Shown here piece by piece: positions 1 through 64,000 of a DNA stretch of 64,000 nucleotides. The DNA is from Chondrosia reniformis (taxonomy: Eukaryota > Porifera > Demospongiae > Chondrillida > Chondrillidae). The notes under the pieces were generated by a model. The model did not search any database. It had not been told where the DNA came from and saw only the letters and a list, made by a program, of their open reading frames with translations. Position numbers and translations under genes: made by a program. The stretch spans positions 5,022,001 to 5,086,000 of the forward strand of contig OX359191.1 in the NCBI GenBank assembly GCA_947172415.1, written 5' to 3'. How positions within the stretch are numbered: the stretch's first letter is position 1; each line of letters begins with the position of its first letter.

Positions 1-3000
1 AAAGGTATGGGATATATTTGGAAAAATATGGGATATATTATGGGATATAATTGGCATTATTTTTAAATAATTGTATATATTAGGTAAAACTGATGGTCAT
101 ATTACACAAAATCATGGGATATATTTTGCAAAAATTATGGGATATAATTGCGAAAACTATGGGATATATTCGGAAAAACTATGGGATATATTGGGGAAAA
201 ACAATGGGATATTTTTGGAATAAGTATGGGATATATAGGACCAAAACTATGGGATATAATGGGCAAAATTATGGGATATTTTGCACTAAGACTATAGGGT
301 ATATTATCGGATATATTTGGCAAAAATTATTCAATATATTTAAAAAATATTGGATATATTTCGCAAAAACTGGGGGATATAGTTGGCTAAGACAATAGGG
401 TATTTTTTGGATATATTATGAAATATATTGGTTAAAATTTGTTGGAAAGCTTTGGAAAAACTATGGGATATACTGGTCCATTGGATATTTTAGGCAAAAA
501 GTGAGGGATATATTAGGCCTAATTTTGGGATATATATATGGAAAAGTTATGGGATATACCATGGGAGGTATTTTTAAAAAGCAATGGGATATATTGGGTA
601 AAACTACGGGATATATTTTGGGATATAATTGACAATATATTTAAATAATTGAATGTATTAATCAAAAACTAAGGGATATATTAGACAAAATTATGGGATA
701 TAGTGGCGAAATTATGGGATATATTAGGAAAAACTATGGGATATATTCGGAAAAAATGGGATATACTCGGTAAAAACTATTGGATACATTTGACAAAAAC
801 TAAGGGGTATATTGGGAAAACTATGGGATATATTATGGGATATAATTGGCAATATCTTTAAATAATTGATATTAAGCAAAAACTGAGGGATATATTAGGC
901 AAAATTATGGGATATATTTGGCAAAATTATGGGATATATTAGCAAAAACTATGGGATATATTCGGAGTAACTATGGGATATATTTAGCAAAACCTATGGG
1001 ATATATTGGGCTTAGATTATAGGTTATATTATGGGATACATTTGGCACAAAATATGGAATATATTTGTAAAAATTTGGGATATTTTTGCCAAAATCTATG
1101 GGTATAGTTGGCTAAGGCTATAGGTGATTTTATGGGATTTATTCAGGAAAACTATTGGATATATTGGGCAAAAATTATGGATACATTTTAGGATGTATTG
1201 GTTAAATATTGTTGGATATATTTGGCAAAACTATGTGATATACTGGTCCATTGGATATATTAAGCAAAAACTAAGGGATATATAGGTCAAATAATTATTG
1301 GATATACTATTATATATATTTGTCAAAAGCTATGGGATATATAAGTAGGGATACATTGGATAAAACTATGGGATATATTTTGGGATATAAGGGTCAATAT
1401 TTGTAAATTATTGGTTATATTAAGGAAAAACTGAGGGATATAATAGGAAAAATTATGGGATATATTCGCCCAACCTATGGGATATATTCGGAATAACTAT
1501 GGAATATATTTGGCAATACTTATGGTTATATTGGGCTTATACTATAGGTTAGAATATGGGATATATTTGGCAAAATATGGGATATATTATGGGATATAAA
1601 TGGAAATATTCCTTAATTATTGGATATATTAAGTAGATATGAGGGACATATTAGGGATAGAGTTGGCCTAAATTCTGAGATATATTTGGCCAAAATTATA
1701 GGGTATATTTGCCAAAACTATGGGATATACCCGGAATAACTACGGGTTATATTGGGCAAAAACTGTGGGATGCATTCTGAAAAACTATGGGATATAATGG
1801 GCGAAAAGTATGGGATATATTAGGCAAAACGTATGGGATATATTATGGGATATAATTGGCAATATTTTTATATAATTGGATATATTAAGTAAAAACTGAG
1901 GGATATATTAGAAAAAATTATGGGATATACTAAACAAAGACTAAGGGATGTATTAGGCAAAATCATGGAATGTATATAGGCAAAAATTATGGGATATACT
2001 ATTGGATATATTTGTCTAAGGCTATGGATATATTTGACAAAACTAAGGGGTATGGTGGGTAAAACTATGGGATACATTATTGGATATAATTGTCAATATT
2101 ATAATATTTTAAGGAAAAACTGAGGGATATAAAAGGAAACATTATAGGATATATCTGCTAAAAATTATAGGATATACTTGCAAAAGCTATGGGATAAGAA
2201 CGGAATAACTATGGCATATATTTGGCAAAAACAATGGGATATATGGGGCTTAGACTATAGGTTATATTATGAGATACATTTGGCACATATTACGGGATAC
2301 ATTTGGCACATATGATGGGATATATTTGGCTAAGACTATAGGTTATTTTATGGGATATATTCTGCAAAATTATGGGATATATTGGGCCAAAATTATGGGA
2401 TATATTGGTTAAAAATTGTACGATATATTTAGCAAAACTATGGGATATACTGGTCCATTGGATATATTAAGTAAAAACTAAGGTATATATTTAGCACAAT
2501 AATGGGATATATAGGGCAAATATTATGGGATATACTATGGGATATATTTTTCAAAACCTATGGGATATGTTTGGCAAAAACTAAGGGGTATATTGGGTAA
2601 AACTATGGGATATATTATGGGATATAATTGTCAATATTTGTAAATGATTGGATATATTAAGGAAAAACTCAAGGAAAAATCAGGCAACATTATGGGATAT
2701 AAGTGGCAAAAATTATGGGATATACTTTGGGATATATTTGTGAAAAGCCATGGGATATATTTGACAAAAACTAAGGGGTATATTGGGAAAACTATGGGAT
2801 ATATTTTGGAATTTAATTGGCAATATTTGTAAATGATTGAAAAGATTAAGGAAAAACTGAGGGATATAATAATAAAATTATGGGATATATTTGGTAAAAA
2901 TTATTGGATATATTAAGTAAAAATTATTGGATATATTTGAAAACCTATGGGATATATTCGGAATAACTATGGGATATATTTTGCAAAACCTATGGGATAT

Positions 3001-6000
3001 ATTGGGCTTAGACTATAGGTTATATTATGGAATACTTTTGGCACAAATTAAAGGATATATTTCTAAAAATATGGGATATATTAGGCAAACATTGTGGGTA
3101 TATTTGCAAAAACTATGGTTATAGTTGCCTAAGACTATAGGTTATTTCATTGGATATATTCGGCAAAAATTATGGGATATATTGGGTAAAAATTATGGGA
3201 TATATTGGTTAAAAATTGTACGATATTTTGGCCAAACTATGGCATATACTAGTCCAATGGATATATTAAGCAAAATTTAAGAGACATATTGGGGAAAATT
3301 ATGGGATATATACGGCAAAAATTATGGAATATATTATGGGATATATTTGTCAAAATCTATGTGAGATATTTGATAAAAACTAAGGGGTATATTGGATAAA
3401 ACTATGAGATATACTGATCCATTGGATATATTAGGCAAAAACTAAAGGATATTTTAGTCAAAATATAGGATATATAGGGCAAAAATTATGGGATATACTA
3501 TGGGATATATTTGTCAAAACCTATGGGATCTTCTTGACAAAAAAATAGGGATATATTGGATAAAACTATGGGATATATTATGGGATATAATTGTCAATAT
3601 TTGTAAATGTTTGGATATATTAAGGGAAACCTCAGGGATATAATAGGAAAATTATGGGATATATTTGGTACAAATTATGGGATATTTTAGCAAACCCTAT
3701 GTGATATATTCGGAATAACTATGGGATATATTTGGCAAAACCTCAGGGATATATTGGGCTTAGACTATAGGTTATATTATGGGATATATTTGACAAAAAT
3801 TATTGGATAAATTTGACAAATATTAGGGGATACTTATCCAAAAACTATGGGATATATTTTGAAAAATTTGGGATATATTATGGGATATAATTGGCAATAT
3901 TTTTAAATATTTAGATAAATTAAGTAAACATTGGATGACATATTAGGGAAAAATATGGGATATAATTGGCAAAAATTATGGCATATATTTGCAAAAACTA
4001 GGGGATATATTCGGTAAAACTATGGGATATATAGTGCCCAAACTATATGATATATTGGGGTAAGACTATAGGTTATATTTTGGTATAATTTTGGAAAAAA
4101 GTATAGGATTAATTTTGTAAAATGAGGGATATATTTTCAAAATATGGGTTATGTTTCGCAAAAACTATGGGATATATTGGGTTAAGACTATAAGTTATTT
4201 TATTGTAAATATTGGCAAAAGTATGGGATTTACTTTGGTATATATTGGTTAAAAATTGTTGGATAGATTTGGCAAAACTATGGGATTTACTGATCCATTG
4301 GATATATTAAGCCAAGACTAAGGGATGTATTAGGCAAAATCGTGCGATATATAGGGGAAAAGTTATGGGATATACTATTGGATATATTTGTCAAAGGCTA
4401 TGGGATATATTTGACAAAAACTAAGGGGTATATTGGGTAAAACTATGGGATATATTATGGCATATAATTGGCAATATTTGTAAATGATTGGATATATTAA
4501 GGGAAACTGAAGGATATATTAGGCAAAATTATGGGATATATTTGGTAAAATTTATTGGATATATTTGCAAGACCTATGGTATATATTCGGAATAACTATG
4601 GAATATATTGGAAAAATATTGAATATAATCGGAGTAACTATGGGATATATAAGGAAAAACCTATGGGATATATTGGGCTAAGACTATAGGTTATATTATG
4701 GGACACATATGGCACAAATTATGGGATATATATGTAGAAATGTGAGATATATTTGTAAAAATATGGGATATATTAAGCAAAAACTATGGGGACATTTGGC
4801 CAAGACTATAGGTTATTTTATGGAATATATTTTGTAAAAATTATGGGATATATTTTGAAAAATAAGGGATATATTTGGCCAAGCTATGGGATATTTTGGA
4901 CTGGGTCTATAGTTTATTTTATGGGATATATTCGACGAAACTATTGGATTTATTAGGCAAAACTTATGGAATATATTATGTGGTAAAGTGGTTAAAATTT
5001 GTTGGATTTATTTTGCAAAACTTTGGGATATACTGGTCCATTGGATATATTAAGCAAAAACTAATGGATGCATTAAGAAAGTTATGGGATATAGAGGGCA
5101 AACATTATGGGATATACTATGGGATATATTTGTCAAAAGGTATGGGATATATTTGACAAAAACTAAGGGGTATATTGGGTAAAACTATGGAAGATATTAT
5201 GGGATATAATTGGCAATATTTTAAACAATTGGATATATTAATTAAAAACTGAGGGACATAATAGCCAAAATTCTGGGATATTTTGCGCTAAGACAATACG
5301 TTTTATTATCGGATATATTAGGAAAACTTATGGGATATTTTGGGCAAAAACTATGGGATATATTCGGAAAAACAATGGGATATATTTTGGGATATATTGG
5401 TTAAAAGTTTTGGTTAAATTTGGCAAAACTATAGGATATACAGATCCATCGGATATATAAAGAAAAACCTAAGTGATGTAAGAAGCTATATTATGGGATA
5501 TATTGGTCAAACATTATGGGATATACTATTGGATATATTTGTCAAAGGATATGGGATATATTTGACAAAAAGTAAGGGGTATATTTGGTAAAACTATGGG
5601 ATATATTATGGGATATAATTGTCAATATTTTTAAAAGATTGGATATATTTAGGAAAAAATGAGGGATATAATAGGAAAAATTATGGGATATATTTGGTAA
5701 ATATTATGGGATATATTTGTAAAACCTATGGAATATATTCGGAATAACCATGGGATATATTTGGCAAAACCTATGGGGTATATTGGGCTTAAACTATAGG
5801 TTATATTTTGGGTATATTTGGAAACATTATGGGATATATTTGCAAAAACTATGGATATATTTGGAAAAACTATGGGATATATTGGGCTAAAACTATAGGA
5901 TATATTGGGAAAACTATGGGATATATAGTGCAAAAACTATGGGGTATATTGGGCTTGGTCTATAGGTTATTTTATGGGATATATTCGTCAAAACTATTTT

Positions 6001-9000
6001 ATTTAATGGACAAAAATTATGGGATACATTATGGGATAAATTGGTTAAAAATTGTAGGATATACTGGCAAAACTATGGAATATACACTCCATAGGATATA
6101 TAAAGCATAAATTAAATGATATAATAGGCTTAATTATGGGATATATTGTGCACAAATTATGGGATCTACTATGGGTTATATTTGTGAAAAGTTATGGGCT
6201 ATATTTGACCAAAACTAGAGGGCATATTGGGAAAACTATGGGATATATTATGGGATATAATTGGCAATATTTTAAAAAAATTGGATATAGTAGGTAACAA
6301 CTGAGGAATATAATAGACAAAATTATGGGATATATGTGGCAAAAATTATGGGATATATTTGCAAAACCTATGGGATATATTCGGAATAACTTTGGGATAT
6401 ATTTGGCAAAACCTATGGGATATATTGGTCTTAGACTATAGGTTATATTATGGGATCCATTTGGCACAAATTAAGGGTTATATGTGTAATAATATGGGAT
6501 ACTTTTGGCAAAAACTATGGGTATATTTGGCTAAGACTATAGGTTATTAAATGGGATATATTCGGCAAAACTATGGGATATATTCGGCAAAACTATGGGA
6601 AATATTGGGCAAAAATTATGGGAAATATTATGGGATATATTAGTTAAAAATGGTACGATATATTTGGAAAACTATGGGATATACTGGTCCATTGATATAT
6701 TAAGGAAAAACTAAAGAATATTTTAGGCAAAATTATGGGATATATAGGGCTTAACATTATGGGATATACTATTTGATATATTGGGCAAAAATTAAGGGGT
6801 ATATTGGGTAAAACTATGGGATATCTTATGGGATATAAATGTCAATATTTGATAATTGGATATATATGGAAAAACTTAGTGCAATATTAGGCAAAGTTAT
6901 GGGATATATTTGGCAAAAATTAGGGAATATATTTGAAAAAAATATGGGTTATATTCAGAAAAACTACGGGATATAATGAGCAAAAACTATGGGAAATATT
7001 CGGAAAAACTATGGGATATATAGGGCAAAAACTATGGGTTACATTGGGCTAAGACTAGAGGTTATAATATGGAATATATTTGGCAAAATTTATGGGATAT
7101 TTTTCGAAAAATAAGGGATATATTTAGGCAAAACTATTGGATATTTTGTGCTAGGACTATAGGTTATTTTATGGGATATATTCATCCAAAACTATTCGTT
7201 TTATTGGACAAAAATTATGGGATATATTATGGGATATATTGGTTAAAAATTGTATGGTACATTTAGAAAACTATGGAATATACTGGTCCATTGGATTTAT
7301 TTAGCAAAAACTAAGTGATACATTAGGCAAAATTATGGGATATAAAGGGTTTAAAATTATGGGATATACTATGGGATATATTTGTCAAAGGATATGGGAT
7401 ATATTTGACAAAAACTTAAGGGTATATTGGGTAAAACTATGGGATATATTATGGGATATAATTGTCAATATTTGTAAATGATTTGATATAATAAGGAAAA
7501 ACTGAGGAATATAATTGGAAAAAATTATGGGATATATTTGGTAAAATTATGGGATATATTTGCAAAACCTATGGGATATATTCGGAATACTATGAGATAT
7601 ATTTGGCAAAACCTACGGCATCTATTGGGCTTAGTTTATAGGTTATCTTATGGGATATATTTGGAAAAATTGAGGGATATATTCGCCAAAACTATGGGAT
7701 ATATTCGGAAAAAATATGGGTTATATTATTGGATATAATTGGCAATTTATTTAAATAATTGGGTGTATTAATCAAAAACTCCGGGATATAATAGGCGAAA
7801 TTATGGGATATATTTAGCAAAAGTTATGGGATATATAAGCAAAGAGTATGGGATATGTTCCGAAAAATATGGGAAATACTTGGCAATAACTATGCGATAC
7901 ATTGGATAAGACTATAGGTTATTTTATGGGATGTATTTGGTTAAAACTATTGGATTTATTTGGCAAAAATTATTGTATATATTATGGGGTTAATTGGTTA
8001 AAATTGTTGGATTCCTTGGGCAAAACTATGGGATATACTGGTCCATTGGTTTTATTTAGCAAAAACTAAGGGATGCATTAAGCAAAATTGGGGGATATAT
8101 GGAGCAAACATTATGGGATATACTAAGGGACATATTTGTCAAAACCTATGGGATATATTTGACCGAAACTTAGGGATATATTGGGTAAAACTGTGGGATA
8201 TATTATGTTATATAAATGGTAATATCTTTAAATAATTGGATATATTAAGCAAAAACTGAGGAACATATTATGCAAAATTATAGGATATATTTGGTAAAAC
8301 TTATGGGATATATTTGCAAAACCTATGTGATATATTCGGAATAATTATGGGAAATATTTGGCAAAACCTATTGGATATATTGGGCTAAGACTATAGGTTA
8401 TTTTATTGGATATATTTGGAAAAACTTAAGGGATATATTTTGAAAAATAAGGTATATATTTGGCAAAACTATGGGATATATTGGGTAAGACTATAGGTTA
8501 TTTTATTGGATATATCCGTCAAAAACTATTAGATTTATTGGGCAAAAATTATGGGATAAATTGGTTAACAATTTTTGGATATATTTGGCAAAACTATGGG
8601 ATTTACACTCCATAGGATTAATTAAGCAAAAACTAAGCGATATAATAGGCAAAATTATGGGATATAATGTGCCAAAATTATGGGATATACTATGGGATAT
8701 ATTTGTGAACAGCTATGGGATATATTTGGCCTAAACTAAGGGGTATATTGGGTAAAACTGTGGGATATATTATTGGATATAAATGGCAATATCTTAAAAT
8801 AAATGGATATATTAAGCAAAAACTGAGGGACATATTTGGCAAAATTATGGGATATATTTGGCAAAAATTATGGGATATATTTGCAAAAACTATGGGATAT
8901 ATTTGGATAAACTATGGGATATAATGGGCAAAAACTATGGGATATTTTGCCCTAAGATTATAGGTTATATCATTGGATATATTTGGCAAAAGTTATTGGA

Positions 9001-9355
9001 TATCTTTAGACAATTATGGGATATATTTCGCAAAAACTATGGGATATATTGAGCTAAGACTATAGGTTATTTTAAGGGATATATTCGGCAAAAACTATTG
9101 GATTTTTGGGCAAAAATATGGGTTATATTATGGTGTAAATTGGTTAAAAATTGTTGGTTATCTTTGGCAAAACTGGGGGATATACTGGTCCATTGGATAT
9201 ATTAGTCAAAAACTAAGGGATAAATTAGGCCAAATTTTGGGATATGTAGGGCAAACATTATGAGATATTACATGGGATGTTTTTGTCAAAAGCTATGGGA
9301 TATATTGGATAAAATTATTGGGATATATTTTGGGGTATAATTGGCCATATATTTA
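1..9355 (+). repeat. Satellite array, 22-23 bp unit with higher-order structure
   Basis: Nearly all of this block is variants of one unit, roughly ATGGGATATATT followed by GGCAAAAACT. Variants recur in a fixed order: a GACTATAGGTTATTTT variant, then a GGTTAAAAATTGTTGG variant, then a TACTGGTCCATTGG variant, then a spacer reading TTGGCAATATTTTTAAATAA. The TGGTCCATTGG landmark (with variants) occurs near 471, 1241, 2449, 3247, 4289, 5031, 5441, 6085, 6682, 7281, 8034, 8605 and 9185. The usual higher-order spacing is therefore about 600-800 bp. The G-containing strand is always the plus strand. The short reading frames in it are by-products of the repeat, not genes. Confidence 0.95.
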
Positions 9356-10609
9356 CGCTAGTGGAACATGTCCATACTTCCGTAAATTTTCAAAAAAAGT
9401 CGTTAACTAACACTCTTTTTAATCTACTCTATTTTACTTTAGAAACATCGTATCACTAAACCAATTATATAGATTTGAAGGGCTAATCTTTCTTAATAAT
9501 TTGGATACAAGAGCGTCACGATTGCAGGCTTAAAGGAGAAGGTAAGCGGCCGTAAGTGAGAGGTGCCAAATCGCCAAAAATGCTTTATTAGACAGTGGAA
9601 AATACGAATATAGAATAAATGGTGACACCAATCTATGAAGGATAATGATATCTAACGATGGTATGCATACTCCTTTCAAATTCCCTTTACTTTTTGAATT
9701 ATAATCGAAAACGTATTTTCGTACCTTTATCGGGCGCCTCTAGTACTTCATATCTCAGTTAAACAAGGGAATATTCCAGGAGTATACATACAACTTTTAG
9801 GCTGTTACTTACTGAAGAGATTGATGTCAAAAAATGGTTAGATATACAATTCCATTTTCCATTTGTCTCTTCTCCTTCGAGTAATGGTATTGTCACGTGA
9901 TTATCAGCCGAAATTAGTGGTATAGCTTAGCCATCATACAATGACGTTATATGACGTTGCATATGCACCCAAATATTTGGTAACATGTTATACAAACATT
10001 AGACTTCTGAAGTTGATATATCAAGTTAGGCTTCTCGGTAGCGATACAGTTTCCTTGATCGAAGTTTTTTGTTGTTTAAGAGGTAAGTGGAAACAGTAAG
10101 CATATTGCATGTCTACCAATATCTACGTAATTATCAATGGCGAAAATGTATGAGCAATTAACGAAGTATAATCAAAAGAAAATAGAACGTTTCGGTCATG
10201 TAAGCCTTAATTCCTTAGCTATTATAATACGTTAATAATAGCTGCGGAATTAAGGCTTACCTGACCGAAACGTTCTATTCTTTTTTTGATTATTAACGTA
10301 GTAGAATCAAAAGAAAAGCGTTTTATTCTTCTTTTGATTATTAACGAAAAGAAAAATAGATCGTTTCGGTCACGTAGGCCTTTATTGGCCTTCCTCCGTC
10401 GTTGGCCTTCCTCCGCAATTGCTCATAAGTTTTCACAATTGATAATTTAACATCGATAACGACTAGTGATGACTCGTGACGTTTCAGTGGTGCTCTCCTT
10501 CATGCGCAGGTCACATGCTAGAGACACTTCCGCCTGGAATGTGACACCTCTGAATGCGCTAATAGACGATTTACAAAAATCGGAAATTCGTATACATGTT
10601 ACACATGCG
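9356..10609. mobile_element. Non-autonomous TIR element inserted in the satellite
   Basis: The satellite stops inside its spacer variant and resumes at the matching point 1.25 kb later. The insert begins CGCTAGTGGAACATGT and ends with the reverse complement of CGCATGTGTAACATGT (13 of 16 match). A TA dinucleotide flanks each side (9354-9355 and 10610-10611), consistent with a TA target duplication. No transposase reading frame is present, so it looks like a non-autonomous DNA transposon. Its superfamily cannot be fixed from the ends alone; a TA duplication fits Tc1/mariner-like elements among others. Confidence 0.6.
10133..10442. repeat. Foldback element nested in the TIR element
   Basis: The outer arms are imperfect inverted copies: TATGAGCAATT near 10150 and AATTGCTCATAAG near 10416. 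An inner, near-perfect hairpin at 10181-10279 pairs AATAGAACGTTTCGGTCA with TGACCGAAACGTTCTATT. A third copy of the GTTTCGGTCA arm lies near 10363. This is a MITE or foldback-type repeat with no coding capacity. Confidence 0.7.
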
Positions 10610-10611
10610 TA

Positions 10612-11288
10612 GAAAATTGGATGTATTAAAGGACAACTGAGGGATATATTAGGTGAAATTATTGGATATATTTGGTAAAAATTATGGGATATATATTTTC
10701 GAAACCTAAGTGATATATTCGGAATAACTATGGAATATATCTGGCAAAACCTATGGGATATATATTGGGTTTAGACTATAGGTTATATTATGGGATATAT
10801 TTGGCAAAAGTAGGGGATATATTTTAAAAAATAAGGGAAACATTTGGCAAAACTATGGGATATATTTGGCCAAATGTTTTTGGTTATATTTGCAAAAACT
10901 ATACTATATATTCGGAAAAACTTTGACATATATAGGTTAAAAACAATGGGATATATTGGGCTAAGACTATAGGTTTTTTATGGGATATATTCGTTAAAGC
11001 TGTTGGATTTATTGGGCAAAAATTATGGGATATATTGGGCAAAAATTATGGGTTATATTATGGGATATATTGGTCAAAAATTGTTGGATTGATTTGGCAA
11101 AACTATGAGATATACTGGTCCATTGGATATATTAGGCAAAAACTAAGGGATATATTAGGTCAAATTTTGGGATATGTATAGCAAAAATTATGGGATATAC
11201 CATGGGATGTATTTGTCAAAACTATGGGATATATTTGGTAAAACTATGGAATATATTTTGGGATATTATTGGCAATATATTAAAATAA
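10612..11288 (+). repeat. Satellite array, second block
   Basis: The 22-23 bp unit and the same landmark variants resume here (TACTGGTCCATTGG near 11112). Removing the 1.25 kb insert gives a normal higher-order spacing of about 665 bp between the 9185 and 11112 landmarks. This indicates one array interrupted by an insertion. The array ends at about 11288, where unique sequence begins. Confidence 0.92.
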
Positions 11289-11324
11289 CAGTAAAGAAAA
11301 AGCTTTTTAAAGCCTGCATCAAAC

Positions 11325-11932
11325 TTGACAGGGAACAAAGCCATGTCTGCAGGCAAAGGAACAAGCAATACAGACACACAGAGAGAAAATGATACTAGAG
11401 AGAGCAAGCTCTTGCTGCCAAGAGGAATGCAGAGGAAGACACAAAATGTATTCTGTGTTCGCAAATTGCACAGGATGGGTTTTTCACCTCAAGAGAACAT
11501 GCAACATCATGCAGAGCTGGCTAAAATGTCATGTGAGTCTGGTTGGAAGCAGACACTCAAAGTACAACTCAAATTTAGGAAGGTGGTGCTGAAGCAAACC
11601 TTTCCAGACAAGTCAGTGTTTCAGTATTCAATAAAGGGAAAGCAACTGACCTCTTGTGAACTGCTTCAAAATATGTGCAAATTAATGGATACTTTACCTT
11701 GCTAAACAGAGTCTGCAATTTTGGCTAATCCAAGCTTGCTAGTTGGAACCTGTATTGCTCATAGGTTTTAGGATGAAGATGGTTGTTTAGTATGGTATAA
11801 AGGCCTTGTAGTGGGAAAGGTTCCAGACAGTGAGTGCTTTCAAGGTATCTACTTTCGGGAAGAAGAAATTTGAGAGTTTGAACTACTGTAAGATTTTCAC
11901 AACAATGACCTGAAGTTCATATTTAGATAGAT
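11325..11932 (+). pseudogene. Decayed Tudor-like domain coding sequence, copy 1
   Basis: One frame runs 126 codons to a stop at 11703. It then continues in the same frame through three more stops to about 11932, still reading like protein. The second part has a Tudor-like pattern: LVGTCIAHRF, stop, DEDGCLVWYKGLVVGKVPDS, then IYFREEEI, stop, EFELL, stop, DFHNNDLKFIF. This resembles small Tudor-like domains with a V-x-H-x-F...WYKG...Y pattern. The N-terminal 100 residues are not recognised. The four stops in an otherwise continuous frame indicate a pseudogene. A (GATA)n tract follows at 11930. The domain assignment is moderate and comes from pattern only. Confidence 0.5.
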
Positions 11933-12249
11933 AGACAGATAGATTTATTGTTTCAATAATATTATGGTCACGTATACAGTATATGCATACGGGAATATTA
12001 ATGGAGCGATGAAACTTGATGCTTCTGGCCCTCAAGAAGGCCTTGGACTACTAAAAATGGTTAGGTTATGAATTTTATACACCACAGATCCTGCATGGAG
12101 GGGGGTTGTATATGAACCCAATGAACCCCCGTACACAGGCCTGGCTAGCTAGCTGTATTGCAACTTGCACTGTAGCTAGCTAGCTGATGCGTAATGCTTT
12201 TGTGTACGATAGTTTAGTGCATATAGGGCAAAATGCACTCTGGAAATGT

Positions 12250-12507
12250 GAACTGCTTCAAAACCTGAGCAAATTAATGGATATTTTGCTTTGAGTAAAT
12301 GATGCAGCATCCAGCCAAATTCAACATATAGCTAGCTGCCTAGGCTCACAGGTTGAAGGATAAATATAATTGCCTAGCATGGTAGTAAAAGTGGCAAATG
12401 TTCCCCACAGCGAGTTCCTTAAATTTATCCCGGTTGGAGGAGTAGAAATTTGCTAGCTTGAACTGCTACAAGGTTTTCACAACGATGATCTGATGTTTAT
12501 ATTTAAT
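12250..12507 (+). pseudogene. Decayed Tudor-like coding sequence, copy 2 (partial)
   Basis: This is a more decayed copy in the same orientation. ELLQNLSKLMD matches ELLQNMCKLMD of copy 1. Further on, KVANVPHSEF and LELLQGFHNDDLMFIF match the KVPDSECF and DFHNNDLKFIF parts. The central WYKG strand is scrambled by stops and indels. The simplest reading is a local tandem duplication followed by independent decay. Confidence 0.45.
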
Positions 12508-12547
12508 ACGATACTGTTTTTGCACTGTAGTTTAGCGTGAAATAAAA

Positions 12548-12655
12548 ATGGTAAGTTGAAGAAAGCCACAAGAACGGCATGGCAGGGCCCTTAATGCCCA
12601 GATAAGTTTTCAGACGATTCTCGATAATGTCTGAGCGTTATGCGGTGTTTCCATA
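12548..12655 (-). repeat. Dispersed repeat, inverted partner of 34214-34321
   Basis: The reverse complement of this block aligns over about 105 bp with the sequence just upstream of the EIF2B1 start codon. Shared segments include ATTAACGCTCAGA-like, TAAGGGCCCTGCC and GCCGTTCTTGTGGCTTTCT. No coding capacity is evident. Confidence 0.65.
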
Positions 12656-12947
12656 CTAAGTTGTATCCTTTCAAGGTATTTGTTTTAATTATTCTTGCCT
12701 TGAGCTGGAATTTTGTTAATGTAATAGTTTTGATGATTACATAGATTGCGTGCACTCTCATTGCATGTGTGTCATTCACAGCCAATGCATTGGAAACAGT
12801 GACTACATACATGTATACAGAATGTACAATTCAAATTTACCATGCACACAGCAGCTATCTTTTATAATATGTAATTATGAACATACATTTAAAATTGAAT
12901 GTAAGGAAAGAGCATAGTTAACAAATAAGGATATTATTGGGTGTGTA

Positions 12948-13796
12948 TCAGAGAGTATGGTAGTACTCTCTAAGTAGGAATTGCCAGAAAAAAATGGCCG
13001 CCCTATCCAATGTATTAGCAATCAACACCTCATAAATCGCCAACGAAGCGATTTTCGGTTATATTCGGTTATTTGCCGCGATTAATGCACGCTTTCCTAA
13101 ATACCAAAACATGTTTCGACGCTCTACACGCTCTATAGCATTCAAAAAGTGGCTAACTAGGAATAGACCCATTTCCATAATTAATTTTTTCTTCTTTCTT
13201 TTATTGAATAGACTAGCGCTAATATGCAGGCACGTACTAGTTATATATCATGATAAATATTTTGGAACTAGGGAATAGACAGTCCTAAATCTGAATGCGC
13301 TCTACAATAAGCATGTTAATTTTGAAGAGCGAAAATTGGGGTCTTCTCGGAAGCCATTTTTTAATTAAGAGATCATGGTTTTCGGCATATTTCTCTTGTC
13401 TAAGACGTTATTTTGAGATCTTCGCCAAGAAAACTTTCAAATCAATTTAAAACAAGTAATATTAAGAGGAAAAAGGGGGAATACAAGTAAATAAATACAT
13501 TTACTAAAATGATGTTTGAAGTAGGAATGGCAGTGTTCACTAATACATCTGCAAAAAGTATGGAAACAAGACACTGATCATATGATAAGGCTAATCATAC
13601 AGAAGTTGTATATATACTGAAATTTAAGGTTAGTGCGCCTAAACACAGAAGTGTATGGTTAATTTACTTAAATTTCAGTATATATGCAACTTCTGTATGA
13701 TTAGCCTTATCATAAAATCAGTGTCTTGTTTCGATACTTTTTGCAGATGATTAGTGAACACTGCCATTCCTACTTCTAACATCATTTTTGTAAATG
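12948..13796 (+). repeat. Dispersed repeat family A, copy 1 (ends in a foldback)
   Basis: It begins TCAGAGAGTATGG and is followed by TAGTACTCTCTAAGTAGGAA. It matches 38495-39440 throughout, apart from small indels. The left-end CTAAGTAGGAATTGCC is roughly the inverse of GCCATTCCTACTT at the right end, giving short terminal inverted repeats. The right third (13508-13796) is a long hairpin: ATGGCAGTGTTCACTAAT and its inverse flank a centre with ACAGAAGTGTATGGTTAA. There is no transposase, so it is probably a non-autonomous DNA element. Confidence 0.7.
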
Positions 13797-13904
13797 TGTT
13801 TAGGGGCTGCCACAGGCAGCCTCCTCTATTGTTTTCATAACGCGATTTATATAATGCTTCATGTTACGGATATATATATATATATATAGTGTTATATTAA
13901 GCAT

Positions 13905-14600
13905 GTTTAAATACAATCAAGTACTACACAGTGCAAGTTACAAATTTATACACGGATGCAAGTGACTACCAACATAATCACACTGAAATATACAATATAA
14001 TACGGATGCAAATGACTCCCAAAATAATCACCATCAGGTATATTAAACGCTACAAGACTTTAGCCTCACTGAAATTCTCAACTGCTGCATACAGAGTAGT
14101 AGTCTCTGCAGATCATAAAAGGTTAAACGCATGGCCTTCCAATTACCTTTTCACACCTTAGTATAGACTGAAGATGATGCATCTGCATGCCATTAGCAGC
14201 AAAAATTCCAGTCTCATGCAGGGGTTCTCAGCCAATAATCACCGCAGATTTGACTTGCCTTGAGTGTGAGCTAGGAGTACCGTTGCTTGCTTTCATGCAT
14301 TCACATAAACAACAGGGTGAGAGACAATTTGGTAACTTGCACACAAGGGACATTGTTCATGAAAGAAATTAAAGGCCCCAGCCTTTATGTTCCTTGGCCT
14401 TTTATGTACTTTGTGTACAAGTTACAAAATGGTCTCTAACCCTGTTGATTATGTGAATTCATGCGACCAACCATCGGTGTTCTTAGCTCCCTCACAAGGC
14501 AAATCAAATCTGCTGTGGTTATTAACTGAGACCCTTTTAATACTGGAGCCTTTGTTGATATATGGCATGCAGATGCCATATATCAACAGGTCTTCATTAG
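13905..14600 (+). repeat. Foldback family E, copy 1
   Basis: A long imperfect hairpin: the left arm (about 13920-14340) and right arm (about 14390-14590) are inverted copies. For example, GCAGATTTGACTTGCCTT on the left matches the inverse of AAGGCAAATCAAATCTGC on the right. The outer end carries CAGTGCAAGTTACAA. Direct and inverted copies lie at 19740-20285 and 21180-21615. It sits just outside the left inverted repeat of the 14.7-19.7 kb transposon. Confidence 0.7.
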
Positions 14601-14684
14601 TAATAAAGAAATGGGAATATCAAGTAGCAAATTAGTATATTTGTGTCCCTGAAGCTCAACAAGGCTTTATTCTCATAATGATCG

Positions 14685-15285
14685 CAACAAACACTCATAA
14701 TTCCTACACATGGACAAGTAAAAATATGAACAAAAAGCGTAAGAAGAGAAGACAGAGCTTCAATTACCAAAGTTTTATTAAGGTCGACTAAACGAATTTC
14801 TTTTGCATCTATATAGGGACAATTCTGCCTCAAACTTAACGGAAACGTACACAAATACGCTTTATCTAACTTTCGCTACAACTCGTTTAATCCGTAGCTC
14901 CTTCTCATAGTAGAGCGTCGACTTGTCATAGCCGTTCTCGAAAGGATGATCTTCTTTTGCAACGATCCGTGATGTTTTCACAACGTCACATGATAATCCA
15001 TTAAATATGTACCGAGCGACATAGAGGTGTTGGTGACGCACTAGGAAAACATCATAATACATCACCAGATTGCGCAATCGTAAACTTGCATTCTTTATTA
15101 TATCTTGATGGTTTTGCTCATTTAATAAGCAAAACTTCGCCAGACGTTTGTCATACACTTGTACCAGGATATATGTCGGTTTCACAGTGATCTGACCGAT
15201 AGAGCATATGCATTGTAACCGCCCCCTGGCCGGAAGCTGGAAGGTCAAAAGGTCGACGGTTAACGGTACAATATAAACAAATACG
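14685..15285 (-). repeat. Left long inverted repeat of the two-gene transposon
   Basis: Its reverse complement matches 18478-19728. Shared landmarks are GACCTTCCGGC/CCAGCTTCC near the inner end, GTCTGGCGAAGTTTTGCTTA in the middle and GAACGGCTATGACAAGTCGA toward the outside. On the minus strand it holds a 128-codon open frame (15248 to 14862). A related but interrupted frame is found in the right arm (LVAKEDHPFENGYDKSTL in both). I do not recognise that protein; it may simply be chance openness of the repeat. Confidence 0.7.
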
Positions 15286-15313
15286 ATTAAGTCTTTATTT
15301 TTGATAATTAGCT

Positions 15314-16915
15314 ATGGATGCAAAGAGCTGGACGGTTTAAGGGTTGAAAACGTTTTTAAAGAAGCACGATTTGCCTATTAGTGGGACAAAACAGGAGCTT
15401 TTAGTCAGTGTTACCGATTTTCTAGAGACAAAAGAACTCGAAGAAGAATTCGGTGTGCCGTTTACCGACCTTTAAGTGCCTGTAGCACCTCGATTAGAAG
15501 ATTTACCAGAGAACGGGTGGCAAAGTGATTTGTTTCCTGATATATCCAAGAACGATGTGATGTTGTACCTTCAAAAATTCGGTAGTTATACGAAAAATTA
15601 CCGCACTGGTGTTCAATTGTGTCAATCTAATCACTTATTTGCTATACAATCAACCAGGAAGGATAATGGCGAGGTGGTTGTTTGCGCTAAATGCCATCCT
15701 ACTATGAGGAAAGTTCCTCCTTTTTATCAACTTACTGTTTTTATAAACATACAAGGCACTAGTACTCAGTCACCAGCCCCCATACTGGTAGGAGCTATTT
15801 GTTCATGTCCTGCAGGAGAGTCACAAAGTTGTGTGCATGTTGCTGCCTTACTATTTACTCTGGTTGAGATAAGTCCAACTGCCTGCACCAGCTTACAATG
15901 TGTTTGGTCTCGCACAGCCTGCACAAGTGGAAGACAAACTAAAGCCAGCAGTTTGGATTTTGGAGTGGCATCATTTGAGGGATATTACCAATATAATGGT
16001 CCTAAACTGAATGTATCTGCTTTATTGGACTCCCTAAGTGAGGCAAACATTCATGATGCTGCAGCACTAGTATATGGCCATAATGAAGAAGAAAGAATCA
16101 CTAGGGCAACAACTACGATGCAACATCAAGAGAATACTTCTGGTATACCTAGCTTCATTAATCCCTTGAGAAGACTACAAAATTTGCAAAAACAGCCATC
16201 TGATTTTACAACTGTAGAATTAATCAATGTTTTGACACCCTGTTCAAAAGAAGAAGTAGCATTGATTGAATCAATGACCACAGGACAAAGGCTTAATCCA
16301 CTTGGGTTGGATGCAAGGCAGTGGAGGCTTACAGATAGCAACTTTGGTTGTATTTGTAACAGGAAAAGGGCAGAAGGCTATTTCCCACATTCTTTAATAA
16401 AGAAGATTATGGGAGATTATGGAATGGCAAGTGGACCAGCTATACAATGGGGTATTACTAATGAGACAGTAGCATTAGAGGCCTATGAATTACTCACTAA
16501 GAGGACCATTCAGAACTGTGGTGTCTTCATCTCTTTAGAACATCCCTACCTTGCAGCAAGTCCTGATGCAGTTGGCATTGAAGAGTCTACCAGGTTCATT
16601 GTAGAGGTCAAATGTCCTTACAAACATAAGGATGATATGATCAGAGAGGCCTGCAGTGATAAGGACGTTTGCTTGCAGATTATGGAGAGTGGTATTCAAC
16701 TTAAAAGAAGTCATGATTACTATTTTCAGGTTATGGGCCAATTAGCAGTCACAGGTGCCAACTACTGCCATATTCTTGTTTGGACTTTGAAAGATAGGCA
16801 TTTAGAGGAGATATCCTTTGATGCAGAATTGTGGACAACCATGCTAAAGAAATTGAAGGATTTCTATCATTTTCACTTAGGTCCTGAAGTAATCAGTAGA
16901 CTTGCCAATCAGTAA
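15314..16915 (+). pseudogene. SAP-SWIM-YqaJ nuclease of the transposon, two early stops
   Basis: Reading from ATG at 15314, the frame is 533 codons with in-frame TAA at 15338-15340 and 15473-15475; the open 479 codons after the second stop lack an ATG at their start. In order: a SAP-like DNA-binding helix pair in the first 40 codons (LKTFLKKHDLPISGTKQELL); a SWIM-type zinc finger, CSCPAGESQSCVHVAALLF, about residues 162-180; and a YqaJ/lambda-exonuclease-type domain in the C-terminal third, with GPAIQWGITNETVALEAY, SPDAVG and IVEVKCPYKH supplying the acidic and ExK residues. Such nucleases process DNA ends and are the companion protein of ISL2EU-type transposons. AATAAA follows at 16954. The gene converges on the transposase, 47 bp away. 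The stops, unless assembly errors, inactivate the full-length form. Confidence 0.75.
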
Positions 16916-16962
16916 CAACTTTAAATAACCTATTTCATTATGATACAATAACCAATAAAATG

Positions 16963-18428
16963 TTATATAATGAGTTGTTTTTGTAAGTTGACCAAAGCAC
17001 ATGAAATAATAACCATGTCATCTAAAAGCTGTTTATTAGATGGATTTGGCTGAGTTTGCTGAAATATCTTGAAATCTTTCATCAGTTTAATGGCATTCTC
17101 TACTCTAATCCTCACACTTGCTAAAGCTTTGGACTGCATGGCTTCTTGTGATGTTAACTTCTTTTGGCCTCGTAGAAAAGAGGGTATAGTTAAAAAACTC
17201 TTTTCTTCGATAGTAAACCACAATCTGCTAAAATTCTTTGGCCAGGTTTAAGATAATCCAAAAATCCTGAATTATTTACGATAAAACGGTCACTACTGTT
17301 ACTTGAATAACCAGGTGATACATATGTAAAGGCACCTGTAAAAGTATCAATCCTCACAATGTACTTAACTGTGTTGTGACTCTTATAGTCACTGTAAGAT
17401 GATTTTTGAGTGCCCAGTACACTAGGTCGTTGTATAAAGATCTCTGTTCCATCAATTATACCCACTGAATTGGGTAGATGATCATAAGGTGGGGTTTGTG
17501 GACCAATATTAGTTTTAGGCCAGCTGATAAGCTCTCTCAGATTTGAAGCAAGCATTGGTATCCAATGACTTAAAATGCGTGATACAGTGGACTGCTCAAC
17601 ACAAAAACGATAGGCAAGGTCCTCTTGGGTTAAGCTCAGCCTCATTCTGACTAATACCATCAGTAGTTTTTGACTATCTGTAAGCTGAGGTCTTCCATAC
17701 ATCATATGTTCTTGAATTACAGGGCTAGTCGAAGGTGTATTCTGGTTGATGCTCTTAATTGCAGGGGCCAACCATTGTAGTAAGATTGGAAAAATAGTAC
17801 TGCGCACACCTGTGTATCCCACAATTTGTTCTGCTTTAAGATATTTAATGTCAAACCTTTGAGGAATACTCTGGAGTACTTCCAGTTCTTTTTTAAGTAG
17901 TAGGATGTTGCCTCTTAACTGTAGTAATGCCTCCAGTTTTTCATCAGGATCGGTTTGTGTATTGCAAGAAACTGTTGTTACAACTTCAACAGCAGCCTCA
18001 GGTTCTTCAGAAAATACCTCATCAGAGTCAGAGAGGGAATGATCTTCTTCAGGGTTGGTCATTTGCAATCTACGTTTTAACATTCGTCGTTTTTTGCAGG
18101 CTGTTCTGGAGGGTGAATCTTTTTGAATAACGTCGGTATTAACTCTGCATTCTTTCTGGTAGGGCCCTCAAAATTTTCATAGGGTAAATTGCAAATACAC
18201 ACTGACGCCGAAGGTATCGAATTCGATCCATCTTCTTCTTTCCTATTTAGTCTTTTTTAACTGCTTTCTGAACGCAATCAGACATTTTCGATATGCAATA
18301 AAGCGTAAGAAGGGCCGACGATTTTGGACAATCTTTATAAAGTGTTTTAGGGCAACCACAAATCCTGACGCCCTCATCACTTTCTGGACATCTTCCCTTA
18401 CGATTATGACAACCCCAGGCACAACACT
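16963..18428 (-). pseudogene. THAP-DDE (Harbinger-like) transposase, frameshifted
   Basis: The longest open part (18083 to 17190) holds a coiled-coil-like segment, a helix-turn-helix (LTDSQKLLMVLVRMRLSLTQ, then QSTVSRILSHW) and the start of a DDE_Tnp_4-type domain: first Asp in GIIDGTE, second in ILADCG (usually ADRG). A frameshift near 17215 moves the rest to another frame (FTIEEKSFLTIPSF to the stop at 16963), which carries the third acid in RVENAI. Upstream (18428-18084), pieces of a THAP zinc finger are readable in two frames (CCAWGCHNRKGRCPE, then VCICNLPYENFEGPT and IPTLF). They are separated by a shift, and another shift in a run of six A residues separates them from the long frame. 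The protein would bind and cut the transposon ends; this copy is broken in at least two or three places. Confidence 0.75.
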
Positions 18429-18477
18429 GTCGCAGCGATATACTTTTTATTTCGAAAAAATCGCAATTAGCTATAAG

Positions 18478-19728
18478 ATTGTATACATCGTAATAGAACC
18501 GTTAACCGTTGACCTTTTGACCTTCCGGCTTCCGGCCAGGGGGCGGCTACAATGCATATGCTCTATTGATAATTTTATTAATATAACACTTGGTTTCAAT
18601 ATAAATTTCATATAGGTTTTCTATAGTCCTATGGCATTTTATATGCAGACTTTGCCCTCTGTTTTCTACCAAACCGAGGCCTAAATAAAAAAATCCCTTA
18701 ATTAAAAATGAGTTTTATATCCTAAACTTTATGATACTATGCTCATTCTGTTGCTAGGTCCTTTCCTGGAGTCATATGAATTATTTATATTATATTATAT
18801 TATATTATATTCTTTATTTATATATATTAGATCACCTTAGAATATTGTAACTTGTACTGTATATATACAGTGCAAGTTACAATATACTAAGGTAATCTAA
18901 TATAACATAATATAAATTAAATTAAGGGATTTTTTATTTAGGTCTCTGTTTCTTAGAAAACGGAGGACAAGTGTGCTTATAAAAGGCCATAGGACTATAG
19001 AAAACCTATGGGAAATTTATATGCAAACCATGTGTTGTATTGATTAAAATTTTCAGTTTGTCAGATAACTGTGAAATCAACATGTATCATGGTACATGTG
19101 TATAAGAAACGTCTGGCGAAGTTTTGCTTAATTAAATGAGCAAAATAATCAAGATATAATGAAGAATTCAAAGTTACGATTGCGCAAGCTGGTGATGTAT
19201 TGTGATGTTCTTCTAATGCGTCACCAACACCTCTTGTATGTCGCTCCGTACACACATTTTGTGAATCATGTGACGTTGCATAAACGTCACCGCCTCGTTG
19301 CTAAAGAAGATCATCCTTTCGAGAACGGCTATGACAAGTCGACCCTCTCCTACGAGAAGGAGCTACCGAATAAGTGAGTTGTAGCGAAGGTTAGATAAAG
19401 TGTATTTGTATACGTTCATGTTAAGTTTAAGCCAGAATTGTTGCTATATATTGATGTAAAAGAAATTCGTACTTTGTTAATTTAAGCTCTGTCTTAGTCG
19501 ATGCTCTCCTACAAGAAGGAGCTACCGAATAAGCGAGTTGTAGCGAAGGTTAGATAAAGCGTATTTGTATACGTTCCCGTTAATTTTGAGGCAGAATTGT
19601 CCCTATACTGATGCAAAAGAAATTCGTTTAGTCGACCGTATTAAAACTTCGGTAATTAAAGTTGTCTTCTCTTCTTATGTTTTTATTCATCTTTTACTTG
19701 CAATTGTCCATGTGTAGGAAAAAGGAGT
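18478..19728 (+). repeat. Right long inverted repeat, with MITE and internal duplication
   Basis: This is the inverse of 14685-15285. It is longer for two reasons. A MITE of about 480 bp sits at 18577-19055. A segment of about 145 bp is also tandemly duplicated: CGACCCTCTCCTACGAGAAG near 19350 recurs as CGATGCTCTCCTACAAGAAG near 19500. The left arm has neither change, so both are younger than the transposon. Confidence 0.7.
18577..19055. repeat. MITE family D inserted in the right TIR
   Basis: The ends are inverted copies: ATATAGGTTTTCTATAGTCC on the left and the inverse of GGACTATAGAAAACCTATGG on the right. The centre holds a second inverted pair around TACAGTGCAAGTTACAATAT and an (ATATT)n tract at 18789-18818. 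A half copy lies at 40855-41300. No coding capacity. Confidence 0.7.
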
Positions 19729-19739
19729 GTTATATATTA

Positions 19740-20285
19740 TGCTTGTTTAAATACAATCAAGTACTACACAGTGCAAGTTACAAATTTATACACGGATGCA
19801 AGTGACTCCCAAGATAATCACACTGAGGTATATTATATAATACGGATGCAAATGACTCCCAAAATAATCACAATCAGGTGTATTAAACGCTACAAGACTT
19901 TAGCCACACTGAAATTCTCAACTGCTGCATACAGAGTAGTAGTCTCTACAGATCATATAAGGTTAAATACATGGCCTTCCAATTACCTTTTCACACCTAA
20001 GTATAGACTGAAGATGATGCATCTGCATGCCATTATCAGCAAAAATTCCAGTCTCATGCAGGGGATCTCAGCCAATAATCACTGCAGATTTGACCTGCCT
20101 TGAGTGTCAGCTAGGAGTACCATTGGTTGCTTGCATGCATTCACATAAACAACAGGATTAGTGACAATTTGGTAACTTGCACAAGAGGAACATTGTTCAT
20201 GAAAGAAATTAAAGGCCCCAGCCTTTATGTCCTTGTGTGCAAGTTACCAAATCGTCTCTAACCCTATTGTTTATGTGAATTCAAT
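19740..20285 (+). repeat. Foldback family E, copy 2
   Basis: It matches copy 1 (13905-14400) in direct orientation from TTTAAATACAATCAAGTACT onward and abuts the outer end of the right TIR. The right arm of the hairpin is largely missing. It is followed by two tandem TTACCTTAGTATATTGTAAC blocks at 20311-20400. Confidence 0.7.
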
Positions 20286-20404
20286 TATATTATTTATTTA
20301 TTTATTTAGATTACCTTAGTATATTGTAACTTGCACTGTATATATTATATTATATTATTTATATCTTTAGATTACCTTAGTATATTGTAACTTGCACTGT
20401 ATAT

Positions 20405-21165
20405 ATATAAAATATTAAAAATTTTCTACAAAAATAGTGAAGATGTAGGGATGGCACGAAAAGTAGAGAAAGAAGAAAGGGATGTTACACAGTGAAGTAT
20501 TAGCTATGCATGCATCGTACAACACCCTTGCTTGTAGGATTCATGTATAGCTAATACTTGTGTTACATCCCTTTCTTGTTACTCTACTTTTTGTGCCATC
20601 CCTACATCTTCACTATTTTTGTAGAAAATGTTTAATATTTCTAGTTTCTGTACTTTTTATGGAGTATGGGCTAGGAATTATAATTGTATACCACTTTGGT
20701 TTCGCAATCTTCGACTGAATATGACGTCATTAAAATGGCAAAATTATTGAGGCCTTGACTCTGGGGCCATGAAAACCGTCACACTCAATAATAGCGTTAT
20801 CGCTTTCGCTTCTACAAAAGAATACAGCTCGGAAAATTTGCAATAATTTCGTTTAACAATTAGTCCAAGACCTTGTATAGTTTTTTAGTTATGGCTGATG
20901 AAGAAGAATAAGAATAAGAGGAATAAGAATAAGAATAAGAATATGAAGAAGACGAAAATGGGAATTTTAAAGTTAATTATTTCGCCAGCGGGACATATTC
21001 GCTTGCCTTTAAGGTCTCTTTAGAGTATGTATATTGTATAGTTAGCTCTACATAGCCTTGTTTTGTCGATTTTCGGCCTATTTCGGGATTTTGCTCCTAT
21101 ACCGATGTATGGGGAAAACGAAAAAAACGCGTCATCCCTACATAGGGAGTACATAGGGTCATCAC
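20405..21165 (-). repeat. Dispersed repeat family C, copy 1, with foldback
   Basis: The inverted counterpart of 44793-45468. The first part (20420-20640) is a near-perfect hairpin whose arms contain AAAATAGTGAAGATGTAGGG and GAAAGGGATGTTACACAG. The remainder contains a (GAATAA)n-like tract at 20898-20950. It ends ACGCGTCATCCCTACATAGG, the inverse of the left end of copy 2. Confidence 0.7.
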
Positions 21166-21179
21166 ATACATATATAAAG

Positions 21180-21615
21180 GCCTTGGCCTTTTATGTCCAT
21201 TGTGTACAAGTTACAAAATGGTCTCTAACCCTGTTGATTATGTGAATTCATGCGACCAACCATCGGTGTTCTTAGCTCCCTCACAAGGCAAATCAAATCT
21301 GCTGTGGTTATTAGCTGAGACCCCTTTAATACTGGAGCCTTTGTTGATATATGGCATGCAGATGCATCCTCTTCAGTCTATACTAAGGTGTGAAAAGGTA
21401 ATTGGTAGGCCATGTGTTCTACCTTGCAATTGGATGATCTGTATCAACTACTACTCTCTATGCAGTAGTTGAGGATTTCAAAGCCTGCAACAGTACTAGT
21501 GTGACTAAAGTCTTGTACTGTTTAAAATACTGATTATCCTAGGGGTCACTTGGATCTCTTTAAATTTGTAACTTGCACTGCATGTGTAGCTAGTACTTGA
21601 TTGTAATTTTAATAT
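21180..21615 (-). repeat. Foldback family E, copy 3 (inverted)
   Basis: It begins GTGTACAAGTTACAAAATGG as in the right arm of copy 1, then runs through inverted counterparts of the left arm to AACTTGCACTGCATG and AGTACTTGATTGTA. Together with copy 2 it flanks family C copy 1. Confidence 0.65.
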
Positions 21616-22111
21616 TGTATAGTCACTTGGCCCTCTTCATGGCTGTTCCGCTTCCTATGTTAACCGGTAACTTAGTTTTTCATGTGACTATTTTGCAACA
21701 GTTAATCGGTTAAAAGAAAGAGAAGTGTGCTTTCTTTATACCCTTCGTTTGCCAATCTTACTACAGTTCGTGATTGATTTACAGGTTAGTATGAATGTAC
21801 TGTTTATAATAAGTATATAAATGCAACAAACGTCCTCAGAAAATGTCTTATTAAGGTGAAATTAGTAGTTTGTAGTAAGCAATTTTCTTTCAATTTCCAG
21901 CTTCTCCCAGTTTTGAGACGAATTTTGTTGGTAGCAGCATACTCTTCAAAGTATATATACTTCATTTGTAATTACTGGTTTTGTGGCCTTTTGGTTTGTT
22001 AAAGATATGGTCAAAGTACACTAGTTGATGATGAAATCTTAATTTATGATGGTCTTTACTAGGTTGATTAATATATAGATTAATATGGCATTAAATGAAT
22101 GCAACATTTGT
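21616..22111. other. No recognised feature
   Basis: AT-rich sequence between foldback family E and the 3' end of the RAG1-like pseudogene. I looked for the other end of an element (a CAC-initial terminal inverted repeat) and did not find a convincing one. Confidence 0.5.
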
Positions 22112-22422
22112 TTAATTAGCTGTACTCCTGTGTTGAATCAGTGGCCTTTCCTTAGCAGCATGTGAACAAGTTTGTAGAGCATGCTCCTTTAACATTGCTT
22201 TAAGCTTCTGTGCTGGATTTTTAATGTTGGAATATGATCTCTCTAGAGAGTTAAAAATGTTATGTATAGATTCTGCACCATGCTCTGCATGTAAACCAAG
22301 GCTACAGTGCCATGTTGTCATCTGGGGAACAGAATGGTCGTCAAGTATGTGCATTTTTGGGGTAATACGTTCATGCGGGAAAATCAGCCTAAAGCAATCC
22401 AAAAACAGATCTATATGTTTTC
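22112..22422 (-). pseudogene. RAG1-like last exon with catalytic Glu
   Basis: Starts after ATATCTGTAG. TPKMHILDDH, then WHCSLGLHAEHGAESIHNIF and NSLERSY, parallels the HKTLAHVPE...GSIGAWASEGNES...RRFRK segment of RAG1. The Glu in AEHGAES is the third acid. The frame is open to a TAA at 22112. Confidence 0.7.
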
Positions 22423-23838
22423 CTACAGATATAGACATATAGTGCAAATTAATGTACATGTTATGTGTTTCCTATCAAATATTAGCTTTATGGTACTGGT
22501 GTTTACCAAAGTATAGTTTATTGATTGATTAGTTAATGAGAGAGGATAGTGAGAAGTATGTGCATATAAATGAGGCCTATGATTGCTATCTAGTTGCATG
22601 CATGGATAATATGAGAATCAGCAGCAACTTACTGAATATTTGAATGCCTTCATCAGACCTTGAAGTGGACTTAGAATAGGTATTGTGGCATTCAGAAAAA
22701 AGGAAAAACAGCTGTTTAAATTTCTGTGCATTACATAGAGCTTCTTCTTTTATTTCCGCAGCAATATGCTGTTCAGCCACATTAGAAAAGATGCTGCACA
22801 ATCGGTTAATGTTTTCACGCTACATAACAATGATTAGTTATTATGTTTTAATATGATCTATGTAATCAAATACTTACTCACCTGACAACATTTGTGCACA
22901 TGATTTCCCACAAAAGTACCACTAAAATAAGCCTGCCTTTCAATACCAATTAAAAAGAGGATTTTATTTAATGCTTCGATACATGGTCCTGTATTGCGGC
23001 TCAACTTACTACCTTGTAATGATTTTAACTTTTCCTTCTAAATTAAGAATATATAATATATATTTACGCATATATGTATACTGATAGATGATTTGATCAT
23101 CATCAAATGATATTTTTTTATGTATCAAGTAGTATACATTTGACCAGCTAACCAAAAGATTAGCTTCTTTTTTGAAGTCATTGCTCTCTTTCAGTAAAAC
23201 AACTGCTTGGTCACTGGCTTCTTCGTCAACAACCATCACAATCCACAGGGCTATTTCTTCAGCTGTCCTAGCATTGTCCTCTAGTTTACTTATCTCTTCT
23301 TCATATTGCCTGATGGTTTGTAGAGTAGTGACATATTCTGTAAATTCATTTGAAGAATTCCCTGGCATGTATCCAGCCTCTGCAGTTTTAATATCCAGTT
23401 GGTGACAGGCATTTTCCAGCATCTTAAATAGCTTGTTAAAAATACCCAAACTTACATGTAAAGCTGGAATTGCCACCTAATATACGTGTAATAATATAAG
23501 ACGATGTCATAATGATTGGTTAGTGTATGTGTCAAATATTTAGTGTATAAGCCATTTTCTTACTTGATGCATAGGAATGTTTAGTATGGCTTCTTCTATA
23601 ACATTATTGTGTTGCTTTGCTTGAGTATGTTTGGATCCTGCTGCAGCAAATTGCTGAAAGTCACTTGCTAAGGTTGACAAAGTCCCGAGACAAGCACATT
23701 CTCTTTCTGATCAAGGCTACTGCATCTCCTTACTCTCAATGTTAAACCACAGTCAGCAGTGCCTTCCTGATAGATTAGTGCATGGCATGTAGTAATTCAT
23801 TATTATAATTATATAGAGATCTATAATCATCTCCTTAC

Positions 23839-23936
23839 CATTTGCACCCGATATTCCATACATTCGTGATAGATATTCATAGTCCACAAAATGAAACAGT
23901 CTCATTTGTTTTCCACTATGTTTAATACACATATTT
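23839..23936 (-). pseudogene. RAG1-like exon with second catalytic Asp
   Basis: Contains QMRLFHFVDYEYLSRMYGIS followed by GANG. The Asp before YEYL corresponds to the RAG1 Asp in GYDEKL, and the downstream SGANG...C..W pattern mirrors the SGSVYICTLC of RAG1. The next exon begins GRHC, then has an in-frame TGA. Confidence 0.65.
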
Positions 23937-24199
23937 CTGGTGCATATACTCATATGCATAACCTTATATGTGTGATCACTCACTGCCACATAGTTCCTTG
24001 AAGAAATTCTATGTTTTCTCTGTATTGTGATAGGGCAAATCTTAAGTTTGGTCTTGAATCGGTGGCCTGGAAAATGCAGAATACAAAAGAGTTTTTGGTA
24101 AATTGTGATGTTCTGTGTTGACAATTTGTTTAAGTGGTATGCCATATATACCTTAAACAATGTATATTACCATATATAATTGCAATAATCATTGCTTAC

Positions 24200-24299
24200 C
24201 TGAAAACAACTCTTAAATGTCCCACCACCTTTATCTCCTCCTATTTTTACCCAGATTTCTTCTGATGGAATACCACTGTGCCAGGTCAATGCATTAGTG
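24200..24299 (-). pseudogene. RAG1-like exon with first catalytic Asp
   Basis: Reads TNALTWHSGIPSEEIWVKIG followed by GDKGGGTFKSCFQ. The Asp in GGDKGGG sits where RAG1 has the Asp of its CDGMGD motif. The phase joins correctly to exon 24577-24371 (AG|C) and to the following exon. Confidence 0.65.
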
Positions 24300-25213
24300 C
24301 TGTGTATTTCAATTAGATTTGTCATACTTAGGTATGCAAGTTGTATTTTTGTGTGGATTAAAGTATTTACCTGTCTAATTGGGCAATTTGTGACAAAAGG
24401 ATGGCTTTCAAGTTTGCAAAATGAGCCATGGGAGCCTCACGTGGTTCCAACCCATGTGTTGGAAGTGAATGTGAAAATGGCAGACTTTCTGCAAAAATAA
24501 TCTCTGGAACCCAAGTTTTAGCTCTTTCTCTCATTGCCTTTTCACTTGCCATGTGGTATCCTCATTTTGATATCCATCTGCAATTAAAGAATGCAGTTAC
24601 CATGCAGCTTCAATTATCACATTAAGGTCATGATCACATAAAATGGGCAGATAACCACGGGAAAGTGTGCATAGAACATACTACGAAGGTCATTTAATAC
24701 ATGTAGATTTTACAATGTATATTGACTATTCAAACCGCAAAAATTAGTACCCATTAAAATAGGTACCTTAGTATTTACCTAGCAATTGACAGGATAAATG
24801 TTCAATGCAATTATATATAGTTAAGAATCGTTGGTGTAGTATTACCTTCGTATGTGTCGCATTTTATGCCAAGGAATGGCTAGATCAAATTTGAAGGCAA
24901 CACCTTCTTGAGCGCTGATATCCACGGGGTCGTGCAAGCCAGCCTGCTCCAGTATAGCAACTCTCTCTGATTTGCCACATCTCCTTAGCTCTTCTCCCAT
25001 CTGGAACTGCTGTGAATTTGAACTGTGACCACTTACCTCTTGCCTGAAGCTAGTTAGCAGAGTACTTCTTGTTCTTACAGTACGTTGGCTTGCCAACTGG
25101 CTTGGAACATGAGGTCTTGCAAACCGTTGGAAACAAAGTGGCTAAATACATCACAAATTTTAATGTAAGTATATATAGGTTGTCTATAAAGAGAGAGTTT
25201 AAATGTATCTTAC

Positions 25214-26146
25214 CTGACCCCCAGTTGGTAAAGTTAATGTAGTTGTTGTTGCAAAATTGCTAGAGGACTTCATCATCCTTTTGACAAGATGTGTAGCTAC
25301 TTGGCGCTCCACTGTATTAGGTGTCTTAGTCAATGGGGCATTTAAAACTTGGCGTAAACTAGGTGTGGAACAAGTTGATACTTCATTGGAATGACTAGAT
25401 ATACCTTCCATATCTTCAGATGTGCTTGAAAATAAGCTGGCTGATGCTGGAGTACGTGATGAGCACAAAGTAGTAAAAGTGTTCAATTGAAGATCATTTT
25501 CATCGGTAAATGGTAGTTCAGAATCAGTTTCATTGATTGTAAAATTTGCTATTTCAGCATCTTCATGTGGTGGAATGACTCCAGCAAGATTGGAAAGAGA
25601 TTCTGTTGAAGAGGGTGAAACTGGTGGATCGGTTGACTCAAGAGATGGAGGTTTTATTTGACTTGTTTTTTGAATATTGTGTCCTTCAAGGTGAGTACGT
25701 AAACTACCCAGAGTTGCATCTACTTTGCATCCTTGCACAGGGCAGATTATTGGCAACTCTTTATAAATCGATAAAAAATTGATGCTGGCTTTGTGATGCC
25801 ACTTTCTACTATAATATAGCTACAAATGGGACACTTTGGCTCAGATGATGAGTAGCAGTAGTTAATGGCTTTAACTAGGCACTCTGCACATGTAATGTGA
25901 TTGCATCGTAATTGCAGTGGGGATATCAGTATTTCTAGGCATACTGCGCAAGTAAAGTGGCCTGCTATTTCAGATGTTGATGCTTTTGGGGTTAAATATT
26001 GCACTTGAGTTGGTTTGTATTGTGGGACACTGGCAGCTGTTTTTCTTGTATATGTAATTAAAGTCATCCTTGTTCTTAATTCAACAGATGTATGCTCAGC
26101 ATTAGCTTTTGGTGGTCTCCCGCCTCTTAATTGCATGTTGACAGAA
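25214..26146 (-). pseudogene. RAG1-like exon 3: RING finger, zinc finger, linker
   Basis: Opens after TATTGTAG. RING Cys/His spacing is seen in FTCAVCLEILIS, LRCNHITCAECL and PKCPICSY. About 25 codons later, after a one-base shift near 25758, comes IICPVQGCKVDATLGSLRTH followed by LEGH, as RAG1 has a zinc finger straight after its RING. A Ser/Thr-rich linker follows, ending at a GTAAGA donor at 25213-25208. Confidence 0.75.
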
Positions 26147-26450
26147 CTACAATAGGAGGTATACACAGTGGAACCTCACTCTAAGACTATACCATAGGGA
26201 CTGACAAAAAGTTAGTCTCGTAACCATCCCCAACTAGTCTCGTGCCCATCCCCAACTTACTTAAATTCTACAAGAATGGCTGACGCCTCAGAAGGTTGGG
26301 TCTGGTGGCAGGCAGAACCAAAAGTGGTCTGAATTCTGAGATTTATGTACGTACATATGTACCTATTTATTGTTGTGCATGGATGACCCTTTTAAGTCTA
26401 TACATGTATTATAAGATTAAAAGTCAGAGTTGGAATTTTTTATACCAAAC

Positions 26451-26829
26451 CTGCATGTAAGGCAGTCTCTGTGTTTTTCCCATGAGGATATATGCTGCTT
26501 GACATTTTGGGTGATATTTTTGTTGGACATATAAGCCTCTTCGTATCTGAAAGTAATGAAATTAAGTATGCTTTGTAAATTGCTCACTTAGTCATGGCTC
26601 TGTAACATGTGTGACAAAATACTCTTGGATGAATGTTTTCATTATCAAGTGAAACAGCCTGCCTGAATGCCATCTCCAATCTCTCATTATATTCAGCAAC
26701 TGTATGAAGACCTCTACTGTTCTTTTTACTTCTACTCAACAGGGTTCCAGAAACACGACAGAGTTGCGCCAAATTGGTAGCATGAATATCCATGGCTGGA
26801 GCTGCTAAACTCTTTACTATGCAGTCCAA
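26451..26829 (-). pseudogene. RAG1-like exons 1-2: N-terminal zinc-binding segment
   Basis: Exon 1 starts at ATG 26829 and ends at a GTGAGC donor (26587-26582); exon 2 is 26546-26451. The spacing NIHPRVFCHTCYRAM ... WEKHRDCLTC follows the RAG1 pattern IHPxxFCHxCWxxM ... WxPHxxxCxxC. An upstream LCRVSG resembles LCRICG but lacks the second Cys. The join completes a Lys codon (AA|A). Confidence 0.7.
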
Positions 26830-27176
26830 CAGCTATTTGGGCTGTTATATATCTGTGGGTCATGTGACCAGTGAGTTGCTATAGTCCAATTATATACATT
26901 TGTATCTAATATGTATGGTATGTCTCTACTCTTTATGGTAGCTTGTATATCAGTATATTAACATATTTCTGTGCATATATTATGTACATATATTTATATT
27001 TTTATGAAGTGGCAATTAGATGACTTGTTTAATATGGCAGGAAGTTCTACAGGATATACTTTGATTGTTTTAAATTTATGAGTGCTATATATCTTAGCTA
27101 GTTACTAAAGTAAAAGCACACCCACAGTCCGAAGCAAGTGATTGTAAAAGGATGTTTTCCAGGATCTGGCACTACA
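26830..27176. other. No recognised feature
   Basis: AT-rich sequence between the RAG1-like start and a TIR element. No promoter motif or terminal repeat of the RAG/Transib type was convincing. Confidence 0.4.
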
Positions 27177-27921
27177 TACCATAAATCTTCTATAAATTCG
27201 TGAACTTTTGAGACTTTTCAATTCTTACTTTTCGAAGTTTAGGAGGAAATATGTGCCTCTTCGTTCGTGTCTTGCGAAAATTAGAGACTTTTTGTGAAAT
27301 TAGAGGCATTCTGACGCCATTTTAGGAAGGTACAAAATGGCTGCCTCTGGCTCGTTCTTTGTGACGATATCTTGCGTTATTCGTGGGTATCATGTCTACA
27401 AAGAGGTTTGGAGCCCCAATATTGGAGAGAATTTCGTGTGCTTCGACGAGGAAGAGAACGTTCATGACAGGAAAGCGGTAGAAAGAGTCACCAGGAGATT
27501 CTTTGCTTGTTCGCTGCTGTGCTGGCCTCTTACATGTGTTACTCGCTGGCTTGAACCTCTGCATAAACACTGGCCACGATGACGATGACCCTGACGGTCC
27601 TGGCGAGACGTTGGCGAACTCCAACAGAGATCTCTGCCTAGTCTTCACCTCCTTCTCAGTCGACGCGCTCTGGAGATGGCGGTGGCTCCTCGTAACCAGT
27701 TATCTCAACGTCCAACGACATCTCCCAGTGCAACACTGCTTCTACGTGCGATTACCGTTGCTAGGTACAAGTTCCAAGGTTAACAGCTGGTATTACAATA
27801 CCCATTTTACACGCGCGTTCCCGAAATTAGCGAAAAGTTCGAATTTTTAGAGCGTGTCAGTGCAAGATCGCGAAATGTTTACGAAAATTAGAGTTTTGAA
27901 TTTATAGAAGATTTACAGTAC
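27177..27921. mobile_element. TIR element carrying a HIRAN-like fragment
   Basis: Ends: CCATAAATCTTCTATAAATT on the left and the inverse of AATTTATAGAAGATTTACAG on the right, each next to TA. Subterminal CGAAAATTAGAG-type motifs are present near both ends. At about 745 bp without a transposase it is non-autonomous. It is GC-richer than its neighbours, fitting captured gene sequence inside. Confidence 0.55.
27337..27480 (+). pseudogene. HIRAN-like domain fragment
   Basis: From ATG 27337 the frame reads MAASGSFFVTISCVIRGYHV, then YKEVWSPNIGENFVCF and EENVHDRKAV. This matches the start of HIRAN-type domains (RGYHVYK..W.P..GE......E..N..D..AV), which bind 3' DNA ends in SNF2-family proteins and also occur in stand-alone invertebrate proteins. 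After about codon 48 the frame stops resembling the domain, so it is truncated or frameshifted. An open frame on the other strand (27648 to 27322) is treated as a shadow. Confidence 0.5.
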
Positions 27922-28441
27922 CTTTTAATAGTGTATGTATATTGTGGAGTCTCAGAATAGCAGAAACATTCGTATATGCTACATTGTCCCCTGTAGGCAC
28001 TTAGTTATGTATAAATGAAGTACTAAGGTACAAATTCTCCAGAGAATGTTAGTCTGTTTGTGAATATAGTCCCAATTGATACCCGGAAAGTGGCAATTAT
28101 ATTAATTATTAAATGGCTGCACTTAAAAAGTACAAGAAAATAACATACTTTCAAAGGAAGTATATGATATGCATCCATTTGCAATTAACTGCATAAAATT
28201 ACACATCAAGCAGACTTAATTATTGAATCATTAAAACAGCCTACGCAAATTGCTTAAATGTCTGCTGTACAGTCAAAATCCTATTTTGACTGTACAGTTT
28301 TTAACTTTTTCATTTCTGAAAGCTCTTGAATTGTATGCCATAAATGGTGAAAATGCACATGCATGCATGTTGTATGATTGATCCTACACAAGGGGCAAAA
28401 AAGAATCATGCACACATATAGGCATATACAAAATGACACAC
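27922..28441. other. No gene; one short perfect palindrome
   Basis: AT-rich. The only structure seen is at 28265-28297: CTGTACAGTCAAAAT, a 3-base spacer, and its exact inverse. Confidence 0.5.
28265..28297. repeat. Perfect 15-bp inverted repeat
   Basis: CTGTACAGTCAAAAT, spacer CCT, ATTTTGACTGTACAG. There is no U-run or other sign of a known function. Confidence 0.8.
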
Positions 28442-28893
28442 CTGTTTAGGGGGCTGAACAGAACTGCATGAGCAGTTCTATAGGAATTCCAAACAAATGT
28501 CCATGAATGGTACCCCACACCTCATTAGTGTGTATCCCTATAGAACAGACAGTACTGTGTATAATGTTACCTTGGGAACATTATCACACTCTCTTACATA
28601 TGTACCTCTCCTCATTGATCCCTATTAGGCATATTGGGTAGCACAAGTGTAAACGTACAACATGTAAACACATCTGGTAGCTGACTTACTTGAAAGTGAA
28701 CCAGTTTAGCAAAGTTAGGGTAGGAATTGAAGGTCTGGTGAATGTAGGAAAAGGCCAGACACTGAATCTTCTTTGGTTCCTCAGGTTGGTCAGCAGAGAA
28801 GGAATATGAAGTGTTCCTTGAAGAGAAACTACTCCACATCCGTTCAGTTACTCGTGATCTCATGCAAAGCTGACAGGAACATCTCCAAACCAC
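28442..28893 (-). pseudogene. INTS2-like exons (Integrator subunit 2), decayed
   Basis: Two exons on the minus strand. The first ends ...PKKIQCLAFSYIHQTF, then NSYPNFAKLVHFQ at a GTAAGT donor (28689-28684). The second (28537-28442) opens after TTCTATAG with GYTLMRCGVPFMDICLEFL, then a TAG, and after a one-base shift ELLMQFCSAP. This matches the conserved C-terminal block of INTS2 around IAKLVHFQGY and GIPSMHICLDF, and the splice falls cleanly between LVHFQ and GY. INTS2 is a core subunit of the Integrator RNA-processing complex. No further exons are seen either side and the second exon is broken, so this is a gene fragment or pseudogene. Confidence 0.6.
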
Positions 28894-28899
28894 TTCCCA

Positions 28900-29424
28900 T
28901 CGGAGGAGGGCATGTATTAGAATATATAGAAATAACTAATTTCTTTTCTACTAATATATAACCTGTACATAACTGGTTGGTATCTTTTATTCTGCTTTTT
29001 GTATTATATTATAATAATAATATGAATGTGCAATATTTAATATGATATATATCATGCATTACTAAGTAGTCTTGACTTGTATAACAGCATCAGCTAAATC
29101 TACGCTTTCTTCAGTACGTACAAAAACGTATTATACTTACGTTATGTGTTGTAATAAAACGGAAAGAAACGGTGAATGAACACGTATGCCTGTGTAGTTT
29201 GAAAGGAGATTTCTCGGCTAAATCGAAAGGCCACAAAAAGACAGAAGGTATACCCATAGCGATGAATACTAGCTATTATTTGATATCTAAATGGAATTCC
29301 AAAAAACTCGCAGAGTGCAACTACGCTCTCTATTCATATACAATTGTTCACGTGATAAAGTTAATGACGTCATCAATTGCTTGTGTAAAACTAAGATGCT
29401 ACACATAAACAGCCGTGTCTTAAA
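28900..29424. other. No recognised feature
   Basis: AT-rich; a short open frame at 29172-29408 has no recognisable motif and is not called. Confidence 0.4.
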
Positions 29425-29690
29425 TTTGTAACTGCATTTATATATATATATAATAGAAGTTTATACGCAACTATCATAACACTTATTTTATACGTCAATA
29501 TAATACGAATTCATACGCAACTATTGTAACACTTAATTTATAGGTCAAATACATCTCTTTTGCAAATGGCGGCCGTCAGGAAGCTGAAGCTTTTCTATCA
29601 TGTTCAGGACACTTAAGCTTCCAAAATCGTTTGGAATACCAGTAGATAGCCATATTGAAGCCCAACGAAGTCGCCAAGTACTTTCAATTA
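29425..29690 (+). repeat. Dispersed repeat family F, copy 1
   Basis: Contains two tandem TACGCAACTATTGTAACACT blocks, then TTTTGCAAATGGCGGC, TCAGGAAGCT and TCAGGACACTTAAGC. The same order occurs at 63745-64000, and inverted at 42697-42885. No coding capacity. Confidence 0.7.
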
Positions 29691-29939
29691 GAAGCGCAAT
29701 GAAAAATGCAAGTAAGTTTGGTCAATATCTATGAGTCCTCGTTTGATTGAAGTAAATACTGTAATACTCCATCTGTATAGGCCTATGTCAGTCTAGAAAG
29801 ACGTTCTAATGTCTACGATCTGTGTAACATCTGTCAATACTAAGTTGTTATTGTAATTGAAGTTCTACCTGTGCAGCCTGTAGGACTGATTTTGTACAAA
29901 TTTTCAATAGATACGTTCTATGTATTTGTAAATTTGTAT

Positions 29940-30690
29940 GTTCTAAATCTGTCTAAAGTTGTTAGAGTGTAACTTGACAGAGGCCTTCTAAGTCTGTCTA
30001 AGGTTGTTCGAGTGTTGCTTAGTAGTGGGGTTCTAAGCATGTCTAAAGTTGTACGAGTGTGACTTGACAGAGGCGTTCTAAGTCTGTCTAAAGTTTTTCA
30101 CGTGTACCTTAGCAGAGGTGTTCTAAGTCTGTGTGAAGTTGTTAAAGTGTATAGCTTAGCAGAGGGGTTCTAAGCATGTCTAAAGTTGTACGATTGTAGC
30201 TTAGCAGAGGGGTTCTAAGTGTGTCTAAAATTGTATAAGTATAGCTTGACAGAGGTGTTTTAAGTCTGTCTAAAGTTGTTCGAGAGTAACTTGACAGAGG
30301 CATTTTAAGTCTGTCTAAAGTTGTTCGAGTATAGCTTAGCAGAGGGGTTCTAAGCGTGTCTAAAGTTGTACGAGTGTAGCTTAGCAGCGGGGTTCTACGT
30401 GTGTCTAAAGTTGTTCGAGTGTAACTTGACAGAGGCGTTCTAAGTCTGTCTAAAGTTGTTCAAGTATAGCTTAGCAGAGGGGTTCTACATGTGTCCAGAA
30501 TTGTACAAGTGTAGCTTAGCAGAGGAGTTCTAAGTGTGTCTAAAGGTTATGAGTGTAGCTATCTTTGCTGAGGAGTTTTAAGTCTATCTAAGTTGTATGA
30601 GTGTAGCTTGACAGAAGTGTTCTACGTGTGTCTAAGGTTGTACAAGTGTAGCTTAGCAGAGGTGTTCTACCTGTGTCTGATGTTGTCTGT
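29940..30690 (+). repeat. 45-bp minisatellite, about 16-17 units
   Basis: Unit roughly GTTCTAAGTCTGTCTAAAGT, TGTTCGAGTGTAACTTGACA, GAGGC. Two variants intermix: one with AACTTGACAGAGGC, the other with AGCTTAGCAGAGGG. Units drift at both ends of the array. Confidence 0.9.
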
Positions 30691-31159
30691 AATTATAGCA
30701 CTACAACTGTAACCTATCTCATTGTACAAATTGTGTAGTCGATCATCGTCTTTACTCAACCCTTTTTTAATTGCATGTGACATAAAAAGTCCTGCAATGG
30801 ATTGATCTCATGCTCGTGAAAGAGAGTTGATTAGACATTAAACAACCTTAAAATTAATATTGGTTAATTGTCTTAATTAATTAAATTAATTATCTTTTAT
30901 TTTCCCGAACCAGGTTAATTAATGAATAATTAATTACATAAATAATGCATATATATGTTTATAGTTCTACTAAAAGAAAATGTTCCCGCCTCCAGAAACA
31001 TTTATTGAATGGAGTCTAAAGGAAAAAAAGAGAAGAATTATTAATTTTTTTATTTTACATATATTATACATTCAAGTTCATAATTGATAATTGTTCATAG
31101 AAGTGTTTAATAGAGTATACCAGTAGGATTAACATGATTGGTAATAATAAGGCCACAGC
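30691..31159. other. No recognised feature
   Basis: AT-rich, with several TTAATTAATT stretches around 30850-30930. Nothing coding seen. Confidence 0.4.
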
Positions 31160-31245
31160 GACCGAAGGGAGCCAAGTAGTTTGAGTTCATTCGGGGGGCG
31201 GTAGCCCCACGAGTTTTTTTAACTCGAACTACTTGTTTATTTACT
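31160..31245. repeat. Dispersed repeat family G, copy 1 (terminal hairpin)
   Basis: AAGTAGTTTGAGTT and its inverse AACTCGAACTACTT flank GGGGGGCGGTAGCCCC and CACGAGTTTTTTT. The same hairpin is found at the end of family G at 34690-34905 and 63585-63640. Confidence 0.65.
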
Positions 31246-31249
31246 TAAA

Positions 31250-34160
31250 TATATAGGATGACCTTGAGGTTATTTCTGACTTTGAGGTGGTGTCAATGAC
31301 TGATTTTGTGGATAGATTCCATGCTGGAAGGGTAGTGGAGTGGATTCCAGACCACTCTGCATTTGTATGGGAGGTGGTGATAGACAACTCAGCAGCCAGC
31401 AATGTCTGTGATGATAATACAGAAAACTCCACTGGTGATAAGTTTAGGTATGTGGTCCCAGATGGTTACCTGGGTGGTAAGGAGAAGGAGGTTAGGAGCG
31501 TTGAGGAGGAGCTGCATAATTTTGATGGAGATCAGGCTCTTATGGATAGCATCTATGTTCAGCTGGTTGAAGTAATGTTTGGTGGGCTACAAAAGGTTAG
31601 GTGCAGATCAACGTATGCAGCTAGACGGAATCATAGGTGGTTTACTAAGGACCTGATGGCCTTGAGGAAAACTTTTCATCAAGCTGAGCATGTGTGGTTG
31701 AGAGCAAAGGATAGCGAGGATAGGAAGAACAAAAGGAAGAAGTATATTGTTAGTCGGAGAGCTTATGCGAATGCAGTCACAGGCTCCAAGAGGAGATTTC
31801 TTCAATCTCAACGACAAGCTTTAGAGAACCTATTAGGTAACCCTAAGAAGTGGTGGAGAGAAGTTAAGAAACTAGGCATTTCTAGTAAGAATCCACCTGG
31901 AGGTTTTGACAGAATCTCTGATGAGAACGGCGTGGCACGATCTGGTGAGGAAGGCAGGAAGGTCTGGAGTGAACACTTCAAGGAGGTGTTGCAAGGTGGT
32001 AAAGAGTGTCCCACCGGTTGCCATGCGTTGAATGGTGTGGCATAGCTAAAGGGCTAGGTGGGAGTAGTAAGGTTTTGGAGGATAAACTCACTCAAGAAGA
32101 AGTGATGTGGGCATTGGGTAAAGTAAAGAAAGGGAAGGCAGTTGGCAAAGATGGTATTTCTGTTGAGATGATGAGTGCTGAATGTTTGACAGATGTGTGG
32201 GTGAAATTGTTTAATGTCTGCTGGAAGTTTGGAGTGGTGCCCTCTTTGTGGAAACATTCAATTATCGTTCCAGTCCCAAAGAAGAAGGTGAGGGGAGTAT
32301 GTGACACCAAAAACTTTAGAGGTATATCCCTGACATCCTTGGTTTGCAAGATCATGTGCATGGTTCTGAACATGCGGCTGACTACCTTTTTAGAAACAGA
32401 AGGTACCTTGGTTGACGAACAGGGTGGTTTTCGCAGTGGTAGGAGTTGTAGGGATCAAATCCTGTCTTTGCTGTTGATTGGCCAGTCAATGCTGTCAAAG
32501 AAGTCAGATGGGATGCTAACAGCTTTTATTGACTTTAAGAAGGCGTATGATCAGGTGAACAGGAAGAAGCTGTGGGGTTGCTTAGAGGGTTATGGTGTAA
32601 ATGGGCGCTTCCTCACCTTCTTGAAGAGTTTGTACGGTGGTAGTGTGTCTCAAGCAAGAATTGATGGATGCCTAGGTGAAGAGTTTGAAGTGACAAAAGG
32701 TTTACGGCAGGGGTGTGTGTTATCTCCAGTTCTTTTTTCCTTGTATATCAACGGGTTGGTAACTGAATTAAAGGATAAGGATTGTGGGGTGATGTGTGAC
32801 GAAATTATGGTACCTGGTCTGCTGTTTGCTGATGACACAGCTCTATTGGCTGAGAGTGCAGATGATATGAGGAAGAGTCTCCAGTGCTTAGAAAGTTGGT
32901 GTGAGGAATGGTCTGTTGAGATAAATGTGGAAAAGAGTGCGGTAATGCACATGAGGAAAAGAGGGGTTAATAAGTGTGCTGATCATTTCAGTATTGGTGA
33001 GAAGGAGCTCCCATGGGTGTCTACTTACAAGTACTTGGGCTGTATGGTGGATGACAGTTTGGGCTGCTCAAGTATGGTGGAGCATCGGGTGGAAATGGGG
33101 TATCAGGCATTAGGTGCTTGGCTGCGGAGGTGTCGGGAGTCAGTTGGGGAGGTGAACGGCAGGTCGTTTATGCAGTTGATGCAGTCACTGGTGGAATCCG
33201 TGTTGTTGTATGGGGCAGAGATCTGGGGTTGCCATCAGAAGTTAGATGGGTTGAACCAGCTACAATTAAGGGCCTTGAGAATCTTCTTTGCAGTGGGGGT
33301 GCGCCACCCAAAGGTATCCCTGATGATGGAGGCTGATGCTTTCCCGGTGGTCTGGCTTGCAAGGGTGAGATGTGTTACATTCTGGTTGAAGGCTATGACG
33401 AATCCACTGTTTGAAGGAAGGATTTTGAGGGCAGCAGTGTTGGAGGCGGCTAAGAGTGGTGGAGGGTGGATGAAGAATCTGAAAAAATACCTGGAATGTT
33501 TTGGTTGGTGTGGAATCGGTGCCGAGGAGGTAAAAGGGCTGTCATGTAGAGAAATCACAATGATGTTACAGGCTTGCGCGAGAAGGAAGGTGGAAGATGA
33601 ATGGGATGGTGAACTGGTCACAAAACCCAAGTTGGCCTTGTTGAAACTTTTGAAGGAGAAAGGTGGTGAATCTCGATGTTTAGATGTGGCAGATAAGGAT
33701 AAGAGACGGATGATGATGATGGTCAGGGGTGGGACAGCCCCACTTAGGATTGAATGTGGAAGGTGGAGGGGTCTCGAGAGAGCGGAGAGAACATGTGAGG
33801 AGTGTGATTTGGGGAAGGTGGAAGATGTGCAACATTGGCTGCTGGAGTGCGAGAGATGGAAGGATGAGCAAGTGGACCTTTTTCAGTCATTGTCACGGGT
33901 AGCACTGGGGTTTGATTTGATGACTGATGATGATAAACTATTTGCCATTCTGGATCAAGGATGCAAGCATCACTCAATCCTTAAGATTATTTTGAAGATG
34001 TGGACTGCTAGATTTAGTTGACCTTTTTGATTGATGACTTAATGTTTTGTTGAACTGATTTATTGTCATGATGTATTGGTGTGTGCCTCATAGGACAGTT
34101 TGTCCTAGTGCTATGCATGTGGCACGTTAAATAATAAATAATAAATAAATAATAAAATAT
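31250..34160 (+). mobile_element. 5'-truncated non-LTR retrotransposon (LINE 1 of the window)
   Basis: Carries the end of the endonuclease domain, a reverse transcriptase and a C-terminal Cys/His motif, then a short 3' UTR ending in AATAAATA repeats (34130-34158), the usual LINE tail. The 5' UTR, any ORF1 and most of the endonuclease are missing, as expected from truncated target-primed insertion. It ends about 230 bp before the EIF2B1 start codon, in the same orientation. Confidence 0.85.
31257..34021 (+). pseudogene. LINE ORF2: endonuclease end, reverse transcriptase
   Basis: The first part (to 32045) starts inside the AP endonuclease, with IPDHSAFVWEV as its final SDH-type motif. One frameshift between about 32010 and 32040 moves to the 671-codon second part. 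RT blocks follow in order: KAVGKDGIS, FRGISLTS, EQGGFRSGRSCRDQI, AFIDFKKAYDQVNR (motif A), GLRQGCVLSPVLFSLYING (B), LLFADDTALLAES (C, catalytic FADD) and YKYLGCMVDD (E). A C-terminal CEEC...H....C cluster follows, then the stop at 34019-34021. The RT is otherwise intact. A related decayed C-terminus lies at 42890-43370. The clade was not determined. Confidence 0.85.
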
Positions 34161-34213
34161 ACCAATTAAAAAGACTGCGAATTAATACTTTGCGGTTTGT
34201 TATTCCTTATTCC

Positions 34214-34321
34214 ACGAAACACCGATTAACGCTCAGAGAGTATCGAAAATTGTCTGAGAACTGTTATCCAGGCGTTAAGGGCCCTGCCTTGCCGTTCTTG
34301 TGGCTTTCTCCAACTAACCAT
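34214..34321 (+). repeat. Dispersed repeat just upstream of EIF2B1
   Basis: Inverted partner of 12548-12655, sharing TAAGGGCCCTGCC and GCCGTTCTTGTGGCTTTCT. It ends about 70 bp before the EIF2B1 ATG, so it may overlap the promoter or 5' UTR (inference). No TATA box is obvious. Confidence 0.55.
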
Positions 34322-34391
34322 CTTCGTTTCACGGTTGACTGCCATATTGGCATAATTGCATTTCCGGTTCCGGGTGTTTCACACACCTAAA

Positions 34392-34440
34392 ATGGACGGT
34401 AATGCGCAGCCTGACCTTGACGAGACTAATTTAAAGAGAG
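34392..34440 (+). CDS. EIF2B1: eIF2B alpha subunit, exon 1
   Basis: ATG 34392 opens 16 codons plus one base (MDGNAQPDLDETNLKR, then G) and ends at a GTAAAG donor. The protein is the alpha subunit of eIF2B, the guanine-nucleotide exchange factor that recycles eIF2 in the cytosol; alpha binds phosphorylated eIF2 and lets the stress response act. The N-terminus of this family varies, so the start is chosen because it is the only nearby ATG whose donor phase (1) joins correctly to exon 2. The promoter is not evident; a dispersed repeat and a LINE 3' end lie immediately upstream. Confidence 0.75.
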
Positions 34441-35203
34441 GTAAAGGAATTGAATTCTTTTCATGTACGTGTTTTAAATATGTTACGGTTTACTTGTCCC
34501 GGAAGGAATTATTTGTACAGTATAAATATACCCAATTGTACTTGAAATTGTTGTGTAATGGTTTCTGACGAAGCACTCACTTATTAGGGTGGTAGCTATG
34601 TAACGTAAAGCTTGGGCAAAAACGTTTACTACGAGATATGGCCTTGAACGGCAATCAAGTGACGACCGGAATTGGTTAACCGGATATCTAAGAACCAGCA
34701 AGTAGTTCGAGTTTGGGGGCCTCTGACGTCAAAGCGGACCCTATCATAAACGGACTCCCAGGGGGTGCCACGAAGGTGTAAAGCCAGAAAGGTACCCCTG
34801 CCAAAAGTGGGACGAGGGGTGCGTTTTTGCCCTGCACGCAGCGAGGGGTCCGTTTTTGGATGGGGGAAGGCGAATTTTTCGTGACACCTCCCACGAGTTT
34901 TTAAAGTCAAAATATTTCATTTTTAATGGCTAACTTGCATAACTTTGATTATGTAAGCTAGTTGAATTTTCAGTGGCAAAGACTTCTTTTGTCTGTACAC
35001 TAGCTGGCTTCTAAGCCCTGGCATCCTCTCCAAGCTTTGCCTACATCCTCTAAATTTTCCCACTAGAGGGTTTATCCTAAAGAGAGTGAAAATATGTTAT
35101 TCCAAGGTTCTGTGTGTGTGGAAAAATGTTAATTCATATTAGATGCATGAAGGGTTGGACAGGTCAATTAAGAAACTAAGCAAATTTATTTAATTATGAG
35201 TAG
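34441..35203 (+). other. EIF2B1 intron 1, with family G insert
   Basis: GTAAAG donor and TAG acceptor. Most of it is family G copy 2 (34595-34910). Nothing coding seen. Confidence 0.7.
34595..34910. repeat. Dispersed repeat family G, copy 2
   Basis: Begins TAACGTAAAGCTTGGGCAAA and then has TACGAGATATGGCCTTGAA, as at 63463. It ends with the AAGTAGTTCGAGTT ... CCCACGAGTTTTTAAA half-hairpin. A GC-rich stretch of about 150 bp (34730-34880) is unique to this copy. Confidence 0.65.
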
Positions 35204-35302
35204 GTGTGTTGAAATCTTTTGAAGAATACTCTTCTAGCAAGATGGTTTCCCCAGCTGTGGCAGCTTTACAGACACTTTTGGATCTAATAAAAAAAAGCAA
35301 TG
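35204..35302 (+). CDS. EIF2B1: eIF2B alpha subunit, exon 2
   Basis: 99 bp, phase 1 to 1. Encodes VLKSFEEYSSSKMVSPAVAA then LQTLLDLIKKSN, matching the N-terminal helices of eIF2B alpha (the human block reads [20 protein letters not shown]). The GTGAGT donor is strong. Confidence 0.9.
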
Positions 35303-35439
35303 GTGAGTAAGCTCTTTTGCCTATGTTGCGTATTTTGCATATAAATCCAACAAAATTGAGGATTTACTATTGTGATTGAATATGTGTATTTACCTTTAGG
35401 GATGTATAAATATAAATTTTTAGAAAAAGGGATGGCAAT

Positions 35440-35760
35440 GCTTGCAATATTGACCAGCACATATAGAGAAGGTATCATAACAGGACACAATCATGTGATA
35501 AGGCTAACGTTCAGAATTTGCTTAGTAAAATTTAAGTGACTTAACCACACACATCACTTCTATAACGTATAGAAGTAGGGATGATGATACTCCCTCTGTC
35601 AGCTATCTTTTTGGTCCCAAACATAGATGTGATGTGTATTATCACATGATTACTGTTTTGTTTCGCTGCATTTTCTAGATGTGTTAGTAACCATTGCAAG
35701 CACAGCCATTTTAACTTCATTTTGTTTTATTCCACTTGTATTCTCATGCTTTTCTTGTAT
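35440..35760. repeat. Degenerate foldback related to family A hairpin
   Basis: Opens GGGATGGCAATGCTTGCA and closes TGCAAGCACAGCCATTTT as an imperfect inverse. Internal ATCATGTGATAAGGCTAA and TTTAAGTGACTTAACCA correspond to the arms of the hairpin at 39080-39427. Confidence 0.6.
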
Positions 35761-35894
35761 ATGTTACTAATTATAATGTTTTTTTTTGACAAAATTTGAA
35801 AAGATCACAGTTAAAGCGAGAAGAGGGAACTCTCAATTAAAATGCCCCAGTTTTGGTCCATTTAGAAAACATTTGCTTCAAGTTTAGTGATTTC

Positions 35895-36320
35895 AAGCCT
35901 GAGGCTACCTATTCCCTAGTCTCTAAAATTTGAAACGATATATTATGCAGCCAAAAACTATTCATCTTTGAGATTGTTCATCTTTAGTCTTTTGAGTGTC
36001 TAGAGAAGTAATTTTATTTTTGAGAATTTAATGTTTCAATCCTGGAATTATTCAGTGACTGATGGTGACTGCTGGAGGTTGCCTATTTATGGACAAAAGA
36101 AACCATTTCAAAAGTAGAAGCGACCTCCAGCAGTGACCATCAATCGCTGAATAGAACATCCAGTGTGGAGAATTCTCAAGAAACAACCTGAGGCTCTAGA
36201 TGCTCAAATGATTAAAAATGAACCATCTCAAAGATAAGTTAATTTGGTGCAGTTAGAAGAAATCCCTATCATCTTAAAACTAAAAATCATAATCATTTGT
36301 TGTGTTTACCGACTGAGACC
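35895..36320. repeat. Foldback element
   Basis: The inner arms ATTCAGTGACTGATGGTGAC and TGCTGGAGGTTGC are almost exactly inverted at 36119-36155 (GCGACCTCCAGCAGTGACCA). The outer arms around CCTGAGGCT (35898 and 36188) also pair imperfectly. No coding capacity. Confidence 0.65.
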
Positions 36321-38494
36321 TCTGTTCATAGTGAATGAATTGAGAGGCTGTGGCATAATTTGCACAGATGCTATTTTATTATGAAGTAGTTCAGGGTTTG
36401 GAGATGGATGGCAAACATTTACCCCTCATTGAAGTTTATCTGTATTCTTTATTTTTCTCCACAAATTAACAATAAGTTCTTAAAGTTTCAGGAATAACTA
36501 CATCATGTCTACCTAGGATAACATGCTCCCCTACCAGCTTTTGGATGATCATAGGGTTGAACCATTGGGTAATGATTATAGCTATAGCGTATGCCTTTTA
36601 GATGTTGGCTGAATGTTAATTGATATATGAAGTATATTAACTAAACATTTCAATTATTCCATGCCTAACTTCGAATTGTAGCTTGGGCAGTGTGGACCAA
36701 ATTAGGAGAAGTTCAGAAAATGGCAAAACCCTGTATATCAGCTAGTGCTATTGAGATTGTAGGCCAGCATTTGTTGTCATCATACTGTCAGTGTGTTATT
36801 TTATTGATACAGTAGTCCCCATATTGCATTAAGGAATATGCTGCTTATTACAATATGGTTTATTAAATCATTTTATATCCCAGGCAATAGAAATTTAATT
36901 GGTTAATGGAATATTACTTAAACAAATATTCTGCATATTGGAATTTTGGGTTAAATTGAGTAAACGAAAAGACAGCACTTTCCTGAAGCAAAATTGAGCT
37001 TAACTACATGTTTGATTATGCATATATATATATATATATAAACTTACACTAGTCACTCGCATACGATTTTTATTATTATACGGTTTGAGCCGCTCATCCT
37101 CTCTACTGCAGCAGGAGAAAAGATCGTGCCTTTAATGGAACAAGACGTCATGTAAACGATCAAACAGAAAAAGTCAGTAAATGCAACACTACTTATGGTT
37201 AGACTTTACCTTCGCTGTTAGAATTCACGTCAAGAGCTACTGTTATATAGATTGGAAATGGCTTTAGTTCCTTCGAATCACTCAAAACAGTACGGTTCCC
37301 TGCAAAAGTGCATTATGAAAGTGACAGGGTGCATACAAAGTATAGGAAAACTTATTAAAATGCTAAATATCGCAATAAGAATAATCGAATATATTGCTTA
37401 ATCGAATATATTAGTTTAGTCTCCAGGGCATGTGATTAAGTGGTGACCACTGTAACATGAGATGTGCAGATGTTTGATTGATTGATGGATTGTCCAGAAA
37501 CAAACAAAAACTCTGTGTAAATGCATTGTTTTAATTGTACAAAATAGTTATATAGATGATGCATGACCTATGCTTTGAAGTGTTGATAAATGTTCCAAAA
37601 GTTACAAAACAAAAAGGTTTATCAATGTGCTAAACATTGATTAGTATTTCTAGAATGATAAATCATACATATACATATTCAAGAATTCACAGATGTTCAA
37701 GATAAAGAAAAAGACAAAGACTCCCAGGATCACTAATGAAGGGTGGAATTCCCAGAAATAGCTGTCTGACCCAGTGGAGAAGAAGATGAAAGAAAAGAAA
37801 TGAAGAAAGAAAAGACTCCTGTATCTTCATCCAAATTTCTCTTCAGGTTTAGATCCCCTATAGTTTTTTTTTACAGAATAGGCATAACATGTAGGAAAAT
37901 GGTATATTAGACTTTTCATACACATGTTTTAGTTGTTTTTATCAGCTGTCGGACACTAAAATGATCGCTATTCAAAGTACGTAACAGTCAAAACTCCTAA
38001 ATCCTATGATCACAGGATGCAGAAATTCATCTTCTCTCAGATTTGCTCATATTGTAGTCAGGGTAGTGTGACATCTTAATGGCAGGTGGTCAGAGTCAGT
38101 GAATTGGACCTTGGATGTGATCTCAAACCCTATTGCTGGAATTTTTCTAAGCCACTCATGACTGTTAATATCTCCTCCTGGGTCACATCACCTCAGTTTA
38201 CACACTCAGATATGTGTTTGCACCAGAGTTAGACTATGAATTCCTCCTAGGTACAATTATTACTTCCTTTCTCGAAATACTACATTTCAAATGCATGGTG
38301 TTACATTGAATATGTTAGATTTTAGTGATGACCCCCACACCATACTGTGATGCTTGCATGCAAGAAGCATGAAGTGGTTTGGTAGAGACCTTTCTGGAGT
38401 TTCTCCAGCTGAGCGTGTGCTTGGAACAATTGAAAATGAAGCCATATACAGTAAAACATCCTTATCACTCTGTAGTTGGCTTAGCTTACCAGTA

Positions 38495-39440
38495 ATCAGA
38501 GAGTACGGTAGTACTCTCTAAGTAGGAATGGCCGGAAAAAAAAATGGCCGCCCTATCCAATGTATTAGCAATCAACACCTCATAAATCGCCAACGAAGCG
38601 ATTTTCGGATATATTCGGTTATTTGCAGCGATTAATGCACGTTTTCCTAAATGCCAAAACATGTTTCGACGCTCTACACGCTCTATAGCAATCAAAAAGC
38701 GGCTAACTAGGAATAGACCCACTTCCAAAATTCATTTTTTCTTCTTCTTCTTCTTCTTCTTCTTCTTCTTTTATTGAATAGACTAGCGCTAATATGCGAA
38801 CTTATGCGGGCACGTACTAGTTATAAATCGTCATAGATATTTCGGAACTAGGGAATAGACAGCCCTAAATCTGAATGCGTTCTACAATAAGCATGTTAAT
38901 TGTGAAGAGCGAAAATTGTGGTCTTCTCGGACGCCATTTTTTAATTAAGAGATCATGGTTTTAGGCATATTTCTCTTGTCTAAGACGTTATTTTGAGATC
39001 TTCGCCAAGAAAACTTTCAAATCAATTTAAAACAAGTAATATTAAGAGGAAAAAAGGGGGAATACAAGTAAATAAAAAACATTTACAAAAATGATGTTAG
39101 AAGTAGTAATGGCAGTGTTCACTAATACATCTGCAAAAAGTATCGAAACAAGACACTGATTATACGATAAGGCTAATCATACAGAAGTTGCATATATACT
39201 GAAATTTAAGTAACTTAACCATACACTTCTGTGTTTGGGCGCACCATTCCTACTTAAGGTTAGTGCGCCCAAACACAGAAGTGTATGGTTAAGTTACTTA
39301 AATTTCAGTATATATGCAACTTCTGTATGATTAGCCTTATCGTATAATCAGTGTCTTGTTTCGATACTTTTTGCAGATGTATTAGTGAACACTGCCATTA
39401 CTACTTCTAACATCATTTTTGTAAATGTTTTTTATTTACT
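38495..39440 (+). repeat. Dispersed repeat family A, copy 2
   Basis: Matches 12948-13796 from ATCAGAGAGTACGG to TTTTTGTAAATG. It differs by a (TTC)n expansion at 38740-38770 and a longer, better preserved hairpin (39080-39427), whose centre includes ACACTTCTGTGTTTGGGCGC and its inverse. Confidence 0.75.
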
Positions 39441-40189
39441 TTAAAAATTGAAGTCATCTCTATTCAGAGGGGATGACCTGAAAATAGAGAGGTTGGAAAA
39501 CGTTGTTGTTTCCTTACCAATAAATTGAAAGCACAATGGTATGCACACTTCTAACAGTCTTTTTGAAACTGTTGAAGTGCACCTGGAAAGAGGTGTGACT
39601 TTCAGATGCATATACTCTCTGCACATATGCAGTGTCTTTTGATGTGATTGCTCAATACTGGTGTAGTTTTATAACATGCTTGGTATCAGTAGAACACACC
39701 TTCTCTTACTTTCTGCCTGTTAAGACGCCTGTTGTATCAAAGGAAATTTTGGGTACAAGCAAAACATACTCGTGCATATGTACATGTTACAAGACAAATG
39801 TAGGTTATGATGTGCCAAACATGTCATAATTATAAATTAATTAGAAAATATCATAATTTTGGCACGTTTGGCACCCCATAGCAGGACACATTACATATTT
39901 CTATCCTTAGGTCTTACAGTGGTAACATTTCTTTGGAGTATAGGGTTAACACAAGGCAGCCCTAAAGTGTACTAGCTACCTTTTGCTTATAACTACGTAT
40001 ATAGGCTAATGGGATAGTAGAGTTTTAAAGGCTAATTTTAGGATGAAATATTTGTATCTTTGTTTAATTACATAACTTTACACTTTTAGCCTGAAAACTA
40101 CAGAAATCACTACATATCCTGGAATACCTGATTAGTAGGATTAGTAGTGAAATAAAGACACCTTAGGCTAGTGCATTAGGAATCTTACT

Positions 40190-40480
40190 ATTGAAATTGG
40201 GAAATTTACTTTATCAAAGTTAAAATTTTGGATTTTGGGGTATATAAAAGTCATTAAAAGCTGGACAGAGTCCTCATTTTTGATACTTAAAATGTCGTCA
40301 ATATGCCTATGTATAAATATAAGAAATATTAATAGTATGTAGGAAGTGGTCCTTTCATAAACCCGTACTTATAGGTAAACAGAAAATGGTTAGCAGCTGC
40401 AATGGTACTGTCTGTACCCATAGGTATACCTGCACATGGCTTGCATACAAAATGATCTACACCTACAATTGGTTAGGTAA
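40190..40480 (-). pseudogene. Penelope-type RT fragment, separate lineage
   Basis: Minus strand reads VDHFVCKPCAGIPMGTDSTI then AAANHFLFTYKY, and after a shift HRHIDDILSIKNEDSVQLLM. These are RT motifs B (GIPMGT) and C (R-x-IDD) of a Penelope-like family different from the GAAMGSP/RYVDD elements found elsewhere in the window. Stops and a shift separate the pieces. Confidence 0.55.
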
Positions 40481-40714
40481 TTAATGGTTGACTGTGACTA
40501 CTTTGTGGGAGACAAAAGGTTTATCCTGACAGACATCTATGTATTACAACTTCCTACAGATAAAGTCACTATGAATAAGTAAATGTATCTTTTTATGGAA
40601 GTTATGGGGGATAGTGGTATAAGGTAGAAAAAGCAAACTAGCTAGCTGAACTTTTCTATTGGGTATAGACCTAAGATTAAGTAATACTTCATGAATAGCC
40701 ACTTACAGTAAATT

Positions 40715-40845
40715 TCAGTATGCCATTTCTATAGGTTGGTTGTATTTTTCATGATCACTATCCTGTTTCAATACTTCTTTCAGATATGCTATAAATTGTT
40801 GCCATCCCTACTTCTAACTTCATTTTTAAATATTTTTATTTACTT
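40715..40845. repeat. Half of a family A-type foldback
   Basis: AAATTTCAGTATGCCATTTC ... GATCACTATCCTGTTTCAAT ... TGCCATCCCTACTTCTAACT corresponds to the right arm only of the hairpins at 39250-39427 and 43905-44135. Confidence 0.55.
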
Positions 40846-40854
40846 GTATATATA

Positions 40855-41335
40855 TACAGTACAAGTTACTAAGGTAATCTAATATAATATAAATAAATAA
40901 TTAAATAATTCATATGGCACCAAGAAAGGACCTAGAAACAGAATGGGTGTATTATCATAAAGTTTAGGGTATAAACCAAGCCTGATGAAGCCCATGAAGG
41001 GTGAAACGTTGCATTAAAAGTGATTGATACGTGATTTGTTGGCGTGCTTGATCGTCCAAAAAAAGCGTTCTAATATTAATTCCAGCATGCCTAATAACTT
41101 TCATTATATTTAGGATATAAAACTCATTTTAAATTCAGGGATTTTTCATTTAGGCGTCTGTTTGTTAGAAAACGAAGGACAAAGTCTGCATGTAAAATGC
41201 CATAGGACTATAGAAAACCTGTAGGAAATTTATATTGAAACTAGGTGTTATATTAATAAAAATTTTCAATTGGTCAGATCACTTTAAAACCAACGTATAT
41301 CATGGTAAATGTCTATGACAAACACTTCTCTTCTT
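40855..41335 (+). repeat. MITE family D half copy plus TIR remnant
   Basis: Runs from TATATATACAGTACAAGTTA to GGACTATAGAAAACCTGTAG, matching the right half of the MITE at 18577-19055. It is interrupted at about 40972-41100 by a hammerhead-containing insert. At 41274-41330 it continues into GTCAGATCACTTTAAAACCA and TATGACAAACAC, the same two-gene-transposon TIR sequence that follows the MITE at 19056. Confidence 0.6.
40981..41011 (+). ncRNA. Hammerhead ribozyme-like core, plus strand
   Basis: CTGATGA, then a stem GCCC/GGGT with loop ATGAA, then GAAAC: the invariant hammerhead core in order and spacing. It sits in an insert of about 130 bp, probably a solo end fragment of a Penelope-like element. 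Stem III and the cleavage site were not resolved, so activity is unproven. Confidence 0.5.
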
Positions 41336-42696
41336 AGAAGGGTCGATACCTGTGGAGCTAAATTATACGAAATGTGCCCTACGATGTCATTGTCAAGTTA
41401 CATAGTTCTAGTATGCTGTTCAACATTATATACTATACATAGATAGCACACTGTTAAAGTATTTTGTATGAGCTTTATTTTCATGGGGTTTAATGTTTGT
41501 AGTTTTTGCAGATCACCAGCCATCTCTGAATATATTTACCTCTAAAATGTAGATATCATTGGAAATGTGCTAAAAATTGGTTTGATGTACAGACGAAATT
41601 GATGACGTTTTGCAAATTATTAATGGTGATGATTAGTTATCCAGCAAACTAACACATGCTGGTTCCCTGTCATTGAGTGCTTTTTTCCTACCGGTGAAAA
41701 ATCATGTCTATTCCTTCTTACTTGGTCCCCAAACCTGGTGTCATGCCGGATTTGTTAACACTGGTTCCACCGTCACTGTTCAGAAGGAGTTGGAGAGTAC
41801 TCCACATGTGCAGCTGCACAGAGGAAGAAATGCCCATACACACCCCCATCTAGTGTTAATATGGTATATGGAAGCACTCCAAATACTTCATCTGTAAATT
41901 GTTTAACACCCCTGACCCTGGTAACTGCAAATTTAGAAATGCAAAATCCACGATAATGGAGAATCCGTGAAGTATAAACCCCACGAAAGTTAATACGCAT
42001 ACGGTATGATTTTTTTAAAATTGCATTTATCTCTCATGCATGACACTAAGCACAAAATAAATGACATGCAATAACACTAAACTGGTAGAATTAATTATGT
42101 CAGATGCTTAAAAATATATTTGAAGGGGGTTTGATTACATTTATTGGACAGCCTCTGAGAAAGGGACAAGGGACAAATGATGCATCCCCAATGTGTCCTT
42201 TCTTCGGGGTTTTATTATATTAATTTATTATAACTTTGGTTTGAATGTTTTCTTGATGGTAGGTTGAAATAACTTTATAGTTAATAAGAAAAAAAAGAGC
42301 TGAAAACCAAAATCACTAGACCAGAGATTTACCTTTTTTTGTATAGCACATTCAAACTAAGGGTAGCCTATTTTCTAGTTTGAACAATATACAGGTTTAC
42401 ATATGTGCCAGTAGAAGTTTGCATGTACGTGTATATGGTAAGTACTTCATTTGACAAAAGAATAATAATAATTTGAGGAAGAAAAGTGGGAATTTCAGAA
42501 TTGGACCCGTTTCTTTGTGCATGTTGTAGAGTATGAAAAAATGCTGTGGCATTTAGAAAGCATACATAAAAATGAAATATTACCAAAAATCACATAATTG
42601 TTATTTTATTAGGTGTTTATTGATAATGCATTGAATATGGGGTCATGTCACTTAGAGAGTGCTATTGTGATCTTAAATATTGCAAATTTTAGTAAT
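41336..42696. other. No recognised feature
   Basis: AT-rich intronic sequence; the short open frames at 41673-41897 and on the reverse strand have no recognisable motif. Confidence 0.4.
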
Positions 42697-42885
42697 AACG
42701 ATGGAAAAGCTTCGTTAACTAAAGCTTCCTGAACGCCGCCATTTGCAAAAACGATGTATTGACGTATAAATTAAGTGTTACAATAGTTGTGTATGAACTC
42801 GTATTATACATATATCGACGTATAGAATAAGTGTTATAACAGTTGCGTATAAACCCGTATTATATATATAGATATAGCAATGAGT
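42697..42885 (-). repeat. Dispersed repeat family F, copy 2 (inverted)
   Basis: Inverse of 63760-63925: GCCGCCATTTGCAAAAACGA, then two AAGTGTTAYAAYAGTTG-type blocks. Confidence 0.7.
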
Positions 42886-42889
42886 TTAG

Positions 42890-43770
42890 AGCAGTAGTAT
42901 TCAGTTGTCTTAAGAGAGAGCTACAAAGTGAATAGAAGGAAAGTATAGCTAGTAGCAGTAAACTGCAGGACTTAGCTGGCCTACTGGCTATTGAGGAACC
43001 TAGTTATAGTACTGATTTTAGAAATAGAGAAGTTAGAAGTCTTATTACTAAGATCAGAGGAGGCACAGCTAGACTGAGAGTAGAAGAGGGTAGATTGTCT
43101 AGAATAGAGAGGAGTGAGCGTCTTTGTCAGCACTGTGAATCATAGGAAGTAGAAGACAGTAGCCACTTTTTTTCATTCTTAGGTGTGAAAAGATCAGTGA
43201 TGAAAGAAGTAGTTTGTTTGAGGAGTTAAAAGAGAGGGTTGCTGAATTTGATAGTAAACTAGATAGTGAAAAATTGATAGTGGCATTGACTGAGGCTTGC
43301 AGGAGTACTAAAATTGGGTTTTTAATACTAAAAATGTGGAAAAGACGAAGCTACGTCAGATAATAAGCCCATGGCTCCCTCCCCTGTATATATTTCATAT
43401 TTCATATATCTCCTGGATACCTTATTTGCTTTCTTTTATTACCTTTTATTGTATACATACATCAATATTATCTACATTACCCACATCATCCCACTCTGTA
43501 AATCACCCTTCATCCTTTATTTCACCTGAACTATAATATAATGCACCACCTCCGAACTCGGTGCTTGTGTATGTGACTGTCTGGTAAGTGCGGCCTGGTA
43601 GCCTTAAGTGGCGATGGCTTAATGCGCCCAGGCAGTCGGGCTATGTACCTAGGCGGACGGCCTGGTAGCCTTAAGTGGCGATGGTTTATACGTGTCCAGG
43701 TATAGCCCTGTGCCCCTTAACCACCTCTGGTTTGCATCGTATACATTTATCTGTTGTATGCATGGGCACT
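42890..43770 (+). pseudogene. LINE C-terminus and 3' UTR (LINE 3), decayed
   Basis: The frame from 42905 reads LQDLAGLLAIEEPSYSTDFR, then ITKIRGGTARLRVEEGRLSR and ERLCQHCES. After a stop and a shift come ISDERSSLFEELKERVAEFD and LKMWKRRSYVR. It parallels the end of the LINE at 31.2-34.2 kb (VRGGTAPLRIE, CEEC...H, ILKMWTARF). The 3' UTR contains a 26-bp direct repeat (GGCCTGGTAGCCTTAAGTGG at 43591 and 43658) and runs into the (GATAAT)n tract. Confidence 0.65.
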
Positions 43771-43811
<41 letters not shown>

Positions 43812-43866
43812 GATAATGATAATGGTAATGGTAATGGTAATGGTAATGATAATGATAATGATAATG

Positions 43867-43900
<34 letters not shown>

Positions 43901-43906
43901 AAATGA
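43770..43906 (+). repeat. (ATAATG)n microsatellite
   Basis: ATAATAATA then about 20 hexamers of ATAATG, four of them reading GTAATG. It begins where the LINE 3 tail should be. The open frames across it are repeat artefacts. Confidence 0.9.
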
Positions 43907-44135
43907 AGTGAAAAGTAGGGATGGCACTATAACAGTGATTGGCACATCTAGAAAATGTAAAAAAACAAGACAGTGATCATATAGTAGTACATCCATGATG
44001 CGCCCAAACATAGAAGTGATGTGTATAGTTAAGTTTCAGTATGCCACTTCTGCATTATATGATCACTCTCTTGTTTTGTTACTTTTTCAGGATGTGCCAA
44101 TCTCTACTTTTAACTTCATTTCTGAATGTTTTTAT
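43905..44135. repeat. Foldback, family A hairpin relative
   Basis: GAAGTGAAAAGTAGGGATGG at one end and TACTTTTAACTTCATTTC inverted at the other; AACAAGACAGTGATCATATA pairs with TATATGATCACTCTCTTG. It lies about 100 bp before EIF2B1 exon 3. Confidence 0.7.
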
Positions 44136-44240
44136 ACATATGGGTGGACCAAATATAGTTTGTTTCAATAGAGGACTGTGATGACATATAATATCTACCA
44201 CAGCTGTGGTATGAGTTTTTTTCTTTTCTCTTTTTAGCAG

Positions 44241-44374
44241 GAACACTAATTGGTTTAAGAGAAGAAATAACCAGGGCCATTGATATTCTTACCAAATTTT
44301 CCACCTCAATATCAGTAGCTTCAGGATGTGAACTTTTTCTTCGGTTCATTACACTTACTTCTTTAGATAATCCA
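44241..44374 (+). CDS. EIF2B1: eIF2B alpha subunit, exon 3
   Basis: 134 bp, phase 1 to 0. Encodes TLIGLREEITRAIDILTKFS then TSISVASGCELFLRFITLTS and LDNP. It matches the human TIQGLR and VSSGGELFLRFISLASL block, the family hallmark linking the N-terminal helical domain to the catalytic-like fold. Acceptor TTTTTAGCAG, donor GTAAGT. Confidence 0.93.
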
Positions 44375-46337
44375 GTAAGTATTGATTTAGGGAATGAGTG
44401 ATGCTTAACCTCTCCATTTGCAATTTGGTTTAGAACTTATATATATTATTAAAATGTACTCTGACCAAATGTAATATTGGGCACTTTCTAAGGTGTTCAT
44501 TTTTTATGTGGCGGGTTGTTGCTTTGACAGATATATGTGTGGTACCAATGAAGAAGCTGAACTGTTGCTACCCCATGTTTGTTCCGATATTTATCTCTTA
44601 GCAAGCCCATTCATAATCATTTAGAAGAAACAGATTCTATGCACTCCAATTCTAACCACAGATCTGCCATGTTGTTTCAAAAGTCACTAATCAGATTGAA
44701 TTTTATAAGTCATACTAAGATTGCTATGTACCTATGAACGTATGTACATAAACATTGATTTTAACTATTTCAACAGCAGTCTTTCATCATCAGGGAGTAC
44801 GGTAGTACTCCTTATGTAGAGATGACGCGGTTTTTTCGTTTTCCCCATACATCGGTATAGGAGCAAAATCCCAAAATAGGCCGAAATTGAGAAAACAAGG
44901 CTATGTATAGCTAAATATACAATATACATACTCTATAAAGACCTTAAAGGCAAGCGAATATGTCCAGCTGGCGAAATAATAAACTTTAAAAATTCCAATT
45001 TTCACTTCTTCTTCATCTTCTTTGCTCGCTATAACTAAAAAAGGAAACAAGCTTTCGGACTACTTCTAAAGCGAAAATACTCTAAAGTTTCTGCACTGTA
45101 TTCTTTTGTAGAAGCGAGAGCGATTACTTTATTATTGAGCATGACGGTTTTCATAGCCCAAGAGTCAAGGCTTCAATAAATTCGCCATTTTAATGACGTC
45201 ATATTCAGTCGAAGAGTGCGAAACCAAAGTGGTTTAAAATACAACGAATTCCTAGCTTATGCTCCATAAAAAGTACAGAAACTAGAGAACAATAAAAATT
45301 TTCAACAAAAATAGTGAAGATGTAGGGATGGCACAAAAAGCACAGAAACAAGAAAGGGATGTTACACAGTGAAGCCTTAGGTATGCATCCTACAAGCAAG
45401 GGTGTTGTATGATTCATGTATATATAGCTAATGCTTCACTGTGTAACATCCCTTTCTTGTTTCGCCCAGTAGCTGTAGCTTCTCCTGGTATCTTGCTTAT
45501 GCTGTCCAGCTGCTGAAAATACTGAAAATACAAATTTTTGTTTGAAACAGTTTGTGAGATTCAAAGTCTTGTGATATAAACAATTTTGTTGTGCTGTAGT
45601 CTTCTTTCTTGACACTCATGAAAATTCGTGAGGTCATAGTGATTGCGACATATGCAACCTCTGTTGTGTGATTTTTACATATAGGAATGTAATAGGCCAT
45701 GTTTAGGTTAGAAATGAGTTGGAAATGCTTGTATACTTGTGAAACACTAACTGAGGTACACCCTTTTAAGTATTACATTACTTCTAATAGGGATTTAGTA
45801 TTAAATTTATGTCATTTTAATGACATCTTTTCATTGTATTTTATGGTAGAATACTTCTTCTTCCACATAAAATGGACTCATTGACATTCTCAAAACACAC
45901 CTCATTGACTAGGATATATGGTTCTGGTAAAAGTGACTTTGTAGTTATGTATGGACTCCATCTAGCTTCCTGGAGGTCTCTTTAAATCACTTTTAGATGT
46001 TTTAAAAACATTAGAAGCTTTCCATTTTGACATGTGTTTCTTTTTATTTCCTATTTCCTGAAGTTATACATGTATATCGAATTAAATTGAGGTGGGCCAA
46101 CTTGTAATACTTTTCAATTTTTACATCACCAGTACTAAGCTTTACAGATGTCTTGCCTATAATGATTATTCACATCATATTTCATTAATGATTTCAATAG
46201 TGCTTTGTATGCTTTGATGACTGTCAGGATATGTAGACAGAATTTGAAACATTGTTTGTGAGATTCAAAGTCTTGTGATATAAACAATTTTGTGTATTTG
46301 TGATGTCCTACATTTAACACCAAATTTTCATATTTAG
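44375..46337 (+). other. EIF2B1 intron 3
   Basis: Contains family C copy 2 (44793-45468) and a direct repeat of about 50 bp (GATTCAAAGTCTTGTGATAT at 45556 and 46259) about 700 bp apart. Otherwise nothing recognised. Confidence 0.7.
44793..45468 (+). repeat. Dispersed repeat family C, copy 2
   Basis: Starts TCAGGGAGTACGGTAGTACT, similar in its first bases to family A, then GATGACGCGG and, 80 bp on, the inverse of copy 1. It ends in the hairpin with GATGTAGGGATGGCACAA, whose right arm is cut short at 45468. Confidence 0.7.
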
Positions 46338-46374
46338 GACTTTGCTGAATGCAAGAAAAAGCTGCTTGAAAGAG
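46338..46374 (+). CDS. EIF2B1: eIF2B alpha subunit, exon 4
   Basis: A 37-bp micro-exon, phase 0 to 1, encoding DFAECKKKLLER and the first base of Gly. It aligns with the human YSKCKKIMIERG segment. Flanked by TATTTAG and GTAAGT. The phase arithmetic (282 + 37 coding bases) fits both neighbours. Confidence 0.92.
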
Positions 46375-47877
46375 GTAAGTGTCAGAAAACCAGTTAATAC
46401 AAGTTCTGTGTGTATCTGTTATTGTAACTGCAATAAGTCATTATTGACCAATTAAGGAAAATGTTGGCTAATGTTGTTAATGTTGATATTGGGGAAGGGG
46501 GATGTGATGATAGAAGAATGCCACTGAAAAGGTTTCATCAATCTTTGAGAAGGAGATTATTATGTCATTTCAATTACAGTAACTACTGTTATCACTTTAA
46601 GGTTTTAATGGTGACAGAATTCTGTACTTAATGAATAGACAGAGCGCATATGGTACCTAACTTTGCATACTAACGTTTATGGTCCCCCATTCTATAGATA
46701 CACCCACAGTACCTACACCATGCCTTTGCCCCACTTATACATGTATATAACTGAAGACTGGCCTCTTTACTATAGCTATGCAAGGAAGTTGGCTGGAACT
46801 TTCTGTTATACAAGGGGAGCAGGCTTGATACCTCTGGTAATATAAGGTTGTTTTGTTATATTCTCAATTTTAGACCTCTTTAAATGACTAAAGTCACCCT
46901 AGAGCCTGGGATACTTACTACTCAGTAGTAATGCCTGAGGTGGTGGATATAATACTGTATGTAATTATGGAAATGAAATATTCATAAAAAACCCCAAAAA
47001 AACTATGTCATGGTTCTGTGGAAAAAGCCTGTTGAGAGGAGAAAAGAGCAAACTTTTTTTGTGAGGGGTGTATATAACTCTGGTAAGCCAAGCTCTCCCA
47101 ATGGCCTAATAGTTGATGGTTGACCCAGGTGTACCTGCTACACTTGCTGTGATAGCTGCCCCTTCTGGAAACTATGGCCATTGAACAAAGAACCGTCCAG
47201 CTCACATACAGACAGTGCCTTCTGCATGCTAGCTGTACGTATACTGCCTGCACCTCAAGGGCCCTCCCTTGTAGTCTAGGAGGACTGCCACTGCACATAA
47301 ATATGTATTGGACTATGGTGCTTGATGTACCCCTTCTGAAATGAGAAAGTATACTAGGATAGCGGTCATTATAGCACCTCTATTTCATCACATAAAATGT
47401 GTGTTACCATCATGGCAGAAGACAGACTACCGATAATTAGGTCAGCGTTTTATAGGAATTCACAAATTAAGCAGACTACTAAAATATGTACTAAAGTGGC
47501 TCTGACATGGGTAATGTTTGCAAAGTGAGGAAAATAAATACTCAAATACTCATAATTATATAGAAAGTCTTTTCGGAAAAACGAAACATCATCAGTAGCA
47601 CTGGGTATCCTTCAGAAGTTACCAAGTAACCTAAGCTTTCACTAGAGATTGATCACTTCTGAACCTGTTCAAATATCACTGAAATGTATTATCATTATAG
47701 ACTCTAAAGATATATAGGCTACACCTTAATTGAGACAGTATACAAGGTTAGTGGTCGTTTTACCATCTATATTCCATGAGATAAAAACGTGTCTCACCAT
47801 CTCGGTAGAAGACAGACTACCTAATACTAGGCTGTACTTCTATAAAATCTACAAAGTTAGTGTCTATTTTGGTATGG

Positions 47878-48075
47878 CAATGGGCACCCCATACCTGTAG
47901 TGTGATATCAGTGCCCGTGGCACTCAGTGGAGTTTGGTGGTCCTGGTATTAAGAAATCATGTAAGTAATGGATAATTATGGGCACCCCATACCTGTAGTG
48001 TGATATCAGTGCCCGTGGAACTCAGTGGAGTTTGGTTGTCCTGGTATTAAGAAATCATGTAAGTAATGGATAATG
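47878..48075 (-). repeat. Tandem duplication, about 102 bp, inside the DIRS-like fragment
   Basis: GGGCACCCCATACCTGTAGT recurs at 47884 and 47982 with two substitutions over the unit. It duplicates the segment just after motif C. Confidence 0.9.
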
Positions 48076-48480
48076 TGTTTCACACCTCTAGATCTCAGAA
48101 TCTATTCTAATGCCTCAGCCAATGCATGAAAGATGGCAGGTACTGAAGCAAGGCCAAATGGCAATTGGTAATTAACATAAACTGAGTCTTATTGGGTGAT
48201 TCCTAAGAAACGATGGTCGTCAGAATGAATTGGGACCCTCCTGTATGCCTCCCGGATGTCAATTTTGGCCAGCAGAGATCTCTTACCTAGAGAGTGCATG
48301 AGCAAGGCTTTATCAACTGGGGAGGAGTGGCAGACATGTGTTAGGTCTCTGTGAAGGTTTTTATTGATTCTTCTACGCTTGGGAGACGATAGATCACTGT
48401 AACCTTTCACATTCCCATTTTTGGAATAACTGCCACATGGCTAGTGATCACTTTGGACCACTCTTGCCGACGTAATGGAC
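47880..48480 (-). pseudogene. DIRS-like reverse transcriptase fragment
   Basis: Minus strand reads KRSLLAKIDIREAYRRVPIH, then SDDHRFLGI (motif A), LPFGLASVPAIFHALAEALE (motif B) and HIIHYLHDFLIPGPPNSTEC (motif C). This is the pattern of DIRS/Ngaro-type RTs (HYLDDF); the second catalytic Asp region reads YLHD, so the first Asp is His here. Several stops. No tyrosine recombinase was recognised downstream. Confidence 0.6.
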
Positions 48481-48689
48481 CCAATATATGGCCCTACCTG
48501 GTTTAATCTTTGAAGAACTCCCAGATGACATCTCCTTTGACCCGTGAGGACAGGGAATTTCTTTTTGATGATTCTGACTTACTGTAGATACAAGGCCAAT
48601 GCGAGAGCCGTCTGCACGTGGTAGTGTCTTCTTTATAGATTTTTCTTCCTGCCGTTTCTATTTCCTATCATGTGACTCTCAGCAGGAAG

Positions 48690-48860
48690 AAGGTATGAAT
48701 ATTAACTTATCCCCAGACTTGGTGTAAAAACAATGCCTTGATCTAGATTCATCCTTACTTTATGTTCTGGATCTAGAAGGCTTTTTTGACCCTTGTACTC
48801 TGCCAGTGGGTCTCCCTGTCTGTAATCTTAGACTTAATGGAATAAGGATTTCTTCTAACT
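48690..48860 (-). pseudogene. Penelope-like 3' end fragment
   Basis: GCCTTGATCTAGATTCATCC resembles the end of the GIY-YIG frame of element 2 (TTCCTTGATCTAAGTTCATT near 49131). It reads VRMNLDQGIV on the minus strand. Too short to place further. Confidence 0.4.
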
Positions 48861-48940
48861 GCATCGAACTTATCTTTGTAAAGGTTCATCTTTCGACTTT
48901 TAGAGCGTCTAGAGACGCAGTTTTTTCGATTCTTCTGTCT

Positions 48941-48975
48941 GCCAAACGTTTTGACCCTGGGGGTCTTCTTCAGTG
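48941..48975 (-). ncRNA. Degenerate hammerhead-like core by Penelope element 2
   Basis: Minus strand: CTGAAGA (one change from CTGATGA), GACC/GGGTC stem, then AAAAC in place of GAAAC. Core residues are altered, so it is probably inactive. Confidence 0.4.
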
Positions 48976-49004
48976 ACTGGTGTTGGTCTTCAAGGTGTAT
49001 TCAT

Positions 49005-49652
49005 TTATAGGCATCTTTTCCCGCCATTGTCGATTACCTCATCAGTGATGTCATCGGTTACATCATTTCCGGAGGAAGGAGAGGTGAAGGGAGTATTCAT
49101 AAAAAAGGGTTTCCAACCACTTCTTAGTACAATTCCTTGATCTAAGTTCATTCTTACCTGACATTGTTGGATCTTCAGGGCTTCCTTAATTCTTCTTCTG
49201 TACCAGTTCTCTTCCCTCTCCACCACTCTGGCTTGGCTCCACTCATTTGGATGGCCAGTTTTTAGGGAGTGAACAGCTAAGCCATTGTTCACATCCCCCA
49301 TCCTGACGGCACGTTTGTGCTCTGCCATCCTGACTTTTAGTGTTCTTCCAGTTTCTCCAGTGTACACTGCAGGGCAACTAGAACAGGGGATCTGGTAAAC
49401 GACACCTTTAATATCCATAGTAGGCTGGGGTTGTTTAGGCCTAGATAGGATACTCCTCAGTGATCTCTGCTTTGTGAAGATTTTTTCGATGTTCATCTTC
49501 CGGCATGTTCTGGAGATCATTTCACTGAGGCCTTTCACATATGGAATAAAAAGTTTACGTTTACCATCTACCCTACTTCCCTGGTTCCGTTGTCTCTTCT
49601 TCATGTGCCTAGCAGCAACCTTACTAAATAAAACGTTTGTGTTTACACTCAT
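49005..49652 (-). pseudogene. Penelope-like element 2, GIY-YIG endonuclease end
   Basis: 215 open codons. RT tail KLFIPYVKGLSEMISRTCRK, then VVYQIPCSSCPAVYTGETGR followed by TLKVRMAEHKRA: the GIY-YIG active-site strand-helix (here VY-YTG) with the catalytic Arg. It ends with a His/Asn block (LAVHSLKTGHPNEW) and MNLDQG. The domain nicks target DNA for insertion. Open, but attached to a decayed RT. Confidence 0.8.
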
Positions 49653-51780
49653 CCTTACTCTTCTGCTTTTGTCTTCTTTGCTCAGCAGTCCATGAGTATC
49701 CCGGGTGGGGTACCCATTGGCTTAAAGTACTCCTTTTAGCTGCTTCTTTTCTTCTTTGAGGCTTTTGGAGTTGGATCCACAGACCTTCTCACCTCTGTCA
49801 TTAAGACAAAATACAATACTAGTCTCTACCCTAGTGTGGTGATGAAAGGTAGAGTAAAGGTATCTATCCGTGTGTATTGATTACACAGACTTCTCTTGTA
49901 TTTCTTTACTTGCACATCCAGGAAAGGTTTAGAGCCATTAATCTCCTTCTCCCTGGTAAATTGGATGTTGTCATTGCTTCCATTAAGGAAGCCCAGAAAC
50001 TCCTCTACCTACTGTTCACCATGATTCCAGTTGACAAAGGTGTCATCTACATACCTCCGCCATAACTTAGGCTTCTCACAGCAGCTTGAAGGGTTTCCTT
50101 TTCGAAGTCTTCCATGAAGATGGTTGCTACCACTTGAGAAAGAGAGGAGATCCCATGGCTGCCCCCTTCCATTTGCTCAAAGAACTCGACATTATACAGG
50201 TGTTAGGTTGTCCTGCGGCAGATTTCTGTCGGTTCCTTAATGGTGGACAGATCCAAAGGGTTTCGTTGATCCAGGTTGGGGTTCTGGAGGAGTATTCTCT
50301 TGATGATCTGTAGGGATAGATCTATGGGTACTTTGGTGAACAGGCGTTTATCATCAAAACTGATCGTTTATCTTCAGTGTTCACACCCACTCCCATAATC
50401 TTCTTTATGAAGTCCTCAGGACTCCTCACAAAATGGGAAGTCTTCCCCCATAATGATGCCAACACCCCTGCCAAATACCTGGAAAGGTGATAGTTTGGAG
50501 AATTAATAGAGGAAACAATTGGTTGCTAGGGTACCCTTGCCTTGTGTATTTTTGGTAAACTGTAGAGCTGGTGTGTGGAATTGTGTTGATTCTGGATCCT
50601 CTTCCTCAATTCAGATGGAAGTTTGCCATTTTTCTCCAGTGACCTTAGAAATTCAGTTACCGTATATATGTTTTATCTTCATTGTAGGATTTTTCTTTAT
50701 GGATCAATAACCAGTATCCTCCAAAAGTACCCTTATCTTCTGATCATATTCATTTCTGTCCATAAGGACTGTGGTATTTCCTATGTCGGTTTGGAGGATG
50801 ATAGTACACCCTGCAGTTGACTGTAGCGATGGGCTTGTCAAATATCTTCAGGAAGCCACTCTTCCAATGTAGCCATTTACTCTCCATGTTTGTATGACCA
50901 GCTTTCAAGATCCATTACTAAGGTCTAGCATAGGGCCTCCAGGTTACATTTCTTAAATGCTCTGATCTTCTTAGGCTGGTGTATATTGTGGCCCTGCACG
51001 TTTCGGTCCCATCCTAATAGTATAGATTATCATATGATGGCCAACTCCTACGTTAACACAACCTGATTCGGTGACAATTTAGTTGGACACATACACATTA
51101 TCTATCAGAGACCTTGAACTCTGTGTAACTCTGATAGATTTCACTAAAAGACAGAAGCAGCGTACCAGAACCCATGCAACCTTTTACCAAAATACAAATT
51201 TTATCATTCAGTGGCACAAGCTCCTAACATTTAAGTGACAAAGTACAAGATCCTCCTCACTCTTAAGACTGGTAAGGCCTCCTGTAGGCCAGTAGGAACT
51301 TCTACAGTGTCATCCCTATTGCTCATCAAAATGAACACCACTGCTACAAGAAGATGCACTGAAGAGACTGTCAAAGAAGGGAGGCAGGCAACAAAGAGAG
51401 CAATACCACTGGTCTTCACAAGCAGCAAGAGACTATGAGCTTCGTCAGATACTTACTCAAAATTTACATGGCACCATTTGTCACAACCATCACATTGTAG
51501 ACCTTTTTGGTCATTCTTTACTGACCTTTCAGACTTCAGGCAAGAATACCTGCAACTACATAGGCCTGGATTTGCTTCACCATTTCCAGAGAGTATCAAC
51601 AATAGCAACAGTGTCAACAGCCTGAAGGATCTTAACGGTGACTGTGAAGTACAGTTTTATGTGTCGTTTGACAATGCTTAAGGACGTCGCCAGGGTAAAG
51701 TAAGCATTTCGAGGCTAGATGGCTTATAGGTGGGAGAAAATAGGATACTAAGTTGATCCTCTAGTGAGTAATCTACGCTT

Positions 51781-51782
51781 AG

Positions 51783-51814
<32 letters not shown>
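51781..51814. repeat. (AATC)n microsatellite, tail of the RTE-like LINE
   Basis: About eight AATC units. On the minus strand this is (GATT)n at the 3' end of the LINE that follows. Confidence 0.85.
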
Positions 51815-51815
<1 letters not shown>

Positions 51816-53706
51816 GGATACATATCTCCAATACCGGAGGTCATCCCTAATTAAGCAGTTCAGTTTTGCAAAATAAATATAAGAAAAAAAAGATACATTT
51901 AGCTGCACCATAAATAGATATAATAAGTAAATCATTTAAAATTATCAATCCACCTCATTCTTGGTCTACCTCTCGGCCTTCTTCCCTCCATCACTCCTAC
52001 ATAACCTTTCTTTGTGGTTCTTTCACTGCTCATTTCCTCTAGCCTGCACTTCCAATTCTTCTGCCTCCTCCTTATCAAGTCTAAGATGCCTTCCTGTCCC
52101 AGTTGCTGTCTGATATCCTTATTTCTTATTCTGTCCATTCTACTCACCCCCTGTATTCCCCTCAGCACACTCATTTGGGTAGCCTGCACTCTCAACTGCT
52201 GCTGCTTGGTCAAATTCCATATCTCACAACTGTACGACAATGACGGCATCATCGTGGCATTGACTACTTTCAGTTTAGTGCTTATACTTAACTCCTTCCT
52301 CCTCCAGACTGCCTCATTCATCCCTCCAATCATTCTCGAAGCACTCCCAATCCTTACCTCCACTTCCTTCTCCATCTGCCATTGCTGCTTATCAACACTC
52401 CCAGATATTTCATTTCCTCCTCCTGCTCAATAACCTGGTCTCCAACTTCCACTTCACAGCTATCCCTCTCTCTTGCTACTTTCATCACTTTCGTCTTCTT
52501 CCAATTCACTTTCAAATCCCATCTCTCCATTGCAACACTCAATGCCTGCAGATTACTCTGTAGCCTCTCTTCTGACTCTGCCAACAAAACCATGTCATCT
52601 GCAAAGAGTAGCACCCCCACATTACCTGTCGACAACTTCACCGCTCCCACAAACTCTCTTCTTGCTTCTCTCGCTACCTTGTCCACAAACACATTAAACA
52701 ACCATGGCGATAGTGTGCAGCCTTGCCTCAAACCCTTGTACACCCCAAACCACTCCGACTCTCTCTCTCCAAGTCTCACACTTGCTTTTCCATCCTCATA
52801 CAGTGCCTGAACTGCTTGTAATAATCTTCCTTCTACACCATACTCCTCCAACACTTCCCATAACTTCTGTCTATTTACGTACATTATCATATGCTTTCTC
52901 TAGATCCTCAAATGCTATGTACACCACCCTGTCCTTCTCAATGGTCTTCTCCATAATCTGCCTTACTGCAAAGATCTGGTCATTACAGCCCCTTCCTACC
53001 CTGAACCCAGCTTACTCATCCATTACCTTCTCTGCTGTTCTCGTTCTCACCCTGTCATTTAACACCCTTGCATACACTTTTCGACCACACTCAATTGGCT
53101 TATCCCTCTGTAATTAGAGCATTCCAGCCTGCTCCCCTTCTTGTAGATAGGGATGATCTGAGCTTTCTGGCAGTCATTTGGGGCCACACCCACTCTCCAC
53201 ACCACGCTCCACACTACGCTCCACACTACGCTTAGAGCTGTGGTGAATATTACCATCCTCCTCACTATCACTATAATCGTGGCAAGAATAAAGAGCTTCA
53301 CTAAAGCCATGAGCTTTTCAACTCTGCTATTGTTTGGCATCCAACCAGGCAAGCGTTCCTCTAAATCTCAGGCTCTAGGCCTTCCTGTATCCTTGGTGAT
53401 GTTCCTGTGTCTTGCTTCTCTTCTGCTTCTCCAGGTTTCTTCCCTGATTGCTTTGCTCTCATTTAGTTGTCTCTTCTCTTACAGTCATAGCAACAGAGTA
53501 GACCAAGTAATCGAGGTGACAGGCCAACCTGGGGCCTTCCTGCCACTCTTTTTTTTCAACCACACATTGGCCTCCTCCTCTAGTAGTGCAGTATTAACAT
53601 GCTTAAAATGCAGGGTTTCATAGGGTTTCCTCTCAGAGAAATACCATGGCCAAGACTCTTTAGCTTTTCCAAAAAGTTGCATGAAAGGATCATTCTTCTC
53701 TTCCAT
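51815..53706 (-). mobile_element. RTE-like LINE, antisense, decayed
   Basis: Minus strand RT in pieces: CQKAQIIPIYKKGSRLECSN then YRGISQLSVVEK (about 53150), GLRQGCTLSPWLFNVFVDKV (B), VGVLLFADDMVLLAESEERL (C, FADD intact) and EMKYLGVLISSNGRW (E). The C-terminus reads SYSCEIWNLTK ... RRPRGRPRMRWIDNFK (stop near 51932). That ending is typical of RTE/CR1-related LINEs. Frameshifts lie near 52360, 52880 and 53060. A 12-bp triplication (53196-53233, encoding repeated SVVW) disrupts the N-terminal part. Confidence 0.75.
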
Positions 53707-54741
53707 GAGTCGGAGTGTCCACAGGCTCAGGGTGGTTCACTTTGTTTAGTCCTTTGAGCTGAACTTGATCTGAACTCACCAGTGCATTCCTTAAAAACTA
53801 ACTAATTGAAAAGAACTAACAACAGGATATGTAGTACACCAACCCAGTAAGCAATTGATACATATTAATTGGTTCTACTTATGTACAGTATATACAAGTC
53901 ATGCCACAATTATCACCACTGAGGTCATTAGGACATTCCTAACCTTGGTGCTGACATGCCTATTTGCACATCTGTAAACATGCCACTGTTTTCATTTATA
54001 AATGCAGTGTACATTTTGTACAGTCCTGTAGCATTTTATATTTGAAGTTTTTCCTCAATTGATTAGAAAAGCTGGGACTAAATAAACATTCTGCTATATT
54101 TGAATTACCTAAAATTGCTTTAAAATGGTGGTATTGTGAACATTTGGTTCACATGAACCTCCTTGGGGCCATATGATTTTTTATTTATTTTTATTGTATT
54201 TGTTATGCTTTAAAATAACTTTTGTGCCAATGATTGAACCCTTGACGTGTCTGTAAAACCATTGTTAATAATGTAATGTACGTAAGACCTTTGCAAAGAT
54301 TTAATTAGGGATATGGACTCGAAAGTGTTGGCAGTCAAATGACAAATGAAAGCCATACAATGATTAAAAGCTGACTGCTAAAAACCAGCGAGTGATTTGA
54401 GTTGGGGGCATCCATGCATCCTGCGTATTTCTATCTCGAAATACTTCTTTATTGAATAAATGTATTAGACATATATATGTAGGTTTTAAAGTACCTGCAT
54501 GAACCAATAAGATAAAGTGAAAAAACATGATTAACACTGGACCACCCTCCCCCATCTGATGATAGCTATCAGGCTGTAAAAGTAATATACCTCATTAGAT
54601 AATAGTAATGATTTATCAGCTAAACCTTATATTTTGTATTCAGCATCAAGCTAGTGTGTGTAAAATGTTTTGATGTCTCACAGGCTAACACATTAGAATG
54701 AATCCAGAATTATGCTGCTGTAATTTAATTGTTTTTCCCAG

Positions 54742-54821
54742 GAGACATATACTTAGAGCGGGTTGGTAACTCCAGGCAGAGAATAGCTAAACTTGGAAAT
54801 CCTTTTATTAGAGATGGAACA
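54742..54821 (+). CDS. EIF2B1: eIF2B alpha subunit, exon 5
   Basis: 80 bp, phase 1 to 0. Encodes DIYLERVGNSRQRIAKLGNP then FIRDGT; aligns with the human [20 protein letters not shown] segment and ends at the same Asp-Gly-small residue. TTTTTCCCAG acceptor, GTAAGC donor. Confidence 0.93.
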
Positions 54822-55248
54822 GTAAGCTTTCAAACACACTGAAACTATATATGGCAATACACACTCCAGAGAAACTAAAAACAATACTTACATACGTACT
54901 AAGCAGAGGTACTTTCTAACCAAAATTGGAATATTATATGACAAAATATTTTAATCAGACTCATTACTACTATACATAAAATATGTTTTTATATTAGAAA
55001 CAATCCCATCATTGAAATCATTTCCATTCAGTAAAATCATATTTGTGGCTAATAGTAAACTTCAATGCTTATGTTTTAAGCAGATATACTTATTATTTAG
55101 GTTAATACTAATTAACTCTTTCACTGTTTTGTATTCTTATTATTTATCTGCTTAAATATATAATGCTAGACACCTAAAAGAAGTGTGTTTTAAAGTCAAA
55201 ATATTAACAGAGAATACAATGTATATATACAAGATTCTCTACTCTTAG
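54822..55248 (+). other. EIF2B1 intron 5
   Basis: 427 bp, AT-rich, no inserted element recognised: the one clearly repeat-free intron of moderate size here. Confidence 0.75.
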
Positions 55249-55361
55249 ATAATATTGACGCATTCAAAGTCAAGAGTTGTATTAAGACTCCTGCAAGAGG
55301 CAGCAGATTCACGCAAAAGAGTGAAAGTATTTGTTACTGAATCTACAATTGATAGAACAGG
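55249..55361 (+). CDS. EIF2B1: eIF2B alpha subunit, exon 6
   Basis: 113 bp, phase 0 to 2. Encodes IILTHSKSRVVLRLLQEAAD then SRKRVKVFVTESTIDRTG. It matches the human ILTHAYSRVVLRVLEAA and VYVTESQPDLSG block, which lines the sugar-phosphate-binding-like pocket of the eIF2B alpha/beta/delta fold. The donor is GTTAGT, a weaker form than elsewhere. Confidence 0.93.
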
Positions 55362-55536
55362 GTTAGTTTCAAATTATGAATAATTATTTGTAAACATTGT
55401 TTGCCTTCCTATAACCCTCATTGTAGAGGCAGTCTATAACACATGTTAAGAACTCTCAAATTTTGTTGTTGTATATATGTATATACTAGTTAATTGATGA
55501 TTATTGAGCTACAGCAACAGGAATATTCTTTAGAAT

Positions 55537-55570
55537 TGAACGTTTCGACCCTAAGGTCTTCATCAGCAAT
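55537..55570 (-). ncRNA. Hammerhead ribozyme-like core, Penelope element 1
   Basis: Minus strand: CTGATGA, stem GACC/GGTC with loop TTAG, GAAAC, in the exact order and spacing of the hammerhead core. It lies about 130 bp beyond the endonuclease stop, where Penelope-like elements are known to carry hammerhead motifs. Stem III and the cleavage triplet were not resolved by eye. Confidence 0.6.
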
Positions 55571-55696
55571 AATGACAAGAGGAGCACAAGTGTGTTTAAA
55601 TAGATGTTGGGTGGCAGGTGGTGAGTGATGATGTAATAGTGAATTGAGCCAAATATTAATTAGGATGAAAAGAATAAAATAAGGTGGTAGTGTTAA

Positions 55697-57964
55697 TTAA
55701 TTAAGTATGTCCTTCCAAATGGGATCCACATTCATTCCTAAGTCCATGTTCATGCAAGGTGTTTTCTGTATTAGTATAGCCTCCTTGATCTTTCTTCTGA
55801 TTTTATGTTGTTCTTCCAGTAATACTTTAGCATTCTCCCATGAGATGTCATGCAAGGTTTCTTTAACATGTACAGCTAGAGAGTTGTTGGTGTCAATTCT
55901 TTGTACTGACCTATTATGTTCCTTCATCCTGTCAATGAGGGTTTTACATGTTTCACCAATGTACACTTGTCCGCATCTGCAAGGTATTTCATAAATGACT
56001 CCTGTGTGGTGTCTTTATCCTGGTCAATAGGGAGCGAAGAGTGTTAGTTGCCTTGTGTCTGATTCTCACTTCCAGTGGTCTGCAAACTCTTTGTAGGGTT
56101 TCACTTAAACCTTTGATGTAAGGTAAGCAGAGGACACGTTCTCCTTCTTTAATCAGATCATCATTCCTTCTTTTCTTCTTCTTTAGTGTTCTTCTTACAA
56201 GTCCTTCTGGGTAGCTATTGGCAATAAAGGTGGTTCTGATGTGTTCGAGTTCTCTTTGTAATGATTGTCCTTTGCATAGGTGTTCAGCCCTTTTTTTGAG
56301 GCATAAGATGGTGCCAATCTTGGTGGAAGGATGGTGATTAGAATTGTAGTGAATATAGCTATCGGTATGTGTAGGCTTTCTGAACACACTGGTGTGGAAT
56401 TGTTGTGAAACTCTTTCGACCAAGACATCTAAGAAAGGTAATTGTCCTTGTTTTTCTTCCTCCATTGTGAATTTGATGTTGTCCTTAATAGAGTTGAGAT
56501 GTTCGAGAAAACCTTTCAGTTGTTCTTTACCATGTCTCCATATTACAAAGGTGTCATCCACATACCTTAGCCATATAGTTGGTTTCTTGGTGGTAGAGTT
56601 GATTGCTAGGTTCTCAAAATATTCCATATAAATGTTAGCAACTACTGGGGACAGGGGGGGAACCCATGGCAGCCCCTTCAGTTTGTTGATAGAAATTGTC
56701 CCCAAATTTAAAGAAAGTTGTGGTAAGGCACTTCTTCAGTAAGTCAGTAATTATGTCGGGTGGTAGGTTTGTTCTCTCCACAAGAGTTGTGTCTTTGTGT
56801 AGTAGATACGAGACAATGCTGATGGCTTCATTAATTGGTACTTTGGTAAAGAGGTTTACCACATCAAAGCTAACCATTCTGTCATTAGGCTCAATCCTGA
56901 TGTCCCTGAGTAACTGTACAAAGTGGATGGAGTTACGTACAGTATGACATGACTTATCAGCAAGGGGGGAGAGAATCTTTGTTAATTCTTTGGCCAGGGT
57001 GTAAGTGGGGGAGTTTGTAGAAGACACAATGGGTCTTAGCGGTCTGTCCTACCTTGTGGATCTTTTGTAACCCGTATATACGTGGTGGTTGGCAATGGGA
57101 TGGTGCTAGTTTTAATCTAGTCTCCCTATCAATTAGTCCTTTCTGTTCAATCTGCTTCATAGTTTGGTTGATCTCTCTTTCAATTTTGGTTGTTGGAGTT
57201 TTCTTTATTTCTTGATAGGTGTCATCTTTGAGTAGATTCTCCATTTTGATGTGGTATTCTGTAGTATTGATGACCACTGTGGTTTTTCCTTTGTGGGCAG
57301 TTATGATTTTGATAGAGTCATCATTCCGTAACCTTCTTATAGCTAACCGTTGCAATCTTGTTGTGTTGGGTTGTGGTATTCTTGCATGTTTGAGGCACCA
57401 CTTTACTCTGGACTTTAAATCCTGTGATCTGAGTCCACTCATGCTCCTTGCAATAGACTCGGTTCTGGCAATGATGTCTGTGTATGGGATAGACTTGGGT
57501 GAGATGGAGAAGTTGAGTCCAAGGGAAAGTACCTCCTCTTCAATATTGTCAAGATTACGGCTGCTATAGTTGTGTACAACCTTCTTTTGCTTTATCTGAC
57601 CTTGACATTCCAAGATGAGTCTATCTAATTTCTTTTGATGTCTTTCTTTACATTGCTTATAGGTTGTCTCTTCATGTTGCATGATCCAGGTTTCCATTTC
57701 TCTGTGTTGTTGTTGGTCCAACATTCTGAGTAAGCATTGTTGTAATTCTTGTTTGGACTTCCATAGGTAGGACTGTTTCTTGTGAGCTTGGCCAATACTT
57801 TCATTAAGTAACTTGAAAGAAACCTTCTTAGATAGAGTTGACATGTTGTAAGATTGAATTGGTAATCTTATCCTGAATCCTTTTGGAATGATGTCTTGTG
57901 GTTTGCCTGTTTGTAAACTTTGCAAATTAAGACTTTGGAACTCTAATACTGGCTTCCGTAGCAA
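55697..57964 (-). pseudogene. Penelope-like RT and GIY-YIG protein, frameshifted
   Basis: Pieces in order: 57964-56957 (basic, coiled-coil-like N-terminus, then KGKTTVVINTTEYHIKMENL and PPRIYGLQKIHK); a shift near 57030; 57027-56635 (IVSSTNSPTYTLAKELTKIL, motif A SFDVVNLFTKVP, motif B EGAAMGSP); a shift in a run of G at 56654-56660; 56705-55989 (LSPVVANIYMEYFE, motif C LRYVDDTFVIW intact, LPFLDVLV, and the C-terminal LPYIKGLSETLQRVCRPL); a short break; 55966-55697 (MYIGETCKTLIDRMKEHNRS, the GIY-YIG nuclease). Only two or three indels separate this from an open protein, so it is a fairly recent copy. Confidence 0.85.
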
Positions 57965-58769
57965 TATCTTCTTCTGTGGTTGGCTTCCTCTAGGTAGATA
58001 ACCCAGTTGTCCTCAGTAACTGTTTGGGAGTGCTACTTATTGGACTACCATCTTCAGACACTCTCTTTAGCTTCTTTACAGAAGCGTCTGTGTTTTACCT
58101 CCTTATTAGTGTGGTCTTCTACTTCCTGTAGTTGTAAATTTTGTCATTCCATTTGCAGCATTATGTCCAACTTACACTTTTATAACAGTTTACTGATGTA
58201 ACAGTAATGAAATGTTACAGAGAGTGTGTTTTGGTGTAACTGATTATTGACAATAGCTTCTTAAGTTAGACAGAAACTATACAACTGATTTTATGTATGT
58301 ACATATGTTATCATAAGACAATTACTAATTACTGCCTGTAAGCAGCTTCAGTATCTTTGGTTTTCATGAAATCCTGCTTTTCAGTCAATTTCGATATTAA
58401 TATAGAGAGTTACGGATTTGTACTTGGATCTAACCTTAAAATATATAGCAAATCAGCTTCAGTAGTTAAACAACCAAATATTAGCTGACTAGGTCAGCAA
58501 CCTATAGATGAAATATTGGTATGTATATACAACCTTTGGTAGGTGTTTTTCTCCATCATTCTATTTCACAATGTAAACTTGTAGTATTCACAAGAATGTG
58601 AGAATGAACTTGATCTTGCAGAAATTTAACCTTTACTGTTGTATGACATCCTGTTGTTGTACGTAGCTAGCTAGGGCCAAAGCAATGTTTGACCTGACTT
58701 TTCCATAGGTATGCTATTGGTGTACGTAGTTGTATCATGCATTTGCAAACAATGTTGGGTGATGTTGAT

Positions 58770-59320
58770 TTGGATTGTGGTCAGACCATGATAGAATTGC
58801 ACATCATTTACATGGTTAGCAAACAGAATAGGTCCCTGAGGAACACAGTTAGATCAAAAATAACCGGTATGGTGATAAGTTGGAGCAAATGGGCCAATAA
58901 GACTAAGGTGTCTGTAGAGAGGGCCTATCCATTTCAGTCTCTTCCACCACTTCCTCAGGTTTTTCAGGGTGGATCATCAGCATACCAAACCTGAGTGACC
59001 ATTACAAATAAAAGGTTTAGTACCAACAGCATACGTAGTCATAGCCATAGAATCACCGTGTGGATTGCCTTCTTTAGATTGTAGAATTTCTCATTTAGCA
59101 AACACACAAGATGGAATTCTGTAGGTATGCTAAAGCAGGGTGGATTATTTCAAAGTTTTAGAGGATAGTGTCTCTATTCTGAGAATTAAATGCATTGGTG
59201 GTATCAACAAATCAGAGTCCTTTGGTATCTTTGGCTGCATATGTATACATTATAGAGTGGATAGCTGCTTTTAGTCTACATCCAGTCCAGCTAGCACAAA
59301 GTTTAATGAATTTATTTAGT
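58770..59320 (-). pseudogene. Reverse transcriptase fragment, unplaced lineage
   Basis: Minus strand, with stops and a shift: GCRLKAAIHSIMYTYAAKDT, FVDTTNAFNSQNRDTIL (motif A), ILQSKEGNPHGDSMAMTTYA (motif B), QVWYADD (motif C), then KNLRKWWKRLKWIGPLYRH. The set VDAxNAFNxLNR, EGTTQGDPLAM and WYADDA followed by LRxWW is a recurring RT family in invertebrate genomes; I cannot name its element class. Confidence 0.55.
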
Positions 59321-59365
59321 ATAGTAGAACTTATTGCTCATGTCAAATGAAATATATTAATCACT

Positions 59366-59400
59366 GCCACGTTTCACCGATCTCGAACTTCATCAGGCAT
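59366..59400 (-). ncRNA. Hammerhead-like core, Penelope element 3
   Basis: Minus strand: CTGATGA, a weaker stem (TCGA/TCGG around a GA loop), GAAAC. Core bases are intact but the stem contains a G-U pair. It closely resembles the 40981 copy downstream (GAAACGT...GCA). Confidence 0.5.
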
Positions 59401-60420
59401 CCAAAACTTGAAGAAACTACATTTTAAATAGTGTAATAAGGATGCATTGGTTGGGTTGTAAACAGTGATTAGTCAAATCAGTTAATCATAAATGTCAAAT
59501 CAATGGCCACCTATACCTACATGGATGTTATCAACCTATCAAGGAGGACTATGTTGGACATTGGGGGTATCCCATGTCCAAGTTGTAAGTTTATTGTCTC
59601 CTGATGTGGATGCCTTCCTTTATCTTCCTCTCTTACCAGCCATGGCCATGTTCCTTGCCTATTGCTTCCGCCCTGTCCCAGTCAATGTGATGGTCCAATA
59701 CTGCATGGTGTATAGCAGTGGCATTTCTCTAATGTTCTACTATCCTTACCTTCAATAGTCAACCCTTTTCACCAACATAGACCTCACTGCAGGGAATCCT
59801 GTAAATGTCCTCTTTGATTTTATTAGTGTGGGTGGATTTTACTTTCATAATCTTCTCTTTGAGGGTGTTCCGTGTGTTGTAAACTGGCTGGAGGTTATAC
59901 TTTTTACAGATGCTGCCTATTCTCTGAGTGGTTTCATGGATGAATGGTAGGAAAATGAGGTGCTGTCTTCCATTAGTTTTGGCTTCTCTTTGTGCTTGTG
60001 AGTTGTTACCCACACTTCTGGATTGTGATACAGTGCCTTCAGGGTCATTCTCTCAGGGTACCTGTTGAGAAGGAATGTCTTCTGCAGATGTAGTCCATGA
60101 TGGTGGAAGTTGAAATGGATGTATCTATCAGTGTGCGTCCTCTTCCTATACACTCTGGTGGATAGGTGTTGTTGTTCTTTCTTCACTAAGACATCCAGGA
60201 ATGGTAGGCTATCCTCCTCCTCAGTCTCCATGGTAAACTGTATAGCAGGTTGCAAACTGTTCAGGTGGGCATGGAATTCTCTGTATCACCCCTTACCACA
60301 AAAGTGTCATCTTCCTATCTCACCCAAGTGAGTGGTTTTAGGGGTGCTGTCCTGATGGCCATTTCTTAAAAATGCTCCATGTAGATGTTAGCTATGACAG
60401 AGGAAAGAGGATTACCCGTG

Positions 60421-61506
60421 GTAGGCTCAGACTGAAAGGTTAAAAAGTAACCTAGCCGAAAAGTCTCACCAGGGCTCATACCACAGACAAGTCACAAATA
60501 GGGAGTCTTACGTGTGGCTTTCTGAGGGGAGACTCAGACCTCAAACTGAGGCTCTGATTCTCGCAGCCCAAGATGATGTGCTGCACACTAGGTGGTACCA
60601 AAATAGGATTCTGAAGAATTCTAGCCTCCTAATGTGCAGAGAATGTGGCAAGGCTATGGAAACGGTCAAACACATACTAAACATGTGTGAGCCCAAGGGA
60701 TTTTCTCTCTACAAAGAGAGACATGACCGGGCAATACTGATAGTGTTGTGGAGACTGTTGAAAGAATATGGATTCAAGCTGGAAGAGCCCTGGTACAAAC
60801 TAGAAGCAAAACCAGTCTATGAGAATAGGGCTGTCAAAATCTTGTGGGATCCTAGTATCCCTACAGATGATGAAATGACAGAAAGAAGGCCAGACTTAGT
60901 GGTTGAGGATCGGCTATGTAAGTCCATCTTCATTATTGAGATGTCAGTTCCTACTGACAGCAATATTAATGGAAGATGGCAAGAGAAGTTCCAAAAGTAC
61001 CAGAAGCTGGCAGCTGATATGAGGAAACAATTTAGGGGCTACCGAATTAAGGTAGTCCCGATGATAATTGGTGCTTTGGGGACAGTGGACACGCTCCTGG
61101 AAGACCTTAGGGGAATTCCAAAGCTGTCAAAAAGTGCAGTAGAAGTGATGAGAGCCATGCAGAGAACTGTTCTCTGTTCGGCTGTGAGGATATTGAGGCG
61201 ACATCTATCTGTTGAGGGATTGGGGCCTGGACGATAAGTAGTCCTGTCCCAGTCCCTGCCTGTCAACCTCTGGAAAGCAGTGGTGGATTGGTGTATTGAG
61301 GTACTCCCTCCTATTATGACGGTCAACTTTGGCCCGACGTGCACCCGTCTGCTGCTGTCGGAAGGAGGAAAAGCCGAGGCTTCTGGCTAAAAACCCAAAG
61401 AAAGGAAAACATAACTGACTGAGGGTTGTCCAAGCCAGATACTCCTTGCCTTAGTACACTAAGGCAAGAAGTAACAAGGTTCTCCGTTAAGGCTTTTGTT
61501 TTTCAA
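60421..61506 (+). mobile_element. R2/NeSL-type LINE 3' part, nested in Penelope element 3
   Basis: A 5'-truncated element whose only coding piece is the RT C-terminus with a restriction-like endonuclease. The host sequence AGAGGATTACC-GTGG is repeated on both sides (60404-60419 and 61507-61522, one difference), a target duplication of about 16 bp. The 3' UTR (61238-61506) has a TTGCCTTAGTACACTAAGGC-type hairpin at 61448-61470. Confidence 0.75.
60512..61237 (+). CDS. LINE C-terminal zinc finger and restriction-like endonuclease
   Basis: About 240 open codons without an ATG start (the frame continues in from the truncation point). SEGRLRPQTEALILAAQDDV leads to a CCHC-type motif, MCRECGKAMETVKHILNMCE, and then a restriction-like endonuclease with RRPDLVVEDR and IFIIEMSVP supplying the acidic residues. 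The C-terminal VVPMIIGALGTVDTLLEDL block is typical of R2/NeSL/Hero-type LINEs. The fragment itself is uninterrupted, so the insertion is probably young, but it lacks an RT and cannot act alone. Confidence 0.8.
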   Translation: MWLSEGRLRPQTEALILAAQDDVLHTRWYQNRILKNSSLLMCRECGKAMETVKHILNMCEPKGFSLYKERHDRAILIVLWRLLKEYGFKLEEPWYKLEAKPVYENRAVKILWDPSIPTDDEMTERRPDLVVEDRLCKSIFIIEMSVPTDSNINGRWQEKFQKYQKLAADMRKQFRGYRIKVVPMIIGALGTVDTLLEDLRGIPKLSKSAVEVMRAMQRTVLCSAVRILRRHLSVEGLGPGR

Positions 61507-61690
61507 GAGGATTACCAGTGGCAGCTTCTTCTGCCTGTTTATAGAATTTCCTCTGTCTAATGAAGTATGTGGTTGACAGACAAAAATGGAGGAGTTTCTT
61601 GATAGTGGCTGTAGACAAAGTAGTTCTGCAGTGGACCATTTGGTTGTTCACTATCTTGTCCCCAAGTTTTGTACGTCTTTTGATCTGCCT

Positions 61691-62483
61691 TATAAGTCCT
61701 ACTATTCTAAATTATATCAAGTCAGCATGTCTATTAACTTCAACTTGATTGGATTTGATTACCTATCAAAGATCCAGTTCAGCTACTTTACAATTGTTTT
61801 CCCTACAATTCAACTTAATTACTTTGCTTTTTCCTACTGTCCGACTTCTGGACATTTGTTTAATGGAAAGAGGCAGCAAGCAGTATATGCTGACTAATAA
61901 GATGGATCTAAGCAGAGGTTGTTTAATAACCTTGTAAAACTTGCAAGAGCATAACAACGGTCATTGGAACCCTCCCCAAGTGCAGTACAGAGCCTCTTAC
62001 AACCAGTTATGTCCACCCCAGATGGAGTTGTAGCACCATTCGTATGGATGTCATTCACTGTGATGTCCTCAGCGGAGATACGTACATGCAAAAAGAATGG
62101 AATGGAAGGAGATAGTTGATGACTCTCTTTGGCTATATAAGAGGATATCAGTGTGTGTTGAATTCGCAAGGTGTGCTTCTCCGCAAGAGCATTCCTGGCC
62201 CTTTTGCTAGTGTCTCCATCAATATGTTCATCAAAGTTAAGAAGACCCTCATAAACGTTATTAGAAAGGAGTCTTAATGCTACTTAACCTTTCCTCTCCT
62301 CATCAAATATATCTCATGGCGAGCTTTACATCATTATAATGTTGCCTTGGACTTTGCCCCCTCGATGCTATACATCTGCCTAGTTACAAAGGGAATTTGG
62401 TAAAACAAGGGGTTGTTGTATGAAAGTTGCTAATTGATTTCCTGCTGTAGTGAAAATATTACTTAATCTTTTTCTGTACATAG
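61691..62483. other. No recognised feature
   Basis: The end of intron 6. An open minus-strand frame (62169 to 61894) has no recognisable motif. Confidence 0.4.
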
Positions 62484-62552
62484 CTGGGAAATGCATGAAT
62501 CTCTGAAAGCACTAGGCATTCCCTCGAAAGTTATTTTGGATTCAGCTGTTGG
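62484..62552 (+). CDS. EIF2B1: eIF2B alpha subunit, exon 7
   Basis: 69 bp, phase 2 to 2. Encodes WEMHESLKALGIPSKVILDS then AVG; aligns with the human KALCNLNVPVTVVLDAAVG. Acceptor CTGTACATAG, donor GTGAGT. Confidence 0.92.
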
Positions 62553-62948
62553 GTGAGTTAGTTATATAGTCTTGATATCCATTACAGCCCTTTTTCTGCT
62601 TTGTGTAGTGACAATAGTCATTGATCTTTCTATATTAGCCAAAAGTGGGACCTTCATCAATGTATAATCCAGCCAACAATGTATCTAGATAGATGTCAAC
62701 ATCTGCAAAAGGATGTATTACAAATAGCATAGTGAATCTATCTAATGTGGTCAGCTTGGGATCAGCTAACTTTGGCCTTTTTATAAAGGTGCCGGTATTA
62801 TAGAACGTCTTCTGTATGTCCTATTGTATACATACAAGTTTTGCCAGGACATTAGGCCATAATTTGGGGGTGACCATTTATACAGCCATTATAGTTAGAG
62901 TGCTAGTTAGAGTAATTACAGTTTTGCTTTTTTTTAATTTAATTGTAG
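62553..62948 (+). other. EIF2B1 intron 7
   Basis: 396 bp, AT-rich, no inserted element recognised; a T-rich tract precedes the TTGTAG acceptor. Confidence 0.75.
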
Positions 62949-63024
62949 TTATATAATGGATAAAGTGGACATAATCATTGTTGGTGCAGAAGGCGTTGTT
63001 GAAAGTGGGGGTATAGTAAATAAG
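62949..63024 (+). CDS. EIF2B1: eIF2B alpha subunit, exon 8 (last in window)
   Basis: 76 bp, phase 2 to 0. Encodes [20 protein letters not shown] then GIVNK, almost identical to the family signature (human [20 protein letters not shown]). This brings the total to 219 of roughly 300 residues, so one or more exons for the last 80-90 residues lie beyond the right edge. GTAAGC donor. Confidence 0.95.
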
Positions 63025-63462
63025 GTAAGCTTGGGTATAAATTGCTTAACACAATGGAAAACTATCTATTTTGGAGTCATGTAAATATTTAATTGCCAGA
63101 AATATACATCTGAGACTTCCTGAGCAGGCTATTTCTAATTGAAAGCTCATATGGCATCTCAAATTATAATGATAAAGGGATAAAATATTAAATATTAAAC
63201 TGCTTCAGATGTGTGTAGAGTGTCCTGCGGCGCCCCTATATTGTTTTCAGAAATTATGTTAACGTATGGCTTCCTGTTCGTAGTCTTGTATATACAGTGC
63301 AAGTTACAATAATATATATATATAATATTATATGTTTATATATCTGTCAAAAAATGGCGGACGTTCGGCTAGCTTTCGTTTTCTAGCTTAAAATTAGCTT
63401 TCTCTTCCTTAGCGTAGAACATTGAACGAACGAAATGGACTTAAAAACCACCCTTACTAATA

Positions 63463-63650
63463 CTATGTAACGTAAAGCTTGCGCAAAAACGTTTTCTACG
63501 AGATATGGCCTTGAAAAATTGACGGCCAGCAAGAGTCGATCGGAAATCGGTTAACCGTTTATCTATGAGAACCAGCCAAGTAGTTCGAGTTTACTTAGGG
63601 GCGCCTGGCGCCCCACGAGTTTTTTAAACTCGAACTCCTTGTTTATTATA
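63463..63650. repeat. Dispersed repeat family G, copy 3
   Basis: TAACGTAAAGCTTGCGCAAA onward, ending in the hairpin AAGTAGTTCGAGTT ... GGCGCCTGGCGCC ... AACTCGAACT. This copy shows the complete terminal hairpin. Confidence 0.7.
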
Positions 63651-63744
63651 TGACTACTTTCTAATTTCTGCACTTACTCAAGGCAACCTTGTCATTTTCC
63701 CTTATATTGTTTTCATTTGCCGATTACGTTGTACGGCTTCATGT

Positions 63745-64000
63745 TACGGAAAGATATATATAATACGGGTTCATACGCAACTATTATAACACTTATTTTA
63801 TACGTCGATATATGTATAATACGAGTTCATACGTAACTATTGTTATACTTAATTTATACGTCAATATATCGTTTTTGCAAATGGCGGCGTTCAGGAAGCT
63901 TTAGTTAACGAAGCTTTTCCAGCGTTATTTATAAAGTTCAGGACACTTAAGCGTCCTCAATCGTTAGCATTACGAATATATATATTAAATCCCAACGATG
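63745..64000 (+). repeat. Dispersed repeat family F, copy 3 (runs off the window)
   Basis: Two tandem blocks with ACGCAACTATTATAACACTT, then TTTTTGCAAATGGCGGCG and TTCAGGACACTTAAGCG. Similarity to 29425-29690 continues to the last base (AAATCCCAACGATG versus AAGCCCAACGAAG). Confidence 0.7.

Follow-up and report, generated by a model that had tools for sequence, protein, structure and literature searches.

RAG1 is the enzyme that shuffles antibody genes, and it is thought to be derived from a transposon that joined an N terminus of the RAG1 type, a RING finger and a Transib-like core. The Chapaev DNA transposons were reportedly introduced by Kapitonov and Jurka in 2007, according to later citations. 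Among these, the RING-bearing Chapaevs are known elements with a RAG1-type layout. They were described in 2015, and Kapitonov and Koonin, in the sections of their paper that treat these elements (PMC4411706), derive an ancient fusion of Chapa domain, RING and core from them; the evolutionary inference of such a fusion is not new. In the same sections, canonical Transibs carry neither a Chapa nor a RING domain, and an identity to the RAG1 core of more than 30% is given for TransibSU. The Chapaev3 elements are defined, in published excerpts, by a 3-bp TWA duplication between A and T, and horizontal transfer is documented there for elements of this type. N-RAG-TP of Aplysia, as described in the relevant passages of PMC8355894, is likewise a mobile element with a protein resembling the RAG1 N terminus; it differs from the element reported here in that it is said to consist wholly of the N-terminal-like part.

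The window analysed here is a stretch of 64,000 nucleotides whose host is most likely the demosponge Chondrosia reniformis, in keeping with the non-vertebrate origin that a sequence-only reading of it had proposed. At a probability of about 0.94, the locus is a dead DNA transposon of the cut-and-paste type that belongs to the RING-bearing subgroup of Chapaevs, in a genome that is most likely that of a demosponge, and it holds one transposase gene. Chapaev is a known sister group, of which the window element is a new member; the data do not support a gene of the RAG1/Transib family. This sequence-based assignment draws on the DUF1280 core, the motifs, the ends and the duplications, with Chapaevs being known here by their published description.

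The gene comprises 13 minus-strand exons, placed by hand between 26793 and 22112, with 12 GT-AG introns in phase, and yields a reading of 1059 residues. The sequence-only reading had proposed thirteen exons with matching phases and quoted a zinc segment, RGGRPPK, a RING, a zinc finger and the contexts of three acids; all of these are present. The exons align, with order kept, with animal proteins. By eye, nine of the ten core introns have counterparts at identical or neighbouring positions in a distant, intact family from this genome, in which intron 6 is absent. The interval first assigned to the gene, 22112..26829, does contain it, but the mobile element is larger, at 21638-29417.

On the minus strand, exon 1 (26588..26793) holds the start codon and most of the RAG1-type N-terminal zinc (Chapa) domain, including IHPRVFCHTC, and exon 2 (26451..26546) holds the W..H..C..C of this domain. 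Both rest on the exon model and a profile match, with PF12560 (RAG1 importin binding / Chapa) covering residues 41-132 (E 1.1e-10) across exons 1-3, or 26053..26673 with introns included. Exon 3 (25214..26146) is modelled with GGRPPK, the RING, the zinc finger and a linker. The RING finger, CAVC..CPIC, lies at 25816..25953 and scores above the cut-off of PF00097 (E 3.6e-5); directly after it, the zinc finger CPVQGC..H..H (25679..25744) aligns with CPAQDC..H..H of RAG1. The order of Chapa domain then RING is that of the RING-bearing Chapaev subgroup.

The core begins in exon 4 (24846..25141) and continues in exon 5 (24371..24577), which has an in-frame TGA near its start. Profile alignment to RAG1 supports the proposed Asp, Asp, Glu triad: the first catalytic Asp, equivalent to D600, is encoded at 24235-24233 in exon 6 (24200..24299, IWVKIGGDKGGG), the second, equivalent to D708, at 23884-23882 in exon 8 (23839..23915, FHFVDYEYLSRMYGISG), and the Glu, equivalent to E962, at 22273-22271 in exon 13 (22112..22422). 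The last exon carries KMHILDDH (RAG1 H937/H942), then AEHGAES with this Glu, and the stop. LADESD of RAG1 was rejected as the counterpart of the second Asp, mouse numbering putting D708 against the Asp of GDYEY. Exon 7 (23984..24066) has an uncertain 5' boundary; at its start, about 20 residues that relatives have after the first Asp are absent or have decayed. In exon 9 (23564..23766), the CxxC zinc pair is destroyed (Cys to TGA at 23755-23753, Cys to a Phe codon at 23746-23744) and two further stops occur. Exon 10 (23153..23476) has the LH motif ALHVSLGIF, and exons 11 (22882..23037, RQAYFSGTFVGNHVHK) and 12 (22633..22819) complete the model. The protein thus still has D, D, LH, H(4)H and E, with the CxxC pair gone. 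With four in-frame stops and one frameshift near 25759, the copy is as dead as had been claimed.

The complete transposon occupies 21638..29417 on the minus strand (7780 bp), has the termini CACGGCTGTT..AACAGCCATG and is flanked by the same 4 bp on either side, TCTT on the plus strand, at 21634..21637 and 29418..29421. The ends were obtained solely through comparison with relatives, from homology to these and from a 97%-identical copy with the same end bases. The 5' end at 29417 (CACGGCTGTTTATG) opens about 300 bp of homology, at 60%, to the 5' end of a sister family (E 2.7e-9), and the 3' end lies at 21638 (..GGAACAGCCATG). The terminal inverted repeats are CACGGCTGTT at 29408..29417 and, read from outside, CATGGCTGTT at 21638..21647, with one change between them. 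Relatives end in CACGGCTGT..ACAGCCGTG, the CAC..GTG form, and the 3' end of the window element is CATG where CGTG is expected. A search for a convincing inverted repeat within the window alone found none, because a nested insertion lies between the start codon and the 5' end, which are 2.6 kb apart, and because the 3' end is changed. This later, MITE-like insertion (27181..27922) has 23-bp inverted ends (27177-27199/27898-27920), sits between the 5' end and the start codon and is not in the 97%-identical copy.

That second copy, at G000:C2:6238745-6245738, starts and stops at the same bases and has its own, different 4-bp duplication. Since these two copies, 97% identical, occupy separate sites and each carries a duplication of its own, the window element moved as a transposon. 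A domesticated RAG1-like host gene that lately became a pseudogene would suit the length of the gene and its many introns; it is scarcely credible given that the second copy shares the ends but has another target duplication, and that two further multi-copy families are built alike, and the target duplications refute it at the window locus. The sequence-only reading had suggested a search for 5-bp duplications, and that of the window element is 4 bp; among eight copies read, the duplication is 4 bp in six, 5 bp in one and absent in one. The 3-bp TWA duplication of Chapaev3 is not seen, and the 4-bp duplications lack this consensus.

The core is DUF1280 (PF06918), with E 7.1e-7 for the window piece, above the curated cut-off, and 1.8e-12 to 5.3e-18 for relatives. 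The motifs C(2)C, LH and H(4)H accompany the DDE residues, as GRHPCPYC, GLHISQG and KMHMLEDH in the relative P0001. A fold with D600, D708, E962 and the C2H2 zinc site of the RAG1 core is found in relatives (the window copy is without the CxxC pair), as is the Transib core fold; the structural model behind this match is that of the protein of a Ptychodera relative. With hhalign the core matched a single RAG1 sequence at a probability of 68%, and a sequence search of the PDB with the core profile of four relatives did not find RAG1.

The RAG1 and RAG1L (RAGL, ProtoRAG) systems resemble the window family in the N-terminal zinc domain, the RING and zinc finger, the core fold, and the positions of D, D, CxxC (in relatives), HH and E. 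These likenesses, together with the single 5-bp duplication, would suit a true RAG1-like (RAGL / TransibSU) sponge transposon, which would then be the most deeply branching relative of vertebrate RAG1 known. We regard this as very unlikely, and the proposed membership in the RAG1/Transib family is not supported, the core being DUF1280/Chapaev. PF12940, the RAG1 core family, is not among the matches listed at E up to 10 for four window pieces and four relatives, an absence that depends on HMMER filters, which discard most weak matches. Core identity to RAG1 is 14-17%, against the published figure for TransibSU, and 29-46% among Chapaev cores, the two values coming from different methods. Target duplications are 5 bp in RAGL and mostly 4 bp here. 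As had been noted, no RAG2-like Kelch partner is apparent: in a scan that short exons would escape, the sister element has no open reading frame of at least 80 aa upstream and only one, of 83 aa on the minus strand, downstream, and none of the Kelch_3 matches listed for the genome, which number at least 29, lies within an element. Transib (HzTransib) differs in its lack of Chapa and RING in canonical form, its 5-bp duplications and its other core family.

The host genome, most likely that of C. reniformis, holds three such families including that of the window, and the two others are multi-copy and have one copy each with open coding exons, as the sequence-only reading had anticipated; the third family has 10 exons against the 13 of the window gene. 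Two adjoining genes wrongly joined might be suspected, since the RING and the core are on different exons and the joins are known from genomic sequence alone. Such an error is highly improbable, because both other families keep the order with an open junction and single predicted database proteins carry both parts: P0004, P0005 and P0020 with a RING match, and P0011, which we take to be from Sycon from its 'scpid' label, with a RING-like stretch. One gene combines a RAG1-homologous N-terminal module, a RING with zinc finger and a DDE core that has the RAG1 fold.

Uncharacterized proteins of Ephydatia muelleri, Halichondria panicea, Ptychodera flava, echinoderms and Lineus have the same core, some with PF12560 and RING, under names that, as shown, lack the word Chapaev. 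Identity to the window protein is 29-34% for the five of them that it matched directly, and scanning a collection of bacteria and archaea with P0001 turned up no relative that was confirmed. The described RING-bearing Chapaevs share with the window element the Chapa domain followed by RING and DDE core, DUF1280, CAC ends and a 4-bp duplication; they differ in host, here most likely a demosponge, and in the many introns found here. The word sponge is absent from the main text of Kapitonov and Koonin (PMC4411706). No statement on Chapaev in sponges was found among the matches listed in open-licence PubMed Central papers, and Repbase Reports may list some; in the matching passages of papers with both words, 'Spongebob' refers to a transposon and Amphimedon is mentioned in connection with lncRNAs.

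By analogy with Transib and RAG1, an intact transposase of this type, with its Chapa domain, RING, zinc finger and predicted RNase H-fold DDE core of RAG1/Transib type, would pair the two element ends, nick beside CAC, make hairpins on the flanking DNA and join the ends with a stagger of 4 bp. As in RAG1, the RING is probably an E3 ubiquitin ligase whose substrate is either itself or a partner. The window copy is incapable of these steps because of its frameshift, its four stops and the loss of the CxxC zinc pair.

The N-terminal module has the zinc motifs and RING dimerization domain of RAG1/RAGL. Residues 1-264 match mouse RAG1 148-380 (E 2.5e-13), ahead of all non-RAG1 chains, the next being BRCA1 at 7.6e-8 (best 60 of 88 matches), so the likeness of the motifs is more than chance. 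The proposed N-terminal order stands for zinc domain, RING and zinc finger but not for RGGRPPK, which lies between the zinc domain and the RING, whereas GGRPR of RAG1 (mouse 389-393) follows the zinc finger; being on opposite sides of the RING and zinc finger, their positions do not match. In the Chapa part, mouse RAG1 is 22-30% identical to eight Chapaev proteins, and distant Chapaevs in this small set are 19-31% identical to each other; the corresponding figures for RING and zinc finger are 24-31% (seven proteins) and 23-40%. In a tree of the N-terminal part with 13 rows, mouse RAG1 is placed on the side of the host's and hemichordate Chapaevs, weakly (77/93), on the longest end branch. By sequence, the N-terminal part of RAG1 lies roughly as near to Chapaevs as distant Chapaevs lie to one another, and the RAG1 core is far from them. 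It is possible, if doubtful, that the N-terminal half of RAG1 (Chapa, RING, zinc finger) was recombined from a RING-bearing Chapaev and descends separately from the core; a short module rich in cysteines, if saturated, could produce identities and trees like these.

The sequence-only reading also proposed that, if the host is a sponge, the RING-plus-core architecture is older than the split of sponges from other animals or was acquired laterally. The fusion had already been inferred in the relevant sections of PMC4411706. Presence in a sponge is no proof of vertical age, because elements of the Chapaev3 type are documented to transfer horizontally and because a quick core tree of 39 rows, which does not resolve the place of the window sequence, spreads sponge sequences over more than one group. 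The case presented here confirms a published fusion scenario and does not overturn one. Three families in one genome, most likely that of a sponge, with ends, duplications and two open copies, provide material to date the fusion, and with it to ask whether the front half of RAG1 descended jointly with its core or was borrowed.

The gene under study, on the minus strand of the window (26793..22112), comprises 13 exons; its hand-placed exon boundaries follow the GT-AG rule and keep the phase. Once spliced it gives a reading of 1059 residues that contains four stops and, near 25759, a single frameshift, and this copy is thus dead, as the sequence-only reading had it. Within the N-terminal part, Pfam identifies the RAG1-type zinc domain, or Chapa (PF12560, RAG1 importin binding; E 1.1e-10), and a RING finger (PF00097; E 3.6e-5), and the piece bearing the first two catalytic acids matches DUF1280 (PF06918; E 7.1e-7). 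The RAG1 core family, PF12940, is not listed by Pfam for the gene at E values up to 10. When compared alone, the N-terminal part matches mouse RAG1 148-380 with an E value of 2.5e-13; the best non-RAG1 chain among the matches listed is BRCA1, which is weaker (7.6e-8). Since the exons are in phase, the three domains are found and the N-terminal part matches RAG1, the exons and motifs initially described are real.

The window occupies C3:5022001-5086000 of the host genome (117,379,552 bases, 15 contigs). Copies were sought in this genome through PF06918, PF12560 and terminal DNA, and those found were sorted into three families: A, which is the window's own, B and C. The window element extends from a 5' end at 29417, where its similarity to the 5' end of family B begins (60% over 300 bp, E 2.7e-9), to a 3' end at 21638. 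The second family A copy (C2:6238745-6245738) is 97.0% identical to it over 6934 aligned bases; deletions peculiar to this copy lie at exon 2 and within the RING exon. A third, on contig C6, is broken up by about 7.2 kb (the 3' part alone was fetched). The C2 copy lacks a MITE-like insertion of 742 bp that lies at 27181-27922 of the window and has inverted ends of 23 bp. Two further fetched loci, L038 and L039, give short matches only to the window element (68-83%). The three family B copies measure 8.75, 8.78 and about 9.07 kb, are 94-98% identical, align with the window gene at the DNA level (66-84%) and have the ends CACGGCTGTTTCC..GGAAACAGCCGTG, one copy differing by a single change at one of its ends. 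In the copy at C5:2244509-2253258, no stop lies in 12 coding stretches delimited by set anchors, exon 8 is whole, and 11 of 12 junctions have plausible in-frame GT-AG sites, the 5/6 junction having poor candidates only; in another copy, exon 5 contains a stop. Family C, with the ends CACGGCTGT..ACAGCCGTG, also has three copies, about 6.5 kb long and 99% identical, of which one harbors a 10-exon gene that reads open over 975 residues and two carry frame-shifting indels. Intact relatives elsewhere in the genome had been named as the real target, and this family C gene and the C5 family B copy are relatives whose coding stretches read open. An older family C 5' end (C5:4641296, 88% identical) lies 10 kb from a piece of the 3'-end region (C5:4651281, 91% over 43 bases), and the two are perhaps one copy carrying nested insertions. 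A further decayed DUF1280 copy, L008 (C5:4487800-4497799), is not assigned to any of the three families; at E 1e-20 its DNA does not match family C.

According to Zhang and colleagues (PMC4079192), Chapaev transposons have as hallmarks ends of the form CAC..GTG, duplications of 3-4 bp, and the motifs C(2)C, LH and H(4)H. The window element displays these hallmarks, although this copy has lost the C pair and one of its ends is changed. The same 4 bp adjoin the element on both sides (plus-strand TCTT; AAGA in element orientation), whereas Transibs and RAG1/2 make 5-bp duplications. Four-base duplications flank six of the eight copies with both ends read: AAGA and AGCT (C2:6238745-6245738) in family A, CGTA, ACTT and CCCC in family B, and CGTG in family C. 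The other two, both family C (L005, C2:4912169-4918687, and L006, C4:2672627-2679159), lack a 4-bp duplication despite having the same element ends; one has a 5-bp ACAAA and the other no duplication. The 5-bp duplications expected from kinship with RAG1 or Transib are seen in one of the eight copies.

RAGL transposons carry a RAG2-like gene. At least 29 Kelch_3 matches were listed in the genome, none of those listed inside an element, and the 2.5 kb upstream in one family B copy contain no open reading frame of 80 residues or more (an 83-residue minus-strand frame lies downstream), in agreement with the original remark that no RAG2-like Kelch gene is visible. Because the hallmarks are present, the duplications are mostly of 4 rather than 5 bp, and a RAG2-like gene was not found in the stretches searched, the window element is a Chapaev, with a RAG1-like build and a probable RAG1/Transib-like transposase action. 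With DUF1280 found and PF12940 not listed, membership of the RAG1/Transib family itself is not supported. By homology, the transposase would pair both element ends, cut beside CAC through its DDE acids with formation of a hairpin, and insert the element across 4 bp. The product of insertion, the ends plus a 4-bp duplication, can be read directly from the DNA; the chemistry of transposition and a ligase role for the RING finger are suggested by analogy.

A database search returned five relatives of the window protein (29-34% identity), some from Ephydatia muelleri, and PF12560 and PF06918 occur together in two of the five. A profile of four relatives' cores retrieved 86 proteins among 7992 candidates scored, from sources that include the sponges Ephydatia and Halichondria, the hemichordate Ptychodera flava, echinoderms and a nemertean; Sycon, assigned from a sequence label, is presumably another sponge source. 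The Ptychodera flava protein P0020 combines PF12560, RING and PF06918 within 1089 residues. In the core tree, sponge sequences fall into more than one group and the window branch takes no resolved position. Chapaev3-type elements are documented (PMC4079192) to undergo horizontal transfer. It had been proposed that the RING-plus-core architecture either predates the split of sponges from other animals or moved laterally; the architecture is indeed found in sponges, but given the several tree groups and the documented transfer, sponge occurrence alone dates nothing. The window element is real, well formed and interesting as material, but of a kind already known: RING-bearing Chapaevs, in which the Chapa domain precedes the RING and the DDE core, were described by Kapitonov and Koonin (2015, PMC4411706), and the window gene agrees with that layout.

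Positions 1-11260 of the window are taken up by a decayed, gapped tandem array built on TATGGGATATATT, with units of 22-23/45 bp, and the first 8 kb have a GC content of 0.28-0.29 and a GC skew near 0.5. Another array, of about 16 copies of 45 bp (29940-30669), lies about 0.5 kb past the transposon 5' end. An open frame of 479 aa (15476-16915, plus strand) matches the YqaJ exonuclease domain at E 1.7e-14 and lies close to a DDE_Tnp_4/HTH_Tnp_4 transposase fragment (17190-18167, minus strand). LINE-type reverse transcriptases are found at 32003-34021 (plus), whose three best relatives are 68-83% identical, and at 52354-52899 (minus). A weak GIY-YIG frame and a weak reverse-transcriptase match, both below cut-off (49005-49721 and 55989-56735, minus strand), we take to be perhaps Penelope-type elements.

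The relationship to RAG1 differs between the two halves of the protein. In one MAFFT alignment, with mouse as the single RAG1 and no outgroup, mouse RAG1 shares 22-30% of the Chapa part with eight Chapaev proteins, which share 19-31% among themselves once the close pairs P0011/P0017 (50%) and P0004/P0005 (45%) are set aside. For the RING and zinc finger, RAG1 shares 24-31% with seven Chapaevs, and so lies in the lower part of the 23-40% that these share without the same pairs (51% and 44%). The cores of Chapaevs are 29-46% identical (P0011/P0017, 65%), whereas RAG1 and Chapaev cores share 14-17%, a figure that, unlike the former, comes from structure or profile alignment. As the N-terminal ranges overlap and the core value is so low, the N-terminal half of RAG1 is not clearly apart from the Chapaevs but its core is. 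A 13-row tree of the N-terminal part places RAG1, on the longest end branch, near the host's and hemichordate Chapaevs with weak support. Saturation would explain this contrast between front half and core; it would also be explained if an ancestor of RAG1 had borrowed its front half.
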